Assembly: GCA_021108395.1 (NCBI GenBank)
Contig: JAIOQZ010000041.1
Location: forward strand, 1-60,687
DNA: 60,687 nucleotides
Origin: Candidatus Cloacimonadota bacterium
Lineage (GTDB): Bacteria; Cloacimonadota; Cloacimonadia; Cloacimonadales; JAIOQZ01
Direction of reading: 5' to 3'
Below, piece after piece: positions 1 through 60,687 of this stretch; the first letter of the stretch is position 1, and each line of letters begins with the position of its first letter. Made by a program: the position numbers and the translations under genes. The notes beneath the pieces were generated by a model. That model saw nothing but the letters and a program-made list of their open reading frames with translations, made no database searches and was not told the DNA's origin.

Positions 1-2314
1 CACGATCGAGGGTGAGATCCCCCCGCACCTCGACATCGGATAGAAGCTGAAGCGTGTTTTGCGGTTTGGAAACAAAGTTATGCAGGAAGCTGCTGCCGGA
101 CAAGCTGATTGTCACATCCTCACCGATCATGGAAAAAGTACCCTCATCCATCAACAACGTGCCGGCGCAATTGACGTCACCCTGCACCATGAGGTCGAGG
201 GTTTCGTAGGAGGCGAAATCGAAAGTGCTGCCGGATGTAACTGTGAAATCACCGGTGAGTTTGAGCACATCGGTGAACTCAGTGCCAAAATAGACGGTCG
301 CCCCGCTTTTGTCGATGCGCAGGTCGTGCAGCCAGGCATCATCCGTGTGACACCACAGAATCGCATCGGCGCCACCCACCATCTCGATTTGTGCGATGTT
401 CATCTGCACGTCGCAATCAGTGTACAAGTGTATCGAGCTATACACGGCTATCGTGGCGCCTTCCTGAAGCTCGGTTATCTCCGAGCCATCGCGCAGATGA
501 AGGTCATCGCCAACGGTCACCAGCGAGGTAGCTGCGGGAATGTGCAGCGTACCATACAGTTCGAGGTCTTCGAAAACGGTCAGGCTGTGGTTGGGCACGG
601 TGAGCGTAACGCCTGCGCCCAGGGTCAGGTTCTGGCAGATGGCGTCGTCATACATGAGCGTTGGATCGTTGTTCGATGTGGAGGGAATGATGACATCATC
701 GGAGGAGGTTGGCACTGCGCCATATGTCCAGTTGTCCGGGTCGTGCCAGTCGTGCGAAACGGCGCCTGTCCACATGAGTGGCAGATTCGCCTCTATGGTC
801 AAAGTGAAGTTGATGTTGGTTTCAGTGGCCGAACTCACATTGGAGATAACGATGCCGCCCGGATCGCCATCTTGCAGGAACGGGTAAGGATCGGTGAAGG
901 CGTTGAATTCCGTACGGCCATAATCGGCGTTGAATGTGGCTTGCCAGATATCGCCATTCTCCCCCTGGGGAGTACCGCCTGGGCGGAATACATAAATCTC
1001 ATCGGGTGGGCCACCGGCGCTGCCGTTGCCGGCGGTCGTGTCGATACGATAGATAATCATGCCGCTGCTGCTCAGGCTGGACTCGAACATGCCTTCGTCA
1101 CGACGGTATTCCACCATGAAGTGCTCGTCTGTGCTTGCGGGAGTCGGAATCTTGTAGCAGTCGTAGGTTGATTGCGATACAGGTGATAGGTTGTACGAGC
1201 CCAAGCTGGTAATCTCCGGTATCGTGTCGAACCACTGACCGTATTTCCACTTCTGGAAAGTGAGCATGTGTTGTGGAATTTCCTGATCCCATGCCATGAT
1301 GTCCCAGATGCCTACAGGCGAATATGTGCTGTCCTCGGAGTAGTGGTAAAGGTCTGGGGCGCCCAGAGTATGGAAGTATTCGTGGCAGCAGACGCCGACA
1401 TCAATAGAGGTTTCAAGCTGCAGATTGTAGTCGTGCATAACGGCGCCGTTAACATCCGGCGGATCGTTGCCGATGGCCCACATATGAGGCCACAGCAAAT
1501 CACCCCAGTCCGACGGCGCGCCCCGAATGATCAGCACGATGTTGTCGATGTAGCCGTCATCGTCGCCGTCGAGGTCAAGATCGGGCGGAAATTGCGAATC
1601 GAGCCAGTTGAAGCAGTCGCGTATGAGCTGATGCTCGCGCTCGGCGCCTTCATCCAGCGAATCGACGTAGCCAATCTCGTTCACGCCTTCTTCGTAGGGC
1701 AGGAAGTAATCGCGTTCATGGCTGTCTTCGTAGGAAACGACGATGCCCCCGGCGTCCGGCAGAGGGTAGAGATCGCTGGTCACGTTCAACTGGCCTTCGG
1801 ACACCTCGTCGTAATACGACCACAGCGAGGGACTACCCGAGTAGCTGAGCATACCGTCGTAATACGATTGGTATCCGGTGAACTCATCCTGATCGGCGAA
1901 GCGGATGAAAACTGCCATGTTGCGCAGGTTGCCGGTTGTCGTGTCTCGAACGTTGCGGTTCAGCGGTCGCCTGCTCCACCATTGCTCACGTTTGGCGTTG
2001 TAGGCTTCGCGGTTGATGTTGACACCCGGCTCGATACCGACGGAAGCTGGATCGACCTGTTTGTAGCGGTATTGGCTGGGAGCGATGCCGTCGCCGTCCC
2101 GCAGGGCATATACCAGCCAGCCTGTGCCCGGTTCCCGCAGCAGTGTGTAGCCTTCAGCGTCATGCAGCCAGTTGTGGTATTCGTCGCCGCTGGCGAGACA
2201 CTCGACAGCGCTGCCATCGGGTTGAGGGATGGATTGCGGTACGTCACGAAGGTACGCACCGGAAAGAGGAAGCAGGAGCATGAAAAAAAGGGCAAGCAGG
2301 AACAACTTACGCAT
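1..2314 (-). CDS. M6-family (immune inhibitor A-like) secreted metalloprotease, 3' end outside window
   Basis: The reading frame starts at ATG 2314 behind a GGAGG ribosome site and stays open to the left edge, so at least 771 codons are present and the C-terminus is missing. The first 20 residues form a signal peptide (MRK followed by a Leu/Phe-rich stretch). The zinc-protease motif HEYFH is at residues 311-315, followed by TLGAPDLYHY, the usual M6 context; upstream DLDLDGDDDGYIDN is a typical acidic segment. The N-terminal pro-region (QPDGS, SGDEYHNW, DAEGYT) also fits M6 peptidases of FCB bacteria. Beyond about residue 480 the protein becomes a repetitive beta-rich region (short strands with T/S/D/G turns). 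The protein should be exported and probably carries a sorting domain beyond the window; that last point is inferred from the other cargo proteins here. It is divergent from the S8 protease gene. Confidence 0.88.
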   Translation of the reverse strand, partial: MRKLFLLALFFMLLLPLSGAYLRDVPQSIPQPDGSAVECLASGDEYHNWLHDAEGYTLLREPGTGWLVYALRDGDGIAPSQYRYKQVDPASVGIEPGVNINREAYNAKREQWWSRRPLNRNVRDTTTGNLRNMAVFIRFADQDEFTGYQSYYDGMLSYSGSPSLWSYYDEVSEGQLNVTSDLYPLPDAGGIVVSYEDSHERDYFLPYEEGVNEIGYVDSLDEGAEREHQLIRDCFNWLDSQFPPDLDLDGDDDGYIDNIVLIIRGAPSDWGDLLWPHMWAIGNDPPDVNGAVMHDYNLQLETSIDVGVCCHEYFHTLGAPDLYHYSEDSTYSPVGIWDIMAWDQEIPQHMLTFQKWKYGQWFDTIPEITSLGSYNLSPVSQSTYDCYKIPTPASTDEHFMVEYRRDEGMFESSLSSSGMIIYRIDTTAGNGSAGGPPDEIYVFRPGGTPQGENGDIWQATFNADYGRTEFNAFTDPYPFLQDGDPGGIVISNVSSATETNINFTLTIEANLPLMWTGAVSHDWHDPDNWTYGAVPTSSDDVIIPSTSNNDPTLMYDDAICQNLTLGAGVTLTVPNHSLTVFEDLELYGTLHIPAATSLVTVGDDLHLRDGSEITELQEGATIAVYSSIHLYTDCDVQMNIAQIEMVGGADAILWCHTDDAWLHDLRIDKSGATVYFGTEFTDVLKLTGDFTVTSGSTFDFASYETLDLMVQGDVNCAGTLLMDEGTFSMIGEDVTISLSGSSFLHNFVSKPQNTLQLLSDVEVRGDLTLDR

Positions 2315-2898
2315 AATCGCCTCCAGGATGAATGATGCAATTTGGTGGAGGTATCAAGATGATTCATCACATATGTTCACAATACTTTAATGAACGTGAT
2401 TTATTAAGTTGCATGTATCAGCTTGTATGTCAAGAAAAAACCGGAACTACTCATTAAGTCCAGCATGTTTTCCTTAAGGAAGAATTGCCGTCACTTGCAC
2501 TTTCCGATAACGTCTGCATCTAAGCGACGAGGCATGAATGCAAAGGAAAAAACTGCAGGCACTGGAAGTTTGCGAGAATGACTGCGACCAAGTGTTTATT
2601 GTGTGGATATATAGGGGCACTTCTTGTCGCTTCGAGATATGGAACTAAGGAAATCATGCTGTCACAAAATGAAAACATAGATGTCACTTTACACCAGAAT
2701 TGGGAGCGATAGTGACTCTTGCCATGGGGGGAGGGGGAGATTTTGCAGCTATGCTGCGTAATGTCATGCGGCGCTCTGCGGGTCACGAATGAAAATTCTC
2801 GTTGCCAGATAATCCATGTTGATTAAAATGACAAAATTGAACATCGTGAGCTTCTGCGCTCATATGATTTGAGAAAAAATTCAAAGAGGGAGATGTAT
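2315..2898. other. AT-rich divergent intergenic region between two secreted protease genes
   Basis: This 584-base gap separates divergent protease genes and should hold both promoters. A perfect TTGACA lies on the minus strand at 2433-2428, about 115 bases upstream of the M6 start, but I see no convincing -10 at standard spacing. A possible 88-codon minus-strand frame (2520-2786) has no ribosome site, no recognisable motif and odd composition, and I do not call it. No tRNA, repeat or other structured element is evident. Confidence 0.5.
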
Positions 2899-5800
2899 AT
2901 GAATCGTGTGATACTCGTAGTCAGTTTCATCCTGCTGGTTGTGACTGCCATAGCCGATCCGATGACCGACGACCTCCGCCTGGCGCTCGACACCGCCGGT
3001 GTGGACGAGTTTGTCCGCGTCAATATCCGCCTGAGCGAGCAGTATGACAGCCAGTCGCTGCTGCACGCCACCCGCGGCATGAGCCGCGACGACCGTCGCG
3101 CTTTCGTGATTGCCGAGTTGCAGGCGTTCAGCGCCACCGAGCAGGCGCCGCTGCTGCAACGTCTCGCCGAATGGGAGACCGCCGGCCGCGTGAACCGCGT
3201 ACGCGGTATGTGGCTCTCCAACGTCATCTGCTGTGAGGCGACGCCGGACGTAGTCCGCACGCTGGCCGTAGAGCCGGGCATCGAGCGCATCGACATTGAC
3301 GAGGAGCGACAACTGCTCGATCCGCGTGAGCGACGCGACAGACAGGTCGAGTTCTCTGCGCCGGACAGCCGCGAGATTACCTGGAACGTGACCCACGTGA
3401 ACGCCGACGATGTCTGGAGCCAGGGCTACACCGGCAGCGGCGTACTGGTGGCCGTCATCGACACGGGCGTGAACTACAACCACCAGGACCTCGCCAACCA
3501 TGTATGGAACGGCGGCACGAGTTACCCCTATCACGGCTATGACTTCTACAATGACGACAACAACCCGATGGACGACGACGGGCACGGCACTCACTGCGCC
3601 GGCACCGTGGCCGGTGACGGCACGGCCGGCTCGCAGACCGGCATGGCGCCCGACGCCACCATCATGGCGCTGAAGGTGCTTTCGAGCAGCGGCAGTGGCT
3701 ATGAAAGCGACGTGTGGGACGCCATCCAGTTCGCCGTGACCAATGGCGCTGACATCATCTCGTTGTCGCTGGGCTGGCAACACGCCTGGGGCCCCGACCG
3801 CTCCACCTGGCGTGACGAGTTCGTCAACGCGCTGACCGCCGGTCTCGTGGCCGCAGTGGCAGCCGGCAACGAAGGCGACGACCAGGGCGACTACCCCATC
3901 CCCGACAACGTCCGCACCCCCGGCGACTGCCCTCCGCCCTGGCTGCATCCCGACCAGACGCTCACCGGCGGCATCTCTGCCGTAGTGTGCGTGGGCGCCA
4001 GCGACTCCAGCGACAACATCGCCTATTTTTCAAGCCTCGGTCCGTGCACCTGGAGCGGCATCACCGGCTACAACGATTACGCATCTGGCATCCAGCTCAT
4101 CCGTCCCGACGTCAATGCGCCGGGCGTTAGCATCAAGTCGCTGGACTACTCCAGCAACACCGGCTATGAGTCAGGCTGGAACGGCACCTCGATGGCCACC
4201 CCCTGCGTGGCGGGCATCATGGCGCTCATGTTGAGCAAAGACATCACCCTCACCCCCGCCGCCATCGACCAGTATCTCGAAACCAACAGCGTGCCTCAAA
4301 CGGCGAACAAGAGCAACACCTACGGCTCAGGCCGCGTGGACGCGCTGGCGACCATCAACGCCATTCCCGCAGGCACAGACCCGCCCAACGCCGCCATCAA
4401 CCCCAATCCAACCGCCGGCGCCACCGACATCATCCCGCCCGACCGTCTCGCCTGGAGCAACGGCGGCGGCGCCACCTCCTACACCGTGTACGCCGGAACC
4501 AACAACGGCGCGCCCTGGACACTTTTGGACGGCGTGACAGCCACCACTCCCTGGGTGAACGTATCCGGCCTGCTGTATGACCAGCAGTACTTCTGGAAAG
4601 TCGATTCGCACAACGCCTATGGCGACGCGCTCGGCAGCGTGTGGAACTTCACCACGGCCTCGGCGCCAGACGAGGACTTCGAGAGCGGCGACTTCTCGCT
4701 CTATCCCTGGTCGTTCACCGGAGACGCCGGTTGGAACGTTGTCGGCGACGAGTCCTACTCAGGCTCACACAGCGCCGTCTCGGCCGACATCACCCACTAC
4801 CAGGACGCTGGTCTCAGCCTCAACATGGACGTGCTATCAGCCGGCAGCATCACATTTGCCCGCCGTGTTTCATCGGAGTCCGGCTACGATTATCTGCGCT
4901 TCTACATCGATGGCTCTTTGCAGGATCAATGGGCCGGTGAGGTGAGCTGGGGTCTCGTCACCTATCCGGTGAACGCAGGCAACCGCACCTTCGAGTGGAT
5001 ATTCGAGAAAGACGGCTCGGTCTCCAACGGCAGCGACTGCGCCTGGATCGATTTCATCTTCCTGCCGCCGCATGGAGCGCCCGAACCCAATATCTCCGTC
5101 AGTCCGCTTACGCTCAGCTTCGGCGACGTGAACGTCGGCGGCTATCACACGCTCGACATCAACATCATGAATACCGGCTCCGCTCCCCTGAATGGCGACA
5201 TCACCACGCCCACAGGCTACAGCGTGGCCGAGGGTCGCAACACCGGACGCAACGTGCTGAACTATAACGTAGCCGCCGGAGACGACCAGGACTTCCACAT
5301 CACGTTCGCTCCGCCGAGCACAGGCGCTTTCAATGGCACCGTTGTGGTCAGCTCGAACGACCCCGACACGCCCACCACGAACGTTTCTGTCTCCGGCATC
5401 GGCGTCGCTCCCCCGGACATCGACGTGACCCCGGCGAGTTTCAGCCTGGCGCTCCTTCCCGATCAGACATATGCTGACGCAATGGACATCGCCAACACCG
5501 GCACGGCCGACCTGCATTACACGGCGGACATCAACTACACACGCCACTCACGAGACATCCTGGTGCAGTCCGGCTTTGAAGACAGCGTCCCACCCGCCGG
5601 CTGGACGAGTGAGATTCTCGTCGGCAGCGATGACTGGGATCAAAGCGCCACGTCCTACTCAGGCAGCTACAGCGCCAGAGCGAACTGGCAAGATGTTTAC
5701 GACGCCCGACTCATCACCCCGGAGTTCGCAGCTACCGGCGACTGCCAGCTTTCCTACTGGATACGCTCGCAGGACACTCCCCAGTACGGCGGCGATTTCG

Positions 5801-7725
5801 ACATCGAGGTGTCGGTGAGCGGCGGCGACTGGAGCTCGTTCGCCACCTATAACCAGGACAGCTTCACCCAGACATTCACGCAATACACGCACGATCTCTC
5901 GTCCTACGACGGCCAGCAGATTCGTGTGGCTTTCCGCGCCTGGAACAACTATTGGAACAACGGCGTCTATCTCGACGAAGTGAACATCACCGGCACCTCG
6001 ATACCCACGGGCTGGGTCACGCTGGACGGTCAGCAGAGCGTCAACGGCATCGTGAGTGGCGCCGGCGCCGACAATATCGCTGTCGGTTTCGACAGTGCCG
6101 GTCTCGACTACGACACCTACCTCGCCGACATCGTCATCACGTCCGACGACCCGGACGAGCCTTCGGTGACGGTTCCTGTCACGCTCATCGTGACCAACGG
6201 GACGCCGCAGATCGTCGTCACGCCCGCATCGCTCAACTTCGGCCAGGTACTGGTAGGCCAGTCGCAACAGATGCAACTTTTCATCGACAACCCCGGCACC
6301 GCCATGCTCACCGGAACCATCACCACGCCAACTGATTTCTCGATTGCGCCGGACCGGTCAGCAACGTCCGACCGGACGAATGATTCACGACGCGAAACCA
6401 AGGACAGCGACACCCGCCAGGTGCAACGAAACATACTGAGCCTGAGTATCCCCGCAGGGTACTCGGAGATGTACTGGGTGAGTTTCGAGCCTGCGACCGG
6501 CGCGACATATAGCGACAATATCGTTGTCAGTCACAATGCCGGCGCCGACGAACTGGTGTCAGTGACGGGTGAAGGTCTCGCTCCTGTCATCGTCGTTTCA
6601 CCCAATTCTGTGTATTCGATGCAGGAAGTCGATACCTTGACCACACATACGGTCGTTGTGTCGAACACAGGCACAGCACCGCTCAACTGGACATCGCAGC
6701 AGCAGCAGGGTCGCGGCCAGGGTGGTCCCGACGCGTTCGGCTATACCTGGATTGACTCGAACGAGCCGGACGGCCCGGTGTACAACTGGGAAGAAATCAC
6801 CGTCAGCGGCACCGAACTGGCGCTGACCGACGACGATTACGAGGAGATTGCGCTGCCCTTCAGCTTCCCCTTCTACGGGGTTGAGCAAACATCCGTGAAG
6901 ATCGGCTCGAACGGCTACCTCACCTTCGGAATTGACGGCACCAACTATTCGCATGACCCTATCCCCGACACAAACAATCCCAACGACTTCATCGCCCCGT
7001 TCTGGGACGACCTGAAGCCGATCGGTGACCAGGGCACATACGACTGGGGCAGCGTCTATTACGAAATCGATGGCGTGAACGAGCGTCTCATTGTGCAATA
7101 TGACAACGTGGCGCATTATCACTCAACAACGCCAAGCTACTTCGAGACGTTCGAGGTGATCATCTACAGCGACGGCAGCATCCTGTTCCAGTACGAGTCG
7201 CTGATGTTGACCGATGAATCGACGGTGGGCATCGAAAACCCCGACGGCACGGACGGCCTGCAAATCGCGTATTTCCAGAACTACCTGGCAGAAGGCCTGG
7301 CCGTTCGCATCGAGCCGCCCGGTGAGGATGTCACCTGGTTGAGCCATACACCTGATGAAGGCACACTGCAACCAGGCGAGCAGCAGATCGTCACCCTCAC
7401 CTTCGATTCCGCCGGTCTCTCCCTGGGGCAATACAGCACCAATCTGCTGTTCTCCAGCGATGACCCGGTGCAGCCCAACCTGCTGGCGCCGGTAACTCTC
7501 GATGTCGAGTTCATGCCCGACCCGCCGACCAACCTTCACATCGAGATCGTGGGTGACGACTTGATATTGACCTGGGACGCCGTGCCCGGAGCGACAATGT
7601 ACACGCTCTATTACAGCGAGGACGGTATCCAGTTCCTATACCTGCTTGACACACCCGATATCACCTTCACGATATACGACATCGGGCCACTGGATTACGT
7701 TTACTTCTATGTGACAGCCCAATAG
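2899..7725 (+). CDS. secreted subtilisin-like S8 serine protease with choice-of-anchor/Fn3 repeats
   Basis: The start ATG at 2899 is chosen because a GAGGGAG ribosome site lies 7 bases upstream; ATG 2893 is too close to it. The product has 1608 residues. Residues 1-19 are a signal peptide. A subtilase catalytic domain follows a short pro-region, with Asp188 (VIDTG), His229 (GHGTH) and Ser431 (GTSMATP), so the triad is intact. Behind it come a fibronectin type III-like segment (about 495-600), two MAM/choice-of-anchor J-like beta sandwiches (DEDFESGDFS near 610 and QSGFEDSVPPAGW near 890), and several ASPM/SPD2/Hydin-like repeats marked by SFGDVNVGG, NFGQVLVGQ and SNTGTAPLNW. The last 70 residues are another Fn3-like domain. 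Unlike four other exported proteins here it shows no NPFNP sorting domain. Role inferred: extracellular protein degradation. Confidence 0.93.
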   Translation: MNRVILVVSFILLVVTAIADPMTDDLRLALDTAGVDEFVRVNIRLSEQYDSQSLLHATRGMSRDDRRAFVIAELQAFSATEQAPLLQRLAEWETAGRVNRVRGMWLSNVICCEATPDVVRTLAVEPGIERIDIDEERQLLDPRERRDRQVEFSAPDSREITWNVTHVNADDVWSQGYTGSGVLVAVIDTGVNYNHQDLANHVWNGGTSYPYHGYDFYNDDNNPMDDDGHGTHCAGTVAGDGTAGSQTGMAPDATIMALKVLSSSGSGYESDVWDAIQFAVTNGADIISLSLGWQHAWGPDRSTWRDEFVNALTAGLVAAVAAGNEGDDQGDYPIPDNVRTPGDCPPPWLHPDQTLTGGISAVVCVGASDSSDNIAYFSSLGPCTWSGITGYNDYASGIQLIRPDVNAPGVSIKSLDYSSNTGYESGWNGTSMATPCVAGIMALMLSKDITLTPAAIDQYLETNSVPQTANKSNTYGSGRVDALATINAIPAGTDPPNAAINPNPTAGATDIIPPDRLAWSNGGGATSYTVYAGTNNGAPWTLLDGVTATTPWVNVSGLLYDQQYFWKVDSHNAYGDALGSVWNFTTASAPDEDFESGDFSLYPWSFTGDAGWNVVGDESYSGSHSAVSADITHYQDAGLSLNMDVLSAGSITFARRVSSESGYDYLRFYIDGSLQDQWAGEVSWGLVTYPVNAGNRTFEWIFEKDGSVSNGSDCAWIDFIFLPPHGAPEPNISVSPLTLSFGDVNVGGYHTLDINIMNTGSAPLNGDITTPTGYSVAEGRNTGRNVLNYNVAAGDDQDFHITFAPPSTGAFNGTVVVSSNDPDTPTTNVSVSGIGVAPPDIDVTPASFSLALLPDQTYADAMDIANTGTADLHYTADINYTRHSRDILVQSGFEDSVPPAGWTSEILVGSDDWDQSATSYSGSYSARANWQDVYDARLITPEFAATGDCQLSYWIRSQDTPQYGGDFDIEVSVSGGDWSSFATYNQDSFTQTFTQYTHDLSSYDGQQIRVAFRAWNNYWNNGVYLDEVNITGTSIPTGWVTLDGQQSVNGIVSGAGADNIAVGFDSAGLDYDTYLADIVITSDDPDEPSVTVPVTLIVTNGTPQIVVTPASLNFGQVLVGQSQQMQLFIDNPGTAMLTGTITTPTDFSIAPDRSATSDRTNDSRRETKDSDTRQVQRNILSLSIPAGYSEMYWVSFEPATGATYSDNIVVSHNAGADELVSVTGEGLAPVIVVSPNSVYSMQEVDTLTTHTVVVSNTGTAPLNWTSQQQQGRGQGGPDAFGYTWIDSNEPDGPVYNWEEITVSGTELALTDDDYEEIALPFSFPFYGVEQTSVKIGSNGYLTFGIDGTNYSHDPIPDTNNPNDFIAPFWDDLKPIGDQGTYDWGSVYYEIDGVNERLIVQYDNVAHYHSTTPSYFETFEVIIYSDGSILFQYESLMLTDESTVGIENPDGTDGLQIAYFQNYLAEGLAVRIEPPGEDVTWLSHTPDEGTLQPGEQQIVTLTFDSAGLSLGQYSTNLLFSSDDPVQPNLLAPVTLDVEFMPDPPTNLHIEIVGDDLILTWDAVPGATMYTLYYSEDGIQFLYLLDTPDITFTIYDIGPLDYVYFYVTAQ

Positions 7726-7736
7726 AACGGACATGA

Positions 7737-7768
7737 CAATAGCGGACGGCTTTTGCCGTCCGCTATTG
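7737..7768 (+). terminator. strong hairpin after the S8 protease gene
   Basis: A perfect 14-base-pair stem (CAATAGCGGACGGC and its complement) with a TTTT loop starts 11 bases after the stop codon. The following bases contain only a broken T-rich stretch, so it may act as a terminator or as an mRNA 3' end stabiliser. Confidence 0.7.
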
Positions 7769-7780
7769 CTTATCTCAAGA

Positions 7781-7993
7781 CAGGGGCGCCGCCCCTGAAC
7801 CCCGTCCACTTTTTGTAAAAAGTGGAATCAAAAACTCTTGCGGAAACTTCGTTTCCTATGTACAGAAGAGTGTTATACATCAAATCAATGTATAGTTTGC
7901 AATTTGTGCACAGGATACGCAGTATCCGTTAAAGCTTTTTGGTCTCACCTTTTTCTCGAAAAAGGTGAGCGGGGGTGGGGGCGGAGCCCCATC
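7781..7993 (+). repeat. dispersed hairpin cassette, copy A (longest copy)
   Basis: The interval holds consecutive short palindromes: 7781-7797 (CAGGGGC/GCCCCTG), 7806-7825 (CCACTTTTT/AAAAAGTGG), 7842-7856 (GGAAAC/GTTTCC), 7913-7927 (GGATAC/GTATCC), 7944-7969 (CTCACC.../...GGTGAG) and 7978-7990 (GGGGC/GCCCC). The same order and linking words (CTGAACCCC, GCGGAAACT, CCTATGTACA, CCGTTAAAGCTTTTTG, GTCT) recur near 40.7 kb and, in shortened form, near 59.3 kb. Stem bases differ between copies in a paired way. This copy lies between the 3' ends of the S8 protease gene and the tRNA-Ser/tadA unit. No protein is encoded. Confidence 0.85.
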
Positions 7994-8001
7994 TCAAATT
8001 A

Positions 8002-8090
8002 TGGCGGAGAGGCTGGGATTCGAACCCAGGGACCCCAAAGGAGTCAACGGTTTTCGAGACCGTCCCGTTCAACCGCTCCGGCACCTCTCC
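8002..8090 (-). tRNA. tRNA-Ser (anticodon CGA), CCA encoded
   Basis: On the minus strand the sequence folds as a type II tRNA: acceptor GGAGAGG pairs with CCTCTCC, the discriminator G is followed by a genomic CCA, the anticodon stem ACGGT/ACCGT carries loop CTCGAAA with anticodon CGA (reads UCG), a long variable arm is present, and the T arm has GGTTCGAATCC. The 5' end overlaps the 3' end of tadA by 22 bases, so the tadA stop codon lies in the D-loop region. It therefore appears to be the last element of the tadA transcript. Confidence 0.96.
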
Positions 8091-8545
8091 GCTCGTTTTT
8101 GTACAAAGAACTTTCGCAGCAACGCCGCCGATTCCTGGGCCAGCACACCCCACCGGACTTGCGGCCGGTGGTTCAGTCGCCTGTCGGCCAGTACATGATA
8201 GAGGCTGCCAACCGCCCCAGCTTTGGGGTCGTGCGCTCCGAACACCACCTGCCCCACGCGGCTGAGAACAATGCATCCAGCACACATCAGGCAGGGCTCC
8301 AATGTCACGTAGAGCGAATACTCGTAAAGAAATTTCTCGCCGTCGGCCAGCGCTTGCTCGATAACACGTTTCTCGGCATGTCCCAACGGGTTGCGCCGTG
8401 TAATGTTATGCGCCCTGGCCACGACTGCGCCATCTCGCACCAGCACCGCGCCAACAGGCACCTCGCCAGCCTCGAACGCTTTCTCAGCTTCGGCCAGCGC
8501 CTCGCGCATGAAACGCTCGTCTGCTTCGCCGAGCGCCTGTTCCAT
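8069..8545 (-). CDS. tadA: tRNA adenosine(34) deaminase TadA
   Basis: This 158-residue protein has the complete zinc deaminase signature: H56-A-E58 and PCLMC with Cys85 and Cys88. TadA converts A34 to inosine in tRNA-Arg(ACG) so that it reads CGN codons. Length and motif spacing fit bacterial TadA; the segment after HAE reads KRVIEQAL rather than the common IxAL form, a small deviation. It starts 7 bases after the ugd stop codon, so it belongs to the same transcript. Its last seven codons run into the tRNA-Ser gene, so mature tRNA can form only by cutting into the mRNA 3' end or from a separate transcript. Confidence 0.95.
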   Translation of the reverse strand: MEQALGEADERFMREALAEAEKAFEAGEVPVGAVLVRDGAVVARAHNITRRNPLGHAEKRVIEQALADGEKFLYEYSLYVTLEPCLMCAGCIVLSRVGQVVFGAHDPKAGAVGSLYHVLADRRLNHRPQVRWGVLAQESAALLRKFFVQKRAERCRSG

Positions 8546-8552
8546 CGTCTGC

Positions 8553-9881
8553 TTAAACCTTGCCGCGGCCTACGCCGTAGTAGGTGAAGCCCAGCTTCTC
8601 CAGCTCGGTCGGGTTGTATTGGTTGCGCCCGTCAAACACGACCGGCTCGGTAAGAGCTGCCTTGATGCGCTCGAAGTCGGGATAGCGGAACTGCCGCCAC
8701 TCGGTGATGAGCGCCAGGGCGTTGGCGCCCTCGAGGGCGTCGAAGTTACCCTTGGTGTAAATCAGGTTCGGGTGATCTCCTAAGATACGGCGCGCCTCGT
8801 CCATGGCCACGGGATCGAACACCTGAATGCGGGCGCCGACCTTCAGCAGCTCCGGCACGATGACCAGCGACGGCGCTTCACGCATGTCGTCGGTGTCCGG
8901 CTTGAACGAAAGCCCCCACACGGCAATGGTTTTGCCGGCGAGGTTGTCGCCGAAGTGCTTCTTTATCTTGTGCACCATCAGATGCTTCTGGCGCTCGTTC
9001 ACATCCTCGACGGCATCAAGCAGGGCGACGGAGGTGTCGCTGCGGCGCCCCATGTTGATGAGCGCTTTAACGTCCTTGGGAAAGCAGCTTCCGCCGTATC
9101 CCACACCTGGAAATATGAACTTGTAGCCAATGCGCGAATCGGAGCCGATGCCATGTCGCACCTCGGCTACGTCGGCGCCGAGACGTTCGCACAGCCCGGC
9201 GATCTCGTTCATGAAGCTTATCTTGGTGGCCAGCATACAGTTGGCGGCATACTTAGTCATTTCTGCCGAGCGTACGCTCATGATGATGCACTTCTCATGG
9301 ATGCGACTGAAGGGAGCATAGAGCTCGCGCATGATTTCGCCCACACGCACGTTGTCGGTACCCACCACGATGCGATCTGGCTTCATGAAATCGTCGATGG
9401 CGGCGCCTTCCTTGAGGAACTCGGGATTCGAGACGATGTCGAACTCGTAGTTCACGCCGCGCTCGTCGAGCCTGGACTGCACGGTCTGGCGCACCAGGTC
9501 GGCGGTGCCCACAGGCACAGTTGACTTGTTGACGATTACCTTGTAGCCATCCATGTGAGTGGCAATCTCATCGGCCACGGCCAGCACATATTGCAGGTCT
9601 GCCGAGCCGTCTTCGTCGGGTGGCGTACCCACAGCGATGAAGCAAATGAGCGAACGTTGCACCGCGTCACAGGTGTCGGTGGTGAACAGGAGACGCTCTT
9701 CGGCGGTGTTCCGCTTCACGAGCTTGTCGAGCCCTGGTTCGTAAATGGGAATCACCCCCGCCAGAAGCTTCTCGATCTTTCCCTCGTCGTTGTCCACACA
9801 AACAACCGTATTGCCCATCTCGGCAAAACAAGTGCCTGTAACCAGGCCCACATAGCCTGTGCCGATAACTGCCAGCTTCAT
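8553..9881 (-). CDS. ugd: UDP-glucose 6-dehydrogenase
   Basis: The 442-residue protein begins with the NAD-binding fold [14 protein letters not shown] and contains the central dimer helix and the catalytic cysteine Cys266 in GGSCFPKD. The C-terminal UDP-binding domain has the family motif [17 protein letters not shown]. It oxidises UDP-glucose to UDP-glucuronate for envelope polysaccharide synthesis. Within the UDP-glucose/GDP-mannose dehydrogenase family the FPKD form of the cysteine motif favours UDP-glucose; the more distant homologue at 11852-13150 has the HCIPIDP form. It is separated by only 11 bases from hflC upstream and 7 from tadA downstream. Confidence 0.92.
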
Positions 9882-9892
9882 ACGTCCTCCGT

Positions 9893-10888
9893 CTATCGAA
9901 TTTCTTTCAAGTAGCGATAATAGTCGCTGTCGGTGGAGAAGATGAGCGTGTTCTTACTGCCCATCGTTTCTTTGTAGGTTTCCAGTGTTTGCCACAGGCG
10001 ATAGAATTCGGGATCGCGATTGAATGTCTGGGCATAGATGCGCGTGGCTTCGGCGTCGGCTTCACCACGAATCTCCTGCACTTGACGGTAGGCGGTCGAT
10101 TCGATCTCCTGCAACCGTCGCTCCATCTCACCCAGAATCACGTCGCCCTCGCCAATGCCTGTGCTGCGATACCAGCCCGAAATCTTGCTGCGCTCGGCAA
10201 TCATGCGCTGATACACGTCACGGCGCACGCTCTCGATGTAGTTGATGCGCTTGATGCGCACATCGACAATCTCGATGCCATAGCGCTCCATATCACTGCG
10301 TGTCTCGGCCAGAACCTCCAGCTCGATTTCATGACGGCGGCCAATCGCTTCGGCATCGTCGGCTTGAGAATCGGCCAACTGCCGTGCCGCCACCGAGTCT
10401 CCATCGGCGGGGATCGTTTCCTGCACCTCTCGCAGAATGTTGATGTCATCGGCGGAGAACAGCAGCTCGCGGTTCGAGTCGCGGACGATCTCGATGAGCG
10501 TGTTGTTGGCGATGATGTCGCGGGTGACGCCGTTGATGACCGCGTCCAGACGGCCATGCGCCGAGCTTTCGAGCTTCACCGATTCATAATAGAGCAGCGG
10601 ATCGACGATGCGCCAGCGAGCGAACGTGTCCACCGCGATGAATTTCTTGTCGGCTGTGGGAATCTGGTTGGGTTCGCCGTCCCATTCGAGGATGCGCTTC
10701 TCGAAAAGATGCACCTTCTGAATGAGGGGCGCCTTGATGTGCAGCCCCGAGCGCGAAACCGCCCCGCCAACCGGTTCACCGAACTGGGTGACGATGGCGT
10801 GCTGAGTTTCATCAACGATGTACAGCGCGTCAACCACGAGGATGATGGCTACTGCGAGCAGGATGAACCATTTACCCTTTTTCATCAT
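9893..10888 (-). CDS. hflC: HflC-like SPFH/band-7 protein, FtsH modulator
   Basis: 331 residues with one N-terminal membrane segment ([20 protein letters not shown]) followed by a periplasm-facing SPFH domain ([16 protein letters not shown]) and a long coiled-coil region rich in E/R/A. In other bacteria HflK and HflC form a large cage around FtsH and modulate membrane-protein proteolysis. The start codon overlaps the hflK stop as ATGA, so the pair is translationally coupled. No ftsH lies in the window. The C-terminus ([17 protein letters not shown]) matches the usual HflC ending. Confidence 0.9.
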
Positions 10889-11841
10889 TGACCTCCACGG
10901 TCGAGGTTGAGCAGCGGCAGAACGCTCTCCAGATCCTCATCGACCAGATATATCTTATCGACTTTGGTGAGCACTTCGCGCATCGTCTCGAGGTAGAGAC
11001 GGCGGCGGGTCACTTGCGGCGCTTTGCGATACTCGGTGAGCACCTGGCGGAACATGGCCACCTCACCCTCGGCGCGATTGATGCGCGCTACGCGATAGCC
11101 CAGCGCCTCCTGAATGGAGCGCTCGGCGCGGCCTGTAGCTTCGGGAATGACCTGGTTGTACTGCTGCTCGGCTTCGTTCTTGATGCGGTCACGCTCCTGC
11201 ATAGCCGAGTTCACGGCGTTAAACGCAGGCTGCACCGGCGCCGGTGGCTTCACGTTCTGCAGGTTTACGGCCACAATCTCGATGCCGGATTCGTAGGCGT
11301 CGAGGGTTTCCTGCATCTGGCCCTCCACCAAAAAGGCAATCTCCTTACGCGAGAGCGTCAGCACCTCGTCGATGCTGCGGTCGCCCACCACCTGGCGCGT
11401 GACCGATTCGGAGACATCGCGCATGGTTTCCAGCGCGTTGCGCACGTTGAACAGGAACGCCACGGGATCCTTGATGCGATACTGCACGATCCACTCGACA
11501 TCGGCGATGTTGAGGTCGCCGGTGAGCATGAGTGATTCGCCGGAGTAGTCGGCGCTGGAATATTGCGTCTGCACGCCGGCCTGAAGCGTGCGGAAACCGA
11601 ACTCGGTCTTCTGCACCTTCTTCACCTTGATAACGGTCTTGGTTTCGATTCCAAACGGAATCTTGAAATGGAGTCCAGGGCCTGCCGTGCGAACATAAGC
11701 GCCAAAGCGCTGCACCACGGCTTCCTCTTCGGGGTTCACCACATAGAAGCCGGTGAGCAGGAAAATGCCCAATACCGCCACGATCAGGATAGTGACAGCC
11801 TTCTTGCGGCTCATCTTGAAACGGGCAACGTTGCCTTCCAT
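10885..11841 (-). CDS. hflK: HflK-like SPFH/band-7 protein, FtsH modulator
   Basis: The ATG at 11841 is preferred over more upstream codons because an AGGAG site lies just before it. The product has 318 residues: a basic N-terminus, one membrane segment (AVTILIVAVLGIFLLTGFYVV), then the SPFH core with the conserved NPEEEAVVQRFG and PGLHFKIPFGIE. The helical part contains the typical VNLQNVKPPAPVQPAFNAV. The Gly-rich head seen in proteobacterial HflK is absent, as in many other phyla. It starts 10 bases after the preceding dehydrogenase, so this membrane-quality-control pair is embedded between two nucleotide-sugar dehydrogenases. Confidence 0.9.
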   Translation of the reverse strand: MEGNVARFKMSRKKAVTILIVAVLGIFLLTGFYVVNPEEEAVVQRFGAYVRTAGPGLHFKIPFGIETKTVIKVKKVQKTEFGFRTLQAGVQTQYSSADYSGESLMLTGDLNIADVEWIVQYRIKDPVAFLFNVRNALETMRDVSESVTRQVVGDRSIDEVLTLSRKEIAFLVEGQMQETLDAYESGIEIVAVNLQNVKPPAPVQPAFNAVNSAMQERDRIKNEAEQQYNQVIPEATGRAERSIQEALGYRVARINRAEGEVAMFRQVLTEYRKAPQVTRRRLYLETMREVLTKVDKIYLVDEDLESVLPLLNLDRGGQ

Positions 11842-11851
11842 AGTGTCTCCT

Positions 11852-13150
11852 TTACAGCCGCGCCAGGTTGTCCGCTTCGATGCCCTTTGTCGCATAGCGT
11901 GTATCGAGCACCAGGCGGGCGCGAGGGATAATCTCGCCCCAGTCGTAGGCTGTATGGTCGGTGATGATGATCACAATATCGTAGCTTTCAATATTGGCGA
12001 GCGGCACCGACTTGTAGGTCTTGTGGTTCAGCTCATTGGTAAATTCAGGGACGTGAGGATCGTTGTAGTCGAAGGTCGCTTCCATTTCCTCGAGCTCGAC
12101 GATGATGTTCATGATGGGCGACTCGCGCATGTCTTCGATGTCACGCTTGTAGGCGGCGCCCAGCAGCAGGATTCGAGACTGCGACAGCGCCACGCGACGC
12201 TTGTTCAGCAGGCGGGCGGCCTTGCCCACCACGAACTGCGGCATGGCGACGTTTATCTCGCCGGCAAGCTCGATGAGCCGCGTGTGATAGTTGAACTCAC
12301 GCGCCTTCCAGGTAAGGTAGAAGGGGTCGATGGGGATGCAGTGTCCGCCCACACCGGGGCCTGGGTAGAACGCCATGAAGCCATAGGGCTTGGTCTTGGC
12401 GGCCTCGATCACTTCCCAGATGTCAATCTTCATGCGGTCGCACAGGATGGTCATCTCGTTTGCCAGAGCGATGTTGATGTTGCGGAACGTGTTTTCGTAA
12501 ATCTTCACCATCTCGGCAGCGCCCGGTGAAGACACCATGCACACCGGCGCGTCGAGGATGGCCTCGTAGAAGTGCGCCGACACTTCATTGCAGGCCGGCG
12601 TAACGCCACCGACAACCTTGGGCGTGTTGTGCGTTTTGTAGGACACATTGCCGGGGTCAACGCGCTCTGGAGAGAACGCCACGTAGATGTCTTTGCCTAT
12701 CTTGAAGCCACGCTTCTCGAACACGGGGACGATGATCTCCTCGGTGGTGCCAGGGTAGGTGGTGCTCTCGAGCACGACGAGGGTGCCTGGCTGCACATGG
12801 TCAACCATGGCGTTCACGGCGGCGCGGATGTAGCTGCTGTCCGGTTGCTGATATTTATCGAGCGGGGTGGGCACGGCAATCATGACCGCGTGCACCTCGC
12901 TCATCTGTGAATAGTCTTTTGTAGCGCTCAGGCGGCCATCGCCCACCACCAGGCGCAGTTCGTCGTCGTCCACGTCGCCGATGTAGTTACGGCCTGCGTT
13001 GACGCTGTCAACGGCATGGTCGCTGACATCGAAGCCAATGACCCGAAAGCCCTGGCGAGCAACGGTGACCGCCATTGGCAGGCCCACATAGCCAAGCCCG
13101 ACAACGCCAATGACCGCCGACTTATCCTCGATCTTCTGTTTCAGTTTCAT
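11852..13150 (-). CDS. UDP-N-acetyl-hexosamine 6-dehydrogenase-like nucleotide-sugar dehydrogenase
   Basis: Start ATG 13150 is supported by an AAAGG site; two more upstream codons are possible. The 432-residue protein has an NAD fold (VIGVVGLGYVGLPMAV), the catalytic Cys271 in GGHCIPIDPFYL, and the family C-terminal motif GAAYKRDIEDMRESP. The GHCIPIDP form is typical of the WbpA/TviB/WecC branch, which oxidises UDP-GlcNAc, UDP-GalNAc or UDP-ManNAc to uronic acids for O-antigen or capsule. The exact substrate cannot be read from sequence. It follows ahcY by 17 bases. Confidence 0.88.
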   Translation of the reverse strand: MKLKQKIEDKSAVIGVVGLGYVGLPMAVTVARQGFRVIGFDVSDHAVDSVNAGRNYIGDVDDDELRLVVGDGRLSATKDYSQMSEVHAVMIAVPTPLDKYQQPDSSYIRAAVNAMVDHVQPGTLVVLESTTYPGTTEEIIVPVFEKRGFKIGKDIYVAFSPERVDPGNVSYKTHNTPKVVGGVTPACNEVSAHFYEAILDAPVCMVSSPGAAEMVKIYENTFRNINIALANEMTILCDRMKIDIWEVIEAAKTKPYGFMAFYPGPGVGGHCIPIDPFYLTWKAREFNYHTRLIELAGEINVAMPQFVVGKAARLLNKRRVALSQSRILLLGAAYKRDIEDMRESPIMNIIVELEEMEATFDYNDPHVPEFTNELNHKTYKSVPLANIESYDIVIIITDHTAYDWGEIIPRARLVLDTRYATKGIEADNLARL

Positions 13151-13167
13151 TCCCATCCCTTTCAAAA

Positions 13168-14574
13168 TCAATAGCGATAGTGCTCTGGTTTGTATGGCCC
13201 GTCTGCCGAAATGCCGAGATATTCGGCCTGGTCGGGAGTGAGCCGCGTGAGAACGACGCCCAGCTTGGGCAGGTGCAGCCGCGCCACTTCTTCGTCGAGG
13301 TGCTTGGGCAACCGATACACCTTCGTTTCAAGCTCGGTTTTACAGATTTCAATCTGCGCCATCACCTGGTTGGTAAACGAGGCGCTCATCACGAACGAGG
13401 GATGCCCGGTGGCGTTGCCCAGGTTCACCAGGCGGCCTTCTGACAACAGAATGATGCTGTGGCCGTCGGGGAACACGATGCGATGCACCTGTGGCTTTAT
13501 CTCGATCTTCTCGATACCTGGCAGTTCGTAGAGCGCATCGACCTGAATCTCGTTGTCGAAGTGGCCGATGTTGCAGACGATGGCTTTGTCCTTCATCCGC
13601 TGCATATGCTCGACGGTGATGACATCGCAGTTGCCGGTGGTCGTCACGAAGATGTCACCCTCGCCCACCACCTGCTCGATGGTTGTCACCTCGAAGCCTT
13701 CCATCGCCGCCTGAAGCGCGCAGATGGGGTCGATCTCGGTGACGATGACCCGTGCGCCGAAGCCGCACATGCTCTGTGCGCACCCCTTGCCCACGTCGCC
13801 ATATCCAAGCACGACCACGACCTTGCCGGCCACCATGATGTCGGTGCCCCGCTTGATGCCGTCGGCCAGGCTCTCGCGGCAACCATAGAGGTTGTCGAAC
13901 TTGCTCTTGGTCACCGAGTCGTTCACGTTGAACGCCGGGAACAGGAGCTTGCCGCTCTCCATGAACTGATAGAGCCGATGTACGCCGGTGGTGGTTTCTT
14001 CGCTCACGCCCCGCATACCGGCGGCAATCTTGTGCCAGCGTTGCGGATGGGTGGCCAAGTCTTCGAGCAGCAGCTCGTGCATGATGGTCTGCTCGCGGCT
14101 GGCTGTGCCCGCCTGCGGCAGCTTGCCGGCGCTGGCGTATTCTTCTTCCAGTCGCCAGCCCTCGTGGATGAACAATGTGGCGTCGCCGCCGTCATCGACG
14201 ATCTGCTGGGGGCCAAGCTCTTTGCCAAACAGCAGCGCCTGCCTGGTGCACCACCAATATTCTTCGAGCGACTCGCCCTTCCAGGCGAACACAGGATAGC
14301 CGACCGCCGCGATGGCGGCGGCGGCATGATCCTGCGTACTGAATATGTTGCAGCTTGCCCAGCGGATGTCGGCGCCAAGCGCCCCGAGCGTCTCGATGAG
14401 CACGGCTGTCTGGATGGTCATGTGCAGGCTGCCCATAATGCGGACGCCTTCAAGGGGACGCTCGCCGGCGAATTTCTGGCGCACAGCCATGAGGCCGGGC
14501 ATCTCGGTTTCCGCCAGATCGATTTCTTTGCGTCCGTAATCGGCGAGCAGGATGTCGGCGATTTTGTACTGCAT
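13168..14574 (-). CDS. ahcY: adenosylhomocysteinase (S-adenosylhomocysteine hydrolase)
   Basis: A longer frame exists, but the start is set at ATG 14574 ([18 protein letters not shown]) because GGGGAGAG precedes it and the extension would only re-read the pnp 3' end. The 468-residue enzyme splits S-adenosylhomocysteine into adenosine and homocysteine, relieving product inhibition of methyltransferases. Visible signatures are [16 protein letters not shown], the EYWWCT segment of the long bacterial form, the NAD-binding [13 protein letters not shown], and [13 protein letters not shown]. The C-terminal [12 protein letters not shown]-like ending (here [12 protein letters not shown]) is the conserved NAD-contacting tail. 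It begins 10 bases after pnp. Confidence 0.97.
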
Positions 14575-14584
14575 TGTCTCTCCC

Positions 14585-16819
14585 CTATCGGCGATATCCA
14601 CCACCGCCGCCACGGCCTCGGTCACGCCCGCCGCGGTCATTGCGTCCGCCACGGTCACGTCCGCCGCGGTCGCCGCCGCCACCGCCGGTGGATTCCTGGT
14701 AGTCATCGGGCAGCGTCGGGTTGCCTTCGATGCCCTTCATGCTGAAGCGCAGACGGCCATTGTCTTCCTTGATGTAACGCACCTTGACCATGTCGCCAAC
14801 CTTGACGAGGTCGGTCGTTTCGCGGATGCGCTTGAAATCGAGATTGCTGATGTGAATCATGCCTTCTTTGTAGCCTTCCATGATCTCGACAAAGGCGCCA
14901 AAGCCTTCGGTGCGGGTGATGAGGCCGTCGTAAACTTCGTTGAGGACAGGGCCATCGATGATCCAGCCCACGATCTCGCGAGCGTTGTCGATGCTGTCTC
15001 TGTCGGGACTGGCAATGCGAACCTCGCCGGTGTCGTCGATGTTGATCTGGACGCCGGTCTTCTCGATGATGCCCTTGATGATTTTGCCCTGTGGCCCGAT
15101 TACCTCGCCAATGCGAGTCGGGTCGATCATGAAGCTGACAATCTGCGGCGCGAACTCGCTTATCTCCGGTCGCGGCGCGGGCAGCACGGCCTCGATCTTG
15201 TCGAGGATGTGGATGCGGGCGGTCAGAGCCTTCTCGAGCGCAATCTTCATGATTTCGCGGGTGACGCCATCTATCTTGATGTCCATCTGCATACTGGTGA
15301 TGCCCTCGCGGGAACCGGCCACCTTGAAGTCCATGTCGCCGAGGTGATCTTCGAGGCCCATGATGTCGGTGAGCACCACGAAGGTGTCGCCTTCGAGGAT
15401 GAGGCCGTTAGCGATACCGGCGATGGGGCGCTTGAGCGGTACGCCGGCAGCCATCATGGCCAGGGTACCGCCGCAGACGGAAGCCATCGACGATGAACCG
15501 TTCGACTCGAATATCTCCGAGACGATGCGAACTGTGTAGGGGAAGTCTTCGCCATTGGGCAGCATGGGAAGCAAAGAACGCTCGGCCAGCGCGCCGTGGC
15601 CAATCTCACGACGGCCCGGGCCACGCAAGAATCCGGCTTCGCCCACGCTGAACGGCGGGAAGTTATAGTGAAGATAGAACGGCTTGCGATATTCCTCGTT
15701 CAACCCGTCGATGATCTCTTCGTCTCGGTTGGTGCCCAGCGTAACTGCGACAAAGGCCTGTGTCTCGCCACGAGTGAACAGCGCCGAGCCGTGCACACGC
15801 GGAACCACGTCCACTTCGCAGGTGATGGGACGGATGTCGTCGAGGCCGCGGCCATCGGCGCGGTGGTGGTCATACAGAATCGAGTGACGTACGTTCTGCT
15901 TCAGCAGCTTCTCGACGCCGCGCTTGAGGTCGCGCTCCTTCTCGGCAAAGGCGTCTTCGTCCAGGCTCTCTTCATAGGTTGTCATAATCTTATCGCGCAG
16001 GGCGTCAAAGGCGTCGTTGCGCTCCTGCTTGCCCTCGATGCGCACGGCGTCATGAAGCTCCTGCTTCCACTTGCCCTCGATCTCGTTCAAGATGTCCTGC
16101 GGGACGACATCGTATTCAAATGCCTTCTTCTCTTTGCCAACTTCCGCCGCAAGTTCGCCGATGATGGCGACAATCTGGCGGATGGCGTCATGGCCCATGT
16201 AAATCGCTTCGAGAATCTCCTGCTCGCTCACTTCTTCTGCGCCCGACTCGATCATCACGATCGAGCTGTGGCTGCCGGCCACGCTGATGTCGAGAATGCC
16301 CTTGCGAAGCACTTCCTGCGCCGGATAAAGCACAAGCTTGCGCTCGTCGTCCATTCCCACGCTGGCGCCGGCAATGGGGCCGCTGAAGGGGATGTCGGAG
16401 ATACTGAGCGCCGCAGACGCGCCAATGATGCCCAGCACGGCGGGGTCGGCGCCACCGTCATAGCTGAGGATGGTGATGACGACGTGAACGTCATTGCGAA
16501 AGCCGTCGGGGAACAGCGGGCGGATGCAGCGGTCGATGAGCCGGCAACTGAGGGTTGCGTTGGTGGACGGACGCGCCTCGCGCTTGAAGAAACCGCCGGG
16601 CACCTTGCCCGCGGCGTACATCTTCTCCTGGAAGTCAACGGTGAGCGGAAAGAAGCTGGCGTTGGCCCGCGGCTCTTTGCTCATGGTGACGGCAATGAGC
16701 ATTGTCGTAGCGCCGTATGTGAGGAAAATCGATCCGTTCGCTTGGCGCGCCATATGGCCGGTTTCAAGTGTGAGAGTTCTTCCGGCCAACTCGATGGATT
16801 TTTTGGTTATATTGAACAT
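14585..16819 (-). CDS. pnp: polyribonucleotide nucleotidyltransferase (PNPase)
   Basis: The 744-residue protein has two RNase PH-like domains ([10 protein letters not shown] and GTLALM-type regions), a KH domain at about 560-620 ([15 protein letters not shown]) and an S1 domain at about 630-700 ([17 protein letters not shown]). PNPase phosphorolytically degrades RNA from the 3' end. The last 35 residues are an unusual Gly/Arg/Asp tail made of repeated GGRDRGGR-like units, ending GGGGYRR; ordinary PNPases stop soon after S1. The start ATG follows AAAGGA. It lies downstream of rpsO, the classic rpsO-pnp order, with a hairpin between them. Confidence 0.97.
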
Positions 16820-16927
16820 GCAGAGTCCTTTCGTGTTGCCGAAAAGCCCCTAAGCAATAGGCAGAGTGCACATTATGCGCTCGGCGTATCGCTCAAGTGC
16901 TTCCGGTGGATTACGGGTCAAAGAACG

Positions 16928-16952
16928 AAAGGGAGGGCAAGCCCTCCCCTTT
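16928..16952 (-). terminator. hairpin between rpsO and pnp
   Basis: An 11-base-pair GC-rich stem with one bulged base and a 2-4 base loop (AGGGC/GCCCT core) lies immediately after the rpsO stop. There is no T-run on the minus strand, so it is more likely a partial terminator or an RNA-processing site as in other rpsO-pnp operons than a full stop. Confidence 0.5.
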
Positions 16953-16958
16953 GTCGGA

Positions 16959-17228
16959 TTATTTTCTCAGTCCGAGGGACTTGATGAGCGTACGGTAGCG
17001 CTCCACGTCTTTCTTTTGCAGATAGTTGAGCAAACGACGACGCTGCCCGATGAGTGTGAGCAGCCCGCGACGCGTGTGGAAGTCCTTCTTGTGAATCTTC
17101 AGGTGCTCGGTAATCTGGCTGATGCGCCTGGTGATCAATGCCACCTGTACTTCTGGTGAGCCGGTATCGGAACCATGGAGTTTAAACTCTGCCACGATCG
17201 CCTGTTTGGCCTCGGATTTCAGTGCCAT
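16959..17228 (-). CDS. rpsO: 30S ribosomal protein S15
   Basis: The 89-residue protein is full length for S15 and shows the conserved [27 protein letters not shown] and [14 protein letters not shown] segments that contact 16S rRNA helices. An AGGAGG site precedes the ATG. The 74-base gap upstream, after the PFOR terminator, should contain its promoter; TTGTCT and TACAAG with 17-base spacing (minus strand) are a weak candidate. It heads the long rpsO-pnp-ahcY-...-tadA gene run. Confidence 0.98.
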
Positions 17229-17302
17229 GTATCCTCCTTGTAGAAATTTGGGGCAAAACTGACGGGGCTACTCCCCTTGTAAAGTAATTTCTTGTCCCAG
17301 AC

Positions 17303-17338
17303 AAAAAGAAGGGACTCCTCATAATGACGAGCCCCTTC
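17303..17338 (-). terminator. Rho-independent terminator of the PFOR gene
   Basis: On the minus strand a 10-base-pair stem (GAAGGGGCTC with GAGTCCCTTC, one mismatch) is followed directly by TTTTT. It begins a few bases after the PFOR stop codon and separates this gene from rpsO. Confidence 0.8.
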
Positions 17339-17344
17339 CCGAAT

Positions 17345-20950
<3,606 letters not shown>

Positions 20951-21035
20951 GCGTACCTTCCTTAATCGTTTATTCGTTTTTGTGGTCAGAATCTTGCATT
21001 CACAGAGTAATCATATTCCCTTCTTTCAATAAAAC

Positions 21036-21055
21036 CCGTCAAGCGATTCCGTCAA
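21036..21055 (-). promoter_or_regulatory. direct repeat TTGACGG x2 upstream of PFOR
   Basis: Two identical TTGACGG words, start to start 13 bases apart, lie on the minus strand about 90-105 bases before the PFOR start. Each could be a -35 element or the pair an operator; a TATGAT lies at 21015-21010 but at non-standard distance (21 bases). Functional assignment is speculative. Confidence 0.3.
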
Positions 21056-21073
21056 CCCTTTTCCCGCATGCAC

Positions 21074-21103
21074 AAAAAAAGCGGGGCGCACTTGCCCCGC
21101 TTC
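21074..21103 (-). terminator. Rho-independent terminator of the apbE-to-cargo operon
   Basis: A perfect 9-base-pair stem AAGCGGGGC/GCCCCGCTT with a 6-base loop is followed on the minus strand by a run of seven T. It lies right after the stop of the FG-GAP/dockerin gene and closes the seven-gene run that starts at 31.87 kb. Confidence 0.9.
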
Positions 21104-21111
21104 AGCGTCAT

Positions 21112-23463
21112 TTACTTCAACAGCAACGTCTTGCGCACCAGCCGCACGCCCGGCCCCTCCAGGCGGAGAAGATATACTCCGCTGGCCACTGGCTGCCCGG
21201 CGGCATCCAGGCCGCCCCAGTCCACTTGGTGCATGCCTGCCGGCAATGTTGCTTCGACAAGAGTGCACACGCGACGCCCCTGCACGTTATACACCGCCAG
21301 TTCCACCTCACAGGGCTGAACCAGCGTGTAGTGCACGGTCGTGCGTGGATTGAACGGATTGGGCGAGCAGGACAGCGCCGGTGTGGCGGCAGCCGCTTCC
21401 TCGTCTATGCCATTCCAGGGCACGTGGATATCCAGCGGTACATCAGTGCGATTGACATAACAATCGAAGTGAAAGTCGTAATCGCGAGTGACCGGCATAT
21501 CAACCGCCACCCGCAGAAATACGCCCATTGATACGGGATTGTCGGGGACACCGCTTATCTGCCAGAGGCCTGCGTCCGTATTCAGAACAAGCGAGCCTGA
21601 GGTGTTGACCCATTCAAAGTCGTATAACACCCCAGCGTCCTCTCCCTCGCAAAGTATATCGAACGAATAGAGCGGTGAAGTTGTGGAAAACTCGAGATAG
21701 CAACCCCCGTCGAATTCGACCGAAATGTCCCCGTCTGGCGCTGTCCAGCCGCTCTGCTCAACGGGGAAGCTGTCGATGAGGCCTTCGGCGTACTGGAGGA
21801 TGAGCGCGGCGTCGAACGCCAGGATGACGCCGTTGGTGTCCACGTCAGCCACTTCTATGAGGTCGGCCTCCCAGGGCCGCGGGTCGATTTCGGGGATCGG
21901 GTCGAGGCCGGCGGCGTAGTCTAACACGATGTCGGCGTCCGCCTCGGTGACAACTTCGTCGCCGTCCACGTCGCCATAGAGCGTTGGCGGTGGCCCCGAT
22001 ATGCCATAAACGCCGTCGTGGCGCGGATTGCACATGTGCATCTGCGAATGCGCCAGATACTCGTTCCACAGCGCGTCGGTTGACCACACATAGAAGCTGT
22101 TCTGGTCGCCGCTGGTGCTTAGGCCCATGATGTCGAGAAAGCCGTCGCCGTCGATGTCGGCCACGGCCGGTGTGTTGAAGAACGTGGTGCCTGTGCCTGC
22201 CGAAAGCGGCCAGTCGTCCATCGGCGTAGCGTCGTGATTGTAGCCGAGATAAAAACAAGACCCGGTGTTGTCGTCCCACATCAGTTCGACCAGCCCGTCA
22301 CCGTCGAGATCGGCGATGATGGCTTGAGTGTTTATCGACCAGATCGGCCCGACAGGCCAGCCCGGCAGGGGATTGCCGCTCACGTCCCAGACATTCATGT
22401 AGGTGGCCGGGTAGTTCGAGAGCACCTGGTCGCCCACTGCGAGGTCAACTGCGCCGTCGCCGTCGATGTCTCCCACCGCTACGGGCGCGAATATCCAGTA
22501 ACCAAGCGTTTGCGGCCAGCCGGGCAACAGCGTTCCGTCATTATAGAGGCAATGAACCTGGCTGTCGATGGGGGAAGAGCAGTGGTCGCCCACGATTACT
22601 TCACGAACGCCATCATTGTCGAGGTCGGCCAGCACGGGCGACGAATAGGAGTACACGCGGTTGCCGTCCGGGTCGTAGGGCCATCCATCAAGCACGGTTC
22701 CGTCGGCGTTGAAAGCCCATACTGTGTACAATGCCTCTATGATGACTTCGGGGACGCCGTCACCGGTGATGTCGCCACAGGCGGCGCTGGAGGCGGGGAC
22801 GTGGTCCATCTGTTGCGGCCAGCCTGTCATCACGGAACCGTCGCCCTGATAAACATAGACGAAGCCGTCGGGCCAGTTGCGCGCCCCGATGATGATTTCG
22901 AGGTCGCCGTCCATATCGAGGTCGCCCAGGGTGGGCGTACGACATGGTCCGCCGCCGGGGGTAGTCGGAAAGCCGGGCAGCACCGAGCCGTCGATCTCCC
23001 AGGCAAAGACGCAACCCGCATTGCCCGTGCCGCCGATGCGACCACTGGACACGATCTCGCCCTGGCCGTCGCCGTCCACATCGCCGAACGCCGGCGCGCC
23101 ATAGTTCTGGTAAGTCATCTCCTGCGGCCAGCCAGCCCTCATTGTGCCATCTGCCTGATAGACGCAGCACCAAGTGCCAACATTATGCAGCACCTCGAGC
23201 GTTCCGTCGCCGTCGATATCGACGGGAATGCCGCCCTCGATGGTGTAGCCGCTACGGGCCACCGGCCAGCCGTCCCACACCTCCGGCGGTGTGCGCGGCA
23301 ACGTGGGCTGAGTCAGCGACAGGCTGGTATCGTCCACGATCACCATGCCCATGACATCGGGCAGGGCGCGGTGTGCCAGCTCCGGCGGCAGTTCACTAAT
23401 GTGCATCACCACTGCGCCGAGCAGTGCGGGAAAGAAAAAAAGTGCAAGAAGTAGCCGTTTCAT
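21112..23463 (-). CDS. secreted FG-GAP/VCBS repeat protein with dockerin-like domain and T9SS sorting domain
   Basis: ATG 23463 is chosen because AGGAGG precedes it. The 783-residue protein has a signal peptide (MKRLLLALFFFPALLGA), then about seven FG-GAP/VCBS beta-propeller blades recognisable by repeated DIDGDG and DLDGDG calcium loops and GWP turns (residues about 60-470). Around residues 500-570 two EF-hand-like segments (GDVDGDEVVTEADADIVLDY and ADVDTNGVILAFDAALILQY) form a type I dockerin-like module. The C-terminus (NPFNPRTTVHY ... ASGVYLLRLEG ... KTLLLK) is a FlgD-like Por/T9SS sorting domain. It should be surface exposed or secreted; ligand unknown. No cohesin is seen in the window. 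Confidence 0.88.
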   Translation of the reverse strand: MKRLLLALFFFPALLGAVVMHISELPPELAHRALPDVMGMVIVDDTSLSLTQPTLPRTPPEVWDGWPVARSGYTIEGGIPVDIDGDGTLEVLHNVGTWCCVYQADGTMRAGWPQEMTYQNYGAPAFGDVDGDGQGEIVSSGRIGGTGNAGCVFAWEIDGSVLPGFPTTPGGGPCRTPTLGDLDMDGDLEIIIGARNWPDGFVYVYQGDGSVMTGWPQQMDHVPASSAACGDITGDGVPEVIIEALYTVWAFNADGTVLDGWPYDPDGNRVYSYSSPVLADLDNDGVREVIVGDHCSSPIDSQVHCLYNDGTLLPGWPQTLGYWIFAPVAVGDIDGDGAVDLAVGDQVLSNYPATYMNVWDVSGNPLPGWPVGPIWSINTQAIIADLDGDGLVELMWDDNTGSCFYLGYNHDATPMDDWPLSAGTGTTFFNTPAVADIDGDGFLDIMGLSTSGDQNSFYVWSTDALWNEYLAHSQMHMCNPRHDGVYGISGPPPTLYGDVDGDEVVTEADADIVLDYAAGLDPIPEIDPRPWEADLIEVADVDTNGVILAFDAALILQYAEGLIDSFPVEQSGWTAPDGDISVEFDGGCYLEFSTTSPLYSFDILCEGEDAGVLYDFEWVNTSGSLVLNTDAGLWQISGVPDNPVSMGVFLRVAVDMPVTRDYDFHFDCYVNRTDVPLDIHVPWNGIDEEAAAATPALSCSPNPFNPRTTVHYTLVQPCEVELAVYNVQGRRVCTLVEATLPAGMHQVDWGGLDAAGQPVASGVYLLRLEGPGVRLVRKTLLLK

Positions 23464-23480
23464 AAAGCCTCCTGTGTTTA

Positions 23481-24266
23481 TCATATTTGAATTGCTTCCC
23501 AGTCGCTGCCGCGCTTGCGGAATATTTCACTGAACCCCAGCGAGCGCAGGATGTCGAGGCAACGGTCATAGTGGTCGTCGAATTGCTCTGGCGCATGAGC
23601 GTCGGAACCGATGGTGATAAGCCTGCCGCCCAGCTCACGGAACCGCGCCAGATGCGCAGGTTGTGGCAATATGTCGTTCAGCGGCTTGCGTAGCGACGAG
23701 TAGTTCACCTCGAGCACGGTCTCCCGCCGCACCAGCGTGCGCAACACCTCATCTATTAGCGGCGCGGCGAAGGATTCATCCGGCACAGAGCGCAAATAGC
23801 GCTTCCAGATGCCCAGGTGCCCCAGCACGTCGAAGCGGCCGAATTCGGCCAGGTCGAGGTTCTCCTGATAATAGACGCGGATGTCGTCAGGCGTTATCGG
23901 ACGCGTGAGCGGCATCGAGTAGTTGAATCCGTCTGGAGACATGTGAATGCTGGCGACGATAATCTCCGGCGGGTGAAAGGCAAAAATGGCATCGGCTGCC
24001 CGCCAGTGCCGGTGGTACTCCCCCGCCTCGACGCCAAACAGCAGCTCGATGGCATCGCCGGTCTCGCGGCGCAGGGCGTCGAACTCCCGCCAGTAGGGCA
24101 GGTATGCCGGCAGACCGAACTCGCAGAGATCGAACTGGCCGAAGTCGAAGTGCTCGGTGAAGGCGATGCTGCCATAACCGGCATCGATGGCGCTACGCGC
24201 CAGGCCGCGCATGGTGTTACTGCTGTCAGCCGAGTAGTCGGCGTGCAGATGATAGTCAATCTTCAT
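23481..24266 (-). CDS. PHP-domain histidinol-phosphatase-like phosphoesterase (HisJ family)
   Basis: The 261-residue protein starts MKIDYHLHADYS, and has TEHFDF, GVEAGEY, ASIHMSP, DVLGHLG and GSDAHAP, the ordered metal-binding motifs of the PHP phosphoesterase fold. This arrangement matches HisJ-type histidinol-phosphate phosphatase, the penultimate step of histidine synthesis. No other his gene is nearby, so another phosphate ester is possible. It lies 12 bases after the TPR gene and 17 bases before the cargo gene, so it is co-transcribed with both. Confidence 0.82.
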   Translation of the reverse strand: MKIDYHLHADYSADSSNTMRGLARSAIDAGYGSIAFTEHFDFGQFDLCEFGLPAYLPYWREFDALRRETGDAIELLFGVEAGEYHRHWRAADAIFAFHPPEIIVASIHMSPDGFNYSMPLTRPITPDDIRVYYQENLDLAEFGRFDVLGHLGIWKRYLRSVPDESFAAPLIDEVLRTLVRRETVLEVNYSSLRKPLNDILPQPAHLARFRELGGRLITIGSDAHAPEQFDDHYDRCLDILRSLGFSEIFRKRGSDWEAIQI

Positions 24267-24278
24267 AACGAGATTCCT

Positions 24279-26759
24279 TCATGGCGAAAGCGCTCGCTCG
24301 GTTTGCAGCAGGATTGCGCGAAAGCCGAGTGGCTGCCGCAACCCCATGATGTCATCGCCCAGATCTGCGCGCAATTCCTTCAGACGATTGCGCACCTGCT
24401 GTGCACGCCCCAGCCCCACAAGGGGCAGCGCTTGATCGTAGAAATACCACGCCGGCAGCGATTGCCCGGCCTCATCGTACAGATCGGCCAGCCCGATGGC
24501 AACCTCTCCCCTGTGCGGATTGTCGGGATAGGCGAGGTAGATGTCCAGCAATTTCCGGCGGGCATCGTCGGGACGGTCGAGGGCGATGGCGGCCAGATAG
24601 CACATATAGAGCGCTTCGGCGCGGTGCGGGTGTGTCAGGTTTGCATCCACCGGACGCAATATGTTCTGCACAGCCTCAAATTGTTGCATCCGCAGCAGGT
24701 TGTCGGCCAATCGCAGCCGCACCGTGCCTGTATCGACGTAAGTGGAATCTTCCATCAGGCCAAAATATAGCTCGTTTGCCTCGCGGTAAAGCTCGTTCTT
24801 CTCGAAGTGAGCGGCCAGACGCACCAGAATCGCCTCGTGAATCACCCGGTCGTTCACGGAGTCGGCCAGAGCGGCGTAGCGACGGGAAACCGCCGTGAGG
24901 CCCTCGTTGGCAAGTAGTGTGTCAAGTTGCACCAATGCCTTCAGCCGCAGTGAGCGGTCGCCCACTCCCAGCACAAGCAGCTCGAAGGTATCACAGGCGG
25001 CTGCCTGCCTGCCAAGCATAGCCAGGGCGCGTCCGCGCAGAAAGCTTGTCGTGTCGACGGGCGCGGCGGGGGGCATGGCCAGTTCCAGCGCCAGTTGCGA
25101 CTCGCCTGTCTCGACATAATATCGCATGAGGTCGAGCGCGGCGCGGGCTGAATAGCGATTGAGGGGCCACGTTTCGACAAATCGCCGCAGAAATGTGGCG
25201 GCGTCCGCTTCCTCGCCCAGCAGCAAAGCGCAACGCTCGCGTCGCCAGACGATGGTGTCGTCCAGCTCCTCTGGCGGCAGCAGCCGATAGAAATCCCTGG
25301 CGGTGGCCCAGTCGCCGCTGTCGAAGAAAACATCGCCCAGAACCCGTGCGAAGCGAGACCTCTGCGCCGGCCGCACCTCTTCATAGAGCCGCATAAATTC
25401 GCGCCGCAGGGTGACAAACTGCCCGGCGCGGTTCATGTTGTCGAGATAGCTGGAGAGCATGTCGCCCTGCAAGGCGGACGGATACTTCAGCGCCAGCCGG
25501 CGGTAATAGCGGCGCGCCTCTTCATGGTGCTCGGTAAAAGTGTAGAGCGTGGCCAGGTCGCCTGTGGCCAGGCTGTCAAACAGCCCGGCGCTATCCTCGC
25601 CCAGATTCTTGATCCACCAATAGGCGGCGTTGCTGTAGCGAAAGTATTCGTGAAAGGCCCAGCCGATGGCGTAGTTTGCATAGTTTTCCTGCTCGCAGGA
25701 CAGGGGCGGTGCGCTCTGTAGTCGCAGATAGTATTTGAAGTTGCACTCAGCCTGCTGGTAACGGCGCATGTGATAATCGAGCTCGCCTTGCAGCAGCATC
25801 GCCTGGCGCATCCGTGTCTTGGTTTCGTCTGCCGCCAGTGACATGAGAGCGTCGGACTGGGCATAGTTGCCGCGCTTCCACTGCAGCAGGGCTTCGAGCA
25901 CTCGCGTCGAGTCGGTGGGAGCAAGCTCGTCGAGCTTGGCAGCGGCGAGGTCGAGCAGGTCGTAGTGCAGGGCCAGAGCCACGAGGTTGCGCCTTGTGAC
26001 CTGAAGCTGCGCGCCGGAGAGAATCATCAGGTCGGTGTCGGTGAGGCTGTCACGCGGGGAGGCCAGCAGCTTCAGATCATACAGCACGGCGCGGTAGCCT
26101 GGTGGCATCCGCGTGTCGGGCTGCGCCGCCGCGTCCGAATGACCGCCAGAGCCATGCAGCCCCAACGCACGGTCGATGCGCTCCCGCGCTTCGACGGTGT
26201 GGCCGGTATAGAACGCCGCCGCGCCCGATAGAATCTCCCAGGTCCAGTCGGGAAACATGCCTGGCGAAAACATGTTCAGCATCTGCCGCGCTTCTTCATA
26301 TCGCCCTTCGTCCAGCAACGATAGGACGCCACGCAGCATCGTGCGCCTGCTGCGCTCGCCCGGCACATAGCGCAGCGAGGAAACCAGGCGCTGAAAACGG
26401 TCTATCTCGCCGCGGCGACGGCAGGCCTGCATGTATGGGCCCAGATAGTCGGCAAAGGCGCGTTCCTGAAAGGCGCGGCCCGCCGACTCTACCAGCGCGA
26501 TGATGGCGCTGTCGCCCTCGATGGTGGATAGCAGCCGCAGTTGCAACAGGCGGTGAGCGTCGCTTTGCAGGGACGGTGGAGTGCGCCGCAACGCCGTCAG
26601 GGCGCTGTCGGGCGAGGATGGGGCGAGTGTTTGCGCCTGGCGCAGATCGCGGCGGGCGATTTCTTCGAGGGAGTCGCAATAGCGCACCTCGTCCCAGTTA
26701 AGCACCATCAACGACGCCAGGGCAATGCCTGCGACCAGCACAAGCGACACGCGCAACAT
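24279..26759 (-). CDS. exported or membrane-anchored TPR-repeat protein of unknown role
   Basis: ATG 26759 overlaps the stop codon of the upstream activase gene by one base; more upstream starts would overlap that gene deeply. The 826-residue product has an N-terminal hydrophobic segment (SLVLVAGIALASLMVL), uncleaved anchor or signal peptide, followed by almost purely helical sequence with tetratricopeptide-type spacing, for example ALLYKGA-like A/Y/L patterns, FTEHHEEARRYYRRLALKYP and SGDWATARDFYRLLP. There is no catalytic motif. Such proteins act as periplasmic scaffolds; the partner is unknown. It lies between a CoA-dehydratase activator and a PHP phosphatase in a tight operon, which gives no clear functional hint. 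Confidence 0.8.
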   Translation of the reverse strand: MLRVSLVLVAGIALASLMVLNWDEVRYCDSLEEIARRDLRQAQTLAPSSPDSALTALRRTPPSLQSDAHRLLQLRLLSTIEGDSAIIALVESAGRAFQERAFADYLGPYMQACRRRGEIDRFQRLVSSLRYVPGERSRRTMLRGVLSLLDEGRYEEARQMLNMFSPGMFPDWTWEILSGAAAFYTGHTVEARERIDRALGLHGSGGHSDAAAQPDTRMPPGYRAVLYDLKLLASPRDSLTDTDLMILSGAQLQVTRRNLVALALHYDLLDLAAAKLDELAPTDSTRVLEALLQWKRGNYAQSDALMSLAADETKTRMRQAMLLQGELDYHMRRYQQAECNFKYYLRLQSAPPLSCEQENYANYAIGWAFHEYFRYSNAAYWWIKNLGEDSAGLFDSLATGDLATLYTFTEHHEEARRYYRRLALKYPSALQGDMLSSYLDNMNRAGQFVTLRREFMRLYEEVRPAQRSRFARVLGDVFFDSGDWATARDFYRLLPPEELDDTIVWRRERCALLLGEEADAATFLRRFVETWPLNRYSARAALDLMRYYVETGESQLALELAMPPAAPVDTTSFLRGRALAMLGRQAAACDTFELLVLGVGDRSLRLKALVQLDTLLANEGLTAVSRRYAALADSVNDRVIHEAILVRLAAHFEKNELYREANELYFGLMEDSTYVDTGTVRLRLADNLLRMQQFEAVQNILRPVDANLTHPHRAEALYMCYLAAIALDRPDDARRKLLDIYLAYPDNPHRGEVAIGLADLYDEAGQSLPAWYFYDQALPLVGLGRAQQVRNRLKELRADLGDDIMGLRQPLGFRAILLQTERALSP

Positions 26760-27559
26760 CACGCCTCTCGCTCGGAGACCAGCAGGGCGGCCCCCAGCGC
26801 GCCGGTGAGCACAGGCTGCCACGGCGCGACAGCAACCGGCAGTTCAAAGGATTGCGCCAGAGCAATGCGAACGCCCTCGTTGGCGGCCACGCCCCCGGTA
26901 AACACTATGGGCGACACTACCGGCAGCCCCGCCGCCATCTGCGCAATGCGCCTGGCAACGGCACGGTGAACGCCGGCGACGATGTCCGGCGCCTCTGCCC
27001 CAGTGGCCAGCAAGCCCACGATTTCGCTCTCGGCGAACACCACGCAGGTGGCGTTTATCTCGATAGGCCGCGTGGCTCTGGCGCTCATGTCACCCAGGCG
27101 GTCAACGGTGGATTCGAGGATGTGAGCCAGCACTTCGAGAAAGCGGCCGGTGCCGGCGGCGCAACGGTCGTTCATGGCGAAGTCAACGACGCGGCCTGCG
27201 GCGTCGAGACAAATGACTTTCGAGTCCTGCCCGCCAATGTCGATGATGCAGCGCACGTCCGGCGCGAGGTGCGCCACTCCCCGAGCATGGCAGCTAATCT
27301 CGCTGATAACTCTTGTGGCGCCGGGCACGATGCGCCGTCCATAGCCGGTGGCCACCACTGACTTGAAATCTGTAGCGGCGACACCCAGCGCTGCCTCTGC
27401 CTGGCCCAACAGTTCGCGGGCCGACTTGTCGGGGCGAACGCCGGTGGCTGTGTAGCCAGACCATGCCACTTGCATTGCCGCCTTGTCCCAGACGACCAGC
27501 TTGGTGGTGCGGGAACCGCAATCGACTCCGGCGAAAAGCAGGCGATCAGCAGTACACAT
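26759..27559 (-). CDS. 2-hydroxyacyl-CoA dehydratase activator-type ATPase (BadF/BcrA family)
   Basis: The start at ATG 27559 (MCTADRLLFAGVDCGSRTTKLVV) overlaps the M16 gene end by 14 bases and gives a 266-residue protein, the usual size of the activator (HgdC/YjiL group). It has the ASKHA phosphate loop GVDCGSRTTK, DIGGQDSK, and the two conserved cysteines in NDRCAAGTGRFLE and TCVVFAESE that bridge one [4Fe-4S] cluster between the two subunits of the homodimer. Such enzymes hydrolyse ATP to inject one electron into a dehydratase or benzoyl-CoA-type reductase. No dehydratase subunits lie in the window, so its target must be encoded elsewhere. Confidence 0.9.
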   Translation of the reverse strand: MCTADRLLFAGVDCGSRTTKLVVWDKAAMQVAWSGYTATGVRPDKSARELLGQAEAALGVAATDFKSVVATGYGRRIVPGATRVISEISCHARGVAHLAPDVRCIIDIGGQDSKVICLDAAGRVVDFAMNDRCAAGTGRFLEVLAHILESTVDRLGDMSARATRPIEINATCVVFAESEIVGLLATGAEAPDIVAGVHRAVARRIAQMAAGLPVVSPIVFTGGVAANEGVRIALAQSFELPVAVAPWQPVLTGALGAALLVSEREA

Positions 27560-30062
27560 GAGTGTAAAGGTTGTCGGGCGTGAACCAGCGTTGCGACTCC
27601 TCCCGCAACATATCGAGAGTGACTGCCCGCAGGCGGTCATCGCGGCTGAGATAGTAGTCGTAGCCGTAGTCAAGCGCCACCAGCATGGCGATAATCTGCG
27701 CCTGATGCGACACGCTCTCTTCGTCTAACAGGCGCTCACCGCGAATGGCCATTTGCGCCGTTTCCAGCTCTCGCGGGGTAATCCTGCCCTGGCGACAGGC
27801 CGCCAGTTGCCGCCCAATCTCGGCCAGGCTCTCGCTTTCGGCGGCGGCGTCCACGATGGCAGAGGCCGCAAACCAGCCGCGGCTGCGGGTGGCGCGGTAA
27901 TCGAAGCCGACGGAATAGGCCGCGCCCAGGCGTTCACGCAAGGCTGCATAAAGACGGCTGTGCAAATCGCCACCAAGGATGTGCGCCAAAACATAGAGCG
28001 CGGTCGTGCGCTCCGCCTCGAGCCCGCCGGCGGCAAACCCGCCGACGTGGAGGATGGATTGGTCCATACCGCTGCGGCGTGTGTGAAGATGGCGCTTCGA
28101 GGGCGTCAGCAACGGGGCGGCAGGGGGCAAAACGGTGTCCGCACCTGGGATGCTGAAAGCGCTTTCGAGCAGGCCCGTCACGCGGTCGAAGTCGATATCG
28201 CCCACTATACTGAGAACCATGTTGTCTGGACGATACCACTGCCGGAACCACCGTTGAACCTTTGCGCGTGAAAGCTTGTGAAGGCTGGTTTTGGTGCCGT
28301 AACGGTCGAGGTATTGCGAGCCGCGGCCAAACATCATCCGATTCCACAGCGCCGAGGCGTGCGCTGCCGGCTTGTCCTTGATGCGGTCGATGATGCTGGC
28401 GGTGGTCTTCTTGATGTTTTGTAGGTGTTCTTCAGGGAAGGTGGGAACGTTCAGCATCTCAGCTATCAGTTCGACTGCCGGTTCCAGCTCGAAGCACTTG
28501 CAGCGAATGAGACTGCACTCGAGACGACTGGCCACGCTGAGCGCCATCCCGTGCCTGGCGCAATCGGCCAGAATCTGGTGATGATTGCGTTGCCGGGTGC
28601 CATACAGCAGCAGCGTACCGGCCAACTGGTTGATGCCGCGGTCGGTGGTTTCATTAAGCTGCGATACCCGCGTGGCCAGCGCCACGCCGATGGTGGGCCG
28701 GTCGGGCGCCCGCTTCAAGCAAACACGCATCCCGCAGGAAAGCACGCCCTCGCAGTAGTCGCCCTCGCCACGACAGGCACGGCGCGAAACAGCGTCTGCG
28801 CGAGGCTTGTGGGAATTATATTCCAGCTTGCGCGCCCCCAGATGAAACAGGTGCAGCGCAGCAGGGTCGAAATGGCGGGCGGCAAGGCGTTCAAGCTGCG
28901 CCTTGTCGATGCTGCGTGTTTGCTCAGGGAAACGCTGAAAGTTGCGCCAGTCACCCGAAACTTCTTCGGAACCGAGACTGAAAGCCAGCGATTCGGTGTA
29001 CTCCTGAGCATAACGATGACCGTGCAGCATCTCGGTTTTCTGCCGCTCCACCTCGGTGGGTTTGGGGCCAAAACGCTGAAAGCGTTCCATCTCCTGTCGC
29101 ACGATGTCGAAAATCCGTACAGGGTCGGCGCCGCGCCGCGGGAACAGCAACACAATGCCGATGCCATCGTGCAGCCCGCTCAACGATGAAATCCTGCTGC
29201 CGTCAATGAGATGCTCGACGTGGTAGAGGCGCTCGTGCAGACGCGAGTTCTTCCCCCCTGCGAACACGCGGCTCAACAGGCTTTGGGCATGGGCGTCGGG
29301 GTGAGCGTCGGCGTATTCGGGGAGGCAGAAGGCCAACAGCGGGTTATCGAGCTTGCGCCTCAGGTGATGAAAACCGCCGGCGGTGCGCCAGGGCTCCGGC
29401 TCGACGTGCGGCTTTGCCGACGCTGTGCCTCGCCAGCCGCCAAAGGCAACCTCGGCCTGCTGCACAATCTGCTCCACCGAAGCGTCGCCGGTGACAACGA
29501 GAAAGGCGTTGTCCGGCACAAACCAGGTGCGATAGAAACCGGTGAGCTGCTCCCAGGTAGCCGCCAGCAGCGAGGCTTCGTCGCCGGCGATGGGCAGCCG
29601 CAACGGGTTGCGGCGGTAATAGAGCTGCGGGATTTGCTCGTAAAACCAGTCCTCAGGGTCATTGCGATACTGCTTTATCTCCTCGATGACCACCTTGCGC
29701 TCGAAGTCGAAATCCTGGCGCCCGAACGTGCTGTGGCAGGTCAGTTCGGCCAGCAGGGCAAGGCCGTCGGACATGAACTCGGATGGCAGGGTGATGGTGA
29801 AGCAGGTCGAGTCGTGCTCGGTGAAGGCGTTCAGGTGGCCGCCCATGCGGGCCGCAGCCTCGGTGAGCGAGTTGTTTGGCCAGGCGCGTGTCGCCTTGAA
29901 AACGAGATGCTCGATAAAATGTGACCAGCCGGCCTGGTCGGTGGATTCCCAGCACGACCCCATGCGGATGTAGAGCTGTGCGCTCAGCACCGGATGAGAG
30001 CGCATTGGCGCATGAATGACCCGCAGTCCGTTGGAAAGAACGCTCTGGCCAATCTCAATCAT
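27546..30062 (-). CDS. M16-family zinc peptidase, two-domain fusion
   Basis: ATG 30062 starts MIEIGQSVLSNGLRV, the standard beginning of M16 proteins; the 838-residue chain contains two M16 halves. The inverted zinc motif HFIEH is at His48, Glu51 and His52, and the downstream VIEEIKQYRNDPED supplies the third ligand Glu. The second half (from about residue 440, SCGMRVCLKRAPDRP) lacks HxxEH, as expected for the inactive half, but keeps the substrate-closing fold (RSRGWFAASAIVDAA). There is no signal peptide, so it is probably cytoplasmic and degrades peptides. It overlaps folE2 upstream by 8 bases. Confidence 0.92.
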   Translation of the reverse strand: MIEIGQSVLSNGLRVIHAPMRSHPVLSAQLYIRMGSCWESTDQAGWSHFIEHLVFKATRAWPNNSLTEAAARMGGHLNAFTEHDSTCFTITLPSEFMSDGLALLAELTCHSTFGRQDFDFERKVVIEEIKQYRNDPEDWFYEQIPQLYYRRNPLRLPIAGDEASLLAATWEQLTGFYRTWFVPDNAFLVVTGDASVEQIVQQAEVAFGGWRGTASAKPHVEPEPWRTAGGFHHLRRKLDNPLLAFCLPEYADAHPDAHAQSLLSRVFAGGKNSRLHERLYHVEHLIDGSRISSLSGLHDGIGIVLLFPRRGADPVRIFDIVRQEMERFQRFGPKPTEVERQKTEMLHGHRYAQEYTESLAFSLGSEEVSGDWRNFQRFPEQTRSIDKAQLERLAARHFDPAALHLFHLGARKLEYNSHKPRADAVSRRACRGEGDYCEGVLSCGMRVCLKRAPDRPTIGVALATRVSQLNETTDRGINQLAGTLLLYGTRQRNHHQILADCARHGMALSVASRLECSLIRCKCFELEPAVELIAEMLNVPTFPEEHLQNIKKTTASIIDRIKDKPAAHASALWNRMMFGRGSQYLDRYGTKTSLHKLSRAKVQRWFRQWYRPDNMVLSIVGDIDFDRVTGLLESAFSIPGADTVLPPAAPLLTPSKRHLHTRRSGMDQSILHVGGFAAGGLEAERTTALYVLAHILGGDLHSRLYAALRERLGAAYSVGFDYRATRSRGWFAASAIVDAAAESESLAEIGRQLAACRQGRITPRELETAQMAIRGERLLDEESVSHQAQIIAMLVALDYGYDYYLSRDDRLRAVTLDMLREESQRWFTPDNLYTHVYC

Positions 30063-30843
30063 CGGCGCCGCCAGGCCCGCGCACCCACGCCTTGCGAGCA
30101 TAGGCGTTGTGGCTGTGAATCGACTCCATGTTCTCGCTCTCGACAACAAAGCTGCGGATGCGCTCGTCGGCTTGCAGGCGCAGAGTCACTTCGCGCACGA
30201 TGTCCTCGACAAAGCGCGGGTTGTCGTAGGCGTGCTCCGTCACCCAGCGTTCGTCCTCGCGTTTCAGCAGCGGCCAAAGCTCGCAACTGGCGCAGCTCTC
30301 GACCGTCTCGATAATCTCTTCGAGCCAGATGAACCGCTCATAGCAAAGCTCGACCCGCACCTGCGAACGCTGGTTGTGGGCGCCCCGCTCGCTAATCTCG
30401 CGGGAGCAGGGACACAGCGTCGTCACCGGCACATCCACCCCGATACGAAGTTCATAGCCATCGCCCAGGGCGGCATCGAACCAGCAGTCATACACCTGCA
30501 ACGATTTACTGCCGGACACCGGCGCGGTTTTGCGGATGAAGTATGGAAAGCTGATGTGCACAAAGGCGCGGTCGGCGTCGAGGGCGCGGCGAACCTCGGC
30601 GAGAAACTCAGGAAGCTTGTCGATAAAGGTTTCGCGGTGAAAGCGGCTCAACACTTCGAGAAAGCGGCTCATGTGCGTTCCACGATGATGGTGCGGCAGA
30701 TCGACCGTGATGTCGAGGGTGGCGACAGTTGACTGTGTTTCGCTGGCGCGGTCGCTGACGATTATCGGGTAGCGAACGCTCCTCACGCCCACTTTGTCGA
30801 TGCCGATCCTGCGATCATCGTTTTCGCTCTGTATGTCATTCAC
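30055..30843 (-). CDS. folE2: GTP cyclohydrolase I type B (FolE2)
   Basis: Start is taken as GTG 30843 because GGAGG lies 6 bases before it; a longer frame would invade apbE. The 262-residue protein has the FolE2 core: DLPHHHRGTHMSRF, FPYFIRKTAPVSG, CPCSREISERGAHNQRS with the metal/catalytic cysteine, and the C-terminal ESIHSHNAYA. It opens GTP to 7,8-dihydroneopterin triphosphate for folate or queuosine synthesis and, unlike FolE, works with metals other than zinc. Neighbours (apbE upstream, M16 peptidase overlapping downstream) are not folate genes. Confidence 0.93.
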   Translation of the reverse strand: MNDIQSENDDRRIGIDKVGVRSVRYPIIVSDRASETQSTVATLDITVDLPHHHRGTHMSRFLEVLSRFHRETFIDKLPEFLAEVRRALDADRAFVHISFPYFIRKTAPVSGSKSLQVYDCWFDAALGDGYELRIGVDVPVTTLCPCSREISERGAHNQRSQVRVELCYERFIWLEEIIETVESCASCELWPLLKREDERWVTEHAYDNPRFVEDIVREVTLRLQADERIRSFVVESENMESIHSHNAYARKAWVRGPGGADD

Positions 30844-30872
30844 GCCCTGCCTCCAAACGTGGCAAAGCGCCA

Positions 30873-31874
30873 CTATTCATTCTCGCGCACCAGAAAGCGC
30901 TTCATGCCCATGCTCTTGAGGCTGACGACATCCTCGCCGTCCCGATAGTAGATGATTGCCTCGACGTCCTCATAGCCGCGCACCAGTTCGATGCCTTCGT
31001 CCGGCGAGACCAGAAACAGCGCGGTGGCCAGGGCATCGGCGAGGGTGGCTGTGGGCGCGATGACCGTTACCGAGATGACGCCCTCGACCGGCCAGCCGGT
31101 GCGGGGGTCGAGGATATGGTGATAGCGTACGCCGTCCAGCTCGAAGGCGCGTTCATAGTCGCCCGAGGTGACCACAGCCACAGGCGGCAAACTGAGCACG
31201 GCGATGACGTCCTCGCCCTGACGCCCGCGTGGATGCTGGATGCCCACGCTGTGGTTGCGGTCGCCGCCAAAGTAGCGTATGTCGCCACCGGCGTTGATGT
31301 AGCCGCTGGTGGCCCCGTGCGCCAGCATGAATGTCACCGCTTTGTCGATGATATAGCCCTTGCAAACGCTGCCCAGATTGATGCGCATTCCCGGCGGACG
31401 GCACACCCAGCCGTCGCCCAAGGTCAGCTTGCTCCAGCCCACGTGAGCCAGGGCGCTGTCGATGGCGGCGCTGTCGGGCACGGCGTGGCTGCCGAAGTCC
31501 CATAGGTCGCTCAGCGCCCCGATGGTGACGTCATAGCTGCCGCCGGTTTGACGCCACAGCTTGTCGGCGAGGATGAGCATCGCCTCGATGTCGGCATCCA
31601 GCGCCAGGCTGTCACCCTCGCTGGCGTTCAGCCGCCACAGGCTGCTGCCCTCCGCAAAATACGAGAGGCTGTCTTCGAGGGCGCCGATGTAGGCCAGAGC
31701 GCTGTCAACAGTGGCGCAGATGGATGGCTCGGGGCCGGTGGCGCGCACCTCGACAAACGTATCCAGCAGGATGGCCGTGCGACTGTGCGTGTAGGTGCGA
31801 GTGAGCCAGTGCCAGGCGGAGAAGGCGATGACGGCGAACAGTATCGCCAGATAAATCCATTCACGTCGTTTCAT
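30873..31874 (-). CDS. apbE: FAD:protein FMN transferase (ApbE), membrane anchored
   Basis: ATG 31874 follows an AAGGG site and gives 333 residues. The N-terminus (KRREWIYLAILFAVIAFSAW) is a single membrane anchor without lipobox. The ApbE core shows DTFVEVRATG, YDVTIGAL, NLGSVCKGYIIDKA, YINAGGDIRYFG and HHILDPRTGWPV, with the Mg/FAD-binding Asp/Thr in the last motif and ADALATALFL. It attaches FMN covalently to Thr/Ser of redox subunits such as RnfG/NqrC. No Rnf or Nqr genes are in view. It is the first gene of the seven-gene minus-strand run. Confidence 0.93.
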   Translation of the reverse strand: MKRREWIYLAILFAVIAFSAWHWLTRTYTHSRTAILLDTFVEVRATGPEPSICATVDSALAYIGALEDSLSYFAEGSSLWRLNASEGDSLALDADIEAMLILADKLWRQTGGSYDVTIGALSDLWDFGSHAVPDSAAIDSALAHVGWSKLTLGDGWVCRPPGMRINLGSVCKGYIIDKAVTFMLAHGATSGYINAGGDIRYFGGDRNHSVGIQHPRGRQGEDVIAVLSLPPVAVVTSGDYERAFELDGVRYHHILDPRTGWPVEGVISVTVIAPTATLADALATALFLVSPDEGIELVRGYEDVEAIIYYRDGEDVVSLKSMGMKRFLVRENE

Positions 31875-32039
31875 TTTACCCTTTTCCAGTTGTGATATTC
31901 TCGATAAAACCACCGGCATGGATTTTGTCAAACGAAACTTGCCGGCGGGCATTCACGGCAGGAAGGAGTAGATAACCAATGAGGTTCTCGCAATCCTCAC
32001 AATATGAAGCACGTCATGAATGGCCGGCAAAGTTCGAGC

Positions 32040-32068
32040 TTGACAATAATGCTGAATAGTGATAGAGA
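32040..32068 (+). promoter_or_regulatory. candidate sigma-70 promoter of the flavodoxin/ferredoxin gene
   Basis: A perfect TTGACA at 32040-32045 is followed after 17 bases by TAGAGA at 32063-32068. An AGGAG ribosome site lies 10 bases before the ATG at 32093. The -10 match is weak. Confidence 0.4.
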
Positions 32069-32092
32069 AATAGTATAGGAGTTTAACATTTC

Positions 32093-33040
32093 ATGGATTA
32101 TGTTTTAATTTATTTCTCAGGCACAGGAAACACTAAGCTAATCAGTGAAGAGATACAAAAAAGATTAGAGAAGAAACATCACAATGTTGAGCTTATTTCT
32201 ATTGAATCTTTGGATAGAATAGAAAGGCTCAATCTACAAAAGAAAGTAATTGGAATTGGCTTTCCTGTTTACAAATTCACTTATCCCGATATAATGAACA
32301 AACTATTTCCTCTATTGAAAGCAAAACAAGAAGGAAGGCAAGAGGACTCTCCGTTTTTCTTATACTGCACATACACAAGATTTGACGCAGACAGTTTGCA
32401 TAATTTCGCCAGGAAAATGGAAAAACTCGCCTTCCGCTTAATTGTGAAAGCAAGTTTCAAATGCCCATCAAACGGAATAGCGTCAATGAAATCTGCCGAG
32501 AGCTATGAATATAGCTCTGTGATGTTTTTCGAGGATAATATTGCTGACAAACTTGATCAATTTGCTGATGAAATTGCAAACAATTCTGCCAAATATCAAA
32601 ATAGTGATTTCAGACTAAAGCACACAGGTAAAATTTATGACTCAATAAGACTAAAAATTGTCGAAGATATTGAGCGAACAAAATATCCCAGATTGCGAAT
32701 TAATCAAGACTTATGTAATATTTGTGGATTATGCGCAGCACACTGCCCTGAAACCAACTTAGTAAATATGGGAAAGAAAATATGTATAATTGATGAATTC
32801 GCATGCTTGCATTGCTTACGTTGCATGCATCATTGTCCAAAATATGCCATCTCATTTGGTGAACTAACCACGGGACCACAAAGATATACAATCAAAGTCC
32901 GCAACAAGTTATTTGATAAAGCAGCAAGTGGCTATAAGGAGAAGTACTGGTGGGATTTCAATAGTATTCGAAAAAAATGGAAACAGAAAACAATCAAATA
33001 TTGGATACTACATCGGAGATGGCGGAAAACTGCGAAGTAA
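32093..33040 (+). CDS. flavodoxin plus 2[4Fe-4S] ferredoxin fusion (EFR1-type)
   Basis: The 315-residue protein has an N-terminal flavodoxin-like domain (IYFSGTGNTKLISE FMN loop, GFPVYKF) and a C-terminal ferredoxin with CNICGLCAAHCP and CLHCLRCMHHCP for two [4Fe-4S] clusters. Such proteins shuttle electrons in strict anaerobes; the partner is unknown. The gene is strikingly AT-rich and uses AAA/AAT/ATA codons, in contrast to the GC-rich neighbours on both sides, which points to recent transfer from a low-GC bacterium such as a Clostridia or Bacteroidia member. It is the only plus-strand gene between two minus-strand runs. Confidence 0.9.
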   Translation: MDYVLIYFSGTGNTKLISEEIQKRLEKKHHNVELISIESLDRIERLNLQKKVIGIGFPVYKFTYPDIMNKLFPLLKAKQEGRQEDSPFFLYCTYTRFDADSLHNFARKMEKLAFRLIVKASFKCPSNGIASMKSAESYEYSSVMFFEDNIADKLDQFADEIANNSAKYQNSDFRLKHTGKIYDSIRLKIVEDIERTKYPRLRINQDLCNICGLCAAHCPETNLVNMGKKICIIDEFACLHCLRCMHHCPKYAISFGELTTGPQRYTIKVRNKLFDKAASGYKEKYWWDFNSIRKKWKQKTIKYWILHRRWRKTAK

Positions 33041-33318
33041 GGGTTCTGCTTACTGATACCTTTGCTTAACACATCATCAGCGATGTAACAATGCATAAAG
33101 AAGCATGCAAAATGCTACACGTTCTTCCGAGTTTCCGAGCTGGCGAGCTTTTCGCCGGAGTTGTCGTCCTGGCCATGCTTCAGCTGTCCAAACTGAAAGT
33201 CTTTCAGCAACAGAAATTCATTGCCCGCTATCAACATAGTGTCCTCCCAATGGACGGAAGGCCGGAGGAATCATGAAGAAAGCCCGAAGGCTGCTTTGCC
33301 GGCCTTTCCGTCAAAATC
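33041..33318. other. intergenic region between AT-rich gene and beta-repeat gene
   Basis: The 278 bases hold no convincing gene. A 61-codon plus-strand frame at 33091-33276 has no ribosome site or motif. Weak inverted symmetry near 33281-33305 (AAGGC/GCCTT) could be a terminator for the minus-strand gene. Confidence 0.4.
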
Positions 33319-34155
33319 TTACTGTGACTCCTGCTTGATGATCACCTTGCCCATACCGAGATCGAATTCACGATAGACCACGTTCGAGCGCTGCATGACG
33401 ACATTGCCCATGCCGGAACTGACATCGAGCCGATCGAGGTCGGTGTCGCGCACGGTCACGTTGCCCATGCCGGTGTTGGCTTCCACCTGATTGCCATCGC
33501 AGTCATCCAGCAACAAATTGCCCATTCCAAGTGACGCTTCGAGGCTCTCGATGTTGCGCACTTCACGAAGCACGACATTACCGATTCCGGCATCGATAAC
33601 AGCGTTTTGCAGCACATTGAAGTCGAAAAGAGTCACTTCACCTGCGCCGCATTCAACGACCAGGTTCTTCATCGATTCAAAATCAGTCAGTTCAACATCG
33701 CCTGCGCCAACTTCGAGAACCAGAGATTCCGAGCCACGCATACCGGCAATGCTGACGTTTCCTGCGCCCAGTTCGGCTGACAGTTCGATGTCCCGCGGGA
33801 TAGCGCCAGTCATCGTGCGCAGCATGGCAGGCTCTCCAGACTGCGTCCTGTATTCAATATCTCCGTCCTCGTCGAAATAGAATTCTGCGTCACCCGGCTC
33901 GTATTCAAAGTACGAAATCCGCAGGTCGCAACCGCTCTGTCTGGCGCCTTCGAGGCACAGCGTAGCGGCGCCGCTCTCGATGTGCATCTGGGGCGGCAAC
34001 GGCACATTCAAGCTTGCCTTACCGATGTGCTTCAGGCGAACGCCATCGCAAACCACCTCTTTCGCATCGACATCGTCGATGGAACCGGCTTCGAGAATCA
34101 GCGCAACCAGTAGCATGGCCACAAGCACAATAATCGTGAAAAAGAACTGTCTCAT
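33319..34155 (-). CDS. exported DUF4097-like beta-repeat protein
   Basis: 278 residues with an N-terminal hydrophobic segment (FFFTIIVLVAMLLVALIL) acting as signal or anchor. From about residue 120 the chain is made of eight repeats of roughly 20 residues centred on a G[AMI]G[NDEK]V/L turn: LGAGNVSI, VGAGDVEL, CGAGEVTL, AGIGNVVL, LGMGNLLL, TGMGNVTV, SGMGNVVM, LGMGKVII. This predicts a small beta-solenoid as in DUF4097/LiaF C-terminal domains, families linked to envelope stress sensing or adhesion. First repeats use GAG and later ones GMG. Function unproven. A ribosome site AGGAGG precedes the ATG; the gene appears monocistronic. Confidence 0.75.
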   Translation of the reverse strand: MRQFFFTIIVLVAMLLVALILEAGSIDDVDAKEVVCDGVRLKHIGKASLNVPLPPQMHIESGAATLCLEGARQSGCDLRISYFEYEPGDAEFYFDEDGDIEYRTQSGEPAMLRTMTGAIPRDIELSAELGAGNVSIAGMRGSESLVLEVGAGDVELTDFESMKNLVVECGAGEVTLFDFNVLQNAVIDAGIGNVVLREVRNIESLEASLGMGNLLLDDCDGNQVEANTGMGNVTVRDTDLDRLDVSSGMGNVVMQRSNVVYREFDLGMGKVIIKQESQ

Positions 34156-34309
34156 GAAACCTCCTTGTCTGCTATATCATATGCAAGCTTAATGCCAATC
34201 GGGGCATATTACGCTTGTTTTGTGCTATACAAGAATATATGGCCACACACTTAAAGTATTTTATCAAGCAGGAATCAGTCGTTTTATGCGCTTTCGCACA
34301 ATCGATATA

Positions 34310-35659
34310 TCAGTGTGATATGCGCCTGACCCAGTGACCGCAACCTCGTTTGCCGATAACGCCAACGCCGTCCACATACACAGACTCGCCGCGCAGAATG
34401 GTGCGCCGCACACGACAGGAAAAGCACTGGCCATTGAACGGCGAGAACTTCCCCAGGCTCAACAAGTCCTGCTCGCGGGCAGTCCAGGGGGAAGCGCAAT
34501 CCAGCAGCACAAAGTCGGCGTCGCTGCCGGGGTCGAGACAGCCCTTGCGCGGCCAGATGCCCAGCCGACGGGCAGGGTTGCCCGATGTTAGCTCCGCCAG
34601 CCTTGCGGGTGTGATGCGCTCGGTGGCGAGGAACTCCGAGGCCAGCCAGGGCAACTGCCACTGGACGCAGGGGATGCCGTTATACACCTCGCGCAGGTCG
34701 ATGGCGGTCTTGCCGGTGTTCCAGTCACAGCCGGCGTGATCGCTGGCGACCCAGTCGAGCCTGCCGTCGATGAGACAGTCGCGCAGGAAATCGCGGTCGG
34801 CGGCTGACTTCACAGGCGGCGCGGTCTTGAGCCGCCCCTTCAGCCTGGCGAGGTCTTCGCTGGTGAAGGCGAGGTAGTGCGGCGCCGTCTCCCAGGTGAT
34901 GTCGGCGGCAGCCTCCCGTGCGGCGAGAACGGCCATTACCGCCGTCTTCGCCCCCACATGAACGATGTGCATGCGGCAACCATGATAGCGAGAGATGATG
35001 TCGCGCACGGCGGTTTCCTCGGCCTCGGCAGGCCGCATCCGCGACCACTCGGCAAAGTCGGCCCAGTCCCACTGACGCATTGCCAGCTTGGCGATGACGG
35101 TGGGGTCTTCGGCGTGGAACGCCAGCAGAACACCCCTGCCTCGGCACATGGCGGCCACGATGTCCATCTCCTGTGGCGAGAGCGCGGAGAAGGTGTCCAT
35201 GCCGGAAACGGTGTAGCTCTTGAAGCCCACCACACCGGCCTCCCACAGCCGCTCGATTTCCTTTTGGTCGATGTCGCCGCCGCGAATGCCGCCCCACAGC
35301 GCGTAATCGACATGCGCCTTGCCGCCAATGGCGGCGAGCTTGTGTTCGAGTGCGGCTACGCTGGTGACGGGTGGCAGGCTGGTGCAGGGCATATCGACCA
35401 CAGTGGTGACGCCGCCGGCGGCAGCGGCACAGGTACCACTGGCAAAGTCCTCGCGCTGGGTGAAGCCGGGGTCGTTGAAATGAACATGCGTATCGATAGC
35501 GCCGGGCAACGCCAGGTAGCCCTCCGCGTCGATTGTATCAACACCTTCGTGGGTGCATTCCCCGACCGGCAGCACCTGCAATATCCGTTCGTCATGTAAA
35601 ATATCGACAACCCGCGTGAAGCTGCCATGCGGGATGCGGGCGTTCCGCAGCAGCTTCAT
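34310..35659 (-). CDS. cyclic amidohydrolase (dihydroorotase/allantoinase/hydantoinase type)
   Basis: The start ATG 35659 overlaps the stop of the 2Fe-2S gene as ATGA. The 449-residue protein has the complete binuclear metal site: His58 and His60 (DTHVHFNDPG), a carboxylatable Lys147 (GFKSYTVSG), His182 (FHAED), His234 (HIVHVG) and Asp306 (DWVASDHAGC). These are shared by dihydroorotases, allantoinases and hydantoinases. The FHAED box and HFNDPG favour the dihydroorotase/allantoinase side. Its placement in a molybdenum hydroxylase and SsnA cluster suggests opening of an oxidised purine-derived or hydantoin ring rather than pyrimidine synthesis; that is inference. Confidence 0.88.
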   Translation of the reverse strand: MKLLRNARIPHGSFTRVVDILHDERILQVLPVGECTHEGVDTIDAEGYLALPGAIDTHVHFNDPGFTQREDFASGTCAAAAGGVTTVVDMPCTSLPPVTSVAALEHKLAAIGGKAHVDYALWGGIRGGDIDQKEIERLWEAGVVGFKSYTVSGMDTFSALSPQEMDIVAAMCRGRGVLLAFHAEDPTVIAKLAMRQWDWADFAEWSRMRPAEAEETAVRDIISRYHGCRMHIVHVGAKTAVMAVLAAREAAADITWETAPHYLAFTSEDLARLKGRLKTAPPVKSAADRDFLRDCLIDGRLDWVASDHAGCDWNTGKTAIDLREVYNGIPCVQWQLPWLASEFLATERITPARLAELTSGNPARRLGIWPRKGCLDPGSDADFVLLDCASPWTAREQDLLSLGKFSPFNGQCFSCRVRRTILRGESVYVDGVGVIGKRGCGHWVRRISH

Positions 35660-36111
35660 CGGCTTATTTCGCCTGCGGCGGCCAGCACCGCGTCGATTAT
35701 CTGCACATAGCCGGTGCAGCGGCAGAGGTTGCCCTCGAGCGCCTCGATCACATCGTCGCGGTCGGGGGCGGGATTGGCGCGCAGCAGCGCCAGTGCGCTC
35801 ATGAGCATCCCCGGCGTGCAAAAGCCGCATTGCACCGCTCCCTCCTGCAAAAAGGCCTCGCGCAACACCGCCAGCGTGGCATCAGTGCTTTCCACCGTTT
35901 CCACCTGTGCGCCTTCGCATTGCGCCAGAAGCACCAGGCAGCTATTGACGGCGCGGCCATTCAGCAACACCGTGCAGGCTCCGCATTCGCCAATGCCACA
36001 GCCTTCTTTAGCGCCCATGAGGCCCAAGTCGTCACGCAGGGCGTCCAGCAGGCGCAATCCAGGGCGATCCTGCAATTCTATGTCGCGTCCATTCACAGTC
36101 ATGCGAATCAC
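35656..36111 (-). CDS. 2Fe-2S subunit of a xanthine dehydrogenase-family molybdenum hydroxylase
   Basis: 151 residues with all eight cluster ligands: Cys38, Cys43, Cys46 and Cys58 (CGIGECGACTVLLNG...C, plant-type ferredoxin fold) and Cys95, Cys98, Cys130 and Cys132 (CGFCTPG...CRCTGY, helical domain). It passes electrons from the molybdenum site to the FAD domain. Translation probably starts at GTG 36111, which overlaps the upstream stop as GTGA with GGAGG 4 bases away; an ATG nine bases on is the alternative. Coupling to both neighbours indicates one complex and one pathway. Confidence 0.93.
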   Translation of the reverse strand: MIRMTVNGRDIELQDRPGLRLLDALRDDLGLMGAKEGCGIGECGACTVLLNGRAVNSCLVLLAQCEGAQVETVESTDATLAVLREAFLQEGAVQCGFCTPGMLMSALALLRANPAPDRDDVIEALEGNLCRCTGYVQIIDAVLAAAGEISR

Positions 36112-39100
36112 TTGTCCTCCAATCGCAACAGCATATCGTAGAGCAGGCCGCAGCAGACGGGAATTTTCCAGTCAGCCGACCAGCGCCCGCCGATGGCTTC
36201 CCGCAGCAGGTCGCCCATCGCCTCGCGGCCAAGCTCGGCCGCCTCACGCGGTGACTTGCCCCGCAGTAACTCTTCGAGCTTTGTCAGCCGTGCGGGGCAA
36301 CTCAGCAGCGAGCCAGTTGCCAGGCGCACATTCCGCAGGATGCCCTTTTCGCGCTGCACCAGCAGCGCCAGGCTCACCCGCCCGATGTTCACCGACGCAC
36401 GACGGCCAACCTTCTCATACAGGTGCATCCACTCGCCCTCCGGCAGTCGCGGGATAGTGACGGACACAACCATCTCGCCGGGGCGCAGGACGGTGCGATA
36501 CGCTCCGCGAATGAACTCGGCCACAGAAACATTGCGTCGGTCGTGCTGGGAACGCAGTTCGAGGCCGGCATCGAGCGCCAGCAGGGCGGGAACGCTGTCG
36601 GCGCAGGGAGCGGCGTTGCAGATGTTGCCCCCCAGGGTGGCGCGGTTGCGAATCTGCAATGAACCCACGCTGCGACAGGCGGACGCCAGCAGGGGAAATA
36701 CCCGCGCCAGGTCGGCATGGTCGCGCACGTCACGCATGGTCACGCAGGCGCCCAGTCGCACCTCGTGCGCCTCCATGCGGATGACGCGCAGTTCGTCAAG
36801 CCGGTGCAGGCTCACCAGCGCCTCTGCCCCACACCCGGCCCGCTGTGCTATGAGCGCGTCGGTTCCGCCCGCCAGCGCCCGCGTTCCGGGGCTTTGCAGC
36901 AGACGTAACGCCTCTGGCAGGGTGGAGGGCGCAAGCGCCTTCGCCGGTGAGGGCTGTTCAAAGCTGGCGGTCGCCGTCTCGCTCTGGCGCGAGGGCTTGT
37001 ACAGTGGCCGCCCCAGGCTCACCTGTTCGAGCGACAGCGGTATCTGGCGATGACGCTTGCCAGTGGCTTGCGCCACTGCGTTGGCGATGGCCGCCGCCGC
37101 CAGCTCGAGCGTTGGTTCGCCCAAAGACTTCGCCCCGTATGGCCCGGCTGGGTCAGGATTCTCGACAAAGCAGACGTCGAACTGGGGTGTGTCGGCAGCG
37201 GTGGGAATGATATATTCGTCAAAGTTGCGGAACTTGATGACGCCCTGCTGGATGTTGAGGTCTTCGAGAACGCCGTAGCCCATGCCCTGGGTGACGCCGC
37301 CATACACCTGGCCAAGAGCGCCCAGCGGGTTGATGATGCGGCCGGCGTCGTGCACGGCGGTAACCCGCTCCACGCGCACCCTGCCGGTGATGGTGTCCAC
37401 CTCCACCTCGGCCACCTGACAGCCATAGACGTAGGTGAAGTAGGCGTCGCCCTGCCCGGCTTCTTCGTCCCAGGAAGTGGCAGGCGCCTTGAACCACCCG
37501 AAGGCGGCGAGGTTACGCCCCTGCTGCACCGCCCTGGCGGCGACTTCCGCAAAGCTGAGGCTGCTGCCGTCTGCCCCGCTCACCCGTCCGTCCTCCCATG
37601 TCAGTTCGTCGCCCAGGTCGGCGGAGACGGCTTCGGCCAGCGCCTGCCGCACCTTGAGCGCGGCCAGCTCGATTGCCTTGCCGCCCATGAGCGTGCTGCG
37701 CGAAGCCACCGTGGGGCCGCCGTCGGGCACCCACGAGGTCTGCGGACTCAGGAACACGATGTCATCGAGCGGGATGCCCAGCGCCTCGGCGGCAACCTGA
37801 GCGAAGGTGGTGCGCAGCCCCTGGCCGTTCTCGTGCAGAGCCGCAGCGATGCACACGCTACCGTCGCTTTGAACGCACACCAGCGCCGAAGTGGCGTCGG
37901 TGCCTTCTGCGCCCAGCGAGCAACCGCGAAAGCTCAGTGCCAAGCCGATGCCTCGCCGCCTGCGCCCCTGCTGCGGCTGGCCGAACAGCTCCCGCTTGCG
38001 GGTGTAGTCGCTGCGCTGGGCGGCAATGTCTAACACCTCCCGCAAAGCGACGCGGTGCGAGTCGAGCTTCTGGCCAGTGGCCGTGATGGCGTCCTGCTCG
38101 AAAGCGTTGCGACGGCGCAGCTCGAGGGGCGACAGGCCGCACACTTCGGCCACCTCGTCCATCAGCGATTCCTGCGCGAAGATGACCTGCGGGCTGCCGT
38201 ATCCCCGAAACGCGCCGGTGTAGGGGTTGTTGGTGTACACCCCGCGTATGTCTATGCTGACGTTGGGGATGGCGTATGGCCCGGTGGCCTGCACCAGCGA
38301 GCGCCAGGTGACGAAAAAGGTTTGCGACGAGATTGCCCCCGCGTCGGCGAGGATGTCGGCGGTCAGCGCTTCGAGATTGCCGTCGGCGGAGAAGCCCACC
38401 TTGTAGCGCATGATGTAGGGATGTCGCTTGTAGCTCTCGCGGATGGATTCCTCACGGCTGCTGGTGAGTTGCACCGGCCTGCCGCAAAGGCGGCACAGCA
38501 AGGCGGCGCGACAGGCCATCGCGCTGATGGTGTCGTCCTTGCCGCCGAAGGACCCGCCCAGATTCGAGGGCTCGACGTTCACGCGGTTGAGCGGCAAGCC
38601 CATATAGGCGGCCACGGCGCTGCGTGTGCTATATGGATTCTGCACCGAGCCGAACACTCTGAGGCCGCCGCTGACGAGATCCGGCGCGGCGGTGACGCTC
38701 TCCGGCTCAATGTATGCATGCTCCACCGCGCCGGTGCGGTAGGTGCGATCGAGCATGTGCTCGCACGTGGCGAAGGCTGCTTCGGCGTCGCCTTTGCGCA
38801 GCGGGTAATGCAGAATGACGTTGTCGGGAAAGTCGGGGCGCACAGAGGGGGCGTCGTCTCTGGCGGCCTGCTCGAGGTCGAAGATGCCCTCGGTCGGCTC
38901 GACCTCCACCTCGATGGCGGCGGCGGCGCAACGAGCCAGTTCTGGCGTTTCGGCGGCCACAACCGCCAGCACGTCACCCTCACAGAACACGCGCCCAGAG
39001 GCGAGCGGGAAGTGGTCGGCACGGATGGGCCCGATGGCCGCCTGGCCGGGCACGTCCTCGCAGGTGGCTATGGCCACCACGCCGGGCATTGCACGGGCAA

Positions 39101-39260
39101 CGGTCGCATCGAGCCGCCGCACTACGCCACAGGTGACGGGGGTGTAGCGGCAGGCGGCATACAGCATACCGGGCAGGCGCACGTCGGCGGCATACACGGC
39201 CACGCCGGTCACTTTCTGGTCGCCGTCCACGCGCCGAACGTCGGTTCCAATGGTTTTCAT
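36108..39260 (-). CDS. molybdenum hydroxylase: Mo-cofactor subunit fused to FAD subunit
   Basis: ATG 39260 follows CAGGAG and gives 1050 residues. Residues 1 to about 750 are the molybdopterin-binding subunit (VRRVDGDQKVTG start, GAFRGYGSPQ near the Mo site, VASRSTLMGG, and GAKSLGEP with the catalytic glutamate near 720). From about 770 a CoxM-like FAD domain follows (RALAGGTDALIAQRAG, IRNRATLGGNICNAAPCADS). The AFRGYGSPQ box is of the xanthine dehydrogenase type, not the AYRCSFR loop of CO dehydrogenase. A Mo-then-FAD fusion with separate 2Fe-2S subunit is unusual: FAD is normally separate or fused to 2Fe-2S. Substrate likely a purine or other N-heterocycle, judged from the SsnA and amidohydrolase neighbours. 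Confidence 0.92.
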   Translation of the reverse strand: MKTIGTDVRRVDGDQKVTGVAVYAADVRLPGMLYAACRYTPVTCGVVRRLDATVARAMPGVVAIATCEDVPGQAAIGPIRADHFPLASGRVFCEGDVLAVVAAETPELARCAAAAIEVEVEPTEGIFDLEQAARDDAPSVRPDFPDNVILHYPLRKGDAEAAFATCEHMLDRTYRTGAVEHAYIEPESVTAAPDLVSGGLRVFGSVQNPYSTRSAVAAYMGLPLNRVNVEPSNLGGSFGGKDDTISAMACRAALLCRLCGRPVQLTSSREESIRESYKRHPYIMRYKVGFSADGNLEALTADILADAGAISSQTFFVTWRSLVQATGPYAIPNVSIDIRGVYTNNPYTGAFRGYGSPQVIFAQESLMDEVAEVCGLSPLELRRRNAFEQDAITATGQKLDSHRVALREVLDIAAQRSDYTRKRELFGQPQQGRRRRGIGLALSFRGCSLGAEGTDATSALVCVQSDGSVCIAAALHENGQGLRTTFAQVAAEALGIPLDDIVFLSPQTSWVPDGGPTVASRSTLMGGKAIELAALKVRQALAEAVSADLGDELTWEDGRVSGADGSSLSFAEVAARAVQQGRNLAAFGWFKAPATSWDEEAGQGDAYFTYVYGCQVAEVEVDTITGRVRVERVTAVHDAGRIINPLGALGQVYGGVTQGMGYGVLEDLNIQQGVIKFRNFDEYIIPTAADTPQFDVCFVENPDPAGPYGAKSLGEPTLELAAAAIANAVAQATGKRHRQIPLSLEQVSLGRPLYKPSRQSETATASFEQPSPAKALAPSTLPEALRLLQSPGTRALAGGTDALIAQRAGCGAEALVSLHRLDELRVIRMEAHEVRLGACVTMRDVRDHADLARVFPLLASACRSVGSLQIRNRATLGGNICNAAPCADSVPALLALDAGLELRSQHDRRNVSVAEFIRGAYRTVLRPGEMVVSVTIPRLPEGEWMHLYEKVGRRASVNIGRVSLALLVQREKGILRNVRLATGSLLSCPARLTKLEELLRGKSPREAAELGREAMGDLLREAIGGRWSADWKIPVCCGLLYDMLLRLEDK

Positions 39261-39262
39261 GC

Positions 39263-40546
39263 TCACTCCTGTTTGGCAAAACGCTTCCACAGTCTGCGGG
39301 TAATGACCTCGCGGCGGTGGTAGATGTCGGGCAGCGGCGCTGTGGGACAGCCCTCGTCGAGCGTGATTCGGTCGGCCTGCACAACCCAGCGAGCAGCGCT
39401 GCCCGCCAGCCCGTACAGCAGATGTCCCAGCGCGTTCAGCGACGTCACCGGCCCGGCGGGGACATAGTCGAACACGGCGATGTCGGCGCGCTCGCCATCG
39501 CGCACACCGAGGGGGAAGCCCCAGAATTCCTTGAGGCTGTAGCCGCCCAACAGCATCGCGGCGGCCACATCGAAGCCGGAGTCGGGGTCACTGTGCAAAA
39601 GCCGGTGTTGCAGGAACATCGCCCGCCACGAGCGTAATACGTCGCCGCCCATGCCGTCGGTGCCGGTACACAGGCGAACGCCGGCAGCCAGCGCACTGGC
39701 GGCGTCCAGCGGCGGCAGCGCGTTGTTCAGGTTGCTCTCGACCGCCAGCGCCAACCAGACATCACGCCCGCTCAACATGGCCAGCTCGGTGTTGTTCAAC
39801 CGGCAACCATGCGCCAGCAGCGAGCCGGGCCGCAACAGGTCGTGCGCTTCCAGGCGCTCGATGATGGTGCAGCCGTAATTCTTTACAGTGTCCTCAACGT
39901 CTGCTATGCCTTCGGCCACATGGATATGAATGGGCATACCAACACCGGAATTCGCGGTACGGCGAAGCTGCCTATCACTCAGGGTGAACGAAGCGTGCAG
40001 TCCCAGCATGCCTCTGCCGGCGTCGGCGGCAAAGGAAAGGTTCTCGCGGGTTATACGGTCATACACGGCATCGCCGTGCCGACCGCTCCCTTCCCAGCAA
40101 AGCACGGCGCCCACGCCCTGCCCTCGCAGTATGTCGTCGATGATGTGCAGAGAATCTTCGATGAAGGGTACTGAGACATGGTGGTCGAACACGGTGGTTA
40201 CGCCGTGCCGCAGGCTGTCGCGGGCGGCCAGCAGCGCAGAAAGCTTGACCGCTTCTTCGTTGAGCGCTCTGTCGAGCCGCCACCAGAGACCACGCAGGAT
40301 ACCGGTGAAATCGTGCAATGGGCGGCCCGGATCGAGGCCGGTTGCCAGTGTCGAGTAGATGTGGTGGTGAGCATTCACCAGCCCGGGCATCGCCACAGCG
40401 CCGCCGCAATCGATGACGCGGTCTGGCTTGCGGGAGGGTATGTCGAAGCGTACAATCCCCTCTGCGATGAAGATATCGCCACGACGGACCCGCAGGCCTG
40501 CATCGTCCGGCCACACCAGAATAAGATCGCAAAGCTGCAACAGCAT
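39263..40546 (-). CDS. ssnA: SsnA-like amidohydrolase (guanine deaminase/chlorohydrolase group)
   Basis: The ATG at 40546 is chosen for its GGGAGGG site; a longer frame reads only repeat DNA. The 427-residue protein has the metal motif N-A-H60-H-H62 (NAHHHIYSTLATGLD), HIHVAEG, LLAHGC and TGTDGMGGD, which fit the amidohydrolase deaminase group. NAHHHIYS and RGLWWRLDRAL are hallmarks of SsnA, which occurs with selenium-dependent or other molybdenum hydroxylases in clusters like the E. coli ygfK-ssnA-xdhD region. It is the first gene of the cluster and lies two bases from the hydroxylase start. Deamination of an aminopurine is inferred. Confidence 0.86.
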   Translation of the reverse strand: MLLQLCDLILVWPDDAGLRVRRGDIFIAEGIVRFDIPSRKPDRVIDCGGAVAMPGLVNAHHHIYSTLATGLDPGRPLHDFTGILRGLWWRLDRALNEEAVKLSALLAARDSLRHGVTTVFDHHVSVPFIEDSLHIIDDILRGQGVGAVLCWEGSGRHGDAVYDRITRENLSFAADAGRGMLGLHASFTLSDRQLRRTANSGVGMPIHIHVAEGIADVEDTVKNYGCTIIERLEAHDLLRPGSLLAHGCRLNNTELAMLSGRDVWLALAVESNLNNALPPLDAASALAAGVRLCTGTDGMGGDVLRSWRAMFLQHRLLHSDPDSGFDVAAAMLLGGYSLKEFWGFPLGVRDGERADIAVFDYVPAGPVTSLNALGHLLYGLAGSAARWVVQADRITLDEGCPTAPLPDIYHRREVITRRLWKRFAKQE

Positions 40547-40606
40547 AAGCCCTCCCGCCGAATTTGTGAACACAGGGCAGGCTTCGTCAACCTTTTCCTT
40601 AAGAAG

Positions 40607-40796
40607 CAGGGGTTTCACCCCTGAACCCCACCAAACTTTTGCGGAAACTACGTTTCCTATGTACAAATACTTAATTCTTATGACACAAGGATGCGTAGCA
40701 TCCGTTAAAGCTTTTTGTCTTACCTTTTTCTCGAAAAGGTAAGCGGGGTTAGTCGCGTAGCGAAGCGAAGTGAGCCCTCAAAGGGGGCAGTGCCCC
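40607..40796 (+). repeat. dispersed hairpin cassette, copy B
   Basis: Palindromes appear in the same order as in copy A: 40607-40623 (CAGGGGT/ACCCCTG), 40643-40657 (GGAAAC/GTTTCC), 40689-40703 (GGATGC/GCATCC), 40719-40743 (CTTACC.../...GGTAAG) and 40784-40796 (GGGGC/GCCCC). Linker words CTGAACCCC, CCTATGTACA and CCGTTAAAGCTTTTTG are identical to copy A. It occupies the divergent region between ssnA and the C25 peptidase gene, so it must overlap or flank their promoters. Confidence 0.85.
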
Positions 40797-40869
40797 ATCT
40801 TGTTGTAACTTAAGGTTGACAGTGAGAAGCGCACTCCTCAAGTTGCGGGATACGAAATACGGAGGCTTT

Positions 40870-43800
40870 ATGAAGCTGGGAAGTTTGTGGATGTTGTTGC
40901 TGGCAATACCGCTGGCAGCCAATGTGACGCTTTTGGAAGAAACGCCCGCGAGCCTGCTGTTGCAGGTCGATTCCGCCGGCTGGCGCGTCGAGGCGCGGGG
41001 CGAATGGAGTGTTGTCACGAATGACGGCGCGGCCCATCCCGATGAGGTTGGCGCCCCCGACCTGCCATTCCGACAGGCGCTCATCGCTGTGCCGCCCGGT
41101 GGCAGCCTCACCGTCACCGCCCTTCCTGGCCGCACTCAGCGCATCGAACTGAGCGCGCCGATACGTCCGGTGGCCACAGTATATCCACCAATCGGCGACG
41201 AGGTGGACCGCATCGAATACAACCGGCGTCCCGAAGCCTACACTCGCTCCGCCCAGCCGCTCGTCGAGGCGCTACCCTCTTATACCTGGCGCGACTACAC
41301 CCTGGTGCCGGTACGCATCCGCCCTGTGACCTATAACGCAACTACAGGTGTTATCACCCATCACGCCAACCTGCAAGTGCAAATCACCATTCACGGCGAC
41401 ACCAGCATGAGAAGCGCGCCAACCACCGGCCTGCGCGAGGCCGCCGCCGAGGCTATTCTCAACTGGGAAACTGCAAGCGGCTGGCGCGATCCACAACGCA
41501 TCGAGGTGAACTACGCCGACTTCGCGGCCTGGCCTGCCTGGGTACGGTTCGAGATACCACAGGACGGCATCTACGCGCTCACCTACGCCAACCTCAGCGG
41601 CAAGCTCAACCTCGACCTCATCGACCCCGCCGAGTTTCGTCTCTTCAGCACGGGGGGCAACGTGTACGATACCGCTGTCACCGACCCTGGCCTGCCCTTT
41701 GCCGAAGTGCCCATCCTGGTCGAGGATGACGGCGATGGCGGCTTCGACGCCGGTGATCGCATCGTTTTCTATGCCCGCTGCCGCGACGGCGACGACCGCA
41801 GCGACGAAGCCGACTACGATCTCTGGTTCAACCCCTACTCGCAGAACACCGTATATTGGCTCACCTACGGCTCGGACAGTTCCTCTCCACGCCGCATCCC
41901 TGTCGCCCCTGCGCTGACATCGACCGTGACACGCCAAGACAGAGTCGTGCGGGTGAGGCTTGAAGAGGAGAATGATCGCCGCACCGACTCAGGGTTTGAA
42001 TGGTTCATGGATAACCTCAACTACCAGGGCGATCTGACGAGCATTTACACCTACAATTTCCAGGCTGCCAATGTTGTGAACAACCAGCAGCAGCAGCTCT
42101 CCATGGGCATTCAGGAGCATGATGTTCGCGATCCTCATCAGCACCACATCACTGTGGAAGTGAGTGATACAGCGCTGATTGACTATAGCTGGAACGGAAC
42201 CGTTTATAAGACCATTCACGCGGTAGATAATTTCGTCGTCGAGGGCAACAACACGATAGAACTGACTGTCTGGCGCAATGGCCCTCACAGCCTGCTTCTC
42301 GACCGCTTCCTCATCACCTATAACGCAGTTCTGCGCAAGGGTGGCGAGTCCTGCTCGTTCCAGGTGCGCAGCGCCGATGACGGCGACGCGGTGCGCTATA
42401 TCTTTGACGAAGGCTACAACGCCAGTGTTCGCGCCTTTGTCGCCACCGACTTCGACGAGGTAGAGCAAGTATCGCTCACGCCCAGCGCCGATGGATTTTT
42501 CTTCACCTGCGAGGCTCCTGAAGGCTCCTGGGTATGGGTGATTGACAGTGGTGACTACCTCACCCCCAGCGCCATCCAGTCCGTGCAGCCGCTCGATCTG
42601 ACCAGCGGCTCCGTTGGCGCCGAGGCTGTCATCATCGCCCCGGCAGCCTTCATGGACAAGGCAACTGAACTGGCGGGCGTATATCAGTCAACCCTGGGCC
42701 TGCAAACCTTCGTGGCCGAGATGGATGACGTGTTCGAGCAGTTCTCGGGGGGCAACCCCGACCCGGCCGCCATTCGCGGCTTCATGAAGTGGGTCTATGG
42801 CAGCGATTCCGGCCGGCCACTCGCCTATCTCACGCTGCTTGGGGCAGGCGTGTTCGACTGGCGAAACTTCAGCGACTCGAACACCGGCAAGGATCACGTC
42901 ATCGTCTGGCAGATTAGCACCACTTCCTCCGATGATTACTTCGCCTACCTCACGCAGTCAAGCGCACCGGAAATCGGTGTAGGCCGCTATCCCGCCTGGA
43001 CGTCCGAAGACCTGCGCCGTCAAATGGACAACACCCGCGAAAGGATTGAAAACCCCGAATACGGCTGGTGGAGCAATCGCCTGCTCTTTGTGGCCGACGA
43101 CCAGCACAACAGCGGCCAGCATAACCAGGTCGATCATACCGAAAACGCGCAGGCAAACAACGAAGATATTACCAGAGCGGTCATTATCGACATGCTCATG
43201 GCCATAGCATACGACCTGGACGTCTTTCAGAACAAACCGCAGGTGCGCGATCTGATTGTCGATAAAGTGAACGATGGCGTGCTCGTGTTTTATTACACCG
43301 GACATGGCGGCCCCACCAAGCTTGGCGACGAAGACTACTTCACCACCGGCGATGTCACCCGCCTCGAAAACGGCACGCGGCGAATGCCGCTGTTCATTGC
43401 CGCCTCGTGCAGTGTCGGCAAATACGATACCTGGGCGGTCAAGAGCCTCGCCGAGCAGATGGTTTTGTCCAACAAGGGCGGCGCCATAGCTTCGCTGGCA
43501 GCTTCGACGCTGTCCTCCGGCGGGCAAAACACGCAGTTCTTCGGCAACGTTTTCCGAAAGTTGATAAACGCCCGCCTCGACCTGGGTAACGGCCTGGTGG
43601 CCGCCAAAATGATCAGTACCGCCGGCAACGCCCGCAAATACATCCTCTTCGGCGACCCCACCCTGTCCCTCGTCCCGCCCCCGTTTGTCGAGTCGATAAC
43701 CATCGTTGGCGGCGCCGACACTCTCACAGCCTTTGAAACCGCGCACATCGAAGGCGACTTCGGCCTGCCGCTGAATGGCGAAGCCGAGGTGCGGGTCTAT

Positions 43801-44703
43801 GACGCCGACGCGGAACATAGTTTTGAGTGTGACAGCACGCATGTCGCCAACTGGACAGAGTGTGGTGGCGTAATGTTCCGTGGCCGCGCCGGCACTGCCG
43901 ACGGCGAGTTTGAAAGCCGCTTCACCGTTCCCATCGACGTTGACGGTGGCCCGAGCGGACGTATCATCACGCTTTTCAGCAACGAGAATGGCGACAACGT
44001 GTGTTACCTGTCGCCCATCACGGTATCGACTGATGCGCCGGCGGTGGCCAATGTGGACACCCCGGACATCCAGATATGGTTGGAGAGCAAGAGCTTTATC
44101 GAAGGCGACCCGGTGAGTTCGGGGCCGCTGCTCATCGTTTCTATCGCAGATAGCAATGGAGTGAACATCCTGAGCAAACCAGGGCACAAGATTCTGGCGC
44201 GCGCCATGAGAGATGACGAATTCATCGATGTAACCGGCAATTTCATCTACAACCTCGATTCCGGCACAGCGGGAGAGTTTACCTGGGAACTCGAGGGCCT
44301 CTCGACCGGCCCCGACTCGATCGAGATCATCGCTTTCGACAACTTCAACCGGCCAGCCGTGGCTCGTGTCGGCTTCACGGTCAGTGGCGGCGGCGGCAGC
44401 GACGCTATCGGAATCGAGCGACTTTTGCCCTACCCAAACCCGCTGGATGGCCGCGGTGACTTTGTCTTTACCTTCATCCTCACACAACCAGCCAGCGTGA
44501 CCATCGACATCTACACCATCACCGGCCGTAAGATTCGCAGCCTGCGCCTGCCCGGTTCCGAGGCCGGCTACCACCAACTGCCGTGGGATGGCCGCGACGC
44601 CGATGGAGACGATGTGGCCAACAACACCTATTTCTACAGGGTGAAAGCTACCAGCGGCAGCGACTCGGCTGAGAAGATCGGGAAAGTGATGGTACTGCGA
44701 TGA
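40870..44703 (+). CDS. secreted gingipain-type C25 cysteine peptidase with T9SS sorting domain
   Basis: ATG 40870 lies behind GGAGG. The 1277-residue product has a signal peptide (KLGSLWMLLLAIPLAAN), a C25 pro-domain (about 25-230: DLPFRQALIAVPPGG), a beta-rich middle and the caspase-like C25 catalytic domain (about 600-960) with the dyad His812 (YYTGHGGPTK) and Cys847 (IAASCSVGKYD). The C-terminus (PYPNPLDGRGDFVF, TITGRKIRSLRL, NNTYFYRVKATSG, KVMVLR) is a FlgD-like type A sorting domain. It may be a secreted protease or a PorU-like sortase that processes T9SS cargo; the presence of its own sorting domain does not decide. Its stop overlaps the next start (ATGA). Confidence 0.92.
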   Translation: MKLGSLWMLLLAIPLAANVTLLEETPASLLLQVDSAGWRVEARGEWSVVTNDGAAHPDEVGAPDLPFRQALIAVPPGGSLTVTALPGRTQRIELSAPIRPVATVYPPIGDEVDRIEYNRRPEAYTRSAQPLVEALPSYTWRDYTLVPVRIRPVTYNATTGVITHHANLQVQITIHGDTSMRSAPTTGLREAAAEAILNWETASGWRDPQRIEVNYADFAAWPAWVRFEIPQDGIYALTYANLSGKLNLDLIDPAEFRLFSTGGNVYDTAVTDPGLPFAEVPILVEDDGDGGFDAGDRIVFYARCRDGDDRSDEADYDLWFNPYSQNTVYWLTYGSDSSSPRRIPVAPALTSTVTRQDRVVRVRLEEENDRRTDSGFEWFMDNLNYQGDLTSIYTYNFQAANVVNNQQQQLSMGIQEHDVRDPHQHHITVEVSDTALIDYSWNGTVYKTIHAVDNFVVEGNNTIELTVWRNGPHSLLLDRFLITYNAVLRKGGESCSFQVRSADDGDAVRYIFDEGYNASVRAFVATDFDEVEQVSLTPSADGFFFTCEAPEGSWVWVIDSGDYLTPSAIQSVQPLDLTSGSVGAEAVIIAPAAFMDKATELAGVYQSTLGLQTFVAEMDDVFEQFSGGNPDPAAIRGFMKWVYGSDSGRPLAYLTLLGAGVFDWRNFSDSNTGKDHVIVWQISTTSSDDYFAYLTQSSAPEIGVGRYPAWTSEDLRRQMDNTRERIENPEYGWWSNRLLFVADDQHNSGQHNQVDHTENAQANNEDITRAVIIDMLMAIAYDLDVFQNKPQVRDLIVDKVNDGVLVFYYTGHGGPTKLGDEDYFTTGDVTRLENGTRRMPLFIAASCSVGKYDTWAVKSLAEQMVLSNKGGAIASLAASTLSSGGQNTQFFGNVFRKLINARLDLGNGLVAAKMISTAGNARKYILFGDPTLSLVPPPFVESITIVGGADTLTAFETAHIEGDFGLPLNGEAEVRVYDADAEHSFECDSTHVANWTECGGVMFRGRAGTADGEFESRFTVPIDVDGGPSGRIITLFSNENGDNVCYLSPITVSTDAPAVANVDTPDIQIWLESKSFIEGDPVSSGPLLIVSIADSNGVNILSKPGHKILARAMRDDEFIDVTGNFIYNLDSGTAGEFTWELEGLSTGPDSIEIIAFDNFNRPAVARVGFTVSGGGGSDAIGIERLLPYPNPLDGRGDFVFTFILTQPASVTIDIYTITGRKIRSLRLPGSEAGYHQLPWDGRDADGDDVANNTYFYRVKATSGSDSAEKIGKVMVLR

Positions 44704-45554
44704 GAACCCTGTTCTTCGCCCTGATAGCAGGCATCTTTCTTGGCGCGTGTGGCAACCCGCCCGACGTACTGGTCGTGGGCGCAGTCGAGAAGCAGATTGG
44801 CGCCTTCCCGCTCGAGTTCGCCCTGAATACGGGCATACTGTCCGCCGATCACTTCCAGATACGCCGCTTCAGCAGTGAGGTACGCCTCGCTACGGCCCTG
44901 GCGGAGGGACGTGTTGACGCCGCAATGCTGCCGTTTCTGCACTTCGCCGGCGTTGATGCGCCCGTCAAACTCTTCAGCAGCATGCAGCGCGAAGGCGGGG
45001 GCATCGTTTGCGAAGCCTCCGAGTTCGCAGACACCAGGGGCTACCACGTTGGCGTTCACACCGGCTGCATGGTTCCAATGTTGAGCGTGCTTGTAACCGA
45101 CTCGCTGCGGCTGGGCTGGGAACTGACCGAATATGACGACCGTGAAGACATGGCGAACGCATTGCAAACAGGCGAAATGCAGGCCCTGGCCGACGCTGTA
45201 CCCTATCTGCTGGGCTACGGAGATGAAAACGACGGCATTCTCTGGTTCAGCGAAGTTCTGCCGGGCTACCCCGCGGCAGACCTGCTGGCCACCAACCATG
45301 CCATCGAGCACAAGCGGGCGCTGCTGGACGAGGCCGTCGAGGCCGCAATCGCCGCCGCCAGCTTCATCAACGCCTACCCCAACGAGGCGAACGACCGCTT
45401 TCTGACGATATATCCGTTCAGCCGCCGCGCCATCCGCAAGACGCTCACCCGCACCTGGTATTACACCGCCATCGATGAGCAATCCAGAGCTTTCCGCCAC
45501 AGGGCAGCCGCCATGCTGGGCACGAACACCGACTCGCTGTACATCACACCCTGA
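44700..45554 (+). CDS. NMT1/SsuA-like periplasmic substrate-binding lipoprotein
   Basis: 284 residues with lipobox LGAC at Cys17. The fold pattern (VLVVGAVEKQIGAFPLEFALNTGILS, LAEGRVDAAMLPFLHFA, GYHVGVHTGCM, LGWELTEYD, ATNHAIEHKRALLDEAVEA) matches the ABSSB/NMT1 family used by taurine, sulfonate and thiamine-precursor importers. No permease or ATPase gene is adjacent. The gene is translationally coupled to the C25 peptidase, so the two may work together at the cell surface or periplasm; that is inference. It is followed by a bidirectional terminator. Confidence 0.8.
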   Translation: MRTLFFALIAGIFLGACGNPPDVLVVGAVEKQIGAFPLEFALNTGILSADHFQIRRFSSEVRLATALAEGRVDAAMLPFLHFAGVDAPVKLFSSMQREGGGIVCEASEFADTRGYHVGVHTGCMVPMLSVLVTDSLRLGWELTEYDDREDMANALQTGEMQALADAVPYLLGYGDENDGILWFSEVLPGYPAADLLATNHAIEHKRALLDEAVEAAIAAASFINAYPNEANDRFLTIYPFSRRAIRKTLTRTWYYTAIDEQSRAFRHRAAAMLGTNTDSLYITP

Positions 45555-45589
45555 GGCGTTTGTACGGCGTCTTGTTCCACTTCATAAAT

Positions 45590-45616
45590 AAGGGGAGCGC
45601 CAAAAGGCGCTCCCTT
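45590..45616. terminator. bidirectional terminator between convergent genes
   Basis: An 11-12 base-pair stem AAGGGGAGCGCC/GGCGCTCCCTT with an AAAA loop lies between the lipoprotein stop (+) and the cargo gene stop (-). No long T-run follows on either side. Confidence 0.75.
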
Positions 45617-45636
45617 CATATCAGCTTGCAGCGATG

Positions 45637-47907
45637 CTATTTGAGCAGCGCCATCTTGTGTGTTATGACATGATCGCCAGCCGTAAGCCGCGCGAAATAC
45701 ACGCCGGAGGCGACAGCGACGCCGTCGTCGCTCACGCCGTTCCAGGTGAACGTGCGTGCGGTGGTTACTTCATTGTCGAGCAGGGTGACGATGCGCTGGC
45801 CGCGTACGTTGTAGATGGCCAGTATCACCGGCTGGTTCTTTGCATCCTCGGGGATCGACAGAGCCAGCGTGGTGGTCGGGTTGAACGGGTTTGGATACGC
45901 GCTCAGTCCGTAGTTGACGACAACCGGAGTTCCTTCATCGTCGATGCCGGTCATGTTGAAATACAGACATGGCAGCGGCCCGCCATAGCAACCCTGGTCA
46001 CCCGTGAGAGTGCCCTGGGCCGGGAACAGCGGATTGCCAGGGTTGTCCAGGTCTTCGAGGTCGTTGTACATCGCGTCGGGATTGGCCGCATCGACACTGA
46101 GTGATGTTGCGGCGAGCACCCAACTGGCTTCGACGTCCATGAACTCGATGCCGTCACCATCGGTGGGAGCCACAAACAGCGGATCCGCGTCGATGTTGCC
46201 CGTACCGTCATAGCCGCCCGATATATTACTGTAAGTAATGATGGGGGTGGCGCTGAAGATATATACGGGTGAGCTGTTCTGACTGCGGACGATGCAGTTG
46301 GTGACTGTGCCTTCCGACTGGAAGAACGACAGATCGCCGTTGGTGGAGCCGGTGCTGAGGTTGTTGGCGATGGTGTTGTTCACCATTGTAACCTCGGAAC
46401 CCTGCTTGGCGCCGATGGCGGAGGCGAAGCTGCCCTCGTTGTTCACCATCAGGTTGCCGGTGAGGGTGGCAACGGAGTTATCCATGCCGATTGCGCCGGA
46501 ATTGTTCTGTGACTCGTTGCCATAGAACAAACTGGCGTTCACCTCGACGTCAGTCGAGCCAACCATGTGGATAGCGCCGCCGCGGCTGGAGCCGTTGTTG
46601 CCGGTGAACACACAATCCTCGACCACCACCTCGGAGTCCTCGATGAAGAGAGCCGTGGCGATGGCGTCCTCGAACCAGCAGTTGCTGAAGGAGCTGGCGC
46701 TTTCGGCAAAGCGGACTTCAAAACCGCTCCATTCGTTACGGCCGGCGCCGGTGAAGTAGGTCATCGACTCGACACCGGACTGACCGGCCTGGATGCTGCC
46801 CGCCACCTCGAACTTGGCGTCGTTGGACAATACGACCTCGACGCCCGGCGCTATGATGAGCTGGCTGCCAGCGTCCACCATCACGTCACCGATGACGTTG
46901 TAGGGGCTGTAATCGGTAACCCAGACGCCGCTGGCACCACCGAACACGGCACTGCCGTCCAGCACGGTGATGTAGTCGGTCATCTCAACCTCAGCGGTCT
47001 CGCCGTCGGTGTCAGTGACTGTCAGGGAGACATCGTAGCTGCCGGGGGTGGTGTAGAGCCAGTAGGGATTCTGGCTGTTCGAGTCAACCGTGCCGTCGCC
47101 GTCCAGATCCCAATCCCAACCCACGATGTCGCCGGGGGGAATCGAGCTGTCGGTGAACTGTACGCCAAGCTGCGCCGGGCCGCTGGTGATATTGCTGGTG
47201 AACATCGCCGTGAGCGCCGTGTTGCATGTCTGGCGAGCCTGTAGAATCTGCTTGTTGCCAGTTGATCCACCCCAATCCTGCACCATGACAACAGCTTTCA
47301 GATCGGCCAGAACCCAGCTTGCATCTCCATCGAAGGTATGAGTGAAAATACCGGAATCACCGATCTGGGAAAGCGTGAAGTCTTCGTAATGGTATCTCCC
47401 CACAGTGCAGAAGTAGCTGTCTGTCCAGTACTTGGCAACAATAAAGACCAGCTTGTTCTGGGTTGTGGGCAAAGCGGCCATCACCTCGCAGTTGGCCGAG
47501 AGGAAATAGTCGCCATCGGCGGTAAGGCCAAAAGCGACGCTCATCTCGATTGGCGAGTCGTAGGTGACCAGATTGTTGAATACGGGGGTATAGTATGGCA
47601 GCATATTGGTGCCGCCGCCAACGACGTCTTCGGTTCCGCCAAACTGAGCATGGGGAATGCCGCCAACGCCGTACATAGAAGCGCGAGTCGAATAACCAGG
47701 ACTGGTGTGCTGGTTGCCCTCCCAAATAATCGGGATGAACAGATCCGGTTGATTTGCGCTTAATCCTGCCAGACCCTCACGGGCGTCTGGACAATATCCG
47801 CAACCTGTACTCGTGAAGACTTCTCCGACGACGTTGTACTGCACAGCCTGCAGTCCCAGCATACCGCCGAGAAGCATCACCAGCAATGCCCATTTCGCAA
47901 TGCGCAT
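45637..47907 (-). CDS. T9SS cargo: Omp28-like thiol domain, PKD domain, beta-helix
   Basis: ATG 47907 follows GGAGG at 9 bases; the 756-residue protein has a signal peptide to about residue 22. The N-terminal 220 residues resemble Omp28/thioredoxin-fold proteins, with a redox pair Cys36-GY-Cys39 in EVFTSTGCGYCPDAREGL and IPHAQFGG as the cis-Pro loop. A PKD-like domain follows (about 245-330: VQFTDSSIPPGDIVGWDWDLDGDG), then a right-handed beta-helix (about 340-650: repeats such as DCVFTGNNGSSRGGAIHM). The C-terminus (YPNPFNPTTTLAL, NVRGQRIVTLLDN, ASGVYFARLTAGD, KMALLK) is a T9SS-type sorting domain. A surface thiol-disulfide or adhesive role is inferred. A 166-base gap separates it from the operon upstream. 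Confidence 0.87.
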   Translation of the reverse strand: MRIAKWALLVMLLGGMLGLQAVQYNVVGEVFTSTGCGYCPDAREGLAGLSANQPDLFIPIIWEGNQHTSPGYSTRASMYGVGGIPHAQFGGTEDVVGGGTNMLPYYTPVFNNLVTYDSPIEMSVAFGLTADGDYFLSANCEVMAALPTTQNKLVFIVAKYWTDSYFCTVGRYHYEDFTLSQIGDSGIFTHTFDGDASWVLADLKAVVMVQDWGGSTGNKQILQARQTCNTALTAMFTSNITSGPAQLGVQFTDSSIPPGDIVGWDWDLDGDGTVDSNSQNPYWLYTTPGSYDVSLTVTDTDGETAEVEMTDYITVLDGSAVFGGASGVWVTDYSPYNVIGDVMVDAGSQLIIAPGVEVVLSNDAKFEVAGSIQAGQSGVESMTYFTGAGRNEWSGFEVRFAESASSFSNCWFEDAIATALFIEDSEVVVEDCVFTGNNGSSRGGAIHMVGSTDVEVNASLFYGNESQNNSGAIGMDNSVATLTGNLMVNNEGSFASAIGAKQGSEVTMVNNTIANNLSTGSTNGDLSFFQSEGTVTNCIVRSQNSSPVYIFSATPIITYSNISGGYDGTGNIDADPLFVAPTDGDGIEFMDVEASWVLAATSLSVDAANPDAMYNDLEDLDNPGNPLFPAQGTLTGDQGCYGGPLPCLYFNMTGIDDEGTPVVVNYGLSAYPNPFNPTTTLALSIPEDAKNQPVILAIYNVRGQRIVTLLDNEVTTARTFTWNGVSDDGVAVASGVYFARLTAGDHVITHKMALLK

Positions 47908-48073
47908 AGTTGATGCCTCCAAAGTTACATTGTGGTTTAACATAATCAAATACTGACGTAATCACCAGGCTTCCCCGGCTGTTCCCCCAGATTACGTTGC
48001 GTTGCGACATGAACATTCCTTATACATGTTTGTAAGACAGTCTATTGAACATTGTTCACCTGTCAACTGATAA

Positions 48074-49441
48074 TTATTTCAGCAGTAGCATCCGCCGCGT
48101 CTCTATCTGGCCATCTACCTGCAAGCGGTAAAGATAGACACCACTGGCAACCGCCCTGCGGTTGTCGTCGAGGCCATCCCACGCCACGACGTGAGCGCCC
48201 GCCGAAAGGCTGTGGCCGACCAGGTGGCGCACCTTGCGGCCACGAACGTCGAACACAACAAGCTCTACGAAGGCTGGCGCGGCCAGGCTGAAAGCGATGT
48301 CGGTGCTGGGATTGAACGGGTTGGGTCGGTTCTGCTCGAGGTGGACGGCCGTCGGCACACCGGCATCGTCGTCAACGCCGAGATCGGCAGTGGTGAAAGT
48401 GAACGGCACCACCAGCGGCAGCGGACGCGCTTGCGGGGTGAGGTGGAATACGTACTCGAATGTGCAGGCCTGTGTCACCTGCGGAATGAGCAGATGGAAC
48501 ATGATCCATTCGCCCGATTCGAGGGTGAAGCTATAGGGGCCGGCATCGGGATTGAAGCAGCCCGCGCCACCCTGCGAATCCTCATAGCAATACATGAGGT
48601 TCATGCCGTCGGGCACGCCCGAGCTCCCCATATCAATCTGAAAATCGCCGTCTTCGCCCATGTTGACGATGCTGAAAAACTCGCCGTCATACTGGTAGTT
48701 GCCGTTCTCTTCCCAGGAAGGACCGACGACGTCGCGGTCGAACGGCACTGCCGGTTGAAGATCGTTGGCGGGAGCGGCATAGTCGGTGGCCGCCTGTAGG
48801 TAGCCCCCCTGCTCGTTGCATATGACCACCAGCAGGTGCAGCATGTCGGTGTTCCACGAGTCATCGATGATGAAGTCGCCGGAGAGCGTCTCGACGCTGC
48901 CGGGGCCGCCCAGCGTCAGCGTGTGGTGACTGACGGCGCGGGCAACGTGCGTGTGCCCGGTGGCCACGTTGTCCTCGAACAGCACCACCTGCACCGGCGT
49001 GTCGATGAGCAGGAGTTCCTCGTCATGCATGGTGAAGGCCGCTTCCCAGTCACCGGAAACGTGATCGAAGCTGGTCACCTCGACCTGCACCGGCGAAGCG
49101 TTGTAATAGTGGTTGAAAATCGGCGCTTCGTAGGCCGTGTCGCCAACAACCATCTCGTCGCGGTCAAAGACGGCCGTTGGCAGCACGGCAATGTCCAGCA
49201 TATCGTGCATGTTGCTGATGTCCGGGCTGCCGTACTCGCCGATGTAGTAGCGAACGCTGACTATCTCGCTTCTGCTGAAGTCGTCATCTACCACGTCCAG
49301 GCAGGCGTGGGCTTCATCGCAGGCCGCAGAGCCAACCTCGGTGCCAAGCTCGATAAGTGTCAGCTTGGGCCAGAAAGTCATGCTGGCGCATAACATGCCC
49401 GCCAGGGCAAGGAACAGAAAGAGAGCTAAGTGTCGTTTCAT
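48074..49441 (-). CDS. T9SS cargo with degenerate Omp28-like domain
   Basis: 455 residues beginning with a signal peptide (KRHLALFLFLALAGMLCA). The N-terminal domain (TLIELGTEVGSAACDEAHACLDVV, then VRYYIGEYGSPDI and LPTAVFDRDEMVVG) aligns by eye with the Omp28/thioredoxin fold of the neighbouring genes, but the CxxC is replaced by Cys41-x5-Cys47, so classical redox activity is unlikely or changed. The middle is beta-rich. The C-terminus (NRPNPFNPSTDIAFS, DVRGRKVRHLVGH, ASGVYLYRLQVDG, RRMLLLK) is a sorting domain. It begins 8 bases after the beta-barrel gene, so it is the last member of the dsbD operon. Confidence 0.82.
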   Translation of the reverse strand: MKRHLALFLFLALAGMLCASMTFWPKLTLIELGTEVGSAACDEAHACLDVVDDDFSRSEIVSVRYYIGEYGSPDISNMHDMLDIAVLPTAVFDRDEMVVGDTAYEAPIFNHYYNASPVQVEVTSFDHVSGDWEAAFTMHDEELLLIDTPVQVVLFEDNVATGHTHVARAVSHHTLTLGGPGSVETLSGDFIIDDSWNTDMLHLLVVICNEQGGYLQAATDYAAPANDLQPAVPFDRDVVGPSWEENGNYQYDGEFFSIVNMGEDGDFQIDMGSSGVPDGMNLMYCYEDSQGGAGCFNPDAGPYSFTLESGEWIMFHLLIPQVTQACTFEYVFHLTPQARPLPLVVPFTFTTADLGVDDDAGVPTAVHLEQNRPNPFNPSTDIAFSLAAPAFVELVVFDVRGRKVRHLVGHSLSAGAHVVAWDGLDDNRRAVASGVYLYRLQVDGQIETRRMLLLK

Positions 49442-49449
49442 GAGTCCTC

Positions 49450-50922
49450 CTAAAATGTCGTGGTCAATTCGACTTTGATTCCCTCGAACTGGCTCTGCCG
49501 GCGGCAGATGCCGTTGCGACAGACCTTGCCGCCTTTTTGACGTCCACCAAATACACGCAGGCTCGTGCTGTCATCTATAGGAAGTGCAATTTCCGCGCCG
49601 AGCCAAACCGGCTGGTCGGCTAAAGCATCACCATGGCCATAGCGCATCTCGGCTGTAACGGACAGCGACACCTCGCGCCAGGCGATGTCGGCCTGCAACA
49701 GCGGCTCCCAGTGATACTCGCGGGACGCGCCATCGGTTTTGTCCTCGTGCTCCCACTGGGCCATGACAGTCATGGGAAACTGCCCCGCCACGAAGTCGGC
49801 GGCAAGCTGAGGGGTGAGTTTCTTATGCCACTTCTCGCCCGCTTCGTCACGGGTTTCAATGTGCTCGTACTCGGCTGTGAGGGTGATGGGGCCTATGTCA
49901 CTGACTGACTTGAAATAAAAATCTGCCAGGGTGTAGTTGTCATCGTGACTCCAAGCCTCGGCATAATTGACGACAACCTCGCTGTAATAATCGGGACGCC
50001 AGGTAAGCTCACCCATGAAGCCCGCCTCGTCCTCGCCCGCAAAGATGCCGCTCTCGCTCAGTGGTTCGCCGCTGTGGTTCACCGTCGGCATGTCGGACAG
50101 CGGGCTGATGGAATCGTTGCGCTGGTGAAAGTCGTCGTAGTCCTTGCAGGCGGCCAGCAGGGTGAACTTGCCGACGTAGAGCGTGGCATCGGCGTAGATG
50201 GCGGCGCCGTCACGGTCGGTTTCACCCTCTTTGGAAGCTTCGAGCATGGCGTACTCGAGATAAGCGTCGAACAGGTCGCTGGTGTAGCCCAGGCGGCTGG
50301 CGTCGATGATAACCTCGCCGTAAGTGAAGGTGGGATCGTTGAGGTCAAGCGTCTGCATCGCGATATAAGACCCGCCCAGCTTGAAACCATAGGGCAGGTT
50401 CACTTCGCCGTCGATGCCGGCGGCCGTTTCGTCGCGGGTCACGCCGTCGGGGAACTCGATGGGGCGCGCTCCGTAAAACGCCTTCGAGATACCCCTGGGG
50501 TCTGACCAGCGCAGCTTGGCGCCCTCAAGCCGTGTGTCGATGTCAAACTCGCGGTCTTCCCAGGCACGCAGCACAAGGCCACGGCCGATGGTCTCATCCA
50601 TAGTGCCGGCGTGTAGAGTAAGCGTCTTGGTATCGTAAGTCACCCAGCGTTCGTCCCAGTCATAACCAAGATCGTCTGGCGAGAGATTCTCGATTGTCGC
50701 GTCGCCCTTGTATTCGGGCAGGCGGGCAATGAAGCTCTGCCCCACCGTCACGTTGCCGTAGCGCAGGCGGAAGGTGAGTTTGTCGTAGAAATAGTTATTG
50801 AGGGAGTCCTCGGCGGCGCTGTAGGCATACTCGGCGTAGTTGAGGCCAGAGATGGAAATCTCGGCGGACACGGCGACGCCTGCTGCGGCCAGCAGAATCA
50901 GAAGCGCGAAGTACCGTTTCAT
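49450..50922 (-). CDS. probable outer-membrane beta-barrel protein (DUF6029-like)
   Basis: 490 residues with a signal peptide (KRYFALLILLAAAGVAVSA) followed by alternating amphipathic beta strands throughout (for example LTFRLRYGNVTVGQSFIARL, DAYLEYAMLEASKEG, PITLTAEYEHIETRD) and a C-terminal Phe after IKVELTTTF, the classic barrel-insertion signature. The motif TMDETIGRGLVLRAWEDREFDIDTRLEG resembles DUF6029 outer-membrane proteins of Bacteroidota. Near the end CRNGICRRQ could form a disulfide. Start overlaps the tlpA stop (TAATG), so it is translationally coupled to a thiol reductase. It may be the outer-membrane partner of the redox proteins; substrate unknown. Confidence 0.75.
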   Translation of the reverse strand: MKRYFALLILLAAAGVAVSAEISISGLNYAEYAYSAAEDSLNNYFYDKLTFRLRYGNVTVGQSFIARLPEYKGDATIENLSPDDLGYDWDERWVTYDTKTLTLHAGTMDETIGRGLVLRAWEDREFDIDTRLEGAKLRWSDPRGISKAFYGARPIEFPDGVTRDETAAGIDGEVNLPYGFKLGGSYIAMQTLDLNDPTFTYGEVIIDASRLGYTSDLFDAYLEYAMLEASKEGETDRDGAAIYADATLYVGKFTLLAACKDYDDFHQRNDSISPLSDMPTVNHSGEPLSESGIFAGEDEAGFMGELTWRPDYYSEVVVNYAEAWSHDDNYTLADFYFKSVSDIGPITLTAEYEHIETRDEAGEKWHKKLTPQLAADFVAGQFPMTVMAQWEHEDKTDGASREYHWEPLLQADIAWREVSLSVTAEMRYGHGDALADQPVWLGAEIALPIDDSTSLRVFGGRQKGGKVCRNGICRRQSQFEGIKVELTTTF

Positions 50923-51407
50923 TATTCTTCACCACCCGCCAGCACGAGCTTTATCTGCTCTTCTATCTTTTCTTCGTCGCCCTTGCGGTAGCCCTCGTGC
51001 GACCACACCACCTCGCCCTCGGCGCTCAGGATGTAAGTGCTGGGCGGGTTGGTGGCGTTCATGCTCTCATAGACGGTCTTTTCGGGGTCAAGCAGCGTGA
51101 GGAAGCTGAAGCGGTTCTTCACCTCCTTGATGGCCTGCGCCTTCTTGCCCGGCTTATCAATCGAGATGCAGATGATGGTGATGCCTTCGTAGGCGTCTTG
51201 CAGTTCCGAGAGCCTGGGCATCTCCTTCTTGCAGTTGACGCACCAGGTGGCCCAGAAGTTGATGAGCACGGGGCCTTCGGCGAGGAGGTCGGAGAGCGTC
51301 ACCTGGTTGCCGTCGATGTCTTCGAGCGAGAAGTCGGCAATCGGTTCGGCGGCGAGAATCGTCACGGCAAACAGCATGGCCAGCGTTACTACAAGAGTCG
51401 CTTTCAT
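50922..51407 (-). CDS. TlpA/ResA-like periplasmic thiol-disulfide oxidoreductase
   Basis: ATG 51407 behind AGGAG gives a 161-residue protein with signal peptide (KATLVVTLAMLFAVTILAA) and a thioredoxin fold with WCVNC (Cys56, Cys59), INFWATW, and NPPSTYIL as the cis-Pro loop. TlpA/ResA proteins reduce periplasmic disulfides using electrons from DsbD/CcdA, which is encoded two genes upstream. It starts 10 bases after the Omp28-like lipoprotein stop and overlaps the following beta-barrel gene. Confidence 0.93.
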   Translation of the reverse strand: MKATLVVTLAMLFAVTILAAEPIADFSLEDIDGNQVTLSDLLAEGPVLINFWATWCVNCKKEMPRLSELQDAYEGITIICISIDKPGKKAQAIKEVKNRFSFLTLLDPEKTVYESMNATNPPSTYILSAEGEVVWSHEGYRKGDEEKIEEQIKLVLAGGEE

Positions 51408-51417
51408 CGGGAACTCC

Positions 51418-52797
51418 TTATTGTTGCTCAATCGGTATTTCGATAGCGTTATATATCTTGTTCACGGCGGGGTCATGGTCGGTGGTTACGGTTTGCAGCC
51501 ACAGATATACTATGGCGTCTGCGGGGACGCTTTCCACGCCGGTGAAGTCGAAGCTCACGGGTTGGCTCAGGTCAACACCGTCCAGCGGCAGTTGGCCTTT
51601 CATCGTTACAATCTGGTGATAGAGATTGCCATTGTTGCCGGTGGCGGATTCCTCGACCAACGCCCACTTGAGGTAGAGGTCTGTCTGCGGCAGGGCGGTG
51701 GCGATGCTGACGACGCCGCTGGGGGCTGCCTCGCCCAGCGTGTGGCTGAACCCGCTGAACTGCGCCAGCGCCTCCTGCGCACCGTAAAACTCGATCTTGT
51801 CGCGGTACGCCTGCTCCAATGCGCCCCAGGTGCCGATGAGCACGCTCTGCCCCTGAAAAACGGCGGTGGGAGCCGAACCGTTGCCATACCAGGTGTTCAG
51901 GTCGTTGTTGTCGCTATAGAACTCGTCGCCGACGTGATATTCGACGTACAACAGGCGGTCGCCGAACTCCTGCTTGAGGGTGTGCAGCGCCTCCTCGGCC
52001 TGCGGGCAATTGACGCACCAGGTGGCGGTGAACAGCTCGGCGAAGACCTTCTGGCGGGTCTCGTCCGGTTCTTCCTGCCCGTTGCCGCACAGAATGTAGC
52101 CAGCGCCCGCGATGCGCGCCCGCGAACCCAGCGTGATGTCAAGATCGACGCTGGTGTCGATAATGCCCAGCTCGAAATCGAGTGACCACGGATCACAGTC
52201 AGTCACGCTCACTGTAAGCTGGTCAGTTGCCTCTTGCATGATAGCGCCGAGCAGTGAAAGCACGTTTTGCATCGTACTGCCGTCGTGGTAGTAATCCAGC
52301 GCGAACCAATCGCCGAGGATGATGTTGGCTCCCAGTAGATAGGCTTCGACATCGGCGGCGAATCGCCCGGCGTAATCCTCGACGCTCTCATCTACCTTGT
52401 TGCCCGCGAGGATGTAACCGTCACCCTCCTCGCGCAGAACGTCAACATAGCTGCGGCGTTGCTCTGTCCTGGCCATCTCCCAGCGCAGGTCATATTGGAT
52501 GCGCACGCCGCCGGTGAATTCCTCGGAGCGTTGCAGTTCCATCTCGACGAGAGTTGCATCCACCCCTGAGAAGGGATGTAACAGCCAGATGGCCTGACCG
52601 GCGTCGAGGCCGTTGTTGTTGTAGTCGGTGGCATAGAAAGATTGAACAGCCAATGTGTCGCCTGTCTGGGCGTAGTTGAAGGCGGCAGCGCGGTAGTCGG
52701 CGAAGAACGTCTCGACCGCCGGACCGAAGGTGTTCTCGAAGCGGTTGCAAGACACCAGCGCCAGCAGCGCAAAGGAAAGCAGCAGTACTCGTTTCAT
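51418..52797 (-). CDS. Omp28-like lipoprotein with C-terminal thioredoxin-fold domain
   Basis: The start ATG 52797 is preferred to a TTG two codons upstream because AGGA is 7 bases before it. The 459-residue product has lipobox LVSC at Cys17. The first 240 residues are an unknown alpha/beta domain. From about residue 247 an Omp28/thioredoxin-like domain begins (KVFAELFTATWCVNCPQAEEALHTL) with the pair Cys261-VN-Cys264 and GSAPTAVFQG as the cis-Pro loop. Omp28-family proteins are outer-membrane lipoproteins of Bacteroidota. The neighbours dsbD (10 bases upstream) and tlpA suggest that its cysteines are kept reduced by DsbD. Confidence 0.85.
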   Translation of the reverse strand: MKRVLLLSFALLALVSCNRFENTFGPAVETFFADYRAAAFNYAQTGDTLAVQSFYATDYNNNGLDAGQAIWLLHPFSGVDATLVEMELQRSEEFTGGVRIQYDLRWEMARTEQRRSYVDVLREEGDGYILAGNKVDESVEDYAGRFAADVEAYLLGANIILGDWFALDYYHDGSTMQNVLSLLGAIMQEATDQLTVSVTDCDPWSLDFELGIIDTSVDLDITLGSRARIAGAGYILCGNGQEEPDETRQKVFAELFTATWCVNCPQAEEALHTLKQEFGDRLLYVEYHVGDEFYSDNNDLNTWYGNGSAPTAVFQGQSVLIGTWGALEQAYRDKIEFYGAQEALAQFSGFSHTLGEAAPSGVVSIATALPQTDLYLKWALVEESATGNNGNLYHQIVTMKGQLPLDGVDLSQPVSFDFTGVESVPADAIVYLWLQTVTTDHDPAVNKIYNAIEIPIEQQ

Positions 52798-52807
52798 AGT
52801 CAAATCC

Positions 52808-54568
52808 TTACTTCAAAGGTTCGAGAGCGGCATGAATGTCGCCCTTCGTCAATATCTCGCTGAACACGAACGGTTCGCTCTGCCCGGGGTAATACAAGAG
52901 GTATAACGGAACGCCGGCGCGATCGTAACGCTTCAGCCACTCGGCGATGACGGGATCCTTGCGGGTGTTGTCGGCCTTCACCATCTCGACGCCATGCTCG
53001 CTTAAGGCATTTTCGATATCGTCGGTGAACAGCACCGCCGTTTCGTTGGTTTTGCAGGTGAGACACCACTCGGCGCCGAAATCGACGAAGACGGCCTTGC
53101 CATCATCTCGATGCTGCTGCACCAGCTCTGGACTGAACTCCTGCCATCCCTGGGGGATGTGGCCGGCATCGGTGTTTTCATCGAAGCGCAGCAACCAGAA
53201 AGCAGAGCCGACGATGACCCCTATGGCCACCAGCAGGGCAATCCACTGTTGCACCTTGCCGTGATGCGGCCTGGCGAAGCGGCCGTATATCCACGCGGCC
53301 ATGCTGAGGAACAGCATGAACCACAGTACGCGCAGGAAGTTGGCCCCGCCCAGCAGCGCATAGGCGATGGTGAGCAGCCACAGCGCCGTGCCCAGCAGCA
53401 AAAAGGCCATCGCCTCGCGGAAGACGTTCATCCACTCGCCCGGCTTGGGTAGCTTCTGAATGACCCCAGGCCAGAATGCCAGCAGAATGAACGGCAGGGC
53501 CAGCCCCAGCCCGATGAGCAGAAAGAACGGCAGAATGACGCCCGGCGGCTGCGTGAAGGCGAACCCCAGCGCCGGCGCCAGCAGTGGCGCAGTGCATGGC
53601 GTGGCCAGCAACACCGCAAACACTCCGCTGAAGAAAGAACCGGAGTGCCCGCCCTTGCTGCTCGCCTTGTTGGCCATCGACATGCCGGGAGCCGAAATGA
53701 TGAAGACATCGAACAGCGAGAGCGAAAAGACGAAGATGAGTGATGAGAAGGCGATGACGAAGGTCGCGTTCTGCATCTGGAAGCCCCAGCCGGCGCCGAT
53801 GCCCATGCTCTTGAGGGTGATGACAACGCCCGCCATGAGGGCGAACGAGACCAGGATGCCGCCTGTGTAGGCAAAGCTGCCCTTCATTATTTCGCGGCGG
53901 TCGTGCTGCGACTGGCTCACCAGGTGCATCGCCTTGATGGACAGCACCGGCAGTACGCACGGCATGATGTTGAGGATAACGCCGCCGACAAACGCCATCA
54001 GCAGGTACTTGATGATATTCCACACTTTTGAACCGCCGCCGGAGTCGCCACCAATGCTGCCATAGCCGTCAGCAGACCTCTCCAGCAAGAACATGGCGGT
54101 ATTTAACGCTTCCTCAACGCTACCGCCAGAGCCGCCGCCGGTGACATCGACCGTGGCCGTGTGAACGGCTTCGTCTGGCGGGAAACACGTGGCTTCCTCG
54201 CAAATCTGCCAGGCCACAGTGACTGGAATCTCGTGAGTCCCGGCTTGCACAGTGGACGCCACCGTGAAGGGAAGCGTCAGCGTGAAGTCGTGGTGATAAA
54301 CCTCGAAGCCCCATTCGTCCACCTCGGCTTCGGGGTAAACCGCAGGCCCGAACACGATGCCCTCGGGGGCGTCAACCTCGACGTAGAGGTAATCTTCCTG
54401 TTTCTGCATGTGCATACCCGCCGGAACGCTGTATAGCACATGCAAAACGCCCTCACCGCCCGCCTCGACGCCAGAGGGCTCAACGGTGATGGTGATGCTC
54501 GGCGACTGAGCCGACAGGCCCAGCGCCAGCATCGCAAAGAAAAGGACAAGTATGACGTTCTGCCTCAC
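52808..54568 (-). CDS. dsbD: thiol:disulfide interchange protein DsbD
   Basis: GTG 54568 is taken as start because GGAGG lies 6 bases before it; an ATG seven codons upstream lacks a site. The 586-residue protein is a full three-part DsbD: signal peptide, N-terminal immunoglobulin-like domain with the pair CEEATC, a polytopic membrane domain with the two essential cysteines in NIMPCVLPVLSIKAM and LLATPCTAPLLAPA, and a C-terminal thioredoxin domain with WCLTC (Cys502, Cys505). It carries electrons from cytoplasmic thioredoxin across the inner membrane. It heads a five-gene minus-strand operon of thioredoxin-like exported proteins. Confidence 0.95.
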   Translation of the reverse strand: MRQNVILVLFFAMLALGLSAQSPSITITVEPSGVEAGGEGVLHVLYSVPAGMHMQKQEDYLYVEVDAPEGIVFGPAVYPEAEVDEWGFEVYHHDFTLTLPFTVASTVQAGTHEIPVTVAWQICEEATCFPPDEAVHTATVDVTGGGSGGSVEEALNTAMFLLERSADGYGSIGGDSGGGSKVWNIIKYLLMAFVGGVILNIMPCVLPVLSIKAMHLVSQSQHDRREIMKGSFAYTGGILVSFALMAGVVITLKSMGIGAGWGFQMQNATFVIAFSSLIFVFSLSLFDVFIISAPGMSMANKASSKGGHSGSFFSGVFAVLLATPCTAPLLAPALGFAFTQPPGVILPFFLLIGLGLALPFILLAFWPGVIQKLPKPGEWMNVFREAMAFLLLGTALWLLTIAYALLGGANFLRVLWFMLFLSMAAWIYGRFARPHHGKVQQWIALLVAIGVIVGSAFWLLRFDENTDAGHIPQGWQEFSPELVQQHRDDGKAVFVDFGAEWCLTCKTNETAVLFTDDIENALSEHGVEMVKADNTRKDPVIAEWLKRYDRAGVPLYLLYYPGQSEPFVFSEILTKGDIHAALEPLK

Positions 54569-54786
54569 TGTAAACCTCCGCATATACAACTATACATCTT
54601 GTTAACACCATCAACTGTTATGATTATGAAAGAATTCAAGCTCCACGCCCTTCTGATACCCTTGGTCACTGCTTCGTCGTATTTTCAGATCGAAGAGCCT
54701 GTCTCCGCAGAAAAAACGCTTGCGTGTTTAACACGTTACGGCTAAATGTACAATCAACGATGTGTACTTTGCAAGAAGGAGACCAG
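54569..54786. promoter_or_regulatory. divergent promoter region with 13-base palindrome
   Basis: This 218-base gap separates dsbD from the debranching-enzyme gene. A perfect palindrome CGTGTT-T-AACACG lies at 54723-54735 and may bind a dimeric regulator. No clear sigma-70 pair is evident; TTGCGT (54720-54725) with TAAATG 17 bases on is weak. A ribosome site AAGGAG lies before ATG 54787. Confidence 0.35.
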
Positions 54787-56847
54787 ATGTCAAACTATTT
54801 CATGGAGACGCAGCACCACGAGTGGATACAGACAAACCGCGTCGGCGGATACACCCTGGGCACGGGCAATCTGGTCAACCAGCGCAAGTACCACGGACTG
54901 CTGATTGGCGGCTATGAGAATTTCGAGCGGCGGCACCTGCTGGCCAGCCTTGAAGAAAGGCTCGAATGGCGGGGCGAGGAGATGTATCTGGACAGCAACA
55001 ACTACGCCCACTGCATCTATCCCGAAGGCTTTCTGCACCTGGTAAAGAGCTGGCTGCGGCCCTGGCCGACATTGCTCTACAGCTCCTTCCCGCACAACGA
55101 CGCCATTCTGGTGAAGAAGGAGATTATGCTGCACCGCGAAGCCAACATAGTGCTGGTGCGCTACGAGAACATGGGCCACCACCTGCTACACTTTCACCTG
55201 CGTCCCAAAGTCACCCTGCGCAACCATCATCAGGTCAACCCGCCGGGAACCTGGGACGAAGAGAAGCTGGCCGTCATCAATGGGCTGGCAGGCCCCGGAA
55301 GCTGCCACATCATGCGGCCGAGCAACCGCATCAAGCTCTACGGCTATGCGCTCGACGGCACGTTCGACTACGAAACCATCATCTACCGCAATGTGTTCTA
55401 TCCGTGGGAAGTGAGCCGCGGCTATGACGGCCACTGCGATATGATCGCGCCGGTGCGGCTGGACTTCGTACTGCCGGTGGGCGCTGTCAACTATGTGCTC
55501 TTCAGCGATGCGCCCGTCGATGACCTCGACAGCGTTATACAAACGATTCAAGAACAGTATGCCGCCAGGCCAAAACCAATCGACTACCCGACCGGCAGTG
55601 GCGAAGGCGAGTCGATCATCGCCCTGCTCGACTACGATGGGCACGACCTCTACTCATACGACGACTACCTGCGCGTGCTCGCCGACAGCCTGCGCGACTT
55701 CTTCACCCGCGACGACATGATTGCCGGCTACCCCTGGTTTGGCGTGTGGGGCCGCGACACCATGTTCTCGCTCGGCGCCCTGTTCGACATCCCGAATGGC
55801 CACGATCTGGCCTGGAACATCCTCACCAAATACGCCTCGCACCTCAACCGCGGCCTCATCCCCAATGTCTTCCGCGAGCATGTGGCCGAGGGCAACTTCG
55901 ACTCGCTCGACGCCACGCTGTGGTTCGTGCTGCTGCTATACAAGGGCGCAAAAGAGATGGCCCGACACGAGCGCACTCAGAAGGCGCAAAGCGCCCACTG
56001 GCGCAAAGCGATAACCACCACCCGCGCCGTGCTGCGGGGCATTCGCGCCGAGCGTGAACGCTTTTGCCTGCGCGCCGACGGCCTGCTCGAACTGCAACCG
56101 CACTTCGCCCACGCCACCTGGATGGACGCCCGCATCGAGGATGTGCCCCTCACCCCACGCGACGGCGCCCCCGTCGAGGTGAACGCGCTGTGGTACAACG
56201 CGCTGTGCTTTTACGAAAAAATGATCGAGAAGCATAACGAGGCAGCACCGGCAGGCAAGCGCATCGAGGCCGAGAAGTACGTCGTCAAACTGAAAGCGCA
56301 GGTGAAGGATTCCTTCGGCAAGTTCATCGTCGATGATTACCTCGCCGACCGCCTCGTGGGTGACGAACCCGACCGTTCGATTCGCCCCAACGCGCTCATC
56401 GCCTGCTCGCTGCCGTTCGAGATAGTCAGCCACAAGACGATGCGCACCGTGCTGCACCGTGTCGAGCGCGAACTGCTCACTCCTTACGGCATCCGCACCC
56501 TCGCCCCCTCCGACTACCGCTTCAAGAAGAAATACTTCGGCTCGCAGGTGGAGCGCGACAAGGCCTACCACCAGGGCAGCGTGTGGGCATGGCTGCTAAG
56601 CCCCTATGCCACCCTGTGGCGCAAGGTGCATGGCGATAATGCCCCGAACACCTGGGAAACGCTTTCGCGGGTCATCTGCAAGTTCCGCAACGGCTACCGC
56701 AAAGGGCACATCGCCAGCGTGGCCGAGGTGTGGGACGGCGACAGGCCGCACTTCCCCAAGGGCTGCCCGGCGCAGGCCTGGAGCGTGGCCGCCATCTACC
56801 ACATCGAGCGAATGCTGCAATCCTGCCGCCCCGCAGAGGTGGACTGA
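54787..56847 (+). CDS. glycogen debranching enzyme-like amylo-alpha-1,6-glucosidase
   Basis: The ATG 54787 is preferred because AGGAG precedes it. The 686-residue product has the bacterial GDE N-terminal domain (residues 1-270: EWIQTNRVGGYTLGTGNLVNQRKYHGLLI, a typical substrate-fold start) and the C-terminal (alpha/alpha)6 GH-type glucosidase domain (from about 300: GYPWFGVWGRDTMFSLGALF, ATWMDAR, GAPVEVNALWYNAL, GSVWAWLLSPYATLW). The acidic residues in WGRD and TWMDAR are the likely catalytic and binding carboxylates. It removes alpha-1,6 branches from glycogen or a related glucan. The next gene follows after one base, so the pair is co-translated. Confidence 0.92.
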   Translation: MSNYFMETQHHEWIQTNRVGGYTLGTGNLVNQRKYHGLLIGGYENFERRHLLASLEERLEWRGEEMYLDSNNYAHCIYPEGFLHLVKSWLRPWPTLLYSSFPHNDAILVKKEIMLHREANIVLVRYENMGHHLLHFHLRPKVTLRNHHQVNPPGTWDEEKLAVINGLAGPGSCHIMRPSNRIKLYGYALDGTFDYETIIYRNVFYPWEVSRGYDGHCDMIAPVRLDFVLPVGAVNYVLFSDAPVDDLDSVIQTIQEQYAARPKPIDYPTGSGEGESIIALLDYDGHDLYSYDDYLRVLADSLRDFFTRDDMIAGYPWFGVWGRDTMFSLGALFDIPNGHDLAWNILTKYASHLNRGLIPNVFREHVAEGNFDSLDATLWFVLLLYKGAKEMARHERTQKAQSAHWRKAITTTRAVLRGIRAERERFCLRADGLLELQPHFAHATWMDARIEDVPLTPRDGAPVEVNALWYNALCFYEKMIEKHNEAAPAGKRIEAEKYVVKLKAQVKDSFGKFIVDDYLADRLVGDEPDRSIRPNALIACSLPFEIVSHKTMRTVLHRVERELLTPYGIRTLAPSDYRFKKKYFGSQVERDKAYHQGSVWAWLLSPYATLWRKVHGDNAPNTWETLSRVICKFRNGYRKGHIASVAEVWDGDRPHFPKGCPAQAWSVAAIYHIERMLQSCRPAEVD

Positions 56848-56848
56848 G

Positions 56849-58228
56849 ATGACAAAGAAAACAACCACCGGCACGCAAGCAAAGAAACCTGAACGCGCTC
56901 GCCCCATGCGGGTGCTCTGGTTCACCTGGGAGTTTCCACCGCTCATCGCGGGCGGACTGTCCATGGCCTGCTACGGGATGGTGAAGGCTTTGCTGAAGCA
57001 GGGTGTCGAGATCGACCTTGTGATACCAACCCGCGAGGAGGTGTACTTCCCGCTGCGCACTCCCGAAGACGCCGACACGCTCCCGGTGGAATGGCTGGAC
57101 GAAGACCGCCGCGACGAGGCCGACTTCGATGAGCTGACCACCATCGACGAGCGCATGGACGCAATCGGCGTGAGCGACCCCGGCGACCCCTACGACGACG
57201 GCCAGGACAACACCGAAGCCATGCAGTACTACATCGCCCACATCACCCGCGACTTCGCCGACTATGCCAACGACTTCGAGGATGTGTGGGAGAATCTCAG
57301 CACGTACCTCGAGGGTGACGAGGAGATATTTCGCAAGGTGCAGCAATATACCCTGCGGGCGGAACGCTTCGCCGAAAAGTTGAACTATGACGCCATCCAC
57401 GCGCACGACTGGCTGTGCTACACCGCCGGGATGATTGCAAAGAAGATGAGCGGCAAGCCCCTGGTGACGCACATCCACGCCACCGAATTCGACCGCGCCG
57501 GCGGCGCCGGCAACGAGCGCGTTCACCGCATCGAGTTCGCCGGCATGACCTACGCCGACACCGTGCTGGCCGTGAGCCGCTACACCGCCGAGATGATTAT
57601 CTCACGCTATCGCGTGGACACCGGCAAGATTCGCATCGTGCACAACGCTTTTTTCATCACCGACGAGCTGAAGAACAACGTCCGGCGCATCTTTGACGGC
57701 ACCACCATCCTCTTTCTGGGACGCATCACGCTGCAGAAGGGGCCGGAATACTTCCTCGAAGTGGCGCGGCGCGTGCTGCGCAAGCACCCCGAAGCGCGGT
57801 TCATCGTCGCCGGCAGCGGCGACATGGCCCGCAAAATCACTCACCAGAGCGCCAGGATGGGCCTGCGCAACCGTTTTCTGTTCGCCGGCTTTCTCAACCG
57901 CCTCGAAGTAGAGCATATCGTCAAGGCTTCCGACATCTACATGCTGCCGTCCATCAGCGAGCCGTTCGGCATCGCGCCGCTCGAGGCGATGGCCTACGGC
58001 GTGACGGCGGTCATCAGCAAGCAGAGCGGCGTAAGCGAGGTGGTGACAAACGCCTACAAGCTCGACTTCTGGGACATCGGCGGCATGGTGCACACTATCA
58101 ACCGGCTCATCGAGAACCCCGAAGAGTGCAGAGAGATGGGCCGCAAGGGCATGGAGGAGGTGCACACCATCCAGTGGTACGACGCCTCCACCAAGATAAG
58201 AGAGGCGTATGAGGAGCTGGTGGGATGA
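56849..58228 (+). CDS. GT4-type glycosyltransferase, glycogen/alpha-glucan synthase-like
   Basis: The start at ATG 56849, behind GAGGTGG, gives 459 residues; a longer frame merely re-reads the debranching gene. The N-terminal Rossmann half shows MRVLWFTWEFPPLIAGGLS, the glycine-rich acceptor loop of glycogen-synthase-like GT4/GT5 enzymes, and HAHDWLCY; the C-terminal half shows LGRITLQKGPEYFLEVARR and EPFGIAPLEAMAYG (the EX7E catalytic pair). A highly acidic insert lies at about residues 70-130 (DEDRRDEADFDE...DPYDDGQDN). The product likely makes alpha-1,4-glucan or maltooligosaccharide from a nucleotide sugar or glucose-1-phosphate donor; donor unknown. Confidence 0.9.
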   Translation: MTKKTTTGTQAKKPERARPMRVLWFTWEFPPLIAGGLSMACYGMVKALLKQGVEIDLVIPTREEVYFPLRTPEDADTLPVEWLDEDRRDEADFDELTTIDERMDAIGVSDPGDPYDDGQDNTEAMQYYIAHITRDFADYANDFEDVWENLSTYLEGDEEIFRKVQQYTLRAERFAEKLNYDAIHAHDWLCYTAGMIAKKMSGKPLVTHIHATEFDRAGGAGNERVHRIEFAGMTYADTVLAVSRYTAEMIISRYRVDTGKIRIVHNAFFITDELKNNVRRIFDGTTILFLGRITLQKGPEYFLEVARRVLRKHPEARFIVAGSGDMARKITHQSARMGLRNRFLFAGFLNRLEVEHIVKASDIYMLPSISEPFGIAPLEAMAYGVTAVISKQSGVSEVVTNAYKLDFWDIGGMVHTINRLIENPEECREMGRKGMEEVHTIQWYDASTKIREAYEELVG

Positions 58229-58229
58229 A

Positions 58230-58345
58230 CACCCCACCCGGCCGCTTCGCGGCGTCCCTCCCCTGCATAGGGGAGGGTAAGAAACTGTCCGGCTTGCATT
58301 TCGGTCACCCTTCCCTTATGCAGGGGAAGGGCCGGGGATGGGGTG
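58230..58345. repeat. large imperfect palindrome with nested hairpins
   Basis: Outer arms CACCCCACCCGGCC (58230-58243) and GGCCGGGGATGGGGTG (58330-58345) are complementary with a small bulge. Inside lie three smaller hairpins: GCCGC/GCGGC (58241-58253), CCCTCCCC/GGGGAGGG (58256-58277) and CCCTTCCC/GGGGAAGGG (58308-58331), so the whole can fold as a branched cruciform. It is a REP/MITE-like intergenic element between the GT4 and PIN-like genes and carries no gene. Confidence 0.75.
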
Positions 58346-58378
58346 AATTGGGCTGCTGTGAAGCAGGAGAATATGTAA

Positions 58379-59245
58379 ATGGCTGATTACATTTTTCTTG
58401 ATACCAGTGTATTATTACATTTTACGAATGACCCTTCAAACAGTGAAAAACTATCAAGATTCATACACAATAATGATCTTTCCATAATGCTCAATGAATA
58501 CTCATTTATCGAACTATATAATCCCAATAAGGGCCATTCCAAATCTGATCGTGTTGATCGAATATGCCAATTTCTGTCAAAGCATCCTCTGTATATTATC
58601 GAAACGGAAAAGCTATGGAAAATGGCCATCATCATGCTCCCGTCTCAGTCATATGAGCTACCAACGTTATTTCCTTTCCCTCAATCTTCCCCAGAAGAAA
58701 AGCGTAGAATATTAATTGGATTTTTAAGAGCAGAAAACTGGTGGCTAAAACGCCATCCTGATTTAGATATCCGCGGTTTGAACAAAAGGTACCGTCGCCC
58801 AAGAAAACGCACATTCATGGAGTTTATACTAACTGAATACACTGAGTTCATCAAAGGATGTGAAGATAAACCGATTGAAGAAATACTTATTACCGATTGC
58901 ATATCTATTGCGAAGCAGGCTTTTGATGCCGCACCAATACCGAATTTCCTCTCGGCGCTTCTCTATATCAAACAACTTTCAGACAGTGATTTGCTTCAAG
59001 CACTCCCATTGCATTGCATAGCTCTCGCAAACTGGTATGCATACGGAGAGAAAGACAAAGGCTACACTCACAAGATCCAAGAATCTGATTGTGCAGACGT
59101 CATTCATTTATCACTGTTGCCATTCTGCAAGGTATTCACAATAGATAAGACAATGGCAAGAATCGCAGTGAAAGTTGCTAACAAGCTTGGCTTGTCAGCT
59201 CAGGTACTAAATCATGCCGAATTGAGAAACGCCATAGGACATTGA
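58379..59245 (+). CDS. AT-rich PIN-domain-like protein of unknown function
   Basis: 288 residues. The N-terminus IFLDTSVLLHF carries the first PIN-domain aspartate, LNEYSFIELYN supplies an acidic residue near position 45, and the C-terminus ESDCADVIHLSLLPFCKVFTIDKTM has the second pair of aspartates, spaced as in VapC-type nucleases. A long middle insert (about residues 85-220) makes it larger than ordinary VapC toxins. No antitoxin gene is visible. An AGGAG ribosome site precedes the ATG. Base and codon use are far more AT-rich than in the flanking glucan genes, and repeat elements lie on both sides, indicating insertion of foreign DNA. Nuclease activity is inferred. Confidence 0.7.
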   Translation: MADYIFLDTSVLLHFTNDPSNSEKLSRFIHNNDLSIMLNEYSFIELYNPNKGHSKSDRVDRICQFLSKHPLYIIETEKLWKMAIIMLPSQSYELPTLFPFPQSSPEEKRRILIGFLRAENWWLKRHPDLDIRGLNKRYRRPRKRTFMEFILTEYTEFIKGCEDKPIEEILITDCISIAKQAFDAAPIPNFLSALLYIKQLSDSDLLQALPLHCIALANWYAYGEKDKGYTHKIQESDCADVIHLSLLPFCKVFTIDKTMARIAVKVANKLGLSAQVLNHAELRNAIGH

Positions 59246-59251
59246 CATTCA

Positions 59252-59328
59252 GGATGCCGCAGGCATCCGTAAAAGTTTTCGGTCTCGCCTTTTACAAAAG
59301 GCGAGTGAGGTATGAGGGGCGAAGCCCC
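59252..59328 (+). repeat. dispersed hairpin cassette, copy C (short copy)
   Basis: Three of the cassette hairpins are present in the same order: 59252-59268 (GGATGCC/GGCATCC), 59284-59305 (CTCGCC.../...GGCGAG) and 59316-59328 (GGGGC/GCCCC). The linker CCGTAAAAGTTTTCGGTCT matches the other copies at most positions. It lies directly between the PIN-like gene and the GH57 gene. Confidence 0.85.
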
Positions 59329-59347
59329 TTGTATTAAAGGAGTTTGA

Positions 59348-60547
59348 ATGCTGAACATCGTCTTCTATTTCCAGGTGCACCAGCCGTATCGTCTGTCGCA
59401 TTACAAGGTGCTCGACGTCGGTACGGACGAGGGCTACTTCGACGAAGCGCTCAACAGCGGCATCATGCGCAAGGTGGGCGACCGCTGCTATCTGCCCACC
59501 AACCACCTGCTGTCCACGCTCATCCGCCGCTACCCCGAGCAGTTCAAGGTGGCGTTCTCCATCACTGGCACGGCCATCGAGCAGTTCAAGCACTACGCGC
59601 CCGACGTGCTCGACAGCTTCAAGCGACTGGTGGACACCGGTAACGTCGAGCTGATCTGCGAGACCTACTACCACTCGCTCGCCAGCCTGTTCGACACCGA
59701 CGAGTTCCTCGAACAGATGCACCTGCACCGCCAGATGCTGCGCGACGAGTTCGGCGTCTCCCCCACCGTCTTTCGCAACACCGAGCTGATTTACGACGAC
59801 CGGCTGTCCGACCTCGTGTGGGAGGAGGAAGGCTTCAAGGTGGTGCTCACCGAAGGCGCCGACCGCATCTTGCAGTGGCGCTCGCCGCTCTACGCCTACA
59901 AGAACTACAGTAAAGACCTGCTGCTGCTGCTGAAGCAATACAAGCTCTCCGACGACATCGCCTTCCGCTTCTCCGACAGCGAATGGGACGAATATCCGCT
60001 CACCGCCGAGAAGTTCGTGCACTGGATAAACAAGCTGACGCTGAACGAAAGCAAAGGGCGCAACCAGTTCCTCAACCTCTTTCTCGACTACGAGACCTTT
60101 GGCGAGCACCAGTGGGCCGAGAGCGGCATCTTCGAGTTCATGGAGCGGCTGCCGGGGGCGGTGCTGCAACAACCCGCACTCGGTTTCTGCTTCCCCTCCG
60201 ACGCACCCAGGTTCACCAACTACCAGGCCGAGGCCATCAGCTTCCCCGACCCCGTGAGCTGGGCCGACATCGAGCGCGACACCTCCGCCTGGCTCGAGAA
60301 CGACATGCAGCGCAACGCCATCGAGACGCTGTCGGAGTTGATACTGCGCATCAAGCAGGCTGGCCGCGACGACCTCCTCCGCCTGGGGCGTCTGCTGTCC
60401 ACCAGCGACCACTTCTATTACATGAGCACCAAGTACTTTCAGGATGGCGACGTGCACAAGTACTTCTCCCCCTACGACTCGCCCGAACAGGCCTACATCT
60501 ACTACATGAACGTCATGGCCGACCTCGAGGAGAGGCTGATTACCTGA
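59348..60547 (+). CDS. GH57-family alpha-glucan hydrolase or transferase
   Basis: 399 residues, start ATG 59348 behind AAGGAG. The GH57 hallmarks are FYFQVHQPYRL (region 1), TGTAIEQF, the nucleophile Glu146 in NTELIYDD, and the acid/base Asp247 in LFLDYETFGEHQW. Enzymes with this short form are alpha-amylases, 4-alpha-glucanotransferases or branching enzymes; the sequence alone does not say which, but the conserved QPYR and DYETFGEH favour the alpha-amylase subgroup. It belongs with the debranching enzyme and GT4 enzyme upstream as a glycogen/alpha-glucan cluster, now split by the PIN-like insert. No signal peptide: cytoplasmic. Confidence 0.93.
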   Translation: MLNIVFYFQVHQPYRLSHYKVLDVGTDEGYFDEALNSGIMRKVGDRCYLPTNHLLSTLIRRYPEQFKVAFSITGTAIEQFKHYAPDVLDSFKRLVDTGNVELICETYYHSLASLFDTDEFLEQMHLHRQMLRDEFGVSPTVFRNTELIYDDRLSDLVWEEEGFKVVLTEGADRILQWRSPLYAYKNYSKDLLLLLKQYKLSDDIAFRFSDSEWDEYPLTAEKFVHWINKLTLNESKGRNQFLNLFLDYETFGEHQWAESGIFEFMERLPGAVLQQPALGFCFPSDAPRFTNYQAEAISFPDPVSWADIERDTSAWLENDMQRNAIETLSELILRIKQAGRDDLLRLGRLLSTSDHFYYMSTKYFQDGDVHKYFSPYDSPEQAYIYYMNVMADLEERLIT

Positions 60548-60628
60548 TGGTGTGATGGTAAGCGGACATGGCGTGAAGATAGCGCGAGTTTTCCTTGACG
60601 AAACGTCCGCCCGCTACACGATGCGCAC

Positions 60629-60687
60629 ATGTTGAAAAATATTGCCTGTTTCGCCCTGCTGACGCTGCTCTGCACCGCCTCGGCCAT
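60629..60687 (+). CDS. start of an exported protein, cut by the right edge
   Basis: Nineteen codons are visible, MLKNIACFALLTLLCTASA followed by one incomplete codon, which look like a signal peptide. No strong ribosome site is seen and the gene is cut, so identity is unknown. It starts 81 bases after the GH57 stop. Confidence 0.45.
   Translation, partial: MLKNIACFALLTLLCTASA

What the first reader, a model, noticed from the sequence alone, without database searches (positions are those of the whole stretch)
45637..54568. A DsbD-driven thiol pathway reaching from inner membrane to cell surface
Consecutive minus-strand genes encode DsbD (all three redox parts intact), an Omp28-like lipoprotein with WCVNC, a TlpA reductase with WCVNC, a beta-barrel with a possible C-terminal disulfide, and a secreted T9SS cargo with an Omp28-like but degenerate cysteine region; 166 bases further on lies a second T9SS cargo with an intact CGYC. 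Gaps are 8-11 bases or overlapping from dsbD to the first cargo. DsbD feeding electrons to periplasmic thioredoxin-like proteins is established; feeding of outer-membrane lipoproteins and sorting-domain cargo is inference. I know of no described system with this composition, but could not search.
Basis: partly seen in the sequence, partly recalled or inferred. Interest (0 to 1): 0.75.

Follow-up and report, generated by a model that had tools for sequence, protein, structure and literature searches.

The report
Thiol relay reaching the outer membrane
A gene cluster conserved across many bacterial phyla pairs a thioredoxin-like protein inside the cell envelope with a large outer-membrane barrel bearing a cysteine pair on its outer face and with thioredoxin-like surface or lipid-anchored proteins, which suggests an undescribed route for carrying thiol reducing power out to the cell surface.

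Summary
The six genes, their cysteines and their 8-11 base gaps are as described. They form a real unit: dsbD-Omp28-tlpA-barrel-cargo is kept across the order (Cloacimonadota). The core, TlpA + DUF6029 barrel + thioredoxin-fold Omp28 protein, recurs in Bacteroidota, Zixibacteria, WOR-3, Latescibacterota, Balneolia, Holophagae and Myxococcota-like genomes.

New facts: (1) TlpA is fused to the barrel's N-terminus in several genomes. (2) The barrel models as about 24 strands with C468/C473 at the tip of its last extracellular hairpin, present in every complete barrel checked. (3) The first Cys of the Omp28 CxxC is selenocysteine in many relatives, whose genomes carry tRNA-Sec. (4) Where DsbD is missing, its N-domain plus a membrane 4Fe-4S protein takes its place. 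(5) The first cargo's invariant cysteines are C285/C295, not the degenerate pair.

Best explanation: a reducing pathway, DsbD to TlpA docked at the barrel to surface thioredoxins and cargo. Delivery to TlpA is well supported; crossing the outer membrane is inferred. No published description was found in the open-access library.

The parts
52808..54583 (-). dsbD: inner-membrane electron donor with three redox cysteine pairs (128/133, 209/330, 507/510)
   Evidence: Pfam DsbD_TM 2.9e-22, Thioredoxin_7 6.2e-15, DsbD_N 1.4e-07; exactly six Cys; start codon not certain (ATG 54583 or GTG 54568)
51418..52797 (-). Omp28-like lipoprotein, lipobox LVSC (C17), C-terminal half with thioredoxin-like domain
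   Evidence: NCBIfam lipoprot_Omp28 1.6e-08, below its curated cut-off; thioredoxin hits in PDB; model best matches HBP35; CxxC 34/34, lipobox Cys 33/34 in relatives
52006..52017 (-). CVNC active-site motif (C261, C264) of the lipoprotein
   Evidence: read directly; invariant in relatives
50922..51407 (-). tlpA: periplasmic TlpA/ResA-type thioredoxin
   Evidence: AhpC-TSA 5.7e-21; CxxC 36/36; fused to the barrel in some relatives
51231..51242 (-). CVNC active-site motif (C56, C59) of TlpA
49450..50922 (-). DUF6029 outer-membrane beta-barrel, predicted about 24 strands
   Evidence: PF19494 1.6e-24; AlphaFold2 pLDDT 90.1, pTM 0.84; Foldseek to 24-strand ushers and MtrB
49504..49521 (-). CRNGIC: cysteine hairpin (C468, C473) in the last extracellular loop of the barrel
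   Evidence: 35/35 in Cloacimonadota; hairpin strands 465-469 and 472-476; also in Bacteroidota DUF6029
48074..49441 (-). T9SS cargo 1: Omp28-like domain with degenerate Cys region, beta domain, sorting domain
   Evidence: FlgD_ig 1.2e-07; T9SS type A sorting domain 4e-06; next gene after the barrel in most relatives
48557..48589 (-). invariant cysteine pair C285/C295 of cargo 1
   Evidence: 32/32 aligned homologues
49301..49321 (-). degenerate Omp28-like cysteine region (C41, C47) of cargo 1; WCxxC in several relatives
45637..47907 (-). T9SS cargo 2: Omp28-related selenoprotein family (Cys form), PKD domain, sorting domain
   Evidence: Omp28_seleno 4e-18, below its cut-off; T9SS type A sorting domain 8.7e-10; UxxC in relatives
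47791..47802 (-). CGYC (C36, C39) of cargo 2; first Cys is selenocysteine in relatives

Best explanation
This is an extracytoplasmic reducing pathway with a dedicated outer-membrane branch. DsbD (elsewhere a membrane 4Fe-4S protein with a separate DsbD N-domain) delivers electrons to the periplasmic thioredoxin TlpA. TlpA docks at the periplasmic side of a large DUF6029 barrel. The barrel passes reducing equivalents, by thiol-disulfide exchange involving its extracellular C-x4-C hairpin, to thioredoxin-fold Omp28 proteins at or near the surface (lipoprotein and T9SS cargo), which reduce or isomerise disulfides of surface proteins or reduce external substrates. Shown by comparison: the conserved unit, the TlpA-barrel fusions, the conserved cysteines, the Sec/Cys exchange, the donor swap. 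Inferred: direction of flow, the step across the outer membrane, the final substrate.
For: Synteny across the order and the core triad in other phyla. TlpA adjacent to the barrel in 31 of 34 testable Cloacimonadota loci and fused to it in the other 3; in 22 of 31 Bacteroidota loci next to it on the same strand, plus L253 with one gene between, and in 4 divergent. TlpA-barrel fusions keep the TlpA CxxC. Barrel C-x4-C in every complete homologue found without using the motif, placed on the extracellular side of a confident model. Selenocysteine at the first CxxC position in 37 ORFs (mostly Omp28-like; a few are other thioredoxin-like proteins), with tRNA-Sec above cut-off in 8 of 8 tested Sec-type genomes and 0 of 5 tested Cloacimonadota genomes of family f10, whose loci are Cys-type. 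DsbD exchanged for an N-domain plus NapH-like 4Fe-4S protein. In one Bacteroidota group the Omp28 slot is filled by an unrelated T9SS-tailed Redoxin (L269). Secretion machinery present: PorU next door, SprA in the genome.
Against: No biochemistry. No conserved cysteine lies inside the barrel to bridge the membrane, so TlpA would have to enter the lumen or the hairpin would have to fold inward. The lipoprotein carries Asp at +2 in most relatives (about 24 of 34), an inner-membrane retention signal in enterobacteria, so it may act before TlpA rather than at the surface. CxNGxC hairpins are also good structural disulfides. Not every Bacteroidota locus has all three genes. The window's cargo 1 has lost the CxxC of its Omp28-like domain.
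Confidence: 0.5

Rival explanations
1. Barrel maturation system: TlpA and the Omp28 lipoprotein are disulfide reductase/isomerase helpers that set the structural disulfide of the barrel hairpin (and of the cargo pair) during assembly, as Dsb proteins do for LptD. No electrons cross the outer membrane.
For: The hairpin sequence suits a structural disulfide; periplasmic TlpA-type isomerases are known (own knowledge); cargo 1 has its own invariant pair.
Against: One-to-one TlpA-barrel fusions suit a permanent partner better than a catalytic helper; T9SS-tailed and seleno Omp28 proteins act after export.
Confidence: 0.2
2. Redox-regulated transporter: the DUF6029 barrel imports or exports a small molecule or metal (or a polysaccharide), and TlpA/Omp28 gate it by opening and closing the hairpin disulfide or handle a thiol or metal cargo.
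For: DUF6029 was linked to polysaccharide export barrels (PMC9603273); AlgE and TonB-receptor folds among Foldseek hits; HBP35, the nearest structure, also binds hemin (PMC2907840).
Against: No polysaccharide or uptake genes were recognised as recurring beside the triad, though most flanking genes were not annotated; the constant neighbours are thiol proteins; the donor swap points to electron supply.
Confidence: 0.17
3. Export barrel: the 24-strand barrel is an usher-like translocon that puts Omp28 lipoproteins on the surface, with TlpA keeping them reduced for passage.
For: Closest folds are the FimD and PapC ushers; Omp28 genes are constant neighbours.
Against: Omp28 cargos in Cloacimonadota carry T9SS sorting domains and so have another exit; fusion with TlpA is not explained.
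Confidence: 0.08

Closest known systems
DsbD/CcdA/ScsB reducing pathways of the bacterial envelope
   Same: Inner-membrane DsbD with three redox pairs and a TlpA/ResA-type thioredoxin partner
   Different: Known pathways end in the periplasm (own knowledge); here the constant partner is an outer-membrane barrel, sometimes fused to TlpA, plus secreted proteins; the donor can be a 4Fe-4S protein
Pneumococcal CcdA-Etrx-MsrAB2 extracellular reducing pathway (PMC3914529)
   Same: Electrons from a DsbD-like protein to TlpA-type thioredoxins acting on the cell surface
   Different: Gram-positive, no outer membrane to cross, no barrel
HBP35 of Porphyromonas gingivalis (PMC2907840, PMC3120885, PDB 5Y1A)
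   Same: T9SS cargo with an active thioredoxin domain; best structural match to the Omp28 lipoprotein
   Different: Single protein; no electron donor or barrel partner described in the passages read
MtrCAB outer-membrane electron conduit
   Same: Architecture: periplasmic carrier, large sheath barrel, surface lipoprotein; MtrB is a Foldseek hit (6r2q_B, E 4e-7)
   Different: Haem chemistry and unrelated carriers; the fold match is generic for large barrels
DUF6029 (PF19494) family
   Same: The barrel is a member
   Different: No established function; polysaccharide export was only proposed (PMC9603273)

Membership tests
DsbD | N-domain, transmembrane domain and C-terminal thioredoxin domain, each with a cysteine pair | tested here: met
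   the PRK00293 score of 167 is below its 330 cut-off, so distant from that subfamily
TlpA/ResA-type thioredoxin | AhpC-TSA/Redoxin fold family, export signal, CxxC, cis-Pro | tested here: met
   CxxC 36/36 and P122 36/36; signal peptide read from sequence
DUF6029 (PF19494) | Curated Pfam score | tested here: met
   86.9 bits vs 27
Omp28 lipoprotein family (NF033782) | Curated score of 150 bits | tested here: not met
   34.1 bits, local match over the CxxC region only; described here as Omp28-like, not filed as a member
Omp28-related selenoprotein (NF045500), cargo 2 | Curated score of 200 bits; Sec codon | tested here: not met
   65.9 bits; Cys form here, UxxC in relatives
T9SS type A cargo | C-terminal sorting domain, and T9SS in the genome | tested here: met
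   cargo 1 26.7 and cargo 2 38.4 bits vs 23; SprA 496 bits combined, PorU 540.5 vs 420
Outer-membrane electron conduit (works like) | Electron transfer across the outer membrane | not testable with these tools
   needs biochemistry; TlpA-barrel fusion is only consistent with it
Thioredoxin fold of the Omp28-like domain | Sequence/structure match to thioredoxins | tested here: met
   for the lipoprotein; the cargo domains were compared by profile only

The most novel reading that the evidence does not exclude
A thiol-based counterpart of MtrCAB: TlpA sits as a plug in a 24-strand barrel and passes electrons to an extracellular dithiol and on to surface thioredoxins and selenoproteins. This would be the first thiol-disulfide relay shown to cross an outer membrane, spread over many phyla and fed by DsbD or by a membrane iron-sulfur protein.
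Probability: 0.3. Interest if true: 0.93.

Novelty: new variant of a known kind. Interest (0 to 1): 0.8.

Why it matters
Envelope reducing pathways are thought to stop in the periplasm of diderm bacteria. A conserved unit that couples TlpA to an outer-membrane barrel and to secreted seleno/thioredoxins would extend them to the cell surface and give functions to DUF6029 and Omp28-like proteins, which are widespread and poorly characterised. It also points to membrane iron-sulfur proteins as alternative donors for extracytoplasmic thiol reduction. The module is present in Bacteroidota, so it can be tested in organisms that can be grown.

Tried and rejected
Only here: rejected by synteny. PorU as part of the unit: it lies beyond a plus-strand gene and is not recurrent beside the operon. 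DsbD as the defining part: rejected, since other phyla lack it beside the triad and some Cloacimonadota replace it. I first read the 288-309 aa protein in those variants as CcdA; Pfam shows a Fer4_5/NapH-like 4Fe-4S protein. Literature searches for Omp28 + TlpA + DUF6029 and Omp28 + selenoprotein gave nothing relevant. The P. gingivalis PG2173/PG2174 lead gave only proteome lists. In the pattern-selected set motif conservation is circular, so only the homology-selected sets were used for that claim. SECIS elements were not established (one search folded the regions without a control). Phylum name: from record titles, plus the 2,246,820-base relative recalled from memory as Ca. Cloacimonas acidaminovorans.
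Full report
What is there. Six minus-strand genes at 45637-54583 encode DsbD, an Omp28-like lipoprotein, TlpA, a DUF6029 barrel and two T9SS cargo proteins. DsbD has exactly three redox pairs. Both cargos pass the T9SS type A sorting-domain cut-off, and the genome has SprA and PorU, so T9SS export is credible. T9SS in Cloacimonadota is also noted in PMC11285876.

The unit is conserved. Forty genomes were searched with the barrel alone; 38 have it, nearly always once. Their neighbourhoods show DsbD - Omp28 lipoprotein - TlpA - barrel - cargo 1 (- cargo 2) across 11 families of the order, mostly with gaps of -20 to +50 bases. PF19494 is found in 103 of 125 genomes of the phylum. The phylum is Cloacimonadota by the titles of matching public records.

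The core is wider than the phylum. A pattern for the barrel's C-terminus found it in records titled Zixibacteria, WOR-3/Stahlbacteria, Latescibacterota, Coatesbacteria, Balneolia, Holophagae, Electryonea, Deltaproteobacteria and Nannocystaceae, with TlpA usually directly upstream. Independently, the Pfam model alone found DUF6029 in 56 of 198 genomes drawn from the phylum of a Bacteroidetes record. In 31 of those loci TlpA is adjacent on the same strand in 22, one gene away in one (L253), and divergent in 4; the automatic tally finds an Omp28-like gene in 24, and reading the maps adds others that fall outside its distance or strand limits, including T9SS-tailed thioredoxins. In Cloacimonadota TlpA is adjacent in 31 of 34 testable loci and fused to the barrel in the other three. 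The window's genome has only five TlpA-like hits in all, so this is not chance.

Fusion. In G019, G032 and G029 (three genera) one open frame of about 645 residues carries a signal peptide, a complete TlpA domain with WC-x-PC, a short linker and the whole barrel. L122, and probably L141, titled Proteobacteria and Deltaproteobacteria, carry TlpA and barrel in one frame too. This is the strongest evidence that TlpA and the barrel are physical partners.

Barrel. The model (pLDDT 90.1, pTM 0.84) has about 24 long strands joined by short turns on one side. C468 and C473 lie across the tip of hairpin 465-469/472-476 between the last two strands, which is on the extracellular side if the C-terminal Phe is periplasmic as in other outer-membrane proteins (strand count and topology are my reading of the secondary structure, no coordinates were available). 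Closest folds are the ushers FimD and PapC; MtrB and AlgE also match. The C-x4-C pair is in 35 of 35 Cloacimonadota barrels and in the Bacteroidota barrels with an intact C-terminus. The other window cysteine, C259, is not conserved.

Omp28-like proteins. The lipoprotein profile hits thioredoxins, and its moderate model best matches HBP35 (E 1.2e-9), whose recombinant form has thioredoxin activity that depends on its two cysteines (PMC2907840). In 37 ORFs of the modules, mostly Omp28-like, the first Cys of CxxC is encoded by TGA with the frame continuing, including lipoproteins of WOR-3 and T9SS cargo 2 of several Cloacimonadota. tRNA-Sec scores above cut-off in all 8 tested genomes with such genes, and in none of 5 tested genomes of family f10, whose loci show only Cys forms; it is also present in G013 and in the window's genome, whose own proteins are Cys forms. 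Sec/Cys exchange at this position is the usual mark of a catalytic redox residue (established knowledge).

Electron supply. In G019, G032, G011 and G029 a free DsbD N-domain (about 150 aa, by similarity to the window DsbD; no Pfam hit of its own) lies next to a NapH-like membrane 4Fe-4S protein and a TlpA, in place of DsbD in the first three; G029 also has a complete DsbD nearby. A related 4Fe-4S protein sits beside the barrel in WOR-3 and Latescibacterota. Different donors at the same place suggest that the module needs electrons.

Cargo 1. Its front Omp28-like domain varies: WCxxC in several f10 genomes, degenerate here, absent in others. A beta domain with C285/C295 is kept in 32 of 32. This pair, not the degenerate one, is the candidate substrate or carrier.

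What is inferred. Direction of flow (outward, because DsbD is a reductant source), the passage across the outer membrane and the final acceptor are not shown. The lipoprotein's location is open: Asp at +2 in most relatives could mean inner membrane. A structural role of the barrel disulfide, with TlpA as maturation factor, remains the main rival.

Known work. Precedents exist for surface thioredoxins (HBP35, PMC2907840) and for a DsbD-like donor feeding surface thioredoxins in a Gram-positive (PMC3914529). Nothing found in the open-access library describes this module; subscription papers were not searchable. The novelty grade is for what is shown, a DsbD-type pathway with an undescribed outer-membrane branch; a proven trans-outer-membrane relay would be categorically new.

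Noticed in passing
L047:5062-5988 and 6173-6625 (-); L046:10348-11853 (+); L127:2088-2963 (-): A free DsbD N-domain beside a NapH-like membrane 4Fe-4S protein (L046, L047), and a related 4Fe-4S protein beside the barrel in WOR-3 (L127): a possible iron-sulfur substitute for the DsbD membrane domain.
   Followed up: partly
L040, L044, L050, L135, L140 (one search list): A second class of UxxC protein with a Redoxin-like context (FWGxxxUxGC and similar) near the barrel, apparently further selenoproteins.
   Followed up: no
window 40816-44703 (+): PorU, the T9SS sortase (540 bits, above cut-off), lies close downstream of cargo 2 on the opposite strand, with a solute-binding-like lipoprotein gene at 44700-45554 between.
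   Followed up: no
L248 (G157:C49): A Bacteroidota DUF6029 gene broken into two frames (two separate PF19494 matches): a frameshift or assembly error.
   Followed up: no
window 2869-7725 (+) and 21112-23484 (-): A large subtilase with a HYDIN-type Ig domain and an FG-GAP protein with a C-terminal FlgD_ig domain: further possible secreted proteins.
   Followed up: no
window 36108-39290 (-): A fused molybdopterin-binding and FAD-binding xanthine dehydrogenase-type protein beside amidohydrolases at 34310-35830 and 39263-40666: probable purine or related catabolism.
   Followed up: no
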